This document shows positions 1-42,313 of a stretch of DNA of 42,313 bases, one piece after another. Each line of letters starts with the position of its first letter. The stretch's first letter is position 1. The notes beneath the pieces were generated by a model. That model was not told the DNA's origin and made no database searches. It worked only from the letters and a program-made list of their open reading frames with translations. The DNA comes from Barnesiella sp. An22. Its GTDB lineage: Bacteria; Bacteroidota; Bacteroidia; Bacteroidales; Barnesiellaceae. The stretch lies in assembly GCF_002159975.1 (NCBI RefSeq), contig NZ_NFJR01000020.1, positions 1 to 42,313 on the forward strand, given 5' to 3'. The position numbers were made by a program, and so were the translations under genes.

Positions 1-202
1 CTTTGCTATAAATGAACCGGTATTTTGTCTGCTGTTCTATGGATTTAAGAACATTTTCCAAGGCAATTCCATCGACATCAATGGATACCTTGCTGTTGGA
101 TGCGTAGGCAGATAGCCCATAGCCAAACATCATCAGGAAGAGCATAGCCCTAAACATCAGATGCCAACGGCTGCGCATTGGATGTAAATTTGTTTTTTCC
201 AT
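1..202 (-). CDS. SusC-like TonB-dependent receptor, N-terminus only (cut by window edge)
   Basis: Reading the minus strand from the ATG at 202-200 gives 67 codons, open to the window edge. It starts with a basic stretch and a hydrophobic segment (about residues 13-32, ending near SAYAS), which looks like a signal peptide. A segment resembling the STN domain follows (SKVSIDVDGIALENVLKSIE, then QQTKYRFIYSK). STN-bearing SusC proteins are the partners of FecR-type anti-sigma factors, and such a pair lies immediately divergent at 399-2015. Known role of the family: outer-membrane, TonB-driven glycan import that also signals to FecR. Only the first 67 residues are visible, so the substrate cannot be read. 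Confidence 0.8.
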   Translation of the reverse strand, partial: MEKTNLHPMRSRWHLMFRAMLFLMMFGYGLSAYASNSKVSIDVDGIALENVLKSIEQQTKYRFIYSK

Positions 203-398
203 TATTTTGATATGAGGTATTGTTTTCTGGTATGATTTTTGAGGTAATTTATAGATTTTTATTGTAATCTAAATAAAGAACGATTGTGAAAAAATAATCC
301 ACATCGAGAAAGTACAAAATTTTCAATTTATTCATTTTTTGTTTGAAGTGCTTGGAAGCGAGCGTAATAATAATTAACTTCGCAACAAATATCATAAC
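203..398. promoter_or_regulatory. Divergent intergenic region between SusC-like gene and ECF sigma gene
   Basis: An AT-rich spacer separates the two divergent starts. For the plus-strand sigma gene, TAACTTCG at 375-382 resembles the Bacteroidales -7 box TAnnTTTG. A CTTG at 351-354, 20 nt upstream, could serve as the -33 element. No convincing box is seen for the minus-strand gene, as expected if it depends on the ECF sigma factor. The promoter call rests on motif likeness only. Confidence 0.35.
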
Positions 399-986
399 AT
401 GGAAAACGAAAAATTTGAAAACGAAATGCTTTTAGTGGCTGCCTTGAAGATAGACAGCCATGAAGCGTTTGTTAAAATTTTTCGACATTATTATTCAGAC
501 CTTGTAATCTTCGCATCCCGTTTCATCCCGGATAATGAGACATGCGAAGATATAGTCCAGGAAGCATTTGTGAAAATCTGGACGAACCGAAAAGTTCTTG
601 AAATTCGGACATCACTGAGGACATATCTTATATCCTTAGTACAGCATCTTGCTTTAGACGAAATCAAGCACCGCAAGGTCAAGACCCTATATCAGGATAT
701 GAACCATGAGATTATCATGTCCCTGCCGGCCGATGAACATGTCATGTATTCGGAATTAAGTGACGCTATTGATAATCTGCTCTCACAGCTCCAACCGGAT
801 GTTCTTGAAACATATAGGTTGTCAAGAACACATAATCTGAAATATACCGAAATCGCCGAGAAACTCAATATTTCGGTTAGGACTGTGGAATCTCGCGTCA
901 GCAAAACGGTAAAATTTCTTCAACAGCATCTCAAAGATTATAAGATCATCATATATTGGATTCTAACGTTTCAACACCTTTTATAA
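399..986 (+). CDS. ECF RNA polymerase sigma factor (Bacteroidales FecI-like)
   Basis: A 195-aa protein with the two ECF regions. Sigma region 2 lies about residues 20-85, with DIVQEAFVKIW as the region 2.2/2.3 signature. Sigma region 4 lies about 125-175, with the helix-turn-helix YTEIAEKLNISVRTVESRVS. Family role: directs RNA polymerase to a susC/susD-type locus once its FecR partner relays a signal from the receptor. The FecR gene starts 9 nt after the stop, so the two are one operon. The target is probably the divergent SusC-like gene and perhaps the GH97 gene downstream; this is inferred from position. Confidence 0.93.
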   Translation: MENEKFENEMLLVAALKIDSHEAFVKIFRHYYSDLVIFASRFIPDNETCEDIVQEAFVKIWTNRKVLEIRTSLRTYLISLVQHLALDEIKHRKVKTLYQDMNHEIIMSLPADEHVMYSELSDAIDNLLSQLQPDVLETYRLSRTHNLKYTEIAEKLNISVRTVESRVSKTVKFLQQHLKDYKIIIYWILTFQHLL

Positions 987-995
987 GAAATTACG

Positions 996-2015
996 ATGGA
1001 TAATAACATGAATAATACGATAGATTCCTTAATTAGCCGCTATCTGATGGGTAATGCTTCATCGCATGAGATTGAGGAATTACGGCGTTGGATTGAGTCG
1101 GATGAGCAAAATAGAAAATACTTTCAGCGACAACAGGATATATGGGCAGTCTTGAATCCGACTTTAGATATAAACGATATAGATACCGTAAGCGCAGAAT
1201 TGAAAGTGCTTCGTAAGACCGGTATTGTATCTTTACGTTTTGCAATATTCAAGAAGTTGCTCGGATATTGGTCGCGCATTGCAGCTGTTGCTATTTTGCC
1301 ACTACTTGCAGTGGTAGGATATCTGATTTATAGGCCATCGGAGGGACGAGATATTGCTGATGTGACAATCACCACCTCTTTTGGCTGTCTCAGCAGCACG
1401 GTTCTTCCAGACGGCACAATCGTATGGCTTAACGCAAACAGCTCATTGCAATATGACCCCATGATGGATGACAATGTGAGGAATGTGATATTACACGGAG
1501 AGGCATACTTTGATGTCAAAGCTGATGCGAAACATCCATTTAATGTAAAGACTCCATATATGACAGTCACGGCAACCGGTACGGAATTCAATGTAAATGC
1601 CTATGACTCGTCCGCTTCCATAACATTAGTCGATGGTAAAGTAAGTGTAGAAGTAGAAAGTAAATCAATGACACTTAATCCCGGCGAACATCTGGCAGTA
1701 GCAGATGGCCGTCCAACAATTAGCAACCATATAAATACAGAAAAATATTGCTGTTGGAGAAATGGCACGTTAATCTTTGAGGATGAACCTCTTTTTAATA
1801 TCTGTAATAGGCTTCAGCAAATATATGATGTTGAGTTCGATATTGCGCCAGAATTGAAAGAGAGAACATTCCGGATGATTCTTAACGGCGAGAACATAAG
1901 CGAGGTGGTGCGTTTCTTTGAATTGGCCGCTCCTGTGACGTGTGAATTTGAGAACCTGAAATCCCCCAACGATACAACCAAATTTAAATCAAGAATCCGC
2001 ATAATGCCTTCCTAA
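996..2015 (+). CDS. FecR-family anti-sigma factor with DUF4974 C-terminus
   Basis: A 339-aa single-pass protein. The N-terminal cytoplasmic part (about 1-90) would hold the sigma factor. One membrane helix lies about 91-111 (SRIAAVAILPLLAVVGYLIY). A FecR domain follows (about 120-215, with VLPDGTIVWLNANSSLQYD) and then a DUF4974-like end (about 250-335, starting LIFEDEPLFNICNRLQQIYD), the periplasmic part that contacts the receptor STN domain. It follows the sigma gene by 9 nt. The start chosen is ATG 996; an internal Met at residue 5 is an alternative. Length is normal for the family. Confidence 0.93.
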   Translation: MDNNMNNTIDSLISRYLMGNASSHEIEELRRWIESDEQNRKYFQRQQDIWAVLNPTLDINDIDTVSAELKVLRKTGIVSLRFAIFKKLLGYWSRIAAVAILPLLAVVGYLIYRPSEGRDIADVTITTSFGCLSSTVLPDGTIVWLNANSSLQYDPMMDDNVRNVILHGEAYFDVKADAKHPFNVKTPYMTVTATGTEFNVNAYDSSASITLVDGKVSVEVESKSMTLNPGEHLAVADGRPTISNHINTEKYCCWRNGTLIFEDEPLFNICNRLQQIYDVEFDIAPELKERTFRMILNGENISEVVRFFELAAPVTCEFENLKSPNDTTKFKSRIRIMPS

Positions 2016-2038
2016 AATCATATAATCGAATCTTTCAT

Positions 2039-4135
2039 ATGAATGTACATATAAAATTATTCGCTATTGCCCTTGTCCTTACCAGCTGTAGCTCTACCAC
2101 TGAAAATCTGCTTTCGCCAGACGGCAATATCGAGATTGCCTTTACTCTCACAGACAAAGGCGAGCCATCCTACTCCGCAAAGTACAAAGGCAACGACATC
2201 GTTCTTCCTTCTTTGCTGGGCTTTGTGCTTAAAGATACAACCTCTCTAACCGACAATTTCAAGATAACAGGCATCGAACGCTCTGATTTCAATGAGTCAT
2301 GGACACCAGTATGGGGCGAAAACGACACTATCGAGAACTGTTACACACAGATGATCGTCAACCTCCAACAGGGCGACCGGAAAATGGACATAGAGTTCCG
2401 AGCATATAATGACGGCTTCGGCTTCCGATATATATTCCCTGAGCAGACGGCCAAAGCATTTGTAATCGCAGACGAAGCCACACAGATAGCAATGGCTGGC
2501 GACCATACGGCATGGTGGATCCCCGGAGATTATGACACCCAGGAATATGAATACACTACATCACGCCTAAGCGAAATACGCGCACACGCCGACGACAACT
2601 TCATGAATAATGCGTCGCAACAAAGATTCTCACCTACGGGAGTGCAGACAGCCTTGATGCTAAAAACCAACGATGGTCTTTATCTTAATCTCCACGAGGC
2701 GGCATTGGTCGACTTCCCTGCGATGAGTCTCGAACTCAATGACACCACAATGACATTTAAAAGCCATCTCACGCCCGGACAAGGCGGTACGATCGCAACT
2801 ATACACACTCCCTTTAAAACGCCGTGGCGCACCATCACCGTAGGAGAGAAAGCAACTGACATTCTCGCATCAAATCTTATTTTAAATCTGAACGATCCAT
2901 GTATTCTGGACGACGTATCATGGATTCATCCTACCAAATATATGGGAGTATGGTGGGAAATGATTACCGGCAAAAGTTCATGGAGCTATACATGGGCCGA
3001 TAATTTCAATCTTGCGACTTTTGATTATTCAAAAGCCAAACCGAATGGCATTCATGGGGCTAATAATGAGAATGTGCGGAGATATATTGATTTTGCGTCA
3101 GAGCATGGTTTCGACCAACTTCTTGTCGAAGGCTGGAATATCGGTTGGGAGGATTGGTTCGGCAAAGAGAAGGACTATGTATTCGATTTTGTCACTCCTT
3201 ACCCCGACTTTGACATCGCTGCACTCAATGATTATGCCCACCGCAAAGGTATCAAATTGATGATGCACCATGAAACTTCCTCTTCGGTCGATAATTATGA
3301 CCGCCACATGGACGCCGCCTACGACTTGATGAAGCGATACGGCTATGACGCAGTGAAAAGTGGATATGTCGGTAATATCATACCTAAAGGAGAACATCAT
3401 TACAGTCAGAAGCAGGTAAAGCACTATCTCGATGCTGTAAAAAAAGCAGCAGATAAACATATTATGGTAAATGCCCATGAGGCTGTACGTCCGACAGGCC
3501 TATGCCGCACATACCCCAATCTCGTAGGCAACGAAAGTGCTATGGGACAGGAATTCGCCGACATGAGTCCGCAACACTGCACCATACTGCCTTTTACCCG
3601 CCTTAAAGGAGGTCCTATGGACTTCACTCCGGGCATATTCCGTATGAAGATAACCGATTTTGCGCCTGGCGGTCAAGGTAAACAGAAGCGTGCGACCATC
3701 CCCAACCAGCTTGCATTGTATCTCACCATGTACAGCCCCTTACAAATGGCTGCGGATATGCCCGAGCACTATCAAAAGCACATGGACGCATTCCAATTTA
3801 TCAAAGACGTACCGGTTGATTGGAGCAAAAGTGTATATCTTGATGCAGAACCGGGAGATTTTATCGTAGTCGCCCGCAAAGACAAAGGCAGCGATGCATG
3901 GTATGTAGGAGGCGTTACTGATGAAAATGCCCGAGACTATACACTTGATTACAACTTCCTGCCACCCGGTAAAACGTATGAAGCAACCATTTATGCCGAT
4001 GCTCCGGATGGCGATGGCTTCGACAATCCCGAAGTTTATACCATTACCACCAAGACGGTAGACAGTACGTCAAAAGACAAAATCCATATGGCTCGTGGCG
4101 GCGGATTCGCAATTTCAATAAAACCAGTAGATTAA
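2039..4135 (+). CDS. GH97 alpha-glucosidase, SusB-like inverting type, lipoprotein signal
   Basis: A 698-aa secreted enzyme. A short signal ends in a lipobox-like LVLTSC, so it is probably membrane anchored. Domains: N-terminal beta-sandwich (about 20-280), TIM-barrel (about 290-590), C-terminal beta domain. The barrel carries MGVWWEM, VEGWNIGWEDW, HHET (E412), VKSGYVG, NAHE (E481), NES (E499) and GQEF (E505). The spacing 412/481/499/505 matches exactly the SusB set Glu439/508/526/532 as I remember it. The SGYVG stretch replaces the Asp nucleophile of retaining GH97 enzymes, so inverting hydrolysis of alpha-glucosides is predicted. It sits 23 nt after the FecR gene, but no susC/susD follows, so the locus is split or rearranged. 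Confidence 0.93.
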   Translation: MNVHIKLFAIALVLTSCSSTTENLLSPDGNIEIAFTLTDKGEPSYSAKYKGNDIVLPSLLGFVLKDTTSLTDNFKITGIERSDFNESWTPVWGENDTIENCYTQMIVNLQQGDRKMDIEFRAYNDGFGFRYIFPEQTAKAFVIADEATQIAMAGDHTAWWIPGDYDTQEYEYTTSRLSEIRAHADDNFMNNASQQRFSPTGVQTALMLKTNDGLYLNLHEAALVDFPAMSLELNDTTMTFKSHLTPGQGGTIATIHTPFKTPWRTITVGEKATDILASNLILNLNDPCILDDVSWIHPTKYMGVWWEMITGKSSWSYTWADNFNLATFDYSKAKPNGIHGANNENVRRYIDFASEHGFDQLLVEGWNIGWEDWFGKEKDYVFDFVTPYPDFDIAALNDYAHRKGIKLMMHHETSSSVDNYDRHMDAAYDLMKRYGYDAVKSGYVGNIIPKGEHHYSQKQVKHYLDAVKKAADKHIMVNAHEAVRPTGLCRTYPNLVGNESAMGQEFADMSPQHCTILPFTRLKGGPMDFTPGIFRMKITDFAPGGQGKQKRATIPNQLALYLTMYSPLQMAADMPEHYQKHMDAFQFIKDVPVDWSKSVYLDAEPGDFIVVARKDKGSDAWYVGGVTDENARDYTLDYNFLPPGKTYEATIYADAPDGDGFDNPEVYTITTKTVDSTSKDKIHMARGGGFAISIKPVD

Positions 4136-4156
4136 ATTTAAATAATTAGTTTATCC

Positions 4157-4181
4157 AGGCGAGAGAAAATTTCTTTCGCCT
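4157..4181. terminator. Intrinsic terminator between GH97 and the PRTRC cassette
   Basis: Inverted repeat AGGCGAgAGAAA-att-TTCTTTCGCCT followed by a T-rich run (TGTTTATTGT). It lies 22 nt after the GH97 stop and just past the 3' end of the converging ThiF pseudogene, so it could serve both transcripts. Confidence 0.7.
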
Positions 4182-4200
4182 GTTTATTGTAGATTTTCAA

Positions 4201-4994
4201 TTATACTGAGACTGGATTTACTTTCATAGTAGCGAGATTTAGGTACAGGCCTTGATGCTCTATCATACCGTGACGGAACATTTTCCACAGCAGGTTGCAG
4301 CCGAGCTGCGCCAATGTCGAGTTGATAAACAGATCCTGTTTCTCCAATGCTTCGGCGAGGGAGCAGCTTGGACCTGAATCATTATCTTTCACTTTTGAGT
4401 ACCGCACAAGGCGTGTCACCACTTTCAGTGAGCTTACCGTTTCATAAAGATGCGATTCCGGTTGCTTTATTTTTCTTGGCACAGTTCCCAATACAACCTG
4501 TCCGCTTGACTGCGAATTGCCAAAGTCGAGCCAATATATCGGTGTACCATGATTGGTGTAGTCTGATTCCTGTATCGCTTTCAGCACTTTCCATAAATTC
4601 ATACGAGATTTCACATTGTCGGTGCATGTAATTGTGATATTGGCAAGATTATTCTTTCGTACATCCTTGGGACATACAGGATAGGATATAAGTCCGGGAT
4701 TGCAGTCCAGTCATTCCCGAAGAAATTGTTTATCCGTGTCACCAGACACTGTGCCTTGTTCAGCCCGATATCCGACCAACCGAAAAGTTGACGCCCGATA
4801 TTGGCCTCGGTAACTATGTCCGGGTCATAGACTGTCACGAATAGACCGGGATGGTTCAATGCCCTAAGTGTCACATCGAGCCGGGCGAGATTTGTAAGGA
4901 CCTGTGAACCCGTGCCGCCGGCACCTATAAGGTTTACCGTAACCGGATGCTGCGGATTGAGCAGGTAATTGTGAATATAATGTACACGTTTCAT
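4201..4994 (-). pseudogene. PRTRC system ThiF-family (E1-like) protein, frameshifted
   Basis: The N-terminal part (4994 to about 4690) has a Rossmann nucleotide-binding start (VNLIGAGGTGSQVL), YDPDIVTEANIGRQ and KAQCLVTRIN, typical of ThiF/E1 adenylating enzymes. The remainder continues in another frame and was visible as an ORF at 4614-4201. At 4679-4688 the plus strand reads GGATAGGATA, a tandem 5-bp duplication. Removing one unit restores ...LYPVCPKDVRKNNLANIT... and one continuous frame of about 262 aa, the usual PRTRC ThiF size. The start overlaps the stop of protein B by 4 nt. As written the gene makes a 127-aa truncated product without the C-terminal half. Confidence 0.88.
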
Positions 4995-5695
4995 TTCAGA
5001 AGGTCTTTTAGTTTAAGATTATTCAGAGGTATAAGTTCATTGAGGTTGAACGGTTTGTCACGTGCGGCCTTTGTCACCAGCACAAGATTGGACTTCGTAG
5101 GATTACGGCCTCCGCCCAAGTGTGAGAACTCCGTCAGCCAGAACCTTTTCTCAAGATATTCCAGAAATGTTCCGAATGTCGGTTGCCTCGGACTTTCAAT
5201 TTTCGGATTCCCCATGCACACGCTGGCACTCGTGACGTTGAAAAACGGGGCGGCGTACAGTTTTGTCTCCGGAGTGGGGACTTCTCCTTTGAAGGCATAC
5301 ACGTTCATTCCGCCACCTTCCTTTGATTCATAGATCACTCCCGGAACATTATATTCCGCATTTTCAATCTTCAGGCTTTCCACAAAATACATCATTCGTC
5401 TTTGCGGCGGATTATACCATACATACCGTTCAGACCCCTTGCGTGTATCGCAATACAGCAGATTTGACGGCAATATCCCGCATGGAGTGCTGTCATGTAC
5501 TTCCGAATAATTTCTCACAAGGTCATTCATGAACTCCAAGGTCACGGGGCGTCCTTCACCCATGTTTCCATTCTTGTCTATTGCACGCATCTCCAGAAAA
5601 TGCTTCTTCTCGTCCTCGCTGACATAGGCGATCAGAACGGCCTTGGGATATATAACGGAACTTATCTCCCGTGTCAGTTGGTTAGTATTTGTCAT
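4991..5695 (-). CDS. PRTRC system protein B
   Basis: A 234-aa protein matching the protein B family of PRTRC (ParB-related, ThiF-related cassette). Recognisable features are the segments SVIYPKAVLIAYVSE, TPCGILPSNLLYCD and WYNPPQRRMMYF. Comparative work has linked this family to prokaryotic E2-like folds partnered with ThiF; I cannot confirm an active Cys here. It is translationally coupled on both sides: its start overlaps the end of protein F by 4 nt and its stop overlaps the ThiF start by 4 nt. Function of the cassette is unknown; it is common on plasmids and integrative elements. The reading frame is intact although ThiF and E are broken. Confidence 0.85.
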   Translation of the reverse strand: MTNTNQLTREISSVIYPKAVLIAYVSEDEKKHFLEMRAIDKNGNMGEGRPVTLEFMNDLVRNYSEVHDSTPCGILPSNLLYCDTRKGSERYVWYNPPQRRMMYFVESLKIENAEYNVPGVIYESKEGGGMNVYAFKGEVPTPETKLYAAPFFNVTSASVCMGNPKIESPRQPTFGTFLEYLEKRFWLTEFSHLGGGRNPTKSNLVLVTKAARDKPFNLNELIPLNNLKLKDLLK

Positions 5696-6789
5696 GATTC
5701 AAAATTTCTTATGATGTTAATGAATTTGTCGGACCATTGAAAGAACCGTTCGGGATACTCATCCGATATTTTGAAGAGAGATTTGGTGTCAGGAGTCAGT
5801 TTCATGGTTGTCACCGGTATTATCTCGTATGATTCCCGGTAATCAGAGTTTATGAAGTCAATCAGTGTCCTTGTCACTATGTCGTCATCCTCATAAACAA
5901 TGCAGATCTGGCGGTGCAGCCTCACCGGATATATGTCCGGCTCTTCCTCAAAATATGGGTCATAGTCATAATCCATTATCGGTTTCTTCGGGTCAAGGAA
6001 TTCCATACCGTCCAGCATGGCGTCTATCAGTTTTGATTCCCATGCGCTAACCGGCTTATAGTCATGTAACGCAGTGTGTATGTCATCATGATATGACTTT
6101 GTTTCAACACGTTTGAGTAGCTTGTTTATCGCGCCGGTCTGATATGACTCTATGCGTTTCCTGTCCTTGATAATTTCTTTGTCTGTCTCATTGGTGTCAT
6201 GTTCCCAAAGGATACTTTCCATTATACACTCATGTTCATCACAATCCAATATTGAACCTATCCCGTTTGCGCGCATGAACCTGTTAAGGAACGATATGGC
6301 TATACGTCTAAGTTCGGCGTTGACTTGGGTTAGAAATTTTATTGGGAAATAATACAGCTCGCAGGTTCCCCAGCGATGGTATTTCCAGAGTGTAAAATGA
6401 AGTCTGCCGTCATACATCTCGATATTCAGACCAATCTTGTCGGAGAGAATGGTCTCCAAGTCATAGAATAACTGGTTGATGCTATCATTCAGGGTTCTGC
6501 CGGGTGTATGGTCGGCCTTCACGTTCAACAATTCCGCATATCGGAAATATGAATCACGCAGGAAATCATAGTTCTCCTGCGTGATTATGTTGAAAGTCCC
6601 ATCCCCATAATCCTTGATTATGAACGAAGGTACTGTGCTCTGGAAGGTCGTTTTCAGAAAAGAATTACAGCACCGCTGGGCGCTGTAATTCTTCTTTGCC
6701 GGTTCACTCCGTAATGATAGCGCCTCTCGGTCTGGCTTATGAGCAGTTTTGCGAGCTGTTCCGACTGTGATTCGCTCAGGAGTCTGCAT
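5692..6789 (-). CDS. PRTRC system protein F (probable)
   Basis: A 365-aa protein with no obvious signal or membrane segment. Its place between protein C and protein B, its length, and segments such as SINQLFYDLETILSD and CDEHECIMESILWEHD fit PRTRC protein F. An acidic, proline-containing stretch (about 250-285, DYDYDPYFEEEPDIYP) precedes the C-terminal third. The start at 6789 is supported by an AAGAGAA purine run 5 nt upstream. The stop overlaps the start of protein B (ATGA type). The assignment is by context and general resemblance rather than a catalytic motif; the biochemical role is unknown. Confidence 0.65.
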   Translation of the reverse strand: MQTPERITVGTARKTAHKPDREALSLRSEPAKKNYSAQRCCNSFLKTTFQSTVPSFIIKDYGDGTFNIITQENYDFLRDSYFRYAELLNVKADHTPGRTLNDSINQLFYDLETILSDKIGLNIEMYDGRLHFTLWKYHRWGTCELYYFPIKFLTQVNAELRRIAISFLNRFMRANGIGSILDCDEHECIMESILWEHDTNETDKEIIKDRKRIESYQTGAINKLLKRVETKSYHDDIHTALHDYKPVSAWESKLIDAMLDGMEFLDPKKPIMDYDYDPYFEEEPDIYPVRLHRQICIVYEDDDIVTRTLIDFINSDYRESYEIIPVTTMKLTPDTKSLFKISDEYPERFFQWSDKFINIIRNFES

Positions 6790-6824
6790 TGGTTCTCTTT
6801 TTTAGGTTTTACGGGCATTGGTTC

Positions 6825-7046
6825 TTATCCTTTGGTTCCGATTGTGGTCTTGAACTCATAGACCGCCGCATCGTCCTTCATGGTGGGACCGTGGACAGTG
6901 GCGGTTGTCAGTTCGGGATAGGTGTTGGAATAGAAACCCATCACCATTTCGGGGCTGTCCGATGGATTGGGGTCGTCAAGTGTGATTGTGGCTGTTCCTT
7001 TCTTGAAAGTGAACACGCGTTTGATTCCTGTGATTTCGAGTGCCAT
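6825..7046 (-). CDS. PRTRC system protein C
   Basis: A 73-aa protein that is close to the consensus of the PRTRC C family: MALEITGIKRVF at the start, then LDDPNPSDSPEMVMGFYSN and YPELTTATVHGP. Family members are this size and are predicted small beta-rich proteins. It has been suggested that they have a ubiquitin-like (beta-grasp) fold serving the ThiF partner, but no C-terminal Gly-Gly is seen (end is TIGTKG). It begins 4 nt after the stop of the E reading frame and ends 35 nt before protein F. Confidence 0.88.
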   Translation of the reverse strand: MALEITGIKRVFTFKKGTATITLDDPNPSDSPEMVMGFYSNTYPELTTATVHGPTMKDDAAVYEFKTTIGTKG

Positions 7047-7050
7047 AGTC

Positions 7051-8136
7051 TTACATCATTTGAGGTTGAACATAGTTTCCTTGTAACATTGATGCCGGGA
7101 AGTCGGGGTAGTCTGCATATTCCTCCGGCCGGTAAGGAGGAGCGTCGTCAGGGTCCGCCATTCTTGGTGCATGAGCTGCCATGTCATGCTCGAATGGCAT
7201 CGGCTGCTGCGCATACCGTGGCTGCCCGTTGGGAGGATACGTGCCGTGTTGTCCCCCGTTTGGCGGCGTCATCCCGCCATTTTGATGCGCATATTGCGGA
7301 TAACCACCGTTGGGATGTGCCTGCTGCGGCCATCCCTGCGGCTGTTGCGGATATCCGTACTGGCCACCATATCCCTGTCCTGGGTTGCCGTATGGTTGTT
7401 GAGCGGGATGTGCGGCTTGTGCCGGCATTTCCTGCTGTGGCATGGTAGGTTGCTGTTGTGGCCCGGTTTGTTGAACAGTTTGCTGTTGAACTTGCGGTAC
7501 AGGTTCCGGCATTGGCAGAGGCTGTGCCTGCGGTTACTGTACCTGCGCCGTCGCGGGCTGTTGCACCGGTTGCTGGACTTGGGGCTGCTGCGGTTGAGCC
7601 TGCTCGGGTTCCTCCATCATTGCGAAGAGATCTCCTTGTCTCACTAACTTCTTCTGTTCGTCAAGCCGCTCGTCGATTGTCTTCAAGTCGTCGGGTTTGG
7701 CGTACTTGCGTGCCTCGGTAAGCGCGTCCACAGCCTCCTTGTGTCTCTTGGCGGCGATATGCTCCTCTGCCTTCTTGAGATTCTTTTCATACTTCTCGCG
7801 CTTCTCCCTGTCCTCTTTGGATTCTTTCGTCTTGGCTTCCTTAGCTCCCTTGCTCGATGACGCTGCTTTGTTGGCCTGCGCCTCGAACTGCGCCATGTTG
7901 GAGATCAGTCCTGATGCTTTTTGCATAGGACGTGCGACCACCTGCATGAAGCCTGAGTCGAGTTCTTCGGGTGTGCCGTTAAGTGTCAGCGGCACGATGC
8001 TGTTCTGCGCCTCGTCCTTGAGTGTGTTTGACTTCGGGAGCACCGACACCGCCATGCGTCCCTCGGCGGATTTGCGGATGACCAACGTGATATCCACGTT
8101 AGGGGTCATCATCTGGTTCATTGATTGAAAAAACAT
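7051..8136 (-). pseudogene. PRTRC system protein E, interrupted by an in-frame TAA
   Basis: From ATG 8136 the frame runs 200 residues to a TAA at 7536-7534. It then continues in the same frame with no further stop to 7051, giving an expected 361 aa. The N-terminal part (about 1-100, FFQSMNQMMTPNVDITLVI and PEELDSGFMQVVARPMQ) is the conserved protein E domain. A charged coiled-coil segment (about 105-175) follows, then a Gln/Pro/Gly-rich low-complexity tail that holds the stop. The neighbours of the stop are Gln codons, so CAA to TAA (one transition) is the simplest origin. The conserved domain is upstream of the stop, so a functional truncated protein is possible; the tail would be lost unless reinitiation at 7512 occurs. 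Confidence 0.82.
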
Positions 8137-8181
8137 ATTCTTATCGTATTTAGTGTGAATATTTCCGGTTATTGCCTGCGC

Positions 8182-8397
8182 TCATCCCTTGAAGAATTCA
8201 GCGAGAAGCCTGTTGCGGTCGGGATGGCGGCTTATCTCAATTATAGGATCCAGGATGGTGGAGATATGCACCGGTCCCCCTGTCCTGCGTGACGGAAACT
8301 TGATTTCCGGTCTTTGGATCCGGACGATTCTTTTCTTCGGCACCGGGATTGTCACCGCCGGCTGTGCCGCTGTCATGATAGCCTGTCTCATAGTCAT
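8182..8397 (-). CDS. Small basic hypothetical protein upstream of PRTRC protein E
   Basis: A 71-aa protein rich in Pro, Ile and Arg (KKRIVRIQRPEIKFPSRR), without membrane segment or recognised domain. It ends in LLAEFFKG. It lies 45 nt upstream of protein E on the same strand and is probably the first gene of the PRTRC transcript. A structured repeat (8480-8551) lies about 83 nt upstream of its start, in the same relation as near the two small membrane genes at 12922 and 20395. I do not recognise the family; the ORF is credible because of its position and lack of any competing frame. Confidence 0.6.
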   Translation of the reverse strand: MTMRQAIMTAAQPAVTIPVPKKRIVRIQRPEIKFPSRRTGGPVHISTILDPIIEISRHPDRNRLLAEFFKG

Positions 8398-8793
8398 TTC
8401 TTTTTTAATTTATTATTGAATATCCGGGCTTGGCAGCCCGATGAACTACAAGGGCATTACAGCGGCCGACTCCGGTAATGCAAGGCTTTCGGGAAAAATA
8501 CCGGAGCGTAGCGAGGATGATTTTTCCCGAAACCGACAGGCCCGGCCTTGCAGTCCGAAAGAGGCGGGCGCTAATTTTGCCCGGTAGTTCCTTCGGGTCT
8601 GTCAGCCAGACTATTCCACTCGACCCTGGTTCATGCAGTCATTTTTCAACGGGGTACTACTAATATCAAGTTTTGTGGTATGCTTTATTTCAAATAAAAT
8701 TCAATCCTAATGACGCATTATTAATTATGAACCATACCGCAGATACAGGTGTTGAAATTGGATAGTAAATAGTAATATGTAATATCACAGTTT
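8398..8793. other. Intergenic region between the PRTRC cassette and DUF488/hcp cargo
   Basis: This 396-bp region holds the structured repeat at 8480-8551. After about 8660 it becomes AT-rich and presumably contains the promoter for the plus-strand DUF488/hcp genes. I see no clear TAnnTTTG box and no gene. An inverted pair GGTATG (about 8679) and CATACC (about 8731) could form a long-loop stem. Confidence 0.5.
8480..8551 (-). repeat. Structured repeat, copy 1 of 3
   Basis: Outer arms GCAAGGC (8480-8486) and GCCTTGC (8545-8551) enclose a hairpin with arms TTTCGGG and CCCGAAA plus A/T tracts. Its loop carries the conserved core ACCGGAGCGTAGCGAGGATG. A GGCCCGGCC inverted repeat is embedded in the 3' half. 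Copies 2 (12995-13070) and 3 (20251-20330) share the core and architecture. In each case the element sits upstream of a small gene; strand is given relative to that gene. It may act as RNA leader structure, terminator or DNA site; which is not known. Confidence 0.75.
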
Positions 8794-9144
8794 ATGACAC
8801 AATATCAATTAAAACGGGCTTACGAACCCGCTTCTCCGGAAGACGGCTTCAGGGTATATATAGACAGACTTTGGCCGAGAGGTCTCTCGCACGAGACTTT
8901 CCATTATGATTTGTGGGATAAGGATATCGCGCCGTCCACAGAACTCCGCGAATGGTTCCATGAAGATCCCACTGACCGCTGGCCCGAATTTGAGATACGA
9001 TATACCAAGGAACTGGAGGAAAATCCTTCATTCGGGACATTGCGACATCTTCTTGCACAGAAATCTGTCGTGACGTTACTTTATTCCTCTCATGACGAAC
9101 AACATAACAATGCTATTGTGATCTATAATCTTCTAACAACATAA
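8794..9144 (+). CDS. DUF488 family protein
   Basis: A 116-aa protein with the DUF488 signature: a start of the type YQLKRAYEP, then [29 protein letters not shown] and [18 protein letters not shown]. The family is widespread and small; its biochemical role is unproven, with suggestions linking it to stress and metal or redox homeostasis. It is 22 nt upstream of hcp on the same strand, so it is likely co-transcribed and belongs to the nitrosative-stress cargo. Length is normal. Confidence 0.88.
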
Positions 9145-9166
9145 CTTCTTAACATATCCTCCACTT

Positions 9167-10837
9167 ATGAAAATGTTCTGTTACCAGTGCCAGGAGACGG
9201 CACGCGGCAAAGGCTGCGAGATACAAGGTGTATGCGGAAAGAAACCCGAGACGTCTGCAAGAATGGATCAGCTCCTTTATATAGCCCGGGGAATCGCCAT
9301 CGTAAACCGGCAGTTGCGCGAGAAAGGCGCATCAAGCAAGGGTGCATCCCGGTTTATCGTCGACGCACTGTTCACCACCATCACCAACGCGAATTTCGAC
9401 AATGATATGCTCGACGGCTATATCACAAAAGCCCTCGAACTGAAAAACGAACTCGAAGGAGAGTCGAAAAAACGCGGCATGGAGCCTCCTTTCATGCCTG
9501 AGGTGTCGTATCATATTCCAAAGGAGGAATATGGCGTACATGAGGTAATCGAACACGGAGGTACTCTTAAAGAAGAAATCACAAGTGTTCTCCACGACAA
9601 GAACCCGGACATAAGAGGTCTCAAACAGCTTGCCATGTACGGCTGCAAGGGTATGGCGGCCTATGCCCGTCACGCCTGTAACCTCGGTTATGAGGACGAA
9701 GATGTATATGTCATCATCGAGAACGCCCTTGCCGAGATAAGCCGTCCTGACATAGATGTGGACGAACTGTTCTCGCTTGTCCTTAATGTGGGCGAGGGCG
9801 GTGTAAAGGCTATGGCGCTGCTTGACAAGGCAAACACATCGACCTACGGCAACCCCGAAATCACCAGGGTCGACATTGGTGTCAGAAACCATCCGGGCAT
9901 ACTCGTGAGCGGTCATGACCTCAAGGATCTTGAGGAACTGCTCGAACAGTCCGCCGGCAAAGGTGTCGATATCTATACCCACTCGGAGATGCTCCCCGCC
10001 CAGAGCTACCCGTTCTTCAAGAAATTTCCCCACTTCGCAGGAAACTACGGCAACGCATGGTGGCGGCAGATTGACGAGTTTGAGACATTCAACGGCATGT
10101 TCCTCTTCACCTCCAACTGCATTGTGCCCCCGCGTCCGAAAACCACCTACATGGACCGCGTCTACACGACCGGTGTCGTCGGAATGCCCGGCACACATTT
10201 TATCCTCGAGGGGAAGGACGGCAAAAAGGATTTTTCCGAAATCATAGAGCGGGCGCAGACATGCCAGCCGCCGACAGAGATAGAGCACGGTGAGATTGTC
10301 GCCGGATTCGCCCATAACCAGGTGCTCGCTCTGGCACCTAAGATTATCGACCTCATCAAAAGCGGTAAAATCCGCAAGTTTGTGGTCATGGCAGGCTGTG
10401 ACGGCAGAATGCCCTCGCGCAAATACTATACGGAATTTGCGGAAAGGCTCCCTAAAGACTGCGTGATTCTCACCGCAGGCTGTGCCAAATACCGCTACAA
10501 CAAGCTTCCGCTCGGTGATATCGAGGGTGTTCCGCGCGTGCTCGATGCCGGACAGTGTAACGATTCCTATTCGCTCGTCGTGATTGCCAATGCTCTCAAG
10601 GATGCTTTCGGCCTGGAGAGTGTCAACGATCTGCCGATTGTCTACAACATCGCATGGTATGAGCAGAAGGCGGTGATAGTGCTTCTGGCCCTGTTGAGCC
10701 TCGGAGTGAAGAATATCCACACCGGCCCGACGCTGCCGGCGTTTTTCACCCCCGAAATTCTGAAAGTGCTTCAGGAGAAGTTCAATATAGGTACCATCAC
10801 CACCGTTGACGAAGATCTGGCTACCCTTATCGGCTGA
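9167..10837 (+). CDS. hcp: Hybrid cluster protein (hydroxylamine / NO reductase)
   Basis: A 556-aa cytoplasmic iron-sulfur enzyme. The N-terminal [4Fe-4S] ligands are Cys5, Cys8, Cys17 and Cys23 ([20 protein letters not shown]). Hybrid-cluster ligand regions are visible further on: H/E pairs (YTHSEMLPA), [32 protein letters not shown] and VVIANALKD. Family role: reduces hydroxylamine or nitric oxide anaerobically and protects against nitrosative stress. Length fits the anaerobe-type short class. The start MKMFCYQCQ is forced by the Cys motif. A small membrane gene follows by 5 nt, so these form one operon. Confidence 0.96.
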
Positions 10838-10842
10838 AAGAA

Positions 10843-11265
10843 ATGGACGGTCGGAATGTGAATCGGTTTATCCATAAATATGTGATAGCGGCGGCACACG
10901 CCATCCTTTGGCTGGCGGCGCTGTCGCTTGCAGCATATTTCCATCTTGACCACGGGTATTCGGCTGCCGAGGCGCTTCTCGGTTCCACACTCATGGCATA
11001 CTGTGCATATGTCTGTGAGTCCGGACTCGGCACGTGGCGCGTGGCGGCCGCTGCCGGTGATGTTAGGATTGATTTCAGGAAGGCCGGATTGTGGGGATGG
11101 ATTGTCGTGAACATAGCGGTAGCAATAACCCTGTCGTTGCTTTTTCTGAAATACCCCGAATGGTGGATATTGCTCCTTATCATACTGAATGCCGGATGGC
11201 AGAAATATATGAACGGGCGAATACCGCCGCGTTTGCAGGAAACCTTTAAATCAGTCAAGTCATGA
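10843..11265 (+). CDS. Hypothetical multi-pass membrane protein downstream of hcp
   Basis: A 140-aa protein with about four hydrophobic segments: roughly residues 12-33 (YVIAAAHAILWLAALSLAAY), 43-60, 85-103 (WIVVNIAVAITLSLLFL) and 105-120 (WWILLLIILNAGW). The C-terminus is basic. No recognised domain or catalytic motif. It begins 5 nt after hcp and its stop overlaps the next start (ATGA, 11262-11265), so it belongs to the hcp operon. Partner or accessory of Hcp is inferred from position only. Confidence 0.8.
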   Translation: MDGRNVNRFIHKYVIAAAHAILWLAALSLAAYFHLDHGYSAAEALLGSTLMAYCAYVCESGLGTWRVAAAAGDVRIDFRKAGLWGWIVVNIAVAITLSLLFLKYPEWWILLLIILNAGWQKYMNGRIPPRLQETFKSVKS

Positions 11266-11381
11266 GAATATCATCCGAACTGTTCCTCTGCCTCGGGCTT
11301 GCCTTCACCGCATTATATTTTCTTATATTCGGCATCGGCTTTGTCATCACTATGAAGATTCGCAAAAAAAGAAACCTCTAA
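11262..11381 (+). CDS. 39-aa single-pass membrane peptide
   Basis: ATG at 11262 overlaps the previous stop (ATGA). The frame encodes MRISSELFLCLGLAFTALYF followed by LIFGIGFVITMKIRKKRNL and a TAA at 11379-11381. One long hydrophobic helix (about residues 7-30) is followed by a strongly basic tail, giving an inside C-terminus. The cupin gene starts 13 nt later. The overlap and clean helix/basic-tail design argue that it is translated. Function unknown. Confidence 0.68.
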   Translation: MRISSELFLCLGLAFTALYFLIFGIGFVITMKIRKKRNL

Positions 11382-11394
11382 ATAAATTTACGAC

Positions 11395-11694
11395 ATGTTC
11401 AGATTAAAAGACAGAATTCCATACGCGGACGGCTCCATAGCAAAGGAGATTGTCATGCAGAACCATAGCGGGCTTTCGCTCCTTATGGCAGTAGACAAGG
11501 GACTTGAGATTCCCACACATACGGCTAATGCCGACGTGCTCGTCCAGATAATAGAAGGAAGCATGGAGTTCACTATTGAGGATAAAGTGCTTGAGTTGAA
11601 AGAGGGTGATGCGCTCACTATGACACCGGGTGTGAAACATTCCTTAAAGGCTACGGAACGGTTCAAGGTTCTTGTCACCAAACTCAATGCATAA
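11395..11694 (+). CDS. Cupin-domain protein
   Basis: A 99-aa single-cupin protein. Motif 1 region: IPTHTANADVLVQIIEGSMEF. Motif 2 region: LKEGDALTMTPGVKHSLKA. The His pair in motif 1 is reduced (HTANAD), while motif 2 keeps a His in PGVKHS, so metal binding is uncertain. Small cupins are frequently found next to hcp in anaerobes; a sensing or small-molecule-binding role is possible. Last gene of the hcp operon, followed by a bidirectional terminator at 11717-11752. Confidence 0.9.
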   Translation: MFRLKDRIPYADGSIAKEIVMQNHSGLSLLMAVDKGLEIPTHTANADVLVQIIEGSMEFTIEDKVLELKEGDALTMTPGVKHSLKATERFKVLVTKLNA

Positions 11695-11716
11695 TCCCGT
11701 ACTGGCTTTCACAATT

Positions 11717-11752
11717 AAGACATTCGGAGAGCATAGACTCCTCGGATGTCTT
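11717..11752. terminator. Bidirectional intrinsic terminator
   Basis: Imperfect inverted repeat AAGACATtCGGAGAG ... CTCCTCGGATGTCTT with T-rich sequence on the right (TTTATTATTT). It lies between the converging cupin and ygbA-like genes. Confidence 0.7.
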
Positions 11753-11754
11753 TA

Positions 11755-12045
11755 TTATTTCCCTGCCAAATGGCGTATAGCCATGACGGGATGATAAAAC
11801 AGCATTCTCGGACCGGAAAAACGCATGACCTCTTTTATTTTTTCTTTCATATCCGGGCGGTAACAATGTATCTTACAGTTACGGCAGCTTCCCTTTTCAT
11901 CACCGAAAGGACAATGGCGCAGACGGTTTTCCGCATATTCCGCCAGTTTTTCACAATCCGGACAAAGATTTTTGTACCCTTCTTTCAAGCGGCAGTATAG
12001 ACGAATCATCTGCCATACCACCTTGATTTCATATTTGATCTTCAT
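11755..12045 (-). CDS. ygbA: Nitrous oxide-stimulated promoter family protein (YgbA-like)
   Basis: A 96-aa protein with the conserved cysteines of the YgbA family: LCPDCEKLAEYAENRLRHC, then KGSCRNCKIHCY, then RPDMKEKIKEVMRFSGPRM and LFYHPVMAIRHL. In enterobacteria ygbA is under the NO-sensing repressor NsrR, so the family is tied to nitrosative stress; the cysteines suggest a metal or cluster site. It directly abuts the PNPOx-like gene (stop at 12046), so the two are one minus-strand operon converging on the hcp operon. Confidence 0.9.
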   Translation of the reverse strand: MKIKYEIKVVWQMIRLYCRLKEGYKNLCPDCEKLAEYAENRLRHCPFGDEKGSCRNCKIHCYRPDMKEKIKEVMRFSGPRMLFYHPVMAIRHLAGK

Positions 12046-12528
12046 CTATGGCTTGGATTTTCCAACCGACGGCTCTGTGAGCGTTATCTTTACAACAACG
12101 GTTCGTTCGAGACTGCGCTTTATCGCTTCATCAAAATTCTCCATATGTTTAGGGAGAAAGCGTTGACAGAGCAGACGCAAAGCCATAATCTTTTCCGAAT
12201 TATCAGTCACAATCTCCGCTTCCCCTAAAGCAATGGCAGAGTCATAATACATCGTAAAATTCTTTTTCTCGGCCTCAAACTTCGGGGTGCATCGACTGAC
12301 GGCACTCAGACTTACAACGGGATTGGCCCTTATGCAATCCAGCTTATCCCCCTCGTCGGCGCAATGGAAATAAAACGTGCGTCTGTTACTCCTTATCAAC
12401 GACAGCGGGAGTCCGTACGGCGTTCCGTCCAGACGAATCATTGACATAGTTACAAAGGGTGCACGGTCAAACACATTAAGTGCCCATTCCTCATCTTTCT
12501 GCCTTGCTGCTTTTCTCATCTGCTTCAT
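12046..12528 (-). CDS. Pyridoxamine 5'-phosphate oxidase-like flavin protein (NimA-related)
   Basis: A 160-aa protein of the split-barrel FMN-binding fold. Typical elements are FVTMSMIRLDGTPYGLPLSL (flavin contact strands), TFYFHCADEGDKLDCIRANP and VSLSAVSRC, followed by YDSAIALGEAEIV. Related proteins include NimA nitroimidazole reductases, but substrate cannot be told from sequence. Two ATGs, at residues 1 and 4, are possible. A perfect TAnnTTTG box lies only 4 nt upstream of the first, so the transcript may be almost leaderless. It heads a two-gene operon with the ygbA-like gene. Confidence 0.85.
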   Translation of the reverse strand: MKQMRKAARQKDEEWALNVFDRAPFVTMSMIRLDGTPYGLPLSLIRSNRRTFYFHCADEGDKLDCIRANPVVSLSAVSRCTPKFEAEKKNFTMYYDSAIALGEAEIVTDNSEKIMALRLLCQRFLPKHMENFDEAIKRSLERTVVVKITLTEPSVGKSKP

Positions 12529-12532
12529 GTTG

Positions 12533-12540
12533 CAAATTTA
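12533..12540 (-). promoter_or_regulatory. Putative -7 promoter box TAAATTTG
   Basis: On the minus strand TAAATTTG matches the Bacteroidales -7 consensus TAnnTTTG and ends 4 nt before the ATG of the PNPOx-like gene. No good -33 TTTG is found at the usual distance, so the call is tentative. If real, transcription would start at or next to the start codon. Confidence 0.35.
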
Positions 12541-12685
12541 AGAAAAATAAAAAATAAAAGAATAACAATCTGATTGTTTCTGAAGCATCAATAACCATCC
12601 AGTCACATCGGATAGAGAGACAGCATTATCATATCCGATAAAATATTGTGATTAACATTTATAGGACATATGGCATTGTGACATT

Positions 12686-12922
12686 TCAGAAAATCAGACC
12701 GCTGATTATGGCGAACAGCAGTGCCGCCGCCACTATGATGCAGGCAATTTTATAGAGGAATCGGAAGAATCCCCTGAAAAAGACTATTGCCAACGCCGCC
12801 CATACAGGTGATACTCCCCTTGTATAGAGGTATCCGAACACGGCGGCCAAAGCGAGTATCAGGATCGCTTTCCACAGCCACCTCATGCCTATGATCCTTG
12901 TGATAAGTGCAGATGCTTTCAT
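12686..12922 (-). CDS. Small membrane protein, left paralogue of the topB-linked pair
   Basis: A 78-aa protein with a basic N-terminus and two hydrophobic segments: about 16-35 (WKAILILALAAVFGYLYT) and 45-76, including VFFRGFFRFLYKIACIIV. It is clearly homologous to the protein at 20395-20631: both have W..(K)..., GYLYTRGVSPVWAALAIVFF versus SWLYTHGISPVWTAVAIVCF, then RGxFRFLY. Both follow topB at the same distance, with a structured repeat in between. Unknown function; linkage to an element-borne topoisomerase suggests an element maintenance or transfer role, by inference only. Confidence 0.78.
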   Translation of the reverse strand: MKASALITRIIGMRWLWKAILILALAAVFGYLYTRGVSPVWAALAIVFFRGFFRFLYKIACIIVAAALLFAIISGLIF

Positions 12923-12994
12923 AACTATATATATTTACCGGGGTGACACGGTGTCATCCGGATTTCGGAGGCTCCCCCGTGGCGCGCCTCCACA

Positions 12995-13070
12995 GGCAAG
13001 GCTACGGGTAAAAATACCGGAGCGAAGCGAGGATGATTTTTGCCCGTACCGCAAGGCCCGGCCTTGACGG
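12995..13070 (-). repeat. Structured repeat, copy 2 of 3
   Basis: Outer arms GGCAAGGC (12995-13002) and GCCTT (13061-13065) surround a hairpin with arms TACGGGTAAAAAT and ATTTTTGCCCGTA. The loop holds the core ACCGGAGCGAAGCGAGGATG. Compared with copy 1, TTT/AAA at the base of the stem has changed to CTAC/GTAC, a compensatory change. It lies between the 3' end of the left topB remnant and the small membrane gene that starts at 12922. Confidence 0.78.
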
Positions 13071-13127
13071 TGGAAACGGGCGAGCCACGAACTTCGCCTC
13101 CGAATCCGAATGACGGCATTCACTGTC

Positions 13128-14939
13128 CTATCTCTTTCTTGAAGTCTTCCTGTCCGGGAAAGCGAGCGTGACATTGTAGCCGCCGTCGAAAACAAGCATG
13201 GCATCGAATGAATTTCCCTTCTTTCCCTTGAATCCCTTTATCAGCTTAGTCTTGCCGGATGACAGCAACTGCTCGATATGGCCGTCCGTGAGTTCCTTGT
13301 TCAAGAATCGTCTGAATACCAACAGACCGCAGGTTGTGTTATCGCACCGGGCAGTCTTGGCTCGAATGACGACATTCCCTTTGCCGCATTTGGGACACGG
13401 TCGGGAATGTACCGGGGTGACTGGCACGGTTATTCCGAGAATTTCAGTGGTGGCCTTGCGCGTATAGCCGACGATGGCGTTCATGAAGGTAGAGGGTTCA
13501 AGAGTGTGCCGTTCAATCTGCAACAGTGTGTTTTCCCAGCTGCCTGTCATGCCTACATCCGCCACGAGCATATCCTTTACGGCATCGTACAGTGCCAGAC
13601 CTTTGTCGGTGGGTACGATGCTCTTGCCGGAACGACGTATGTAGTCGCGTTTCACCAGCGTGGCGATAATGGCCGCACGAGTGGCGGGCGTGCCGATGCC
13701 TATGTCGCGGACAGCCTCGCGCGCCTTCTCATCGGTGATATCCTTGCCGCACGATTCCATTGCGGCAAGGAGGGTGGCCTCGGTGTACAACGGACGCGGC
13801 ATGGTCTTCCTCTGCGCCAGCCCTTGTCCCGAAACCGGTGCGGTGTCACCAACTGAAAAGGCTGGGCAAGCCGCATTTTCATCGGATTCATCCTCGCCAC
13901 GGTCCTCCTTGCGGTCAAACACGGCACGCCAGCCGGGTATTACGACGGACGAGGACTTGGAACGGAACGGCATCCCGCAGATTTCGGCTTCGGTCAGGTA
14001 TGTTTCGGTGACACACGGTGGCGAGAATGCTTCGAGTATACGCCCGGCAATCATCAGATAGACGGCACGTTCGTCGCCTGAAATGCCCGAGGAGGTGACA
14101 CCGGTGACAATCAGAGCGTGATGGTCGGTCACTTTGGAGTCGTTTACGCTGCGGTTGTTGAGCGTTGAAAGGTCAAAAGCAGTGCCGTAGGCGTGGAATT
14201 CCGGCATGGCGCACACCTTTTGCAGCAGTTCCGGCACGGTTCGCATGACATCCTGCGGTATGTAACGGCTCCCGGTTCGCGGATAGGATATCAGTTTTTT
14301 CTCGTAGAGCGACTGCGCCACGGCCAGAGTCTTTTCGGCGGTCATGTCGTGATGTACGTTGCAGTCCTTCTGGAGAGCTGTGAGGTCGTAAAGAAGCGGA
14401 GGCTGGCGGTCGGAACGCCTGCATTCCGCCTTGGTGACACGCCCCGTGGCACCGGGTACGATACGGGAGAAGGCGGCGTCAGCCTGTGTCTTTTCCCTGA
14501 AATCATCCTTGTGGAAGAAACGGCACAGACTGCCGTCCCTGGAGAGAGTCACATGGAGCTGCCAGTAAGGGGCGGACACGAAATCACGGTTCTCACGGAA
14601 ACGGGCGCACACCATAGCCAGCGTGGGTGTCTGCACACGTCCGATTGAGCTGTTGGAAGTGCCCGACACGCAGGCGAGGGCGCGGCTGGCGTTCATCCCC
14701 ACAAGCCAGTCGGCTTTCGCGCGGCAATCTGCGGCGGCATGGAGGCTGTCGTACTCACGACCGTCGCGCAGGTTCGCCATGCCGGTACGGATTGCCTCGT
14801 CTGTGAGCGACGATATCCACAGTCTGCGGAAAGGCTTGGTGTAGCCGAGGTATTCATAGATATAGCGGAAGATGAGTTCCCCTTCACGATTATCTAAAGT
14901 TGTGATAAGCGTGATTATCCAAAGTAAAAGATTATCCAA
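13128..14939 (-). pseudogene. topB: DNA topoisomerase III, 5'-truncated by the RIT element (left copy)
   Basis: Homology to TopB begins at REGELIFRYIYEYLG, the end of the TOPRIM DxDxxEG motif, and runs to the normal C-terminus. The active-site tyrosine region LISYPRTGSRYIP and the C-terminal zinc-ribbon-like CPKCGKG...CDNTTCG are present. About the first 100 residues, including the catalytic Glu and the Asp pair of TOPRIM, are missing. The frame stays open into the RIT end as far as a TTG at 14939, so the first roughly 16 residues are element sequence. Without the TOPRIM half it should be inactive. It is about two-thirds identical by eye to the right copy, so it is not a recent duplicate. Confidence 0.9.
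14887..14914 (+). repeat. RIT left 28-bp core direct repeat
   Basis: Identical to 18421-18448. Inside, CACGATTATC (14885-14894) and GATAAGCGTG (14904-14913) form an imperfect inverted repeat (9 of 10 positions) around a 9-nt spacer, the layout expected for a tyrosine-recombinase crossover site. Confidence 0.85.
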
Positions 14940-14941
14940 AG
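14914..14941 (+). repeat. RIT left-end iterons
   Basis: Two copies of ATTATCCAAAG (14914-14924 and 14931-14941) separated by TAAAAG. A third, variant unit ATTATCTAAAG is in the core at 14889-14899. Probable recombinase arm-binding sites. Confidence 0.8.
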
Positions 14942-15063
14942 CAATAACAACTATAAGTTTCCAATAAATTGATTTTCAATATTACTTTTGATAATGTTGT
15001 TTGGATAATATAATGGTAATTTCGCATAGGGTTGGAACAAACCACCCGTTAAAATCAATAAAT

Positions 15064-16308
15064 ATGTCCAACAACAAAAAGAAAAACATTCATGTTCTGA
15101 TACAAGAATGTACAGAACACTTGCGGTTTCTTGGGTATTCGGAAGCCTGCATTACTTTACACCAGAAGAAATGGTCGGAATACCTGTTGCCTTATCTACA
15201 GGAAAAAGACATCGTGTTCTACTCGACTGAAGCCGGAGAATGTTACCTGAAATCAGTTCTTTCGAATTTAACCCCATTCTCCAAGCGGGTACTTACTCGT
15301 AGTGTGCATATCCTTTCCGCTTATTTGGATACAGGTATTATTCCAAAAAGGATAGTACCAATAGAAGAACATCCTTTGCCCGGAGAGATTGGAGAAGCTG
15401 CACATCTTTTTCTGGAAGAGCTGGTAAATAGTCGGCGTAATGATATTACGGTTTTAAAACATCGCCGTAATTTGAGTTATTTTATTGAATTTTTGGAAAC
15501 CAAGTCAAAATCAAAACTTTGCGATATTGGAGAAGATGAAATCGTGACTTTTTTGAGTACGAGTAGAAACGCCAGGGACAGATATTCTTCTATACGGCTG
15601 TTTCTCCGATTCCTGGCAGGTAAAGAATATATTCAGACAGATTTTGAATATGTTCTTTCTCGTAACCGTTATCCCAAACGGGAAAAACTGCCTTCCATAT
15701 ATAGTGCCGAAGAAGTCAAACAAATAGAGTTGTCGGTTGAACAATCAGGTCCGGTAGGGAAACGTGATTATGCAATATTGCTTCTTGCCACACGGCTCGG
15801 TTTACGCGCTTCGGATATTTGCAGATTGGAGTTTGACCATTTGGATTGGGATCACAATGTCATTGCATTCATCCAATACAAAACAAAAAAATCGATAGAG
15901 CTTCCGTTGCTTACTGATGTCGGTGAAGCCATAGTCAATTATCTGCGTTATGGCAGACCGATTTCCGGGCATTCGGAAATATTCTTATCGGCACGTCCAC
16001 CTTATCGTCCAATGTTCCGTTGGGGAATAAACGGTGTAATATCAAGAATTATGAGAGAATCAGGCGTTGATATATCCAAACGTAAGTTCGGTCCTCATGC
16101 TATGCGTCATTCTCTCGCCAGCAGACTGCTTGCCAACGGTGTTTCGCTGCCAGTCATATCTGAATCATTGGGACACGAGAGTTCCTTGAGTACAATGGAA
16201 TATTTAAGGGTAGATTTGTCAAGCCTGATGAAATGTGCCCTTGACGTACCGCTTGTCAATCCCGCTTTTTACGAACAGAAAGGAGGTATCTTTTATGGAA
16301 AAATGTAA
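15064..16308 (+). CDS. RIT tyrosine recombinase A
   Basis: From the ATG at 15064 the protein has 414 codons. The frame extends further upstream, but that extension lies in the element's terminal repeats, so I prefer this start. The N-terminal part (about 1-190) is two SAM-like DNA-binding segments. The catalytic domain carries R248 (LGLRASDICRL), the beta-sheet Lys (KTKKSIELP), H345xxR348 (HAMRHSLA), H371 (LGHESS) and the nucleophile Y380 (MEYLR). All active residues are present, so it should be active. It overlaps the next gene by 14 nt. Confidence 0.93.
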   Translation: MSNNKKKNIHVLIQECTEHLRFLGYSEACITLHQKKWSEYLLPYLQEKDIVFYSTEAGECYLKSVLSNLTPFSKRVLTRSVHILSAYLDTGIIPKRIVPIEEHPLPGEIGEAAHLFLEELVNSRRNDITVLKHRRNLSYFIEFLETKSKSKLCDIGEDEIVTFLSTSRNARDRYSSIRLFLRFLAGKEYIQTDFEYVLSRNRYPKREKLPSIYSAEEVKQIELSVEQSGPVGKRDYAILLLATRLGLRASDICRLEFDHLDWDHNVIAFIQYKTKKSIELPLLTDVGEAIVNYLRYGRPISGHSEIFLSARPPYRPMFRWGINGVISRIMRESGVDISKRKFGPHAMRHSLASRLLANGVSLPVISESLGHESSLSTMEYLRVDLSSLMKCALDVPLVNPAFYEQKGGIFYGKM

Positions 16309-17299
16309 ATTTATGAGCGTATTCGCTCCATATATGCAAAAGTTTGTGGATGCAAAAGAAGCTCTGGGTTTTTCAAGGAAATATTTTGAAAGTGTTTTAG
16401 GGTTACTCGATCGGTTCTTCATCGAAGAAAAGGTACGGACTCCTTTTATCCCAAGTGTACTGATAGACAAATGGGGACATACTTTGATTAATAACAGCTA
16501 TAAAACGATTTGTAGCAAATATTCTATATTGGCACAGTTTGCAAAGTATATGAATAACATAGGTTTTCCTTGTTATGTACCTCGAATTCCAAAGAGCAAA
16601 GCCAATACGTATGCACCATACATCTTCACGCACGAACAAGTGCTTTCCATTTTTACAGTGTGTGATTCTCTTGTGGCCAGCGATCACGGAAATATGGACA
16701 GCCGTCTTTTTTCTATACCTGCCATTTTTCGCCTGCTGTATGGTACAGGGATGCGTGTGAGTGAAGCCACGTCATTGTTGAACCAAGATATAAATCTCGA
16801 GAAAAGAGTAATCACAATAAGGAAAACCAAGAACCAGCGCCAACGCCTGATACCTGTCTGTCCGTCATTGCACCAGATGTTAAGCCAATATGTGGAAGCG
16901 AGGAACAGGCTGCCTTTACCCCATGTAAATGCCATGGAGTCTCCATTTTTTATTTCTCCATCCGGATTGCCTCTGAACCAGAGCAGGGTTTATGCGTGGT
17001 TCAGAATTATATTAAGAAAATGCAGTATTCCGCATTGTGCTAAAAAAGGACCCAGAGTACATGATCTAAGGCATACATTTGCCGTACATTCGTTGATGCG
17101 CCAAGTAAGAAACGGGGCGGATATATATTGTACGCTTCCTATTCTTTCCGTTTTTCTTGGACATAAGAAGCTGTCCGATACGGAAACCTATGTGCGGCTG
17201 ACACAAGAGATGTATCCGGATGTACTGAAACTGGAAAGTTCCATTACAAGTTTTTTATACCCCGCTTTACCCAATAATCCTGTAGCCTATGAAAGATGA
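16295..17299 (+). CDS. RIT tyrosine recombinase B
   Basis: Start at ATG 16295, chosen over the upstream extension because AGGAGG at 16281-16286 is ideally placed; this gives 334 aa. Catalytic residues: R154 (GTGMRVSEATSL), Lys in RKTKNQRQR, H256xxR259 (HDLRHTFAVHS), H290 (LGHKKLSD) and Y299 (TETYVRL). The start lies inside the end of gene A and its stop lies inside gene C (11-nt overlap), so the three are translationally coupled. In RIT elements all three recombinases are thought to act together; the individual roles are unknown. Confidence 0.93.
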   Translation: MEKCKFMSVFAPYMQKFVDAKEALGFSRKYFESVLGLLDRFFIEEKVRTPFIPSVLIDKWGHTLINNSYKTICSKYSILAQFAKYMNNIGFPCYVPRIPKSKANTYAPYIFTHEQVLSIFTVCDSLVASDHGNMDSRLFSIPAIFRLLYGTGMRVSEATSLLNQDINLEKRVITIRKTKNQRQRLIPVCPSLHQMLSQYVEARNRLPLPHVNAMESPFFISPSGLPLNQSRVYAWFRIILRKCSIPHCAKKGPRVHDLRHTFAVHSLMRQVRNGADIYCTLPILSVFLGHKKLSDTETYVRLTQEMYPDVLKLESSITSFLYPALPNNPVAYER

Positions 17300-18314
17300 T
17301 TTTGCAAAGTATCTGACTCGCTTTTTTACAAGTTATCTGTCCGGAGAACGAGGTCTGAGCCATAACACCATAAGGGCATATGGAAATACATTCTTGTCAT
17401 TCATAGATTTTATGGAAAAAACAAGATGCATTAAGGCAGACAGGATATCGCTGGAACATCTGACACGAAACAACGTTTCGGATTTTTTACATTGGACGGA
17501 AGAAAACAAAGGATGCGGTACAGCAACACGCAATCAAAAGCTCTCCGCATTCCATACTTTTTGTAAGTATATGCTGTATACTGACATCTTCCATTTGGAC
17601 CAATGGCAATCCATATTATCTATAAAATCGAAACATTGCGAAAAGCAGTCGGTAAGTTATTTGTCTATTGACGGAATAAGACTATTGTTGTCGTTAATAC
17701 CAGTAAATACGAGAAACGGACTTCGTGATCTTGCCTTGATAGCGTTACTGTATGACAGTGGAGCCAGAGTTCAGGAACTCATAGATTTGACACCGACAGA
17801 CTTGCATTTGGTTAAGCCATATTATGTGTCATTATTTGGCAAGGGACGGAAAAGAAGGCTTGTTCCGCTACAAGAACAGCAAGTGGAATTACTTAAAAAG
17901 TATATGGAAACCGAAGGTCTGTTGAAGCAATCGTTGAACCAACGTCCTTTGTTTGTAAACAACAGAGGGGGAAAACTCACAAATGCGGGGGTAACTTTTA
18001 TTTTGATGAGATACGTGAGGAATGCACATGTTGCAGATCCGAATCTTATACCAGCCAAAATCAGCCCTCATAGCCTACGGCACAGCAAGGCGATGCACTT
18101 GTTGCAAGCCGGAGTAAACTTGATTTATATTCGGGATATACTCGGGCATGTATCTATACAAACTACAGAAATATACGCTCGGGCTGATTCCAAACAGAAA
18201 AGAGAGGCTCTTGAAGCTGCTTATGCAGACATCATTCCTGTCATGGATAAAGTAGAAGGCTCTTGGGAGAAAGATTCAAAATTGAAGCACTGGTTAAAAG
18301 GACTTGGAAAGTAG
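17289..18314 (+). CDS. RIT tyrosine recombinase C
   Basis: A 341-aa recombinase with a XerC/D-like layout: N-terminal SAM-like domain (about 5-95, LSHNTIRAYGNTFLSFIDFM) and catalytic domain with R160 (DSGARVQELIDL), Lys in FGKGRKRRLVPL, H261xxR264 (HSLRHSKAMHLL), H287 (LGHVSIQTT) and Y296 (TEIYARA). All catalytic positions are intact. It overlaps gene B by 11 nt and ends 77 nt before the right-end iterons. A basic C-terminal tail follows the tyrosine. Confidence 0.93.
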   Translation: MKDDFAKYLTRFFTSYLSGERGLSHNTIRAYGNTFLSFIDFMEKTRCIKADRISLEHLTRNNVSDFLHWTEENKGCGTATRNQKLSAFHTFCKYMLYTDIFHLDQWQSILSIKSKHCEKQSVSYLSIDGIRLLLSLIPVNTRNGLRDLALIALLYDSGARVQELIDLTPTDLHLVKPYYVSLFGKGRKRRLVPLQEQQVELLKKYMETEGLLKQSLNQRPLFVNNRGGKLTNAGVTFILMRYVRNAHVADPNLIPAKISPHSLRHSKAMHLLQAGVNLIYIRDILGHVSIQTTEIYARADSKQKREALEAAYADIIPVMDKVEGSWEKDSKLKHWLKGLGK

Positions 18315-18390
18315 GACTAATTATTATCCAAAGTAGTTTTTGTAAGTATTAAATATAACTATCTCATAATCAAATACGAATAGAATTCTA

Positions 18391-18418
18391 CTTTGGATAA
18401 TCTTTTACTTTGGATAAT
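18391..18418 (-). repeat. RIT right-end iterons (inverted)
   Basis: Two copies of CTTTGGATAAT (18391-18401 and 18408-18418), the reverse complement of the left iterons with the same 6-nt spacing. Another unit, in the left-end orientation, lies inward at 18323-18333. Confidence 0.8.
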
Positions 18419-18420
18419 CG

Positions 18421-18448
18421 CGATTATCTAAAGTTGTGATAAGCGTGA
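18421..18448 (+). repeat. RIT right 28-bp core direct repeat
   Basis: Same strand and identical to 14887-14914, although the neighbouring iterons are inverted. Its last bases (GATAAGCGTGA) run straight into the topB reading frame GAT AAG CGT GAG GGG GAA. Confidence 0.85.
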
Positions 18449-20201
18449 GGGGGAACTTATCTTCCGCTGGATATACGCCTTCCTGGAGTGTACGAAACCG
18501 TTCCGCCGCCTGTGGATCTCCTCGCTGACCGACGAGGCCATACGGAAAGGGCTGGAAAACCTGAAAGACGGGACGGAGTACGACAGCCTGTATGCCGCCG
18601 CCGACAGCCGCGCGAAGGCCGACTGGCTGGTGGGCATGAACGCCAGCCGTGCCCTGGCCATCGTCTCCGGCTCGTCCAACAACTCCATCGGACGGGTACA
18701 GACGCCGACGCTTGCCATGATATGCAGCCGCTACAGGGAGAACCGGAACTTCGTCTCCACACCGTACTGGCAGCTGCACGTCACCCTGAAGAACGGGGAT
18801 TCGCACCGCCGCTTCTTCCACACGGTGAACTTCAGTGACCGGCAGGAGGCTGAGACGGCCTACCGCCGTATCTCTTCCGATTCCCGGGCGACGGTCACGA
18901 AGGTGGAACGCAGGAGAACCCTGCAACAGCCGCCGTTGCTCTACGACCTGACGGCACTCCAGAAGGAGTGCAACGTGCATCTCGACCTGTCCGCGGCAAA
19001 GACGCTGGACATCGCCCAGTCGCTCTACGAGAAGAAACTCATTTCCTACCCGAGAACGGGAAGCCGATATATCCCGCACGACGTGATGGTTTGCGTGCCC
19101 GGACTGCTGGAAAGAATTCTGGTCATGCCGGGATTCGCCGCCTGCGCCGGAACCCTCGACCTTGCACGTCTCAACACCCGCAGCGTGGACGACAGGAAAG
19201 TGACGGACCACCATGCCCTCATCACGACCGGCATTGCTCCCGAAGGGCTTTCAGAGGCGGAGACCGCTGTCTATACGCTGATAGCTGGACGTATGCTGGA
19301 GGCGTTCTCGCCCTGCTGCGAGAAGGAAATGCTGCTCATGGAGTGTCGCGTGGAGGGGTTGGACTTCTGCTCGAAGGGTTCTTCCGTGGTCAGCCCGGGA
19401 TGGCGCGGCATCTTTGGCCGGAAAGAGGACCGGGAAGATGACGAGCCGGAAACCGACGAGGGTACGGCTGTGTTTGCCGAAGGGGATACGGTCCCGGTTT
19501 CAGGCCACGGACTGGCCCAGAAGAAGACCATGCCCCGGCCGCTCTATACCGAAGCCACGCTGCTGGCGGCCATGGAGACCTGCGGCAGGGAGATAGCCGA
19601 CGAGCAGGCACGGGAGGCCGTGAAGGAGCTGGGAATCGGAACGCCCGCCACGAGAGCCGCCATCATTACCACCCTGTTCAAGCGCGACTACATCGCCCGA
19701 TCGGGCAAGAGCATCGTCCCCACGGAAAAGGGGCTGCATATCTACGAGGCGGTAAAGGAGATGCTTGTGGCGGATGCCTCCCTGACGGGAAGCTGGGAAA
19801 AGGCCCTGCTGCAGATCGAGCGGCACACGCTCACGACCGAGGCTTTCATGGCTTCCATCACGGACTACACACGCAAGGCCACCCGCGAAATCCTGAACCT
19901 CAGCCTTCCGTCAGCAACCGCCCGCACGTTCACCTGTCCCAAATGCAAGACCGGGCATATCATCGTCAGGGAGAAGATTGCCCGCTGCGACAATAAAGGT
20001 TGTGGACTGACCGTGTACCGCAGGTTCCTAAACAAGCAGCTGACGGACCAGCATCTGGAACAGCTCTTCTCTTCCGGCTCCACACGGCTCATCAAGGGAT
20101 TCAAGGGGAAGAAGGGCGTGGCTTTCGACGCTTCGGTCACCTTTGACGCCGGCTTCACCCTGACACTTTCGTTCCCCAAAAACGGGAAAAAGAAGAGATA
20201 A
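18432..20201 (+). pseudogene. topB: DNA topoisomerase III, 5'-truncated by the RIT element (right copy)
   Basis: In-frame homology starts at DKREGELIFRWIYAFLE (about 18438) and continues to a complete C-terminus. An in-frame TAA at 18429-18431 lies just upstream. The first ATG is at 18630, so any product would lack the entire TOPRIM domain. The active-site tyrosine motif LISYPRTGSRYIP and the C-terminal CPKCKTG...CDNKGCG are kept. The copy is GC-rich and differs at about one residue in three from the left copy, consistent with origin from a different integrative element. The small membrane gene at 20395 follows as in the left arm. Confidence 0.9.
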
Positions 20202-20250
20202 CAGAGCCATCCCGATTCGTGGGGCAAAGGTCGCAGCCCGCCCGTTCCCA

Positions 20251-20330
20251 CCGGCAAGGTCGGGCCGCAAGCGGTTTCGGGAAAAATCATCCTCGCTGCA
20301 CTCCGGTATTTTCCCCGAAACCCTTGCCTG
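20251..20330 (+). repeat. Structured repeat, copy 3 of 3
   Basis: Reverse orientation to copies 1 and 2. Outer arms CCGGCAAGG (20251-20259) and CCTTGCC (20322-20328). The hairpin has arms TTTCGGGAAAAAT and ATTTTCCCCGAAA, with the conserved core CATCCTCGCTGCACTCCGGT in the loop. It again sits between topB and the small membrane gene and upstream of the latter's start (20395). Confidence 0.78.
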
Positions 20331-20394
20331 TGGAGGCGGACTGCAAGAAGCCCCCCGAAAACGGGAATGGTATCCCCACTAAAACAGGAAGATT

Positions 20395-20631
20395 ATGAAA
20401 GCAAAAGAACATATCAAAAAGATAGCAGGCAGCAGATGGACAAAGCCCCTCGCGCTGGCCGTCACGGCAGCTGTCATATTCAGCTGGCTCTATACACACG
20501 GCATATCTCCCGTATGGACCGCCGTGGCCATTGTATGTTTCAGAGGAATCTTCAGGTTCCTCTACCGGGCAGCCTGCCTGCTCGTGGCACTGGCTATTCT
20601 CCTGTGCATCCTGAGTCTCCTGGTCTTCTGA
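20395..20631 (+). CDS. Small membrane protein, right paralogue of the topB-linked pair
   Basis: A 78-aa protein with a basic N-terminus (MKAKEHIKKIAGSRW) and two hydrophobic segments (about 18-36 and 41-77). Shares the pattern W(L/Y)YTHGISPVW and RGIFRFLYRAACLLV with the left paralogue. AGGAAG lies 5 nt upstream of the ATG. Function unknown. That the gene pair topB plus this protein occurs in both arms with the structured repeat between them shows that it is an ancestral module of these elements. Confidence 0.8.
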   Translation: MKAKEHIKKIAGSRWTKPLALAVTAAVIFSWLYTHGISPVWTAVAIVCFRGIFRFLYRAACLLVALAILLCILSLLVF

Positions 20632-20787
20632 AATCTGACAGCAGGGAACATACACCGATTTTATCATTGCAGCATAAGGGAGCTGTCTGGACCTGTTAAA
20701 ATGAATTCGATACCTGTATGATTATATCTTTACAATATATATCGTGTTAAAACTTGTTCAAAATTAGAATAAATATATGCTATTTTT

Positions 20788-20816
20788 ATTGTGTTAAATT
20801 AAAATGTATATATTTG
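20788..20816 (+). promoter_or_regulatory. Putative promoter of the rteA leader
   Basis: TATATTTG at 20809-20816 fits the -7 consensus TAnnTTTG exactly. An ATTG at 20788-20791, 17 nt upstream, may be the -33 box. Transcription would start near 20822 and give a leader of about 390 nt before rteA. In CTnDOT this place is taken by the tetQ promoter and tetQ; no tetQ is found here. Confidence 0.5.
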
Positions 20817-20889
20817 CGTTTCACTGCATCGCTTGATAGAATATCATATCGTTGGTCGGAGGGTCTGTAAATCCGGCAAATGACAACAG

Positions 20890-20940
20890 GGGGCTATTTA
20901 TGTTCCGATATCGGGACATAAAAGGGGCCCCGGTTTTTTT
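20890..20940 (+). terminator. Strong hairpin with T7 tract in the rteA leader
   Basis: Inner arms TTTATGTTCCGAT (20897-20909) and ATCGGGACATAAA (20910-20922) pair at 12 of 13 positions. The outer GGGGC (20890-20894) can pair with GCCCC (20927-20931). Seven T residues follow (20934-20940). This is a classic intrinsic terminator or attenuator placed about 70 nt after the predicted transcription start. Confidence 0.75.
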
Positions 20941-20996
20941 ATCAGTATGGCGATATGGATACACAGAAATAGGAACTGACTGTAAAAAGATAACAT

Positions 20997-21131
20997 ATGG
21001 ATAAGATATTGGAGGCTCAAATCAGAGAATCTTCTGCCGGTTGCAATGGTCGGACAAGAGAGTCAAGCGGACAAGTTGTGGCTTACAAAGGCCATAAAGG
21101 GCTGGAGTGTATTTTGCGTGCGACAGGATAG
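20997..21131 (+). CDS. Possible 44-aa leader ORF
   Basis: ATG 20997 to TAG 21129-21131 encodes 44 aa starting MDKILEAQIRESSAGCNGR. No domain is recognised and no good ribosome-binding site is seen. It lies between two terminator-like hairpins in the rteA leader. It could be a regulatory leader peptide, a small element gene, or chance. Confidence 0.3.
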   Translation: MDKILEAQIRESSAGCNGRTRESSGQVVAYKGHKGLECILRATG

Positions 21132-21161
21132 CAGGTTGGGGTGGCATCCAAAATATTCACA

Positions 21162-21202
21162 TCCCGGAAGACTGCACCCTCGACTACCTTCCGGGATTTT
21201 TT
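21162..21202 (+). terminator. Intrinsic terminator 12 nt before rteA start
   Basis: Perfect 9-bp stem TCCCGGAAG (21162-21170) / CTTCCGGGA (21188-21196), 17-nt loop, then TTTTTT (21197-21202). The rteA ATG preferred here is at 21215. It either ends an upstream transcript or attenuates rteA expression. Confidence 0.8.
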
Positions 21203-21214
21203 ATCATAAAATGT

Positions 21215-23587
21215 ATGGGGAAGCTAAATGGGATATCTTTACAGACAAAAATCATAGTTGGTTATCTGATATTGCTGGCAGTCATCGGAAGCATGATTGC
21301 CATACTGCTTCATGAGCGCAAAAAAATGCACGACATAGCAGACGGAACCGCAGAAATACGTGAGATACGGAATGAAGTCAACGCCATACGCCGTCACATC
21401 GTCAGAATCGCATTACTGGGGGAATCTGCCATCGGATGGGATAGGGAGGACTTCTCTGCCTACCGGAACAGGCGCCTGCACATAGACAGCCTGCTGGAAC
21501 GAATGAAAGACAACGGCCTGGATCTGGTAAACCCCGAACAGATAGACTCATTGCGTCAGCTGTTGGCGGAGAAGGAAAATCACCTGTACCATCTTATAGA
21601 GGCTTTTCAAAAGCAGGGGGTCTCGGACAGTCTGCTCTACAATCGTTTGCCCGAGGTTATTGACAAGAGTACCCGTACACGCACGGTCACCCGCCGGAAA
21701 AGCGGTATAGCCGGTTTATTCGGTAAGAAGGAAACGGTGCAGGTTCCGGTCTCTACGACAGAATTGTGGAAGCTCAATCAACAGTTGATAAACATGCAGG
21801 AAGAGCATGACAAACATATCGGGCTCTATATGGATAGCTTGCGCCTGCAAAACCTGAAATTGAATAAAAAACTGAACTCCTTCATCACTGCCCTTGACGA
21901 GCAAGTTCAGACCTCCTTTCAGAGCCGGGAAATAAGGATTGCGGAGGCGAAGGCTCTTTCGTTCAAGCTGTATGCGGCCTCCATCATCGTTGCCATTGTC
22001 CTGCTAATCATATCTCATCTTGTCATACAGAGGGACATACGACGCAAGAGACATGATCGCCGCAGACTTGTAAATGCGCTTAAGCAGAACCGGGAGCTGT
22101 CTGAAATGAGGAAGCGTATTATCGTGACGCTTTCCCATGACATAAGGGGACCACTAAACGCCATCTGCGGCAGTGCTGAACTGGCTATTGACACCAGAGA
22201 AAGGAAACGCCGCAACATTTACCTTGAAAACATCATCAAATCTTCACTCCATATTACAAGACTTGCCAACAACCTGCTCGATCTTTCCAGATTGGACGAA
22301 GCGAAGGAATCATTGAACAAGATACCTTTCAGTCTGAAAACTTTTGCCGACGATATTACTATGGAATATACTTGTGCGGCCAATGACAAGGGGCTGCTCT
22401 TCAAAACGGAAGCAGAGGAGATAGATATTGTGGTATATGGAGATGCAGATCGTATTCGTCAGGTGGCGGACAACTTGCTGACCAACGCGCTCAAGTTCAC
22501 CCGTAACGGGACCGTTCGTTTCCGGGTAAGCCACAAGGACGGGGTAATGACCATGGAGGTGGAGGACTCGGGTATCGGCATGGACAAGGAGACGGTAGAA
22601 CGCATATTCCGGCCGTTTGAGCGGGCGGCACCAGAGATATCGTCGGATGGCTTCGGGCTTGGTCTCCCGATAACCAAGGGGCTTTTGAACCTGCTCGGTG
22701 GTAACATCTCCGTGTCGAGTCGTGTCGGGAAGGGTAGCCTGTTCCATGCGGAAATCCCCCTTGCCATTTCCACTGAACCGGTAAAGAATAGGGTCATACC
22801 GGCCGTGAAAAAGTACAGCCTTCCCAAGCGCATCATCTTGGTGGACGACGACCCGATGCAGCTGCGCATCGTCATGGAGATGCTGGAGCGGAACGGAGTT
22901 GCCTGCCGGACTTGCGTCGAGGCGAAGGACGTGGCAGGCGAACTGCGAAAAGAGCCGTATGATCTGCTGCTGACCGACATCCAGATGCACGGAACCAGCG
23001 GTTTTGACCTGCTATATCTTCTGCGTCACTCCAATATTGGAAATTCACGCACCATTCCGGTTGCCGCCATGACTGCTCGAAACGATGAGGACGAGAACCG
23101 TTACATCGAAGCCGGCTTTTCCGGTTGCATACGGAAGCCGTTCTCCATGAACGAGCTACTGGCTTTCCTTTCCTCTGTCATGGAAAAGTCGGGACAGCAG
23201 CAGGAGCAGAAGGCTGATTTCAATGCCCTGGCCGCAGAGACGGGGGATATGGAATGGATGCTTAACGCCTTCATTGAGGAATCGCTTGCCAACAGGACGG
23301 AACTGAAGGAAGCCCTCGAAAGTATGAAAACGAACATACCGCGAATGAAAAACACCCTTCATCGCATGTATCCCACCTGGAAACAGCTGGGAGTGGCCGG
23401 TGAACTGGAGACATACAGCAGAATTCTGCATGACGAAACGTCCGATGAGCAGACTATCCGTACACATACCGAGGAGGTTATGGGAAGAATAGATCAGTTG
23501 ATAGGCGATGCGAAGAATATGCTTTCGAATATCAGAAGACTTGCCTTAAAGAATAATACGAATGAAACACAGAATACTCATAGTTGA
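21215..23587 (+). CDS. rteA: RteA-like hybrid sensor histidine kinase
   Basis: Preferred start ATG 21215 (MGKLNGISLQ), because the frame upstream runs through a terminator hairpin; this gives 790 aa. TM1 about 13-32; periplasmic sensor about 35-245; TM2 about 250-268; HisKA with H308 (TLSHDIRGPLNAI); HATPase_c with NLLTNALKFT, VEDSGIGMD and GFGLGLPITKG; receiver domain with phospho-acceptor D588 (LLTDIQMH); C-terminal HPt-like domain with H716 (LHRMYPTWKQLG). In CTnDOT RteA, with RteB, triggers excision and transfer. The rteB start overlaps its end by 26 nt. Confidence 0.9.
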   Translation: MGKLNGISLQTKIIVGYLILLAVIGSMIAILLHERKKMHDIADGTAEIREIRNEVNAIRRHIVRIALLGESAIGWDREDFSAYRNRRLHIDSLLERMKDNGLDLVNPEQIDSLRQLLAEKENHLYHLIEAFQKQGVSDSLLYNRLPEVIDKSTRTRTVTRRKSGIAGLFGKKETVQVPVSTTELWKLNQQLINMQEEHDKHIGLYMDSLRLQNLKLNKKLNSFITALDEQVQTSFQSREIRIAEAKALSFKLYAASIIVAIVLLIISHLVIQRDIRRKRHDRRRLVNALKQNRELSEMRKRIIVTLSHDIRGPLNAICGSAELAIDTRERKRRNIYLENIIKSSLHITRLANNLLDLSRLDEAKESLNKIPFSLKTFADDITMEYTCAANDKGLLFKTEAEEIDIVVYGDADRIRQVADNLLTNALKFTRNGTVRFRVSHKDGVMTMEVEDSGIGMDKETVERIFRPFERAAPEISSDGFGLGLPITKGLLNLLGGNISVSSRVGKGSLFHAEIPLAISTEPVKNRVIPAVKKYSLPKRIILVDDDPMQLRIVMEMLERNGVACRTCVEAKDVAGELRKEPYDLLLTDIQMHGTSGFDLLYLLRHSNIGNSRTIPVAAMTARNDEDENRYIEAGFSGCIRKPFSMNELLAFLSSVMEKSGQQQEQKADFNALAAETGDMEWMLNAFIEESLANRTELKEALESMKTNIPRMKNTLHRMYPTWKQLGVAGELETYSRILHDETSDEQTIRTHTEEVMGRIDQLIGDAKNMLSNIRRLALKNNTNETQNTHS

Positions 23588-24869
23588 AGACAATATCCTG
23601 CTGGCCGGACAGCAAAAGAAATGGTTCGAGAAATACGGCTATGAAGCCGTGACGACAATAGACGAACCCGGTGCGAGGCAACTTTTGAAAAAAGAGTCTT
23701 TCGATCTTGTCCTTTCCGATGTCCGTCTTCCGGAAGGGGACGGCATATCGCTGCTCGAATGGATGCAGAGAGAACGGATAGATGTTCCCTTCATCATCAT
23801 GACCGGATACGCCTCTGTCCCGGACGCAGTCCGTGCTATCAAGATGGGGGCGAAGGACTATCTGGCTAAACCGGTTCAGATGGATGAGTTGCAAAGTCTG
23901 ATAAAGGACATCTTGCGTCCTCGCTTTGTCATATACGGAAAGGACAAGGAAATCCTGCCCAGGAACAGCCATCAGATGAAAAACGTGGAGAATCTGGCCC
24001 GTACGGTTGCTCCATTCGATATATCCGTCCTGATTCTTGGCCCGAGCGGAGCGGGCAAGGAATCCATAGCACAACATATCCATTATTCCAGCGAGCGCAG
24101 GGAAAAGCCGTTCTTGGCGGTAAACTGTAGTGTCATACCCAAAGAGCTTGCACCCTCGTTCTTTTTCGGGCATGTGAAGGGAGCGTTTACGGGAGCAGCC
24201 ACAAACCGGGAGGGCTTTTTTGAAACGGTCTGTGGTGGTACTCTGTTTCTTGATGAGGTGGGGAACCTCTCCGTTGAGGTACAGAGTATGCTCCTGCGTA
24301 CCTTGCAGGAAGGCACCTATATTCCCATAGGCAGCAACCGGGAGAAATATGCTGACGTAAGGATTGTGGCGGCAACCAACGAGAACCTGCAGTTGGCCAT
24401 CAAGGAGAGACGATTCCGGGAAGACCTGTACCACCGCCTGGGGGAATTTGAAATCGTTCTGCCGGCCCTGCATGAATGCCCGGAAGACATACTTCCGCTT
24501 GCCGAACATTTCAGGAAAAGGTTCTCCAGGGAACTCAACCGACAGACCGACGGATTCAGCCAGGAGGCGGAGCAACTGTTGCTTTCATATGGCTGGCCGG
24601 GAAATGTACGGGAATTGCAGAACAAGGTCAAACGGGCTGTTCTGCTGTCCAAACAGTCGGTAATCGAAGCAGGTTGTTTGAATATAAAAGTCGAGGATGA
24701 GGAAGAGGAAATTTTCCTTTTCCCGGAAAATGAGACACAGGAAAAACTCTCCATTGTCAGGGCTTTGAAAATATGTACGGGCAACCGAAAACGGACAGCG
24801 GAGATGCTGCACATTGATCCGTCCACGTTGTACCGGAAAATGAAGAAATATGGATTGAACAACAAATGA
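23562..24869 (+). CDS. rteB: RteB-like sigma-54-type response regulator
   Basis: A 435-aa NtrC-family activator. Receiver domain (about 1-120) with D53 (LVLSDVRLPEG). AAA+ domain (about 140-370) with Walker A GPSGAGKE, GAFTGA at about 207-212, Walker B GTLFLDEV and an arginine-finger region RFREDLYHRL. Fis-type helix-turn-helix at the end (GNRKRTAEMLHIDPSTLYRKM). GAFTGA is intact, so contact with sigma-54 is expected. Its CTnDOT counterpart activates rteC, and hence excision genes. No rteC-like gene is recognised in this window, so its targets are either elsewhere or the genes from 25259 on. Confidence 0.92.
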   Translation: MKHRILIVEDNILLAGQQKKWFEKYGYEAVTTIDEPGARQLLKKESFDLVLSDVRLPEGDGISLLEWMQRERIDVPFIIMTGYASVPDAVRAIKMGAKDYLAKPVQMDELQSLIKDILRPRFVIYGKDKEILPRNSHQMKNVENLARTVAPFDISVLILGPSGAGKESIAQHIHYSSERREKPFLAVNCSVIPKELAPSFFFGHVKGAFTGAATNREGFFETVCGGTLFLDEVGNLSVEVQSMLLRTLQEGTYIPIGSNREKYADVRIVAATNENLQLAIKERRFREDLYHRLGEFEIVLPALHECPEDILPLAEHFRKRFSRELNRQTDGFSQEAEQLLLSYGWPGNVRELQNKVKRAVLLSKQSVIEAGCLNIKVEDEEEEIFLFPENETQEKLSIVRALKICTGNRKRTAEMLHIDPSTLYRKMKKYGLNNK

Positions 24870-25258
24870 AGACAATATATATCCGGCTATAATGTGAAAT
24901 AACATTCTGCCAGCTGGAATGTAATTTTATATTCGGCAATCAGTTCCGGGGCAGAGCCCATACAAAACAGATTTCTACGAACAAAAACTGGGTTAGAACA
25001 CAAACATTCAGGAACGGAATCTGTCTGACTTATTGCAAAACATTGCAATAGGAGATTGCATGTACTTGCATTTGCAATACCTCAATCAGTCTCGTTTTTC
25101 TGCGGGAAATCTTTTATCTCACTGTTATTCAATATCTTGTCATGCTCTTGCGTAACAAAATACTTCGTTGGTCTACGTTTTGTCCTTTTACATAATGAAA
25201 CCTGTTGCGCAACACGGTGTAATTAACGGAATTATTACACTAAAAAACAGAACTCATT
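24870..25258. promoter_or_regulatory. Regulatory intergenic region between rteB and the HTH gene
   Basis: No gene is seen in these 389 bp. A hairpin ACATTC-tgCCAGCTGg-GAATGT (24902-24922) follows rteB and may terminate it. A cluster of TTGCAATA motifs lies at 25031-25038 (inverted), 25043-25050 and 25072-25079, and TGCA repeats lie between them. TGTTGCGCAACA (25203-25214) is a perfect palindrome. GTGTAAT (25217-25223) and ATTACAC (25234-25240) form an inverted repeat 18 nt before the HTH gene start. The last two look like operators of the HTH protein or a similar regulator. Confidence 0.5.
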
Positions 25259-25582
25259 ATGATACAGATAGACAGGGAGACATTTCAGATGATGCTCCAA
25301 AAGATAATGGAACGGTTTGATAGAATCGAAGCCAGATTGAACCGTATGAATCGACAGACAGCAGCCCTTGAAGGGGACAAATTGCTCGACAACCAAGATA
25401 TGTGCGAACTGCTTGGCGTTACAAAACGCACCCTTGCCCGTTATCGACAGAAGAAACTGGTGACCTATTACATGATTGATGGGCGTACCTATTACAAGGC
25501 TTCGGAAGTGGAGGAGTTCCTTAACCGGAAAGGGAAAGTTCTGCCCGCGAAAATAAAAAAGGAACTTGATATTCAACCTTGA
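25259..25582 (+). CDS. Helix-turn-helix (excisionase-like, HTH_17) protein
   Basis: A 107-aa protein. The N-terminal half (about 1-38) is a coiled-coil-like helix (MMLQKIMERFDRIEARLNRM). The C-terminal half is a winged HTH of the MerR/excisionase type: LLDNQDMCELLGVTKRTLAR, YRQKKLVTYYMIDGRTYY, KASEVEEFL. In CTnDOT-type elements similar proteins (Xis2-like) act as recombination directionality factors. Position right after rteA/rteB fits that role. Palindromes just upstream suggest autoregulation. Confidence 0.85.
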   Translation: MIQIDRETFQMMLQKIMERFDRIEARLNRMNRQTAALEGDKLLDNQDMCELLGVTKRTLARYRQKKLVTYYMIDGRTYYKASEVEEFLNRKGKVLPAKIKKELDIQP

Positions 25583-25763
25583 TTTTTGGTGATGTTTGTG
25601 TGGGTACATGGATTCTGGACGGAATAACCGTCCGATTTATGAGATAGAATATAGTTCGTCTGTTGCTGGGAAAAGATGTAGGGCTGAGAGATTCTTACTT
25701 ATGTTTTTATTACTAATGTCATAGCTTTAATATTTTATCCATAACTATCTACATGAAAATATT

Positions 25764-25771
25764 TATTTTTG
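25764..25771 (+). promoter_or_regulatory. -7 box TATTTTTG deciding the start of the next gene
   Basis: TATTTTTG matches TAnnTTTG and lies inside the longest reading frame beginning at 25753. Together with AAAGGAAG (25780-25787) in front of ATG 25795 it argues that translation begins at 25795, not 25753. No good -33 box was found. Confidence 0.4.
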
Positions 25772-25794
25772 TGGGATATCAAAAGGAAGTAACT

Positions 25795-26568
25795 ATGTTA
25801 TTACCAACAATGACATATAAAGAAATGTACGATCATCTTAGCAAGGATCTTCAAAAAGTAAAGATAAGAGAGAATTACTTTCTCCCGAAGGCAATAAAAG
25901 AATTCAAGAAGGAGAAGAGATTCCCTGCATGTAGATGGTATGAATACACTGTGCCTGCATCACAAAATAAGTATGTCATATTTTTTTATGCTGAGAGTCG
26001 AGCTTTTATCGAGCGGCCTCAGATTGACAATTTTTCCATAGTCTTTGATAAAAAGAATAATAGATATGTAATTAAGTGTGCAGTGTGTGGGTATAGTCAT
26101 ACTAAAGAAGGCCCATTAATGCCTCTTAGGCAGGTTCAAGTATATACAAGTCATTTCTTTGATAGATATAAGGAGAGGTATTTAAAAGATTTGTCACTTA
26201 ATGCAAATGATGTAGTTTGTAGATATCTCTCAAGAAACAAAAGAGGAATGCCCATTGAAATGAATGATGAGATTAATAGGCATTTAGATCAGTATGGAGT
26301 TGGTGCAAAATATGGTTTTCGAGTTAGAGATGGTTTCTGTTTTGCGATATCTGATTTACAGGTTATAAAAAGTGAAGATGGGGATAGTGAAAAAGATAAG
26401 CCTCAAGCAATGTATGTGGTCTATAAAACATTTATGAATGAATCTGATATGGCAGATGCGCAATTATCAGCCATAAATAAATCTCATTATGAGGCTTGGT
26501 TACAGTACGCTCAAACTATTCAGAGGGAAGCTGTAGATGGAGAAATTACGCTGACTCTTGATGCATAA
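25795..26568 (+). CDS. Unknown cytoplasmic protein of the accessory cargo
   Basis: 257 aa from the ATG at 25795, chosen for its ribosome-binding site. No signal peptide or membrane segment. Visible features: a charged N-terminus (about 1-50, KAIKEFKKEKRF), a Cys pair KCAVCGYSH in the middle, and a conserved-looking YTSHFFDRYKERYLKDL that could hold catalytic His/Arg/Glu. The C-terminus is acidic. I do not recognise the family. It is AT-rich like the nuclease/E2-E1/SecA operon, converges on it, and may be part of the same cargo. A phage-sensing or antitoxin-type role would be a guess. Confidence 0.7.
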   Translation: MLLPTMTYKEMYDHLSKDLQKVKIRENYFLPKAIKEFKKEKRFPACRWYEYTVPASQNKYVIFFYAESRAFIERPQIDNFSIVFDKKNNRYVIKCAVCGYSHTKEGPLMPLRQVQVYTSHFFDRYKERYLKDLSLNANDVVCRYLSRNKRGMPIEMNDEINRHLDQYGVGAKYGFRVRDGFCFAISDLQVIKSEDGDSEKDKPQAMYVVYKTFMNESDMADAQLSAINKSHYEAWLQYAQTIQREAVDGEITLTLDA

Positions 26569-26860
26569 ATAAAAGTAGGAAATATCTAGGTAAGCTTCAT
26601 CGAAACAAACCGAACACAAAGTCTTCTTGGTATAGTTGAAGGTATTTATAAGAAAATATATACGTAAATCAGAATGTTATCATCAGGCAAAAAGATAATA
26701 GATAATGGTTTTGGAACTATCTAGGTCTATTATTCCGCTCATGTTCAATAAGCCCATTAACTGATTCAAAGATAATAATTTTATTTTAGATAGAGTAAAA
26801 GAATTTCATTAGTCTCTGTTTTTCATTCTTGAAGGATGATATTACGTGAGATTAAAGATG
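26569..26860. other. AT-rich convergent intergenic region
   Basis: These 292 bp lie between the 3' ends of the unknown plus-strand gene and the minus-strand SecA-like gene. I see no gene and no clean terminator hairpin; short inverted words only. Confidence 0.4.
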
Positions 26861-29545
26861 CTAATTTTTCACTGCAAAACTACCGTGACATTGCCAATAT
26901 GGCTTGCCGCTTCCACAAGGACAAAGTTCCTCAAGTCCGACTGTATCACAATTAGCATTCGAGAAAGGGAAATAACCATAACTTTTGGAAACATTACTCT
27001 TATTGTCCTCAGCGTCGTTGACAGGCAATGTTACAGTAAGTAAAGTGCGTGTCAACTCTTTTTTTGCAGAAGCAAACATATTTTGATAAATTGTCTCATA
27101 TTTACTCTGGGGTATCAGAGGACTGTTGATTTCGTTGATGAAACCAATCCACAACTTATCGATAACGTTGAGCAAAGTTTGCTTTTCAATTTCTCGGATG
27201 ACGGATGCTCCTCGTGTCGCTACAGCTTCTCTGAAATCGCACTTTATGGAAGATATCTTTTCGTCAGTCATGAGTGGTATTGGGGTAAGTGCTTCAACTC
27301 TCCAAATGTTGTTCAATGCCCTCTCAATTATTAGGAGTGCCTTTGCTGCTATCGTTTTTTTATGGCTTTCATATTCTGATTTAAAATCAATATTTTCCCA
27401 CAAGTCGAAAAGTTTATAGCCAGATTTGATGGCGTCCCTGTCTTGCCGGAGAAGTTGCATTCGCAAATTATACAAAAGCCAACGGAAAGGGTGAATAATA
27501 TTATCTCGTTTAATTGCCTCTGCACGTTCATTCTTATCCTCTTCCTCTTTGTTGTGTTGTGCTAACAAGAATAGCTTGACTGCACGTTCATCTGTTATTT
27601 CCCCACTATCTGTGACATTTTGTTGTTTTAAATCTTCCAATACTTTTTTATCATTTGGAGATAAATATCCTATTATTTCATCTTCGCAAGAGACAAAAAA
27701 TTGTGATGAGCCTGGATTGCCTTGTCGCCCTGAACGTCCAATGAGTTGCTCGTCAATGCGCTTTGAATGCGCTATACCCCAACCAATAACAGCCAAACCG
27801 CCAGTTGTCAGAGCATCGTCACTTGGTTTGATGTCTGTTCCTCGTCCAGCTACGTTGGTCGCCACCGTAATGCAACCAAGTTCTCCCGCACGAGTTATGA
27901 TAGAGGCTTCTTGACCAAGTGTTTTAGCATTCAACAAATGCGGCTTCAATCCATTACTTTCTAAATAAGATTTTACTTTTTCAGATTGCTTGATAGAGTT
28001 CACGCCAACGAGAACAGGCCGTTGCTCCTTATGCAGTCTTACCACTTCTTGCGACATGGCAAAAAGGGCTTGTTCGCTTGTTGTGAATGCTCGTAGAGGG
28101 TAGTCTTTACGAATTACTGGCTTATGAGTTGGGATAACTGCCACTTCGAGACCGTACACATTGTGCCATTCGTCTATTGCGGCAACGGCTGTACCAGTCA
28201 TACCCGACAGTTTGTCATATAAAGAAAGATAATTTTTTACAGTAATGGTTCCACGGATATTATCTATCTCATTTTTAAGTGGAAGATTTTCTTTTGCTAA
28301 GACTGCTTCATGCAAACCATATCCCCATACGTGTGTAGGTTTTAAGCGACCTGTATTTTGGTCGACTATGATAATCTTTTTGTCTGACACGATGTAGTCC
28401 ACATCTTTTTCATACACCGTAAGGGCTGTCAGTAATTGGCATAATACGTTTTGCAATTTCAGTTGTGACAGCCATGAGTTTTTCTCCGCCAATACAAAAC
28501 CTTCTTTTTGAGCTTTTGTAAGAGTAGAATCTCCCTCTATACATTTTATTTTATTGTCGTAAAAGTCATCGTCAAAAATTGTCGAGTCTCCACAATCATT
28601 GGCAAGCCAAGCTTTTCCTTTTTCCGTCAATGTCGCTTTCTTTCGGAGTATGTCTATTGTGTATAGCCCCATCTCTGTTTGCGCCACTAACTTTTTTACA
28701 TTGGGGAGGAATTTTTCATAAGGACTTTTATTTTTCTTTTGAGAGTAATAGACGCCTCCTGATAAAATGTGCGGCGTTTCCTCCTCGTCAATCATTACCG
28801 AATCAGCTTCATCTACGATGGTAAAGCCGAACTTGTCTTGTACGCATTTTGAAACATCTAAGGTAGTGTGATCAAAAAGATAGTCAAAAACAAAGCCGGA
28901 TGTTGTTCCGAATGTAATGTCGCAAGTATAAGCCTCCTTACGTTGTAAACTGTAATGAGCCTTGCCCTCGATGCATCCGACTGAAAGTCCGAGAAAGGCA
29001 TATATAGGACGAGTAATCTCAAAATCTCTCTTTGAAAGATATTCGTTAACAGTCATTACATGCACGCCCTTTCCATTTATTGCATTAAGGACTGCTGGTG
29101 CTATAACTACCAATGTTTTGCCCTCTCCAGTTGCCATCTGTAATATTCGCCCATTGTGAATTTCAATTCCTCCTTGCAACTGTTCATCGTAAGGTATCAT
29201 GTTCCAAGTGAATTTTTCACCAAGTACATTCCAAGAATTCTTATATATGGTTTGGCCATTATTGGTGGTAAATACGAAATCATAGCTGTCATCCCATGAC
29301 TTTTCAGTAGGATTGGCTTCAACGATTATGTATTTGTTTTTAGCAAATCGTCTCATTGTTTCTTTAACTATGGCAAATACATCTACCAGGACATTGTCAA
29401 GAGTAACGCTTTGGTCCACGACACTGGTACGAATGTCTTGAAACTTATTTCTTAATTCGTCATTTGACAATTTGGAAAGCTCATCGTAGGCTTCATTGAT
29501 GGCTTTTATAGTGTCATGTATGTTATTCTGTTCCTTAGATTTCAT
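26861..29545 (-). CDS. SecA-like translocase/helicase ATPase of an E1-E2-linked operon
   Basis: An 894-aa SecA relative. Walker A QMATGEGKTLVV (about 136-147), VNEYLSKRDFE, TFGTTSGFVFDYLFDH, DEAD-box VDEADSVMIDEEETP (DEAD at 245-248), SGMTGTAVAAIDEWHNVYG, second motor motif NVAGRGTDIKPS and QLIGRSGRQGNPGSSQF. It ends with a SEC-C zinc motif CPCGSGKPYWQCHG. Differences from housekeeping SecA: shorter, divergent N-terminus, DEAD instead of the usual DEVD. The 11-nt overlap with the E2-E1 gene and the nuclease gene make it part of a three-gene accessory operon. An ATPase acting on protein or nucleic acid substrates in defence is inferred, not shown. Confidence 0.88.
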   Translation of the reverse strand: MKSKEQNNIHDTIKAINEAYDELSKLSNDELRNKFQDIRTSVVDQSVTLDNVLVDVFAIVKETMRRFAKNKYIIVEANPTEKSWDDSYDFVFTTNNGQTIYKNSWNVLGEKFTWNMIPYDEQLQGGIEIHNGRILQMATGEGKTLVVIAPAVLNAINGKGVHVMTVNEYLSKRDFEITRPIYAFLGLSVGCIEGKAHYSLQRKEAYTCDITFGTTSGFVFDYLFDHTTLDVSKCVQDKFGFTIVDEADSVMIDEEETPHILSGGVYYSQKKNKSPYEKFLPNVKKLVAQTEMGLYTIDILRKKATLTEKGKAWLANDCGDSTIFDDDFYDNKIKCIEGDSTLTKAQKEGFVLAEKNSWLSQLKLQNVLCQLLTALTVYEKDVDYIVSDKKIIIVDQNTGRLKPTHVWGYGLHEAVLAKENLPLKNEIDNIRGTITVKNYLSLYDKLSGMTGTAVAAIDEWHNVYGLEVAVIPTHKPVIRKDYPLRAFTTSEQALFAMSQEVVRLHKEQRPVLVGVNSIKQSEKVKSYLESNGLKPHLLNAKTLGQEASIITRAGELGCITVATNVAGRGTDIKPSDDALTTGGLAVIGWGIAHSKRIDEQLIGRSGRQGNPGSSQFFVSCEDEIIGYLSPNDKKVLEDLKQQNVTDSGEITDERAVKLFLLAQHNKEEEDKNERAEAIKRDNIIHPFRWLLYNLRMQLLRQDRDAIKSGYKLFDLWENIDFKSEYESHKKTIAAKALLIIERALNNIWRVEALTPIPLMTDEKISSIKCDFREAVATRGASVIREIEKQTLLNVIDKLWIGFINEINSPLIPQSKYETIYQNMFASAKKELTRTLLTVTLPVNDAEDNKSNVSKSYGYFPFSNANCDTVGLEELCPCGSGKPYWQCHGSFAVKN

Positions 29546-31916
29546 TATTCAGTGGGTTAAATGATAAAAATTTTTTATCTATATATAATTGGAAATCTAT
29601 TTGTCCGTCACTTCTTACCGTGGCTACAATTGGATTGTTTGTGTCAACTTCTTTATTATTCGCAATTTCAACAATCTGTTTTTTTGCAGCTTCCAAAGGT
29701 TGGTTGTCATGAAAGGAAGCGACGCATACGTTACCGACATAATCAATTATCCCATTGGAAAGCCGATTCATTTTCTCTATAGTTTCGTTTGAACCAGCTT
29801 GGCCTATGGCTGATGTAACGAAAATAGCATTCCTATCTGTATTATATCCACCAAGCAGATAGCCCATATTCCCACTGTGTGTCATTGGAAGTTTCTGCAT
29901 TTTGTTAATGGCACTTTCTGGTATAACCATTTTTATTGGATTTTCTTTAAGTTGGTAGCAATGGAGAGAGTCGGAGATGATATTGTCATCGTCGTAATGC
30001 CATATTGTTGAAGTTATATAGCCACGCTCTTGCATTTGCCTATGGATAGAACGTATACATAGGTTGACAAGCGATTGAACGTCGCAACTTGTTGCCAAAA
30101 ATGTGGGAGAATAGCAGCCTGTGCCCTCCACATAGTAATTTTTCTCATCCTGCTCTATGGAAGCAAGGAAATGTTTTCTTAATTCGAATGGATTTCCATC
30201 ATGGTTAGAAAAGCAAAGTAGATGCGTTGCTTTGTTTGTAATGCACAAACTCAATAGTGCGATATCATTTGCGGCATAGCTGAGGAAATGCAGAAGCTCG
30301 TTACTTGCCGTACAATCTATTATTAAATCATATTCATGCAACGCATCAAGAAATTTTTTCTGAGAGTTGTAGTTGATGTTTCCATAGAAGTTTCCATTGG
30401 CATAGTGGCATACACCAGTGTAATCTGTTTGATACCAATACCCTTTAGGCCTAACATCGCAGAATGGCGAAATGCGTTTAATATGAGCAGCAAGCGCCTC
30501 TGCTTTGGCATTGCCGATGTCCGTGTTGTCGTATATAGATCGACAAATGTTACCTGCTTCTACAATGTCTTCATCCCAAAGTGTTAGTTGTCGTACTCCA
30601 CCTCTGGCTAAGGTTTCAGCTATAGGTGAACCAATCGCGCCAAGTCCTATAATTGCGATTTTCTTGTCGGCTAACGAAGAGTTTAACTCTCCACGACCAA
30701 AATATTCTTTTCTTTCTATTGTATTAGAATGTGAAAGCCATAGCGTGATATCGCTCACCTCTTTTAGATTGCATCGATACCGTTCAAAATCATATTGAAA
30801 ATTAGAGTATTCCCGATTATAAAGATTTGCAGTTGCAAGAAACCATTTTACACCACCATCACAGACTATCCCAATAGCAAAATAATGCCACTTAGAAACG
30901 TAGTAGTTATTTAGTTCCTCAGGGTCAAGTCCATTTTCATCTATAAACTCCTCTATTGGCCTATTCAAGGAGTCTTGTATATTTTTATTGGTTACAACTA
31001 ATTCATTTATCTTTTTTTGTATAGCTTCTTTATGTGTCTTAGGCATAGACATTGTGGATAGCTTATGTGTTAGATCTAGTTGGTCGGATTCAGCCTCCTC
31101 ATCAGTAAGAAAAAGATGTGTGTACCAGCTCTCACCTTCTTTTCGCAAACGATCTAACGACGCATCACTTACTCCTTTGAAACGAAAATCTGGAAGCAAA
31201 GTATTGCAAAGTTTTTCATCCCACTTAAACTCCTCAGCCCATGATGCAAAGCTATTGCTTCGTTCAGGTATATGTGTTACAAGCACGTATGGTAACTTTT
31301 CATTTGTTCCTTCTTTGTCTTTAAAAACAGTGAACTTGTCATTTGGATATTTTACAACATTCAAATAGCCTGAGATCTCCTTGAAATTTTCGCTATTGGT
31401 TGAAAAATCACCTATAAACGTTATTTGGCATTTTTTTGCTAACTCGTTGATCTCATCAGGATTGTATCCCTCGTAGGCATTGAAAATTTGTAATGCAGTT
31501 TGAGTGCTACGATCGTCTATATGACGAGGCAAGCCATCCTTTAGATTATTATGAAACCATCCTCTTAGTCGAGAAAACTCTTCATCGAGTTGTGCTTTAG
31601 GTGTTTCTGCAAAAGCTGAATTCAAGCAGAACCAATTCCCTTTTCGAGGATTACTACTATCAAAGGGTATTAGATGTGGATAACCTGAAAGGCTCCATGT
31701 TACGAACAACAATTTATTGTGCGGAAAAGTGTAAGGGATGCGAACTTCTATTTCTATGTTGTAAAGGGTATCGTTAGGAGCAATCTTCCCTACAAATTCA
31801 TTTTCCTGGTCTTGTTTCTCGAAGTATTCCAACAATGTGAAATCGTCAAGGTTTAAACAATAATTGTTGTAGAAATCCTTGTCCTCGTATTTGAAATTAT
31901 ATATTGATTTAGGCAT
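29535..31916 (-). CDS. E2-E1 (ThiF) fusion with degenerate JAB-like C-terminus
   Basis: A 793-aa protein. E2/UBC-like domain about 1-130: RIPYTFPHNKLLFVTW, GYPHLIPF and candidate catalytic Cys97 in GNWFCLNSAF, the CBASS Cap2-type pattern. Linker domain about 150-410. E1/ThiF domain about 415-630: AIIGLGAIGS (nucleotide loop), LWDEDIVEAGN (D448/D450), CRS with R459, K471, IIDCTASN (D534), and Cys601 in EGTGCYSPTF as candidate thioester Cys. C-terminal JAB-like domain about 664-785: MGYLLGGYNTDRNAIFVTSA, but IDYVGNVCVASFHDNQPLE where HxHP...D is expected. It overlaps nuclease by 8 nt and SecA-like by 11 nt. Predicted to join a protein C-terminus to a target; substrate unknown. Confidence 0.88.
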   Translation of the reverse strand: MPKSIYNFKYEDKDFYNNYCLNLDDFTLLEYFEKQDQENEFVGKIAPNDTLYNIEIEVRIPYTFPHNKLLFVTWSLSGYPHLIPFDSSNPRKGNWFCLNSAFAETPKAQLDEEFSRLRGWFHNNLKDGLPRHIDDRSTQTALQIFNAYEGYNPDEINELAKKCQITFIGDFSTNSENFKEISGYLNVVKYPNDKFTVFKDKEGTNEKLPYVLVTHIPERSNSFASWAEEFKWDEKLCNTLLPDFRFKGVSDASLDRLRKEGESWYTHLFLTDEEAESDQLDLTHKLSTMSMPKTHKEAIQKKINELVVTNKNIQDSLNRPIEEFIDENGLDPEELNNYYVSKWHYFAIGIVCDGGVKWFLATANLYNREYSNFQYDFERYRCNLKEVSDITLWLSHSNTIERKEYFGRGELNSSLADKKIAIIGLGAIGSPIAETLARGGVRQLTLWDEDIVEAGNICRSIYDNTDIGNAKAEALAAHIKRISPFCDVRPKGYWYQTDYTGVCHYANGNFYGNINYNSQKKFLDALHEYDLIIDCTASNELLHFLSYAANDIALLSLCITNKATHLLCFSNHDGNPFELRKHFLASIEQDEKNYYVEGTGCYSPTFLATSCDVQSLVNLCIRSIHRQMQERGYITSTIWHYDDDNIISDSLHCYQLKENPIKMVIPESAINKMQKLPMTHSGNMGYLLGGYNTDRNAIFVTSAIGQAGSNETIEKMNRLSNGIIDYVGNVCVASFHDNQPLEAAKKQIVEIANNKEVDTNNPIVATVRSDGQIDFQLYIDKKFLSFNPLNNEI

Positions 31917-33081
31917 ATCCTCTGCTTGATGGTGTTGTTTTTGGTTTTGATTGAGTGCTTATATACTGTTGATGCTCATATTGCTCGGCTCCCTTACGCC
32001 TTTGGTCGTCTGAATTAGCATTTGAGACTATTGGCGGTTGTGGTGGACTTTCTAGAAATCTTGATTGTATCTGCTCACTCACTTTCCGCTGCGCTTCTTC
32101 TCTATTTGAGATTTTCTTTTCCAATTCTCTCCCTTTGAGATAATCTTTTAAAATAATATGAGGCCCTTCAACTGGCTGAATGAATTTGTCTATGCCAAGC
32201 ATTTTTTCACGCTCATCATTTTGCTCCATGCTTTCGGCTTGCTTTTTTGTCCACATATCTTCTAGAGAAATGTCTGCTTCTGTAGCAAGAGACTGTGGCA
32301 TCGTTATTGTTACATCCATTTTATTCAGTAGTTGGTAAACTCGCTTCAAACAAGATTTCGGGTGTTTATGCACTTGCTTCTCAGAAAAACGTATCACAGT
32401 CCAACCTCTTTCAGTAAAGTAGTGATTGCGCAAATCATCTATCGTTCCGTTTTCTGTTTTATAGTGTATAGGTTTTCGTTCCCATCCGGAATAGGGCTCA
32501 TCTATTTCTATGTCGACGAATATTCCTTTTTGTGTATCTATATAGGCGATATCAGGTTCGAAAGGTTTAGAATAATTTCCTATGAACAATGAGAGGCTAT
32601 CGTAAAAACCATGTAACTTTAAGTCCTTGATTATTTTGCATAACCTTTCCTCGCAAACGCCCCTTTTGCCACTACGACCAAGAACAGGCAACTTTATTTC
32701 GCATCCTCTCTGTGGAACACGGATGATAGGGAATCTAGCATCGACCGAATTGGAAATAGAATATAGAACTTTATAGGTAGCTTCGTAATTCAATTTCAAT
32801 ATTGATGTTAAGAAAGGGACTATTTGTACAGTATAATTTTTGCTCATTTTGGGATGTTGCAAAATTTCCCCATAGTTGTCATTTGCTGGTTGCGATGTGT
32901 TCCCTGATTGGGGGGCCTGTGTTCCTGTTGTAGATTCAAGCTCTATTGTGGGAACACTTGGAGGATCGTCATTGGTTGTCCCGCTAGCATGAGTTCCGTC
33001 ATCAACTTGAGGTGTCTTTTCTTTAGATTTCCCATAGAAAAGACGGTGAAAAAAATTACGAATTAGTTCTATTAGTTTCAT
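31909..33081 (-). CDS. Vsr/DUF559-like PD-(D/E)xK nuclease with disordered tails
   Basis: A 390-aa protein. N-terminal amphipathic stretch, then a low-complexity Ser/Thr/Pro linker (about 20-70). A helical part (80-120) leads to the nuclease core: EERLCKII (143-150), EPDIAYID (175-182), FVDIEIDEPYSG (188-199) and LRNHYFTERGWTVIRFSEKQV (217-237), the order seen in Vsr/DUF559-type endonucleases (active Asp, ExD/E, and the RN..L..RGW.VIRF signature). The charged helix (about 290-345) and a disordered tail ending SSRGYA follow. First gene of the operon. Likely cuts nucleic acid; the tail could be an E1-E2 substrate. Activity is inferred from motif order. Confidence 0.78.
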   Translation of the reverse strand: MKLIELIRNFFHRLFYGKSKEKTPQVDDGTHASGTTNDDPPSVPTIELESTTGTQAPQSGNTSQPANDNYGEILQHPKMSKNYTVQIVPFLTSILKLNYEATYKVLYSISNSVDARFPIIRVPQRGCEIKLPVLGRSGKRGVCEERLCKIIKDLKLHGFYDSLSLFIGNYSKPFEPDIAYIDTQKGIFVDIEIDEPYSGWERKPIHYKTENGTIDDLRNHYFTERGWTVIRFSEKQVHKHPKSCLKRVYQLLNKMDVTITMPQSLATEADISLEDMWTKKQAESMEQNDEREKMLGIDKFIQPVEGPHIILKDYLKGRELEKKISNREEAQRKVSEQIQSRFLESPPQPPIVSNANSDDQRRKGAEQYEHQQYISTQSKPKTTPSSRGYA

Positions 33082-33534
33082 CGTTTTTTTGATTTGCGAG
33101 ATTAAATTTTGTAAATATATGTAAATATATAAAATCTTCTTGATGTAGAAAAATTTATTATTAGAAATTGCAATTATTCAGTTGAACTCAAATTCGATTC
33201 TGACATCTAAGTGAGGTGAATATGGTAACAAATATTGTTATACCTTATGAGTGTTAATGTCATATTCTTCAGGGAACTGGTCGCACCTATAATGCCTGTA
33301 AACAGGCATTATAGGTGCGACCAGTTCTAAGCTAGGTAATGATTTGGTGGCGGAATATTTGCATTATCTAGCTTTTTCCGACTATTTGTATTTGTAAACA
33401 GCTGTTTTACAGATTCCTATTATCTTTATCTCTCTTACTTTGATACTTTTTCTTGCTTTACTAGTCTAATAGATTCAATAAAAGGCTATCAAGAATCTTT
33501 TTAGTTAGACCTGATAAATATCAGGTTAACCTTA
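33082..33534. other. Intergenic region upstream of the nuclease/E2-E1/SecA operon
   Basis: AT-rich sequence, including the operon's presumed promoter; no TAnnTTTG box is evident on the minus strand near 33082-33180. It holds the perfect palindrome at 33274-33327. No gene is seen. Confidence 0.5.
33274..33327. repeat. Perfect 26-bp-arm palindrome with a 2-nt centre
   Basis: The left arm (33274-33299) begins GAACTGGTCGCACC and ends GCCTGT. The right arm (33302-33327) is its exact reverse complement and AA lies between. No T-tract follows on either strand, so it is not a standard terminator. It lies between the defence-like operon and an integrase remnant. Confidence 0.93.
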
Positions 33535-33702
33535 TTATTTCAGCGAAATCTTATTCGCCGTCTCTCGCTTCTTGGAATTGACCAAATCAGCATAGATTTG
33601 AGTAGTGGTGACATTCTTATGCGTCAGCATCTTCGATACTGTGTAAATGTCCGTGCCTAAAGAGATTTGGATGACGGCGTATGAATGACGAAAGCAGTGG
33701 AA
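33535..33702 (-). pseudogene. Tyrosine recombinase, C-terminal remnant
   Basis: About 56 residues at the C-terminal end of a tyrosine integrase: FHCFRHSYAVIQISLGTDIY, TVSKMLTHKNVTTTQIYADL, VNSKKRETANKI. This covers HxxR, the second His (LTHKN) and the Tyr nucleophile (IYADL). Upstream of about 33702 no recombinase-like sequence appears in any frame, so more than 80 percent of the gene is gone. The adjacent plus-strand integrases belong to another element; this fragment marks an older one and probably an edge of the cargo. Confidence 0.85.
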
Positions 33703-33961
33703 CAGAATACAGGAAGCAAGTAGATGAAGGGATGAGAAAGAAAAACGTAATTGGTTGAATATGAGCAAAAGTTCTGTTTTTTGCTGAGATAATGGAAAGC
33801 AAAAATGGACAGGATATTGCAGGTGTTCAGTTACCAGAATGTTAGCTGCCCAGTTACCTGAGCCGAATAGGTAACAGACTGAACAATGAAGAAGCTGTCA
33901 CAGAGGCTGTTATTCACTATATGTCAGCATTTTGCATATCAAAGGACGCTTATAAAATAGG

Positions 33962-33969
33962 TAATTTTG
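33962..33969 (+). promoter_or_regulatory. -7 box TAATTTTG before integrase 1
   Basis: TAATTTTG matches TAnnTTTG and lies 18 nt upstream of ATG 33988. It overlaps the TTG start (33967) of the longest frame, so ATG 33988 is preferred. A TTTG at 33931-33934 is farther than usual for -33. Confidence 0.4.
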
Positions 33970-33987
33970 CCATTAAAAAATAAGCGT

Positions 33988-35217
33988 ATGAAAGTAGAAA
34001 AATTTAAGGTGTTGCTCTACCTGAAAAAGAGCGGTCTTGATAAATTCGGAAAGGCTCCGATAATGGGGCGAATAACGGTGAACAACACGATGGCACAATT
34101 CAGTTGTAAGCTGTCATGTACTCCGGAGTTATGGAATCCAAGAGAAAGCCGACTGAATGGAAAGAGTAAAGAAGCCGTTGATATTAATGCAAAAATTGAC
34201 CGGCTCCTGCTTTCTGTCAATTCTGCATTTGATTCACTTGTAGAACGTAAGATTGATTTTGACGCGACTGCCGTAAAAGAGCTTTTCCAGGGAAGTGTGG
34301 AAACCCAGATGACTCTGTTGAAACGGCTTGATATGCATATCGAGGATATGCGCTCAAGAATCGGTATAGATGTGGCAAAAAGCTCCATGTCAACATACAT
34401 TTACACCCGTAGGTATCTTGGTGAATATATTCAAAAACGATTCAAGACAAGTGATGTCGCTTTTGGTCAGTTGAATGAACACATTCCTTGGGAGTTTCAG
34501 GATTATATTCTGAAGGACAAAGGACTTGCGGTAGATACGGCAAGACATTATCTGGCCATCCTGAAGAAAATCTGCCGGATGGCATTCAAGGAAGGATATG
34601 CGGAAAAGCGTTATTTTGTGAATTTCAAACTGCCCCAAGAGCACCGTAAACCACCACGGGCTTTGAGTCGTGAGGATTTTGAGAAGATCCGTGATGTTGT
34701 AATACCACCGGAAAGAGTCACTCATAACATAGCCAAAGATTTATTCCTTTTCGCCTGTTATACAGGAGTCCCATATGCAGATGCGGTTTCAATTACCCGA
34801 GAGAATATATACAAGGATGATAAGGGCAATTTGTGGTTAAAGTATTTGAGAAAGAAAAATGATTATCAGGCACGCGTCAAGTTGCTGCCGGAGGCTATCG
34901 CTCTAATAGAAAAATATCGTTCGGATGAAAGGGATGAGCTTTTCCCGATGATACACCATCCCAATATGCGACGGCACATGAAAGGTTTACGGGATCTGGC
35001 AGGCATAAGTTGTGACCTGGTCTATCACATGGGAAGACATACCTTCGGAAGTCTGATAACCCTTGAGGCTGGTGTCCCAATTGAAACAATCAGCAAAATG
35101 CTGGGGCATACCAATCTGACAACAACTCAGCTTTATGCAAGGGTAACTCCTAAAAAACTTTTTGAGGATATGGACAAATTCATCGAAGCAACGAGTGATA
35201 TGAAACTGGTATTATAA
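33988..35217 (+). CDS. Site-specific tyrosine integrase 1 of a tandem pair
   Basis: 409 aa from ATG 33988. Arm-binding domain (about 1-85, VLLYLKKSGLDKFGKAPIMG), SAM-like core-binding domain (about 110-205), catalytic domain (about 220-400). HMGRHTFGSL supplies HxxR, MLGHTNLTTTQLYARV supplies the second His and nucleophile Tyr, and LRKKN the Lys region. The first catalytic Arg is not at its usual place (YTGVPYADAVSI), as in IntDOT, where another residue takes that position. The second integrase follows by 19 nt, so the two are co-transcribed. Integrates a Bacteroidales element; which one is not clear. Confidence 0.92.
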   Translation: MKVEKFKVLLYLKKSGLDKFGKAPIMGRITVNNTMAQFSCKLSCTPELWNPRESRLNGKSKEAVDINAKIDRLLLSVNSAFDSLVERKIDFDATAVKELFQGSVETQMTLLKRLDMHIEDMRSRIGIDVAKSSMSTYIYTRRYLGEYIQKRFKTSDVAFGQLNEHIPWEFQDYILKDKGLAVDTARHYLAILKKICRMAFKEGYAEKRYFVNFKLPQEHRKPPRALSREDFEKIRDVVIPPERVTHNIAKDLFLFACYTGVPYADAVSITRENIYKDDKGNLWLKYLRKKNDYQARVKLLPEAIALIEKYRSDERDELFPMIHHPNMRRHMKGLRDLAGISCDLVYHMGRHTFGSLITLEAGVPIETISKMLGHTNLTTTQLYARVTPKKLFEDMDKFIEATSDMKLVL

Positions 35218-35236
35218 AATCAAAAAAGAAAGAATC

Positions 35237-36439
35237 ATGAGAAGTACATATAAGCAACTGTATTATATAAACCGCGGTAAAGTCAAATCTGACGGGACCA
35301 CATCAATCATGTGTCGTATTACAATAGACGGGAAGGCTGTTGCATTATCGACCGGGTTATATTGCCAGCCGGAAGAGTGGAACAGCAAGAAAGGAGAAGT
35401 CAAAAACAACAGACTGAATGGAATGCTTTGTGAATATAAGAAACGCGTAGATGAAACTTATGCTGAACTGTTGAAAGTGAACGGTGTTATCAGTGCTGAA
35501 CTTTTGAAAACAGCCATGACTGGGGCTGTCGGTATCCCGAAGTATATATTACAAGCAGGAGAGGTGGAACGGGAAAATCTAAAAATCCGTTCCATTCAAA
35601 TAGATTCAACTTCTAGTTACAGGCAATCAAAAATGTATCACTACTATCTGGGTGAATACATCCGTTCTCTGGGCAAGGAGGACATGCTTTTTACAGATAT
35701 AACCGAAGAGTTTGGGGTCAATTATATTTTATATCTGAAAACAAATTACCCTCATAAGCCATCATACCGGAACCATTGTCTTTGTTGGCTGAAACGTTTG
35801 GTCTATCTAGCCGTAGATAACGGAATCTTGAGGTATAATCCTTTGGATGATATAAAATATGAAAAGAAGGCACCCACAAAGCTCATGTATATAAGCAAGA
35901 AACAACTTCAGGAGATAATGAGCAGCCCTAAGCCTGATCCATTACAAGAACTGGCAAGAAGAACCTTTATATTTTCATGTTTTTGCGGTTTAGCTTATGT
36001 TGATGTACGCAATCTTTATCCGCATCATATTGGTACAACTGCAGAAGGGCGGAAATATATCAGAACTTATCGTAAGAAAACAAGCGTTGAGTCGTTTATT
36101 CCGTTGCATCCGATAGCAGAGCAGATAATATCCTTGTATAATACGACAGATGACAGTAAACCCATTTTCCCGTTACCAATACGTGATATGATTTGGTTTG
36201 AAATACATGAGTTGGGATTTTCCCATCAGTTCAAACATAACCTGTCATATCATCAAAGTCGCCACACTTTTGGTACCCTGATGGTCTCTGCAGGGGTTCC
36301 TATGGAAAGCATATCCAAAATGATGGGACATACAAATATCAGAACCACACAAGGATACGCAAAAGTTACTGATGATAAGATTTCAGAAGATATGGATAAA
36401 CTAATGGAGAAAAAATATATAGATGACTATACTAAATAA
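35237..36439 (+). CDS. Site-specific tyrosine integrase 2 of a tandem pair
   Basis: A 400-aa recombinase with the same three-domain layout: arm-binding part (about 1-90), core-binding part (about 110-210) and catalytic part. HQSRHTFGTLMVSAG gives HxxR, MMGHTNIRTTQGYAKV the second His and Tyr. The first Arg is again absent (CFCGLAYVDVRNL), the IntDOT-type substitution. It starts 19 nt after integrase 1. Tandem integrase pairs of this kind occur in Bacteroidales elements and in invertible DNA systems. No obvious short invertible segment is seen next to it. Confidence 0.92.
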   Translation: MRSTYKQLYYINRGKVKSDGTTSIMCRITIDGKAVALSTGLYCQPEEWNSKKGEVKNNRLNGMLCEYKKRVDETYAELLKVNGVISAELLKTAMTGAVGIPKYILQAGEVERENLKIRSIQIDSTSSYRQSKMYHYYLGEYIRSLGKEDMLFTDITEEFGVNYILYLKTNYPHKPSYRNHCLCWLKRLVYLAVDNGILRYNPLDDIKYEKKAPTKLMYISKKQLQEIMSSPKPDPLQELARRTFIFSCFCGLAYVDVRNLYPHHIGTTAEGRKYIRTYRKKTSVESFIPLHPIAEQIISLYNTTDDSKPIFPLPIRDMIWFEIHELGFSHQFKHNLSYHQSRHTFGTLMVSAGVPMESISKMMGHTNIRTTQGYAKVTDDKISEDMDKLMEKKYIDDYTK

Positions 36440-36478
36440 TATTTAGTACATTATATTAATAAAAGGTGAAACTCAGAA

Positions 36479-36637
36479 TCATTCATCATGATCTTCTTGT
36501 TCGTAAGCTTCAACTCGCTCTTTTGCTTCATCTATATCGTTTTGTCTAGCATCTTCAGATGCGTACCATACTCCCCAATCTCCATTATTATTAATGGTCT
36601 CAATGTCTTTTAGATAATCAGAATAATCGTAGCTCAT
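36479..36637 (-). CDS. Small highly acidic protein (52 aa)
   Basis: The ATG at 36637-36635 (minus strand) opens a 52-codon frame starting MSYDYSDYLKDIETINNNGD and ending AYEQEDHDE. It is strongly acidic, with about a third Asp/Glu and few basic residues. TATTTTTG on the minus strand (36656-36649) matches TAnnTTTG, giving a very short leader. It converges on the integrase pair. Such a composition recalls DNA-mimic or anti-restriction peptides but also small unknown proteins. No homologue is recognised. Confidence 0.5.
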   Translation of the reverse strand: MSYDYSDYLKDIETINNNGDWGVWYASEDARQNDIDEAKERVEAYEQEDHDE

Positions 36638-36778
36638 AATTTTTTTTTCAAAAATAAAGAAATTTTTCCTATGAGTCTTATATTATTTTATTTATTATAT
36701 ATTTTTATATAAAAACAACTAGAAACGCAAAACTATGATTTCGTCAGTCGCCCATTTCCTCGCCGTCCATAGAAGTTA

Positions 36779-36889
36779 GTACAGACTCTATTGAAAGCGA
36801 AAAGGTCGAGCGGCTGTGCCGTTTCGGGCAGAATCTTCCTCTTTCAGAGCGTATTCAGCCCGAAAACCTTTTCCCTTTCACGTCTGTAC
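36779..36889 (+). ncRNA. Candidate structured RNA or DNA element, 111 nt nested stem
   Basis: Three nested arm pairs: GTACAGAC (36779-36786) with GTCTGTAC (36882-36889); GAAAGCGAAAAGGT (36793-36806) with ACCTTTTCCCTTTC (36866-36879; two mismatched positions); TTTCGGGC (36822-36829) with GCCCGAAA (36858-36865). A further hairpin CTGAC/GTCAG lies at 36921-36936. An intrinsic terminator follows at 36951-37001. It could be a small RNA, or a single-strand DNA fold used in transfer or replication. A short ORF through this segment (36791-36976) looks non-coding. Confidence 0.55.
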
Positions 36890-36950
36890 AATGAACGCCG
36901 ACGGCAGCGGAAACAAGCGACTGACGGAAAAGTCAGAAGAAAAAAAATAA

Positions 36951-37001
36951 AACAGCATATAGATTGGTTCAAATAGGGCCTAATACTATATGCTGTTTTT
37001 T
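36951..37001 (+). terminator. Intrinsic terminator
   Basis: Perfect 12-bp arms AACAGCATATAG (36951-36962) and CTATATGCTGTT (36986-36997) followed by T residues. It ends whatever is transcribed rightward from the structured segment, and may also stop the converging HTH transcript. Confidence 0.8.
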
Positions 37002-37116
37002 ATCATTTTGGAAAGGTTAATTTTTAGAAACACAAATAAAATGGGCAGGCGGTCAACTGCGCTCCCTCCAGAAAAATCAAAATCCTTGCGTGTTCTTTGT
37101 GGGAACGTTTGGGATA

Positions 37117-37425
37117 TTAACTCCTTTTGTATCTGTACGCCTCCTTGTAGCCTTTCATCAGTGTCTTTTCTATGTCGGAAGCCCGGTAGAGAATCTTGCC
37201 GCCTACCTGTGTATAAGGCAGAATGCCGTTGTTGCGGTAGTCCTGCAAGGTTCTCCGGCTTACTTTCAGCAGGTATGCCACTTCCTTGTCTGTCAGCAGT
37301 TCATCGCCATAGACAGACGGTTGTCGTTTCTCCAACAACTTTTCGAGCAGGGCCAGCAGCCTGTCGAAATTCGAGTGGAATGTCTTTACCCACTCGTGGT
37401 CCTTTTCTCTGATTTCATTACTCAT
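37117..37425 (-). CDS. Helix-turn-helix (HTH_17) DNA-binding protein
   Basis: A 102-aa protein. The N-terminal half (about 1-38) is helical (FDRLLALLEKLLEKR). The HTH half reads LLTDKEVAYLLKVSRRTLQD, YRNNGILPYTQVGGKILYRA, SDIEKTLM, a MerR/excisionase-type winged helix. It forms a minus-strand pair with the gene at 37466-37777 (40-nt gap). In Bacteroidales elements such pairs are recombination directionality factors or regulators of the mobilization genes divergent to them. Confidence 0.85.
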   Translation of the reverse strand: MSNEIREKDHEWVKTFHSNFDRLLALLEKLLEKRQPSVYGDELLTDKEVAYLLKVSRRTLQDYRNNGILPYTQVGGKILYRASDIEKTLMKGYKEAYRYKRS

Positions 37426-37465
37426 ACGCGTTTGATATAGGGTTATACATTATTTTTGTACTCGT

Positions 37466-37777
37466 TCAAATGGTCTTGCCTTTCCAGCGCGCTTCCTTGC
37501 GTTTGTCCTCCACGTTGCCGACCACCCGCTCTACATCGTCAGGACGGTAGTAAGTCCGGTTCCCGATTTTCGTAAAGGCAAGCGTCCCGTTATCCCTCAG
37601 GGTCTGCAAGGTTCTCGGACTGATACGCAACCTGCGGCAGACCTCGTGGTTGTCCATCCATTCACCTGTTTCCTTCCCTCCGTGTTCACTGCACAGACTT
37701 TCCACCCGATGCACGAAGTGATCCAGTTTGGCGGCAATCTCCTCGAAAGTTCTCTTTTCAAAGCTGATGATTTCCAT
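37466..37777 (-). CDS. Helix-turn-helix (HTH_17) DNA-binding protein
   Basis: A 103-aa protein of the same architecture: helical N-terminus (IAAKLDHFVHRVESLCSEHG), then WMDNHEVCRRLRISPRTLQT, LRDNGTLAFTKIGNRTYY, RPDDVERVV. Upstream gene of the minus-strand HTH pair. It faces DUF3408 across a 462-bp divergent region. Paralogous in design to the proteins at 25259 and 37117. Confidence 0.85.
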   Translation of the reverse strand: MEIISFEKRTFEEIAAKLDHFVHRVESLCSEHGGKETGEWMDNHEVCRRLRISPRTLQTLRDNGTLAFTKIGNRTYYRPDDVERVVGNVEDKRKEARWKGKTI

Positions 37778-38239
37778 TGTCTTCTTTATTTTCAGTTAAA
37801 CATATATTCAAAAATCCGGAACAGAACAGGTCTTTTACAGACGATATACCATCATGTCTCATCGTCCATTTTCGGATGGAAATGTGACCGTTTTATCCTG
37901 TTTCCACTGCAAATAAAAGCAGTAGAAATCACATTGCAATGGATTTTCAGACCGGTGGCGATGTGTTACCCGGAATGACATCATGTTACATATCAACTGC
38001 ATACAATGAGCCTTCTTCATAAACAGAATTTGCTTGAACAATCCGGTATATAGAAATCACCCCGGCAAATTACGGCAGGCAGCACCAACCGCCCAATCAG
38101 TATTGTGCATAGGGTAACATAATTGCCACGGTGTCTCCATTTGCTTGATTCTGTTCACTATACACATTTCCTTTGCTCACGACAACGAGTCAAGGTGCGC
38201 ACCGAGACCAGTGAGTAAACCGATTAAAATCAAAAATGT
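37778..38239. promoter_or_regulatory. Divergent control region between HTH pair and mobilization genes
   Basis: 462 bp with no gene. It contains short inverted repeats, for example ACTGC-aaataaaa-GCAGT (about 37906-37923), and an AT-rich stretch before the HTH start. Promoters for both directions must lie here, but I cannot point to a clear TAnnTTTG box. The HTH proteins may bind here. Confidence 0.4.
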
Positions 38240-38704
38240 ATGGTAACAAAAAAGAAATTGACCAAAGAAGAATGGGAGGCTATGACAGGTACGGACATGT
38301 CATTCATACTCCCGTCAGATGGCGGCATTGAAACTGCCCTGGAATCATCCTTGAATGATACCGGAAATAGAGAACAGGCAAAGTCTGTAGAACAAATAGA
38401 AGTTCCATCCGAGACCCGGCAACCGCCAACAGGAAGAGAGGAAGCCTTTCCAGCGTCTCAGCGTCGTATAAGCAGCAGGCAGAGGAAGCTTTCTCTGGAC
38501 GAATACAGGAAAGCTTTTCTTCAGGTCCCGAGAATCGAAGACCGCAAGCCCGTGTTCGTAAGCGGTGAGGTACGTGACAGGCTGGACGAGTTTGTCCGCA
38601 GGCTGGGAGGACGTAAAAAGAGCGTTTCCGGACTGCTTGAAAACATCGCCCGGCAGCATCTTGAAATCTACTTGGAAGACTTCGATCAGTGGCGAAAACT
38701 GTGA
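38240..38704 (+). CDS. DUF3408 domain protein
   Basis: A 154-aa protein with a disordered N-terminal half (about 1-75) and a conserved C-terminal part RKLSLDEYRKAFLQVPRIED, then KPVFVSGEVRDRLDEFVRRL and SVSGLLENIARQHLEIYLED. DUF3408 proteins sit in the mobilization or transfer regions of Bacteroidales conjugative and mobilizable elements. The C-terminal part looks like a ribbon-helix-helix fold, so DNA binding at oriT is plausible. First gene before the oriT candidate. Confidence 0.85.
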   Translation: MVTKKKLTKEEWEAMTGTDMSFILPSDGGIETALESSLNDTGNREQAKSVEQIEVPSETRQPPTGREEAFPASQRRISSRQRKLSLDEYRKAFLQVPRIEDRKPVFVSGEVRDRLDEFVRRLGGRKKSVSGLLENIARQHLEIYLEDFDQWRKL

Positions 38705-38932
38705 TATTTTCCTGAATGACAGACTTGCTTACTGACTCCAGTCATTACAGTATTCAGACAGTCAGTAGCCGACCTGAGGGGGTAACGGACAAAACTTCAG
38801 TTTTGGAAGTTAGCGAGGTTATCTTTCGGGCATCCCGAAAACCTCGCTCCACTCCCCAAGAGTGGAGGCAATCCGCTCCCGGTGGTCGCAGATTGTGAGA
38901 AAAAGAATAATCAGAAACCAAAGGAAGAAAAT
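38705..38932 (+). other. Candidate origin of transfer (oriT)
   Basis: A 228-bp gene-free stretch between DUF3408 and mobC with a run of hairpins: AACTTC/GAAGTT (38793-38811); AGCGAGGTT/AACCTCGCT (38812-38820, 38840-38848) with inner TTCGGG/CCCGAA; CCACTC/GAGTGG (38849-38865). ACTGACT and AGTCAGT (38731-38737, 38760-38766) form another inverted pair. Position directly before the mobC and relaxase genes is typical for oriT. The nick site cannot be identified by eye. Confidence 0.6.
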
Positions 38933-39307
38933 ATGAATGACAGAAAGAAAAACAGGCCGAGGGGACGCCCCAGAGTAAGCGGAGTGTGCAAACTCAGCAA
39001 AGCCGTTACAGTGAAATTCTCCAAGATAGACTATGAACGGTTGTGCCGACGCAGCAGACAGGCTAACCTCACGCTGGCGGAATTTCTCCGTACATCAGCC
39101 TTTGAGACAACGATAACGGCCAGGCACTCTGCCGAGGAGACTGCCGTCATACGCAGCCTTACGGGTATGGCGAACAACCTGAACCAACTGACCCGGCTGT
39201 CCCATCAGGCCGGCTTCCACCGTACCCAAAGGACGGTGACAGAACTCCTGCAGAAACTCAAGGAGATTATTGTCCGGTACAGGCACGGAGAAAGGAGGCC
39301 GTCATGA
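38933..39307 (+). CDS. MobC-like relaxosome accessory protein
   Basis: 124 aa from ATG 38933, chosen for the AAAGGAAG site 6 nt upstream; a longer frame begins at 38882. Basic N-terminus (RKKNRPRGRPR), ribbon-helix-helix-like segment VTVKFSKIDYERLCRRSRQA, then NLTLAEFLRTSAF. MobC-type end ANNLNQLTRLSHQAG and a C-terminal helix. Family role: binds oriT and helps the relaxase open DNA. Its stop overlaps the relaxase start (ATGA at 39304-39307). Confidence 0.87.
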   Translation: MNDRKKNRPRGRPRVSGVCKLSKAVTVKFSKIDYERLCRRSRQANLTLAEFLRTSAFETTITARHSAEETAVIRSLTGMANNLNQLTRLSHQAGFHRTQRTVTELLQKLKEIIVRYRHGERRPS

Positions 39308-40233
39308 TTGGAAAGATCAAGAAAGGGAAATCCTTCGGCGGCTGTATTCGTTACGTGATGGGCAAGGACAACGCGGAAATCATCGACTCCGACGGTGTAC
39401 TGCTGGAGAATATCCGGGAAATAACGGCCAGTTTCAACTACCAGCGTGAGCTTAATCCGAAGATAAAACAGCCTGTCGGGCACATCGCATTGAGCTTCAA
39501 GCCGGAGGACAAGGCACTGCTGACGGATGAATTTATGGCTAAAATAACCCGGGAATACATGGAGCTGATGGGCATAAGGAACACCCAGTTCATCCTGGTA
39601 AGACACCATAACACGGACAATCCGCACTGCCATCTGCTCTATAACCGCATCGGGTATGACGGCAAGGTAATCTCTTCCCAAGGCGATTACAAACGTAACG
39701 AAATCGCCACAAAACTACTTAAGAACAAGTACGGGCTGACATACGCCGAGGACAAGGGCAAGACTAACGTGGAGAAACTCCATGCTTCGGAACGTGTGAA
39801 ATACGAAATCTTCAATGCCGTCAAGGCGGCTTTGAAGCACTCCGGAACATGGAAAGAGTTCAACGATTATCTGCTTCGCCGGGGCATCAGGCTGGAATTT
39901 GTAAAGCGTACCCGGGAGATAAAAAGGCCGGAGGACATACAGGGAATCCGGTTCACCAAGGACGGGCAGACCTTCAAGGCTTCACAGATCAGCCGGGAGT
40001 TCAACTTTGCCAGGCTGAATACCCGGCTGGGCTGGAAGACTTCGGAATCTCAACAGGAATCCGAACGTAAGGTGCAGCAAAGGATACCGGACGTAGACCA
40101 TCTTCTCGAAAGTACGGGACCGGGACTGTTCAGTCCGACAAACGGCACCGCTCCCGAAGAACCGTTGCCTCAGGAAGAACTCTTGCGCAGACGCAGGAAG
40201 AAAAGACAAAAGAGGAAAGGATTCGGGCTATAG
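39304..40233 (+). CDS. Relaxase / mobilization nuclease (MobP-type)
   Basis: A 309-aa protein with relaxase motifs: N-terminal GKSFGGCIRYVMGK with Tyr17 as probable nicking residue, GHIALSFKPED, and the metal-binding triad in VRHHNTDNPHCHLLYNR (H101/H102, H108, H110). The conserved part is about 1-230, followed by a charged tail ending RRRKKRQKRKGF. It nicks oriT and leads the strand into the recipient. Length is normal for Bacteroidales mobilizable elements. The element lacks its own conjugation apparatus in this window, so mobilization in trans is expected. Confidence 0.93.
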   Translation: MIGKIKKGKSFGGCIRYVMGKDNAEIIDSDGVLLENIREITASFNYQRELNPKIKQPVGHIALSFKPEDKALLTDEFMAKITREYMELMGIRNTQFILVRHHNTDNPHCHLLYNRIGYDGKVISSQGDYKRNEIATKLLKNKYGLTYAEDKGKTNVEKLHASERVKYEIFNAVKAALKHSGTWKEFNDYLLRRGIRLEFVKRTREIKRPEDIQGIRFTKDGQTFKASQISREFNFARLNTRLGWKTSESQQESERKVQQRIPDVDHLLESTGPGLFSPTNGTAPEEPLPQEELLRRRRKKRQKRKGFGL

Positions 40234-40282
40234 TCCGTCCTTTCCCATTCAAATTATTCATGAACATTAAAATTACAGGAAT

Positions 40283-41050
40283 ATGAAAATGGAAGAATGT
40301 ATCGAGAGCATCTTCGGATGCCTGGAAAGAATAGAGAACAAAATCAACGGGTTGTCCGTCCCCTTGCCGGAAGGTAACAGCCCGACAGTTAATAATAAAC
40401 AAGATGAGTCCGTGCTGAATGAAGTCCGGAAAGGTCATGAGACATTTCGCAAATTGTTGGCTCGCGTGTACGAAGGTCTTGCCGCCATCAAGAACGATAT
40501 GGTTTCCATGGACAGGAAAAACTCGTCACAGGAAAGACTTGGACAGGTCTTGTCAGAAATGCGTAATGAACAGCGGCAGAACCAGGATAAAGTGGAAACC
40601 CTGTTTTGTGAGACCAATGACACAATCAGGAAGAATGCCGTCAAGACAAGCAACATCAACCATCATTTCAGCCTGAGCTTGGAATCCCCGTACATCCTTG
40701 GGAGTTTTTCCGTAATGTTCGCGGCAATCGTGGCCCTGTCCGTGGCTCTCTATTTTTCGGCGAGGACAGATAACGCACAAGTCGATAATGATCTGAAGTA
40801 CCGTTATGTCAAGATGAAAGGAGAGGCTACCCCCGAGCAGCTTGTGGAACTAGAGAATCTCTTTGGATCGAACCGGGATAATGAACAGATAGAACAGATG
40901 CGAGAGAACGTGGAAGCCTACGAGGAAGCGGTACGGAGACAGGCCACCCTGACCGAGCAAGCACGGCTGAAAGAACAGGCCGCGAGAGAACTGGACAATA
41001 AGGCGAAGTCCATCAAGGACAAGTCTATTACGGACAAACCTAAAAAGTAA
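40283..41050 (+). CDS. Membrane-anchored coiled-coil protein of the mobilization region
   Basis: A 255-aa protein. An N-terminal helical segment (about 1-135, IESIFGCLERIENKINGL; VLNEVRKGHETFRKLLARVY), one membrane helix about 143-160 (SFSVMFAAIVALSVALYFSA), and a long charged C-terminal coiled coil (about 175-255, EQIEQMRENVEAYEEAVR). No catalytic motif. It follows the relaxase by 49 nt and precedes the integrase by 4 nt. Probably helps mobilization at the membrane; similar genes accompany relaxases in Bacteroidales, but the role is unproven. Confidence 0.8.
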   Translation: MKMEECIESIFGCLERIENKINGLSVPLPEGNSPTVNNKQDESVLNEVRKGHETFRKLLARVYEGLAAIKNDMVSMDRKNSSQERLGQVLSEMRNEQRQNQDKVETLFCETNDTIRKNAVKTSNINHHFSLSLESPYILGSFSVMFAAIVALSVALYFSARTDNAQVDNDLKYRYVKMKGEATPEQLVELENLFGSNRDNEQIEQMRENVEAYEEAVRRQATLTEQARLKEQAARELDNKAKSIKDKSITDKPKK

Positions 41051-41054
41051 GCCC

Positions 41055-42257
41055 ATGGCCAGTGTCAAAGTGAAATTCAGACCTTCCACCATAGAGGGAA
41101 AGGAAGGTACCATCTATTATCAGATTATCCAGAACCGTGTAATCCGTCAGTTAAAGACGGATTACCGGATATTTACAGATGAATGGAATGAGACTGAAAG
41201 CTGTATCATTATCAGTAGTTCAGAACGAAGCAATCTGATTCTATCTCTAAAAGAGCGCATGGAGTGGGACCTGAAGCGGCTGGACATGATTATCCGACAA
41301 CTGGATAACCGGAAAGCCGGATATACGGCAGATGATATTGTCGCTTCTTTTCAAAGCAATGCAGAGGGACAGTCGCTTTTCAACTTCATGCAAAATATAA
41401 TAGCTAGATTAAAACAAATGGGGAAACAACGAACATCAGAAACATACCAAACTACGCTTAAAAGTTTTATGCAATTCCGTAAAGATAAGGATCTTTTATT
41501 GGACGAAATTACTTCTGAAATGATACAAACGTATGAGGCCTATTTGCAAAATAGAGGGATATCAAGAAATAGCAGTTCATTTTATATGAGAATTTTAAGA
41601 GCCGTATATAATCAGGCTGTTGAAAAAGATTTGACGTCGCAAAGATTTCCATTCAAATACGTATATACAGGCGTTGATAAAACAGTGAAAAGGGCCATAT
41701 CTATAAAATATATGAGACAAATTAAAAATCTTGACTTATCGATGAAACCTACCTTGGATTTTGCCCGTGATATGTTCCTTTTTTCATTCTATACCCGTGG
41801 AATGGCATTTGTTGACATGGCCTATCTGAAGAAAAAAGACCTAACAAACGGCTTGTTGACGTATCGTCGCCATAAGACCGGACAACAGATGCTTATCAAA
41901 TGGGAAAAATGCATGCAAGAAATTTTGGACAAATATGAAACAACAGGAACACCCTATTTATTACCTATAATCAAAGTAATGAATGAAGATGAAAGGAAAC
42001 AGTATGGAAATGCGCTTCGTATGGTCAATAACAAACTGAAAGAGATAGCTAAAACAATCTGTTTACCTATTCCGCTGTCAACTTATGTGGCTCGTCATTC
42101 ATGGGCGAGTATCGCCAAGAGTAAGAATATTCCTCTTTCGGTTATAAGCGAAGGTATGGGACATGATTCAGAAACGACAACCCAAATATATCTGTCTTCA
42201 CTGGATTCATCAGCAATAGATCAGGCAAATTCACTAATTATAAAAGATTTAAGATAA
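41055..42257 (+). CDS. Site-specific tyrosine integrase at the right end
   Basis: A 400-aa recombinase. Arm-binding part (about 1-85, VKVKFRPSTIEGKEGTIYYQ), core-binding part (about 110-205), catalytic part with FYTRGMAFVDMAYL (Arg I), RRHKTGQQM (Lys), YVARHSWASIA (HxxR with Tyr in the His place, usual in this Bacteroidales subfamily), MGHDSETTTQIYLSSLD (second His and Tyr). It starts 4 nt after the coiled-coil gene. Base composition drops from roughly average to clearly AT-rich near 41390, inside the gene. An att site should lie close to its 3' end or just beyond this window. Confidence 0.92.
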   Translation: MASVKVKFRPSTIEGKEGTIYYQIIQNRVIRQLKTDYRIFTDEWNETESCIIISSSERSNLILSLKERMEWDLKRLDMIIRQLDNRKAGYTADDIVASFQSNAEGQSLFNFMQNIIARLKQMGKQRTSETYQTTLKSFMQFRKDKDLLLDEITSEMIQTYEAYLQNRGISRNSSSFYMRILRAVYNQAVEKDLTSQRFPFKYVYTGVDKTVKRAISIKYMRQIKNLDLSMKPTLDFARDMFLFSFYTRGMAFVDMAYLKKKDLTNGLLTYRRHKTGQQMLIKWEKCMQEILDKYETTGTPYLLPIIKVMNEDERKQYGNALRMVNNKLKEIAKTICLPIPLSTYVARHSWASIAKSKNIPLSVISEGMGHDSETTTQIYLSSLDSSAIDQANSLIIKDLR

Positions 42258-42313
42258 GTTCTGTACATGAGTTCAGTTTAGCAAAGCAGCCCAACTCCTT
42301 GTAAGAGACGGAT
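42258..42313. other. Right edge after the integrase
   Basis: 56 bp with no gene. An attachment site could be here, but no duplicate of this sequence is seen elsewhere in the window. Confidence 0.3.

What the first reader, a model, noticed from the sequence alone, without database searches (positions are those of the whole stretch)
26861..33081. Three-gene operon: Vsr-like nuclease, E2-E1-JAB-like protein, SecA-like ATPase
Seen: three minus-strand genes overlapping by 8 and 11 nt, with lower GC than the surroundings, flanked by an integrase remnant and a perfect palindrome. Known: E2-E1 fusions (Cap2) prime CD-NTases in type II CBASS; Bil and Bub systems use separate E1, E2, Ubl and JAB proteins. 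None of CD-NTase, Ubl or separate JAB is encoded here; instead there is a nuclease and a SecA-type motor with a SEC-C zinc motif. Inference: an antiphage or anti-plasmid system in which ubiquitin-like conjugation controls a nuclease or feeds a motor. I cannot place this architecture in a described class.
Basis: partly seen in the sequence, partly recalled or inferred. Interest (0 to 1): 0.92.

Follow-up and report, generated by a model that had tools for sequence, protein, structure and literature searches.

The report
Nuclease, ubiquitin-type ligase, SecA-derived motor
A mobile element in a gut-type bacterium carries three genes that appear to use ubiquitin-like chemistry to attach a DNA-cutting enzyme to other proteins, next to a motor derived from the protein-export machine; it looks like a variant of bacterial anti-virus immunity that fits no family tested here.

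Summary
Three overlapping minus-strand genes (26861-33081) encode a 390-aa DUF559-type nuclease, a 793-aa E2-E1-JAB protein and an 894-aa SecA-like ATPase, on an integrase/relaxase element.

Two relatives (L050, L112) keep the SecA-like + E2-E1-JAB pair, but the nuclease is replaced by a PLD nuclease with a probable Hsp70-type peptide-binding domain. L051 has a PLD nuclease + E2-E1-JAB without SecA-like gene.

Mechanistic evidence:
(1) The nuclease has a tail absent from five solo homologues and ends -RGYA; L051's ends -TSYA. ORFs upstream of Cap2-type genes end -F[G/A] in 22 of 24 loci; 0 of 224 other ORFs end aromatic-[G/A].
(2) The three SecA-likes form a clade, keep the ATPase motifs examined, and lack the two-helix-finger tip present in 9 of 9 controls.
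(3) JAB metal-site residues are lost in all three SecA-linked proteins.

Best reading: the E2-E1 conjugates the nuclease by its C-terminus, as Cap2 does cGAS in CBASS, beside a repurposed SecA motor. Against generality: L050/L112 nucleases end in Glu. By tested features it is not CBASS, 6A-MBL or Bil. No experiment was possible; only three SecA-type loci were found.

The parts
31909..33081 (-). Nuclease, 390 aa: DUF559/REase-type core (about residues 120-295; E144, D177, D190-I-E192) and a low-complexity C-terminal extension of about 95 residues ending -SSRGYA
   Evidence: DUF559 3e-4; site residues invariant in window + 5 solo cyanobacterial homologues, which lack the extension
29535..31916 (-). 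E2-E1-JAB (Cap2-like) protein, 793 aa: E2 Cys97, E1 Cys601 conserved; C-terminal JAB domain without the metal-site residues
26861..29545 (-). SecA-like ATPase, 894 aa: Walker A, DEAD, GRGTD and GRSGRQG stretches and SEC-C motif kept, tip of the two-helix finger deleted
33274..33327 (.). Perfect palindrome (26-nt arms, 2-nt centre) 193 bp upstream of the nuclease start; possible operator or recombination relic
33538..33798 (-). Remnant of an integrase C-terminus
   Evidence: tblastn 1e-9 to the integrases at 33967-36439
33967..36439 (+). Two tandem tyrosine recombinases (416 and 400 aa) of the carrying element; context, not part of the mechanism

Best explanation
A mobile-element-borne, probably anti-phage or anti-plasmid cassette. 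The Cap2-like E2-E1 enzyme activates the C-terminal carboxylate of its operon partner, the nuclease (tail -RGYA), passes it from E1 to E2 as a thioester and attaches the nuclease to other proteins, as Cap2 attaches cGAS in type II CBASS; attachment primes or localises the nuclease. The JAB domain is a predicted catalytically dead scaffold, so no active deconjugase is encoded in the operon. The SecA-derived ATPase is a polypeptide motor or sensor no longer able to work through SecY, because its finger tip is lost. In two sister systems the nuclease carries a probable Hsp70-type peptide-binding domain, which suggests unfolded or nascent foreign protein as the trigger. Shown by sequence: gene set, motifs, tails, SecA clade and deletion, JAB motif loss, recurrence. 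Inferred: conjugation, trigger, defence.
For: Closest solved structures by sequence and by fold are E. cloacae Cap2, two of them bound to the CdnD C-terminus; both catalytic cysteines are invariant in 12 of 12 aligned proteins. The upstream ORFs of Cap2-type genes end F-[G/A] in 22 of 24 loci; 9 of these 24, the nine tested, are oligonucleotide cyclases by PADLOC (a tenth, L100, too). 0 of 224 other ORFs end aromatic-[G/A] and 16 of 224 end G/A. The window nuclease ends R-G-Y-A and the L051 nuclease, of a different fold, T-S-Y-A. The nuclease extension is missing in 5 of 5 solo homologues. Jenson et al. (passages): the cGAS C-terminal Gly/Ala is conserved only with full-length Cap2 + Cap3 and is needed for conjugation. 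SecA-like clade support 1.0 and finger-tip deletion in 3 of 3 against 0 of 9 controls. Foldseek: 47 of 50 listed matches of the L050 nuclease model are Hsp70-type by title.
Against: Nucleases of L050 and L112 end -VKYE and -VRYE, not G/A, so 2 of 4 nuclease partners break the rule. No conjugate has been seen. The Gly-to-Ala change weakens cGAS conjugation. Only 3 loci with the SecA-like gene were found. The Hsp70 assignment rests on a poor model (mean pLDDT 43), with marginal or negative sequence tests, and the window's own nuclease has no such domain. The window nuclease family has not been found beside any other E2-E1 gene (0 of 49 loci). One of the five solo homologues also ends in Gly, though not aromatic-Gly.
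Confidence: 0.45

Rival explanations
1. The E2-E1 protein conjugates something other than the nuclease (a host or phage protein, or the SecA-like protein), and the nuclease is a downstream effector released or directed by that modification.
For: The L050 and L112 nucleases end in Glu, and there E2-E1-JAB is convergent to, not co-directional with, the nuclease and SecA-like genes.
Against: No other protein of the cassette ends in G/A: the window SecA-like protein ends -FAVKN, L050's -KRRRR, L112's -RRRRI. The -RGYA and -TSYA tails would be unexplained.
Confidence: 0.25
2. A restriction-like system: the SecA-like protein acts as a nucleic-acid motor of the DEAD superfamily together with the nuclease, and E2-E1-JAB only tunes it.
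For: Nuclease plus helicase-superfamily ATPase is a common defence pairing (recalled). DEAD and Helicase_C profiles match the SecA-like protein.
Against: The protein keeps SecA-specific domains (cross-linking domain 2e-17, P-loop_SecA 7e-45, SEC-C) and branches next to Bacteroidota SecA. No methylase or DNA-recognition gene was found among the operon and flanking proteins scanned.
Confidence: 0.17
3. An export system: the SecA-like protein secretes the nuclease as a toxin.
For: SecA homology over nearly the full length.
Against: Finger tip lost in 3 of 3. No SecY gene among the 17 window proteins scanned. The E2-E1 protein and the CD-NTase-like tail are unexplained.
Confidence: 0.05

Closest known systems
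Type II CBASS (CD-NTase, Cap2, Cap3, effector)
   Same: Cap2-like E2-E1 with both cysteines; partner protein with flexible tail ending aromatic-Gly/Ala; mobile-element setting
   Different: No cyclase, no separate active Cap3, no nucleotide-sensing effector; nuclease in the cyclase's place; SecA-derived motor added
Type 6a operons (Iyer et al. 2006) / NCBIfam 6A-MBL system
   Same: Triple-module E2-E1-JAB protein beside one enzyme gene; control locus L098 (Fibrella) has the MBL enzyme ending in Gly
   Different: Nuclease in place of the MBL enzyme; JAB site lost; SecA-like gene; 105.6 bits against a cut-off of 320
L051-type pair (PLD nuclease + E2-E1-JAB, Saprospiraceae MAG; found here)
   Same: Nuclease with -TSYA tail directly upstream of E2-E1-JAB
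   Different: JAB motif intact; no SecA-like gene on its 14-kb contig and only a 1,115-aa SecA frame in that genome
SecA / SecA2 preprotein translocases
   Same: ATPase core, cross-linking domain, SEC-C motif; 35-36% identity to the window genome's own SecA
   Different: Two-helix-finger tip deleted; separate clade; below all eight SecA/SecA2 model cut-offs matched
Bil and Bub ubiquitin-like systems (recalled; papers not held)
   Same: Bacterial E1/E2/JAB chemistry in defence
   Different: They use separate E1, E2, JAB and ubiquitin-like genes; here one fused protein and no ubiquitin-like gene

Membership tests
Type II CBASS | CD-NTase in the operon | tested here: not met
   Window operon has 3 genes, none with a cyclase match in Pfam, PADLOC or NCBIfam; the same PADLOC library finds cyclases in 10 of 10 control proteins
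Type II CBASS | Cap2 with catalytic E2 and E1 cysteines | tested here: met
   C97 and C601 invariant in 12 of 12 rows; Cap2 best in PDB by sequence and fold
Type II CBASS | Active JAB isopeptidase (Cap3) | tested here: not met
   JAB fused and lacking the metal-site residues; no JAB match at E <= 0.1 in the three operon proteins
6A-MBL / type 6a | MBL-fold enzyme beside the triple-module protein | tested here: not met
   No MBL match in the operon; control L098 enzyme matches NF058524 at 388 bits
6A-MBL / type 6a | E2-E1-JAB in one chain, at curated score | tested here: not met
   Domain order is met, but 105.6 of 320 bits on NF058523; control L098 540 bits
SecA/SecA2 preprotein translocase | Complete SecA including two-helix finger | tested here: not met
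   14-column deletion at the finger tip in 3 of 3, filled in 9 of 9 controls; below cut-offs
SecA/SecA2 preprotein translocase | ATPase and translocation with SecYEG | not testable with these tools
   Needs biochemistry
Bil / Bub | Separate ubiquitin-like protein, E1, E2 and JAB genes | tested here: not met
   One fused E2-E1-JAB chain and only two other genes in the operon; definition of Bil/Bub recalled
Anti-phage defence system | Protection against phage in a challenge assay | not testable with these tools
   Inference from Cap2 homology and mobile-element context only

The most novel reading that the evidence does not exclude
A separate class of bacterial immunity that senses unfolded or nascent foreign polypeptide through repurposed protein-handling machines (a SecA motor cut off from SecY, and in sister systems an Hsp70-type peptide-binding domain on the nuclease) and answers by ubiquitin-like attachment of a nuclease to its targets.
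Probability: 0.25. Interest if true: 0.93.

Novelty: new variant of a known kind. Interest (0 to 1): 0.78.

Why it matters
If right, conjugation by Cap2-type enzymes is not a peculiarity of cyclic-nucleotide synthases but a general way of attaching defence enzymes (cyclases, MBL enzymes, nucleases, perhaps DUF1508/YegP proteins) to targets, readable from a short C-terminal signature. It would also be a case of the universal SecA motor recruited away from secretion. Both claims are directly testable: remove one C-terminal residue, or mutate two cysteines or one lysine.

Tried and rejected
Phage or viral origin: no E2-E1-JAB match in the phage collection. Seven scans of viral contigs with single proteins and alignments: six gave no confirmed relative; one search gave 3 weak matches that I did not examine.

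CBASS as the explanation: the eight other class genomes with a match at E <= 1e-14 were all fetched. None shows the SecA-like protein or the window nuclease at E <= 0.01, and the upstream ORF is a cyclase in 8 of 8. Over the 49 loci only L050 has a SecA-like hit and none has the window's nuclease.

DUF559 homologues on cyanobacterial plasmids as operon relatives: in the 5 loci read, no E2-E1 or SecA gene is annotated nearby.

Palindrome as a repeated or invertible site: no other copy in window or genome.

Hsp70 domain by sequence alone: not significant; in local hhalign 1 of 120 column shuffles scored higher than the real pair.

Literature (listings only unless said): searches listed nothing whose title or abstract describes an E2-E1 plus SecA system; '6A-MBL' is in no held paper; some searches gave mainly CBASS papers. 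The Ledvina, Hor and Chambers papers are not held, so absence from print is not established.
Full report
OBSERVATION. The three minus-strand ORFs exist exactly as described: 390 aa (33081-31909), 793 aa (31916-29535) and 894 aa (29545-26861), overlapping by 8 and 11 nt. GC in the bins 27-33 kb is 0.364-0.408 against 0.480-0.521 for 20-25 kb, but the low GC runs from about 25 to 37 kb, over the integrases too. Upstream lie a perfect 54-nt palindrome (33274-33327) without other copy in the 3.35-Mb genome and a minus-strand integrase C-terminal remnant. Then follow two tandem tyrosine recombinases (33967-36439), an HTH_17 gene, DUF3408, a relaxase and another integrase. The host is probably of the order Bacteroidales: genome G087, same order, has a contig of 91,847 bases, the length of the named Bacteroidales MAG contig of L053, with the same E2-E1 ORF. 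This is inference.

THE E2-E1-JAB PROTEIN. ThiF/E1 is found at 5e-21, and PADLOC's E1-E2 model PDLC00827 is matched to its last position. The best solved structures by sequence and by fold are Enterobacter cloacae Cap2, two of these entries bound to the C-terminus of the cyclase CdnD02. The AlphaFold model is moderate (12-row alignment, mean pLDDT 60.5; residues 126-343 below 50; the last 130 residues mostly 70-90). C97 (E2) and C601 (E1) are invariant in 12 of 12 rows. The C-terminal domain aligns with that of L051, which Pfam calls Prok-JAB (8e-13). L051 has a WHSHP...TPD stretch there, whereas window, L050 and L112 read NVCVASFHDN, DYTYSTEKAG and DYAYSDYEND. So the JAB of the three SecA-linked proteins is predicted to be inactive (JAMM motif recalled).

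THE SecA-LIKE PROTEIN. It matches SecA along its length but lies below the cut-offs of all eight SecA/SecA2 models it hits. The genome has a separate 1,111-aa SecA. In a FastTree of 12 sequences (3 SecA-likes and 9 controls from six bacterial lineages, a small sample) the three SecA-likes form one clade (1.0), next to Bacteroidota SecA (0.809). The four motif stretches examined (Walker A, DEAD, GRGTD, GRSGRQG) are kept. A 14-column stretch at the tip of the two-helix finger is filled in 9 of 9 controls and deleted in 3 of 3 SecA-likes. Since that element works inside SecY (recalled), export is unlikely, while polypeptide handling (cross-linking domain, SEC-C) may remain.

THE NUCLEASE. The core (about 120-295) is a weak DUF559 hit (3e-4). 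Similar stretches are found in 40 plasmid records, none covering 80% of the query; the 20 listed rows are 27-34% identical and all of cyanobacterial genera (genus assignment partly recalled). Between the window and 5 of these, E144, D177, D190-I-E192 and D194-E195-P-Y are invariant, as in a PD-(D/E)XK-type site (assignment recalled). The homologues end near the end of the domain; the window protein continues for about 95 residues to -SSRGYA. None of the five ends aromatic-G/A; one ends in K-G.

THE TAIL. In 26 loci with an E2-E1 ORF of 450 aa or more I took the upstream same-strand ORF. L050 had none and L051's is its nuclease. Of the other 24, 22 end F-G or F-A; the misses are L059 (a 225-aa ORF was picked) and L031 (haloarchaeal, -AESDS). 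L042/L053 are the same MAG and L057/L058 share a tail, so the rows are not all independent. I checked ten such partner proteins, nine of them among the 24, against PADLOC: ten of ten are oligonucleotide cyclases; against NCBIfam they hit CBASS cyclase models but below cut-off. Among 224 other ORFs of 150 aa or more in 21 of these loci plus the window, 16 end in G/A and none in aromatic-G/A (ORFs are mechanical, and partners were removed by their six-letter tails). The window nuclease ends R-G-Y-A and the L051 PLD nuclease P-P-T-S-Y-A, like the cyclase tails P-P-V-T-R-F-G and P-G-R-F-A. Jenson et al. (passages read; PMC10097602) found the last residue of 1,583 cGAS from operons with full-length Cap2 and Cap3 conserved as Gly or Ala, without conservation in the other architectures. 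Deleting it abolished conjugation and phenocopied loss of Cap2; changing Gly to Ala weakened conjugation without abolishing it. Against this reading, the nucleases of L050 and L112 end -V-K-Y-E and -V-R-Y-E: 2 of 4 nuclease partners end in Ala, 2 of 4 in Glu.

RECURRENCE. A class-wide search gave a match at E <= 1e-14 in 9 of 395 genomes, one of them the window's own. The other eight are CBASS loci. A pattern scan of genome contigs gave 37 loci. One, L050 (Prevotellaceae MAG), has E2-E1-JAB + SecA-like + PLD nuclease; L051 (Saprospiraceae MAG) has PLD nuclease + E2-E1-JAB. Profile searches gave 3 of 399 genomes (family of L050's genome; full-length: L050's own and G601), 8 of 395 (class of L051's genome; full-length: its own), 1 of 61, 1 of 150 and 1 of 374 (each the starting genome itself). 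These sets overlap. G601 (L112) again has PLD nuclease, SecA-like and E2-E1-JAB. As in L050, the last two genes are convergent with overlapping stop codons (ORF limits), beside a relaxase and ORFs that look like ParA and Tra genes (by eye). The cassette is thus rare in these collections, but the pair recurs with changed orientation and a swapped nuclease.

PLD NUCLEASES WITH A PEPTIDE-BINDING DOMAIN. The L050 and L112 nucleases are PLDc_2 (1e-25) plus a C-terminal domain of about 130 residues that by eye resembled the Hsp70 substrate-binding beta domain. Pfam and PDB sequence searches did not find it, nor did a two-row profile hit DnaK in three genomes. hhalign in global mode laid all 130 columns on DnaK 382-507 with probability 0.3% and E 0.1. 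In local mode it aligned 29 columns at DnaK 467-495, score 20.8; 1 of 120 column shuffles scored higher. A single-sequence AlphaFold model was poor (mean 43; C-terminal blocks mostly 46-70). Yet in Foldseek 47 of the 50 listed rows name an Hsp70-type protein (the other 3 are chains of ciliary microtubule entries), best E 1.7e-6, and 3dqg_C 0.57 TM by target length. I take the assignment as probable, not proven.

MECHANISM. Most likely the E2-E1 enzyme conjugates the nuclease by its C-terminus with Cap2 chemistry. Without an active JAB in the operon, conjugates would not be reversed by it. The SecA-like motor and, in sister systems, the Hsp70-type domain suggest that polypeptides, perhaps nascent or unfolded phage proteins, are the ligand. 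Shown here: motifs, tails, deletions, co-occurrence. Inferred: conjugation, trigger, outcome.

COMPARISON. It is not type II CBASS (no cyclase, no active Cap3), not 6A-MBL (no MBL enzyme; 105.6 of 320 bits; control L098 540 and 388 bits), and not Bil/Bub as recalled (no separate genes). Type 6a operons, a triple-module E2-E1-JAB protein beside a metallo-beta-lactamase, were described by Iyer et al. 2006 (passages read; PMC1779556; the word SecA does not occur in its main text). The cassette works like CBASS in the predicted conjugation step but has a nuclease as the predicted modifier and a SecA-derived motor. Hence: new variant of a known kind.

Noticed in passing
L050:13101-14117 (-) and L112:6297-7274 (+): PLD-family nucleases with a C-terminal domain that Foldseek matches almost only to Hsp70 substrate-binding domains.
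   Followed up: partly
L097:6662-8480 (Spirosoma sp. KNUC1025 plasmid): A 148-aa DUF1508/YegP-type protein with a Gly-rich tail ending -GGGRFA sits just upstream of a 451-aa ThiF/E2-E1-like gene: a possible further conjugated partner.
   Followed up: partly
L098:5741-10495 (Fibrella sp. plasmid): 6A-MBL enzyme (annotated CobQ) with a Gly/Ala-rich tail ending -VTQG, next to cap2_3 and a patatin-like gene.
   Followed up: partly
window 33274-33327: Perfect 54-nt palindrome upstream of the operon with no other copy in the genome; role unknown.
   Followed up: partly
window 13131-14975 (-) and 18432-20195 (+): Two topoisomerase genes in opposite orientation flank three tandem integrases (14995-18308).
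   Followed up: no
L050:14477-18232 (+): 1,252-aa protein with a Schlafen AlbA_2 domain next to the cassette.
   Followed up: no
L031:4821-9534 (Haloplanus plasmid): Haloarchaeal 778-aa ThiF protein beside a SAVED gene; its upstream partner ends -HQFAESDS, i.e. FA followed by four residues, an exception to the tail rule.
   Followed up: no
window 25753-26568 (+): 271-aa protein downstream of an HTH_17 gene, no family match above cut-off.
   Followed up: no
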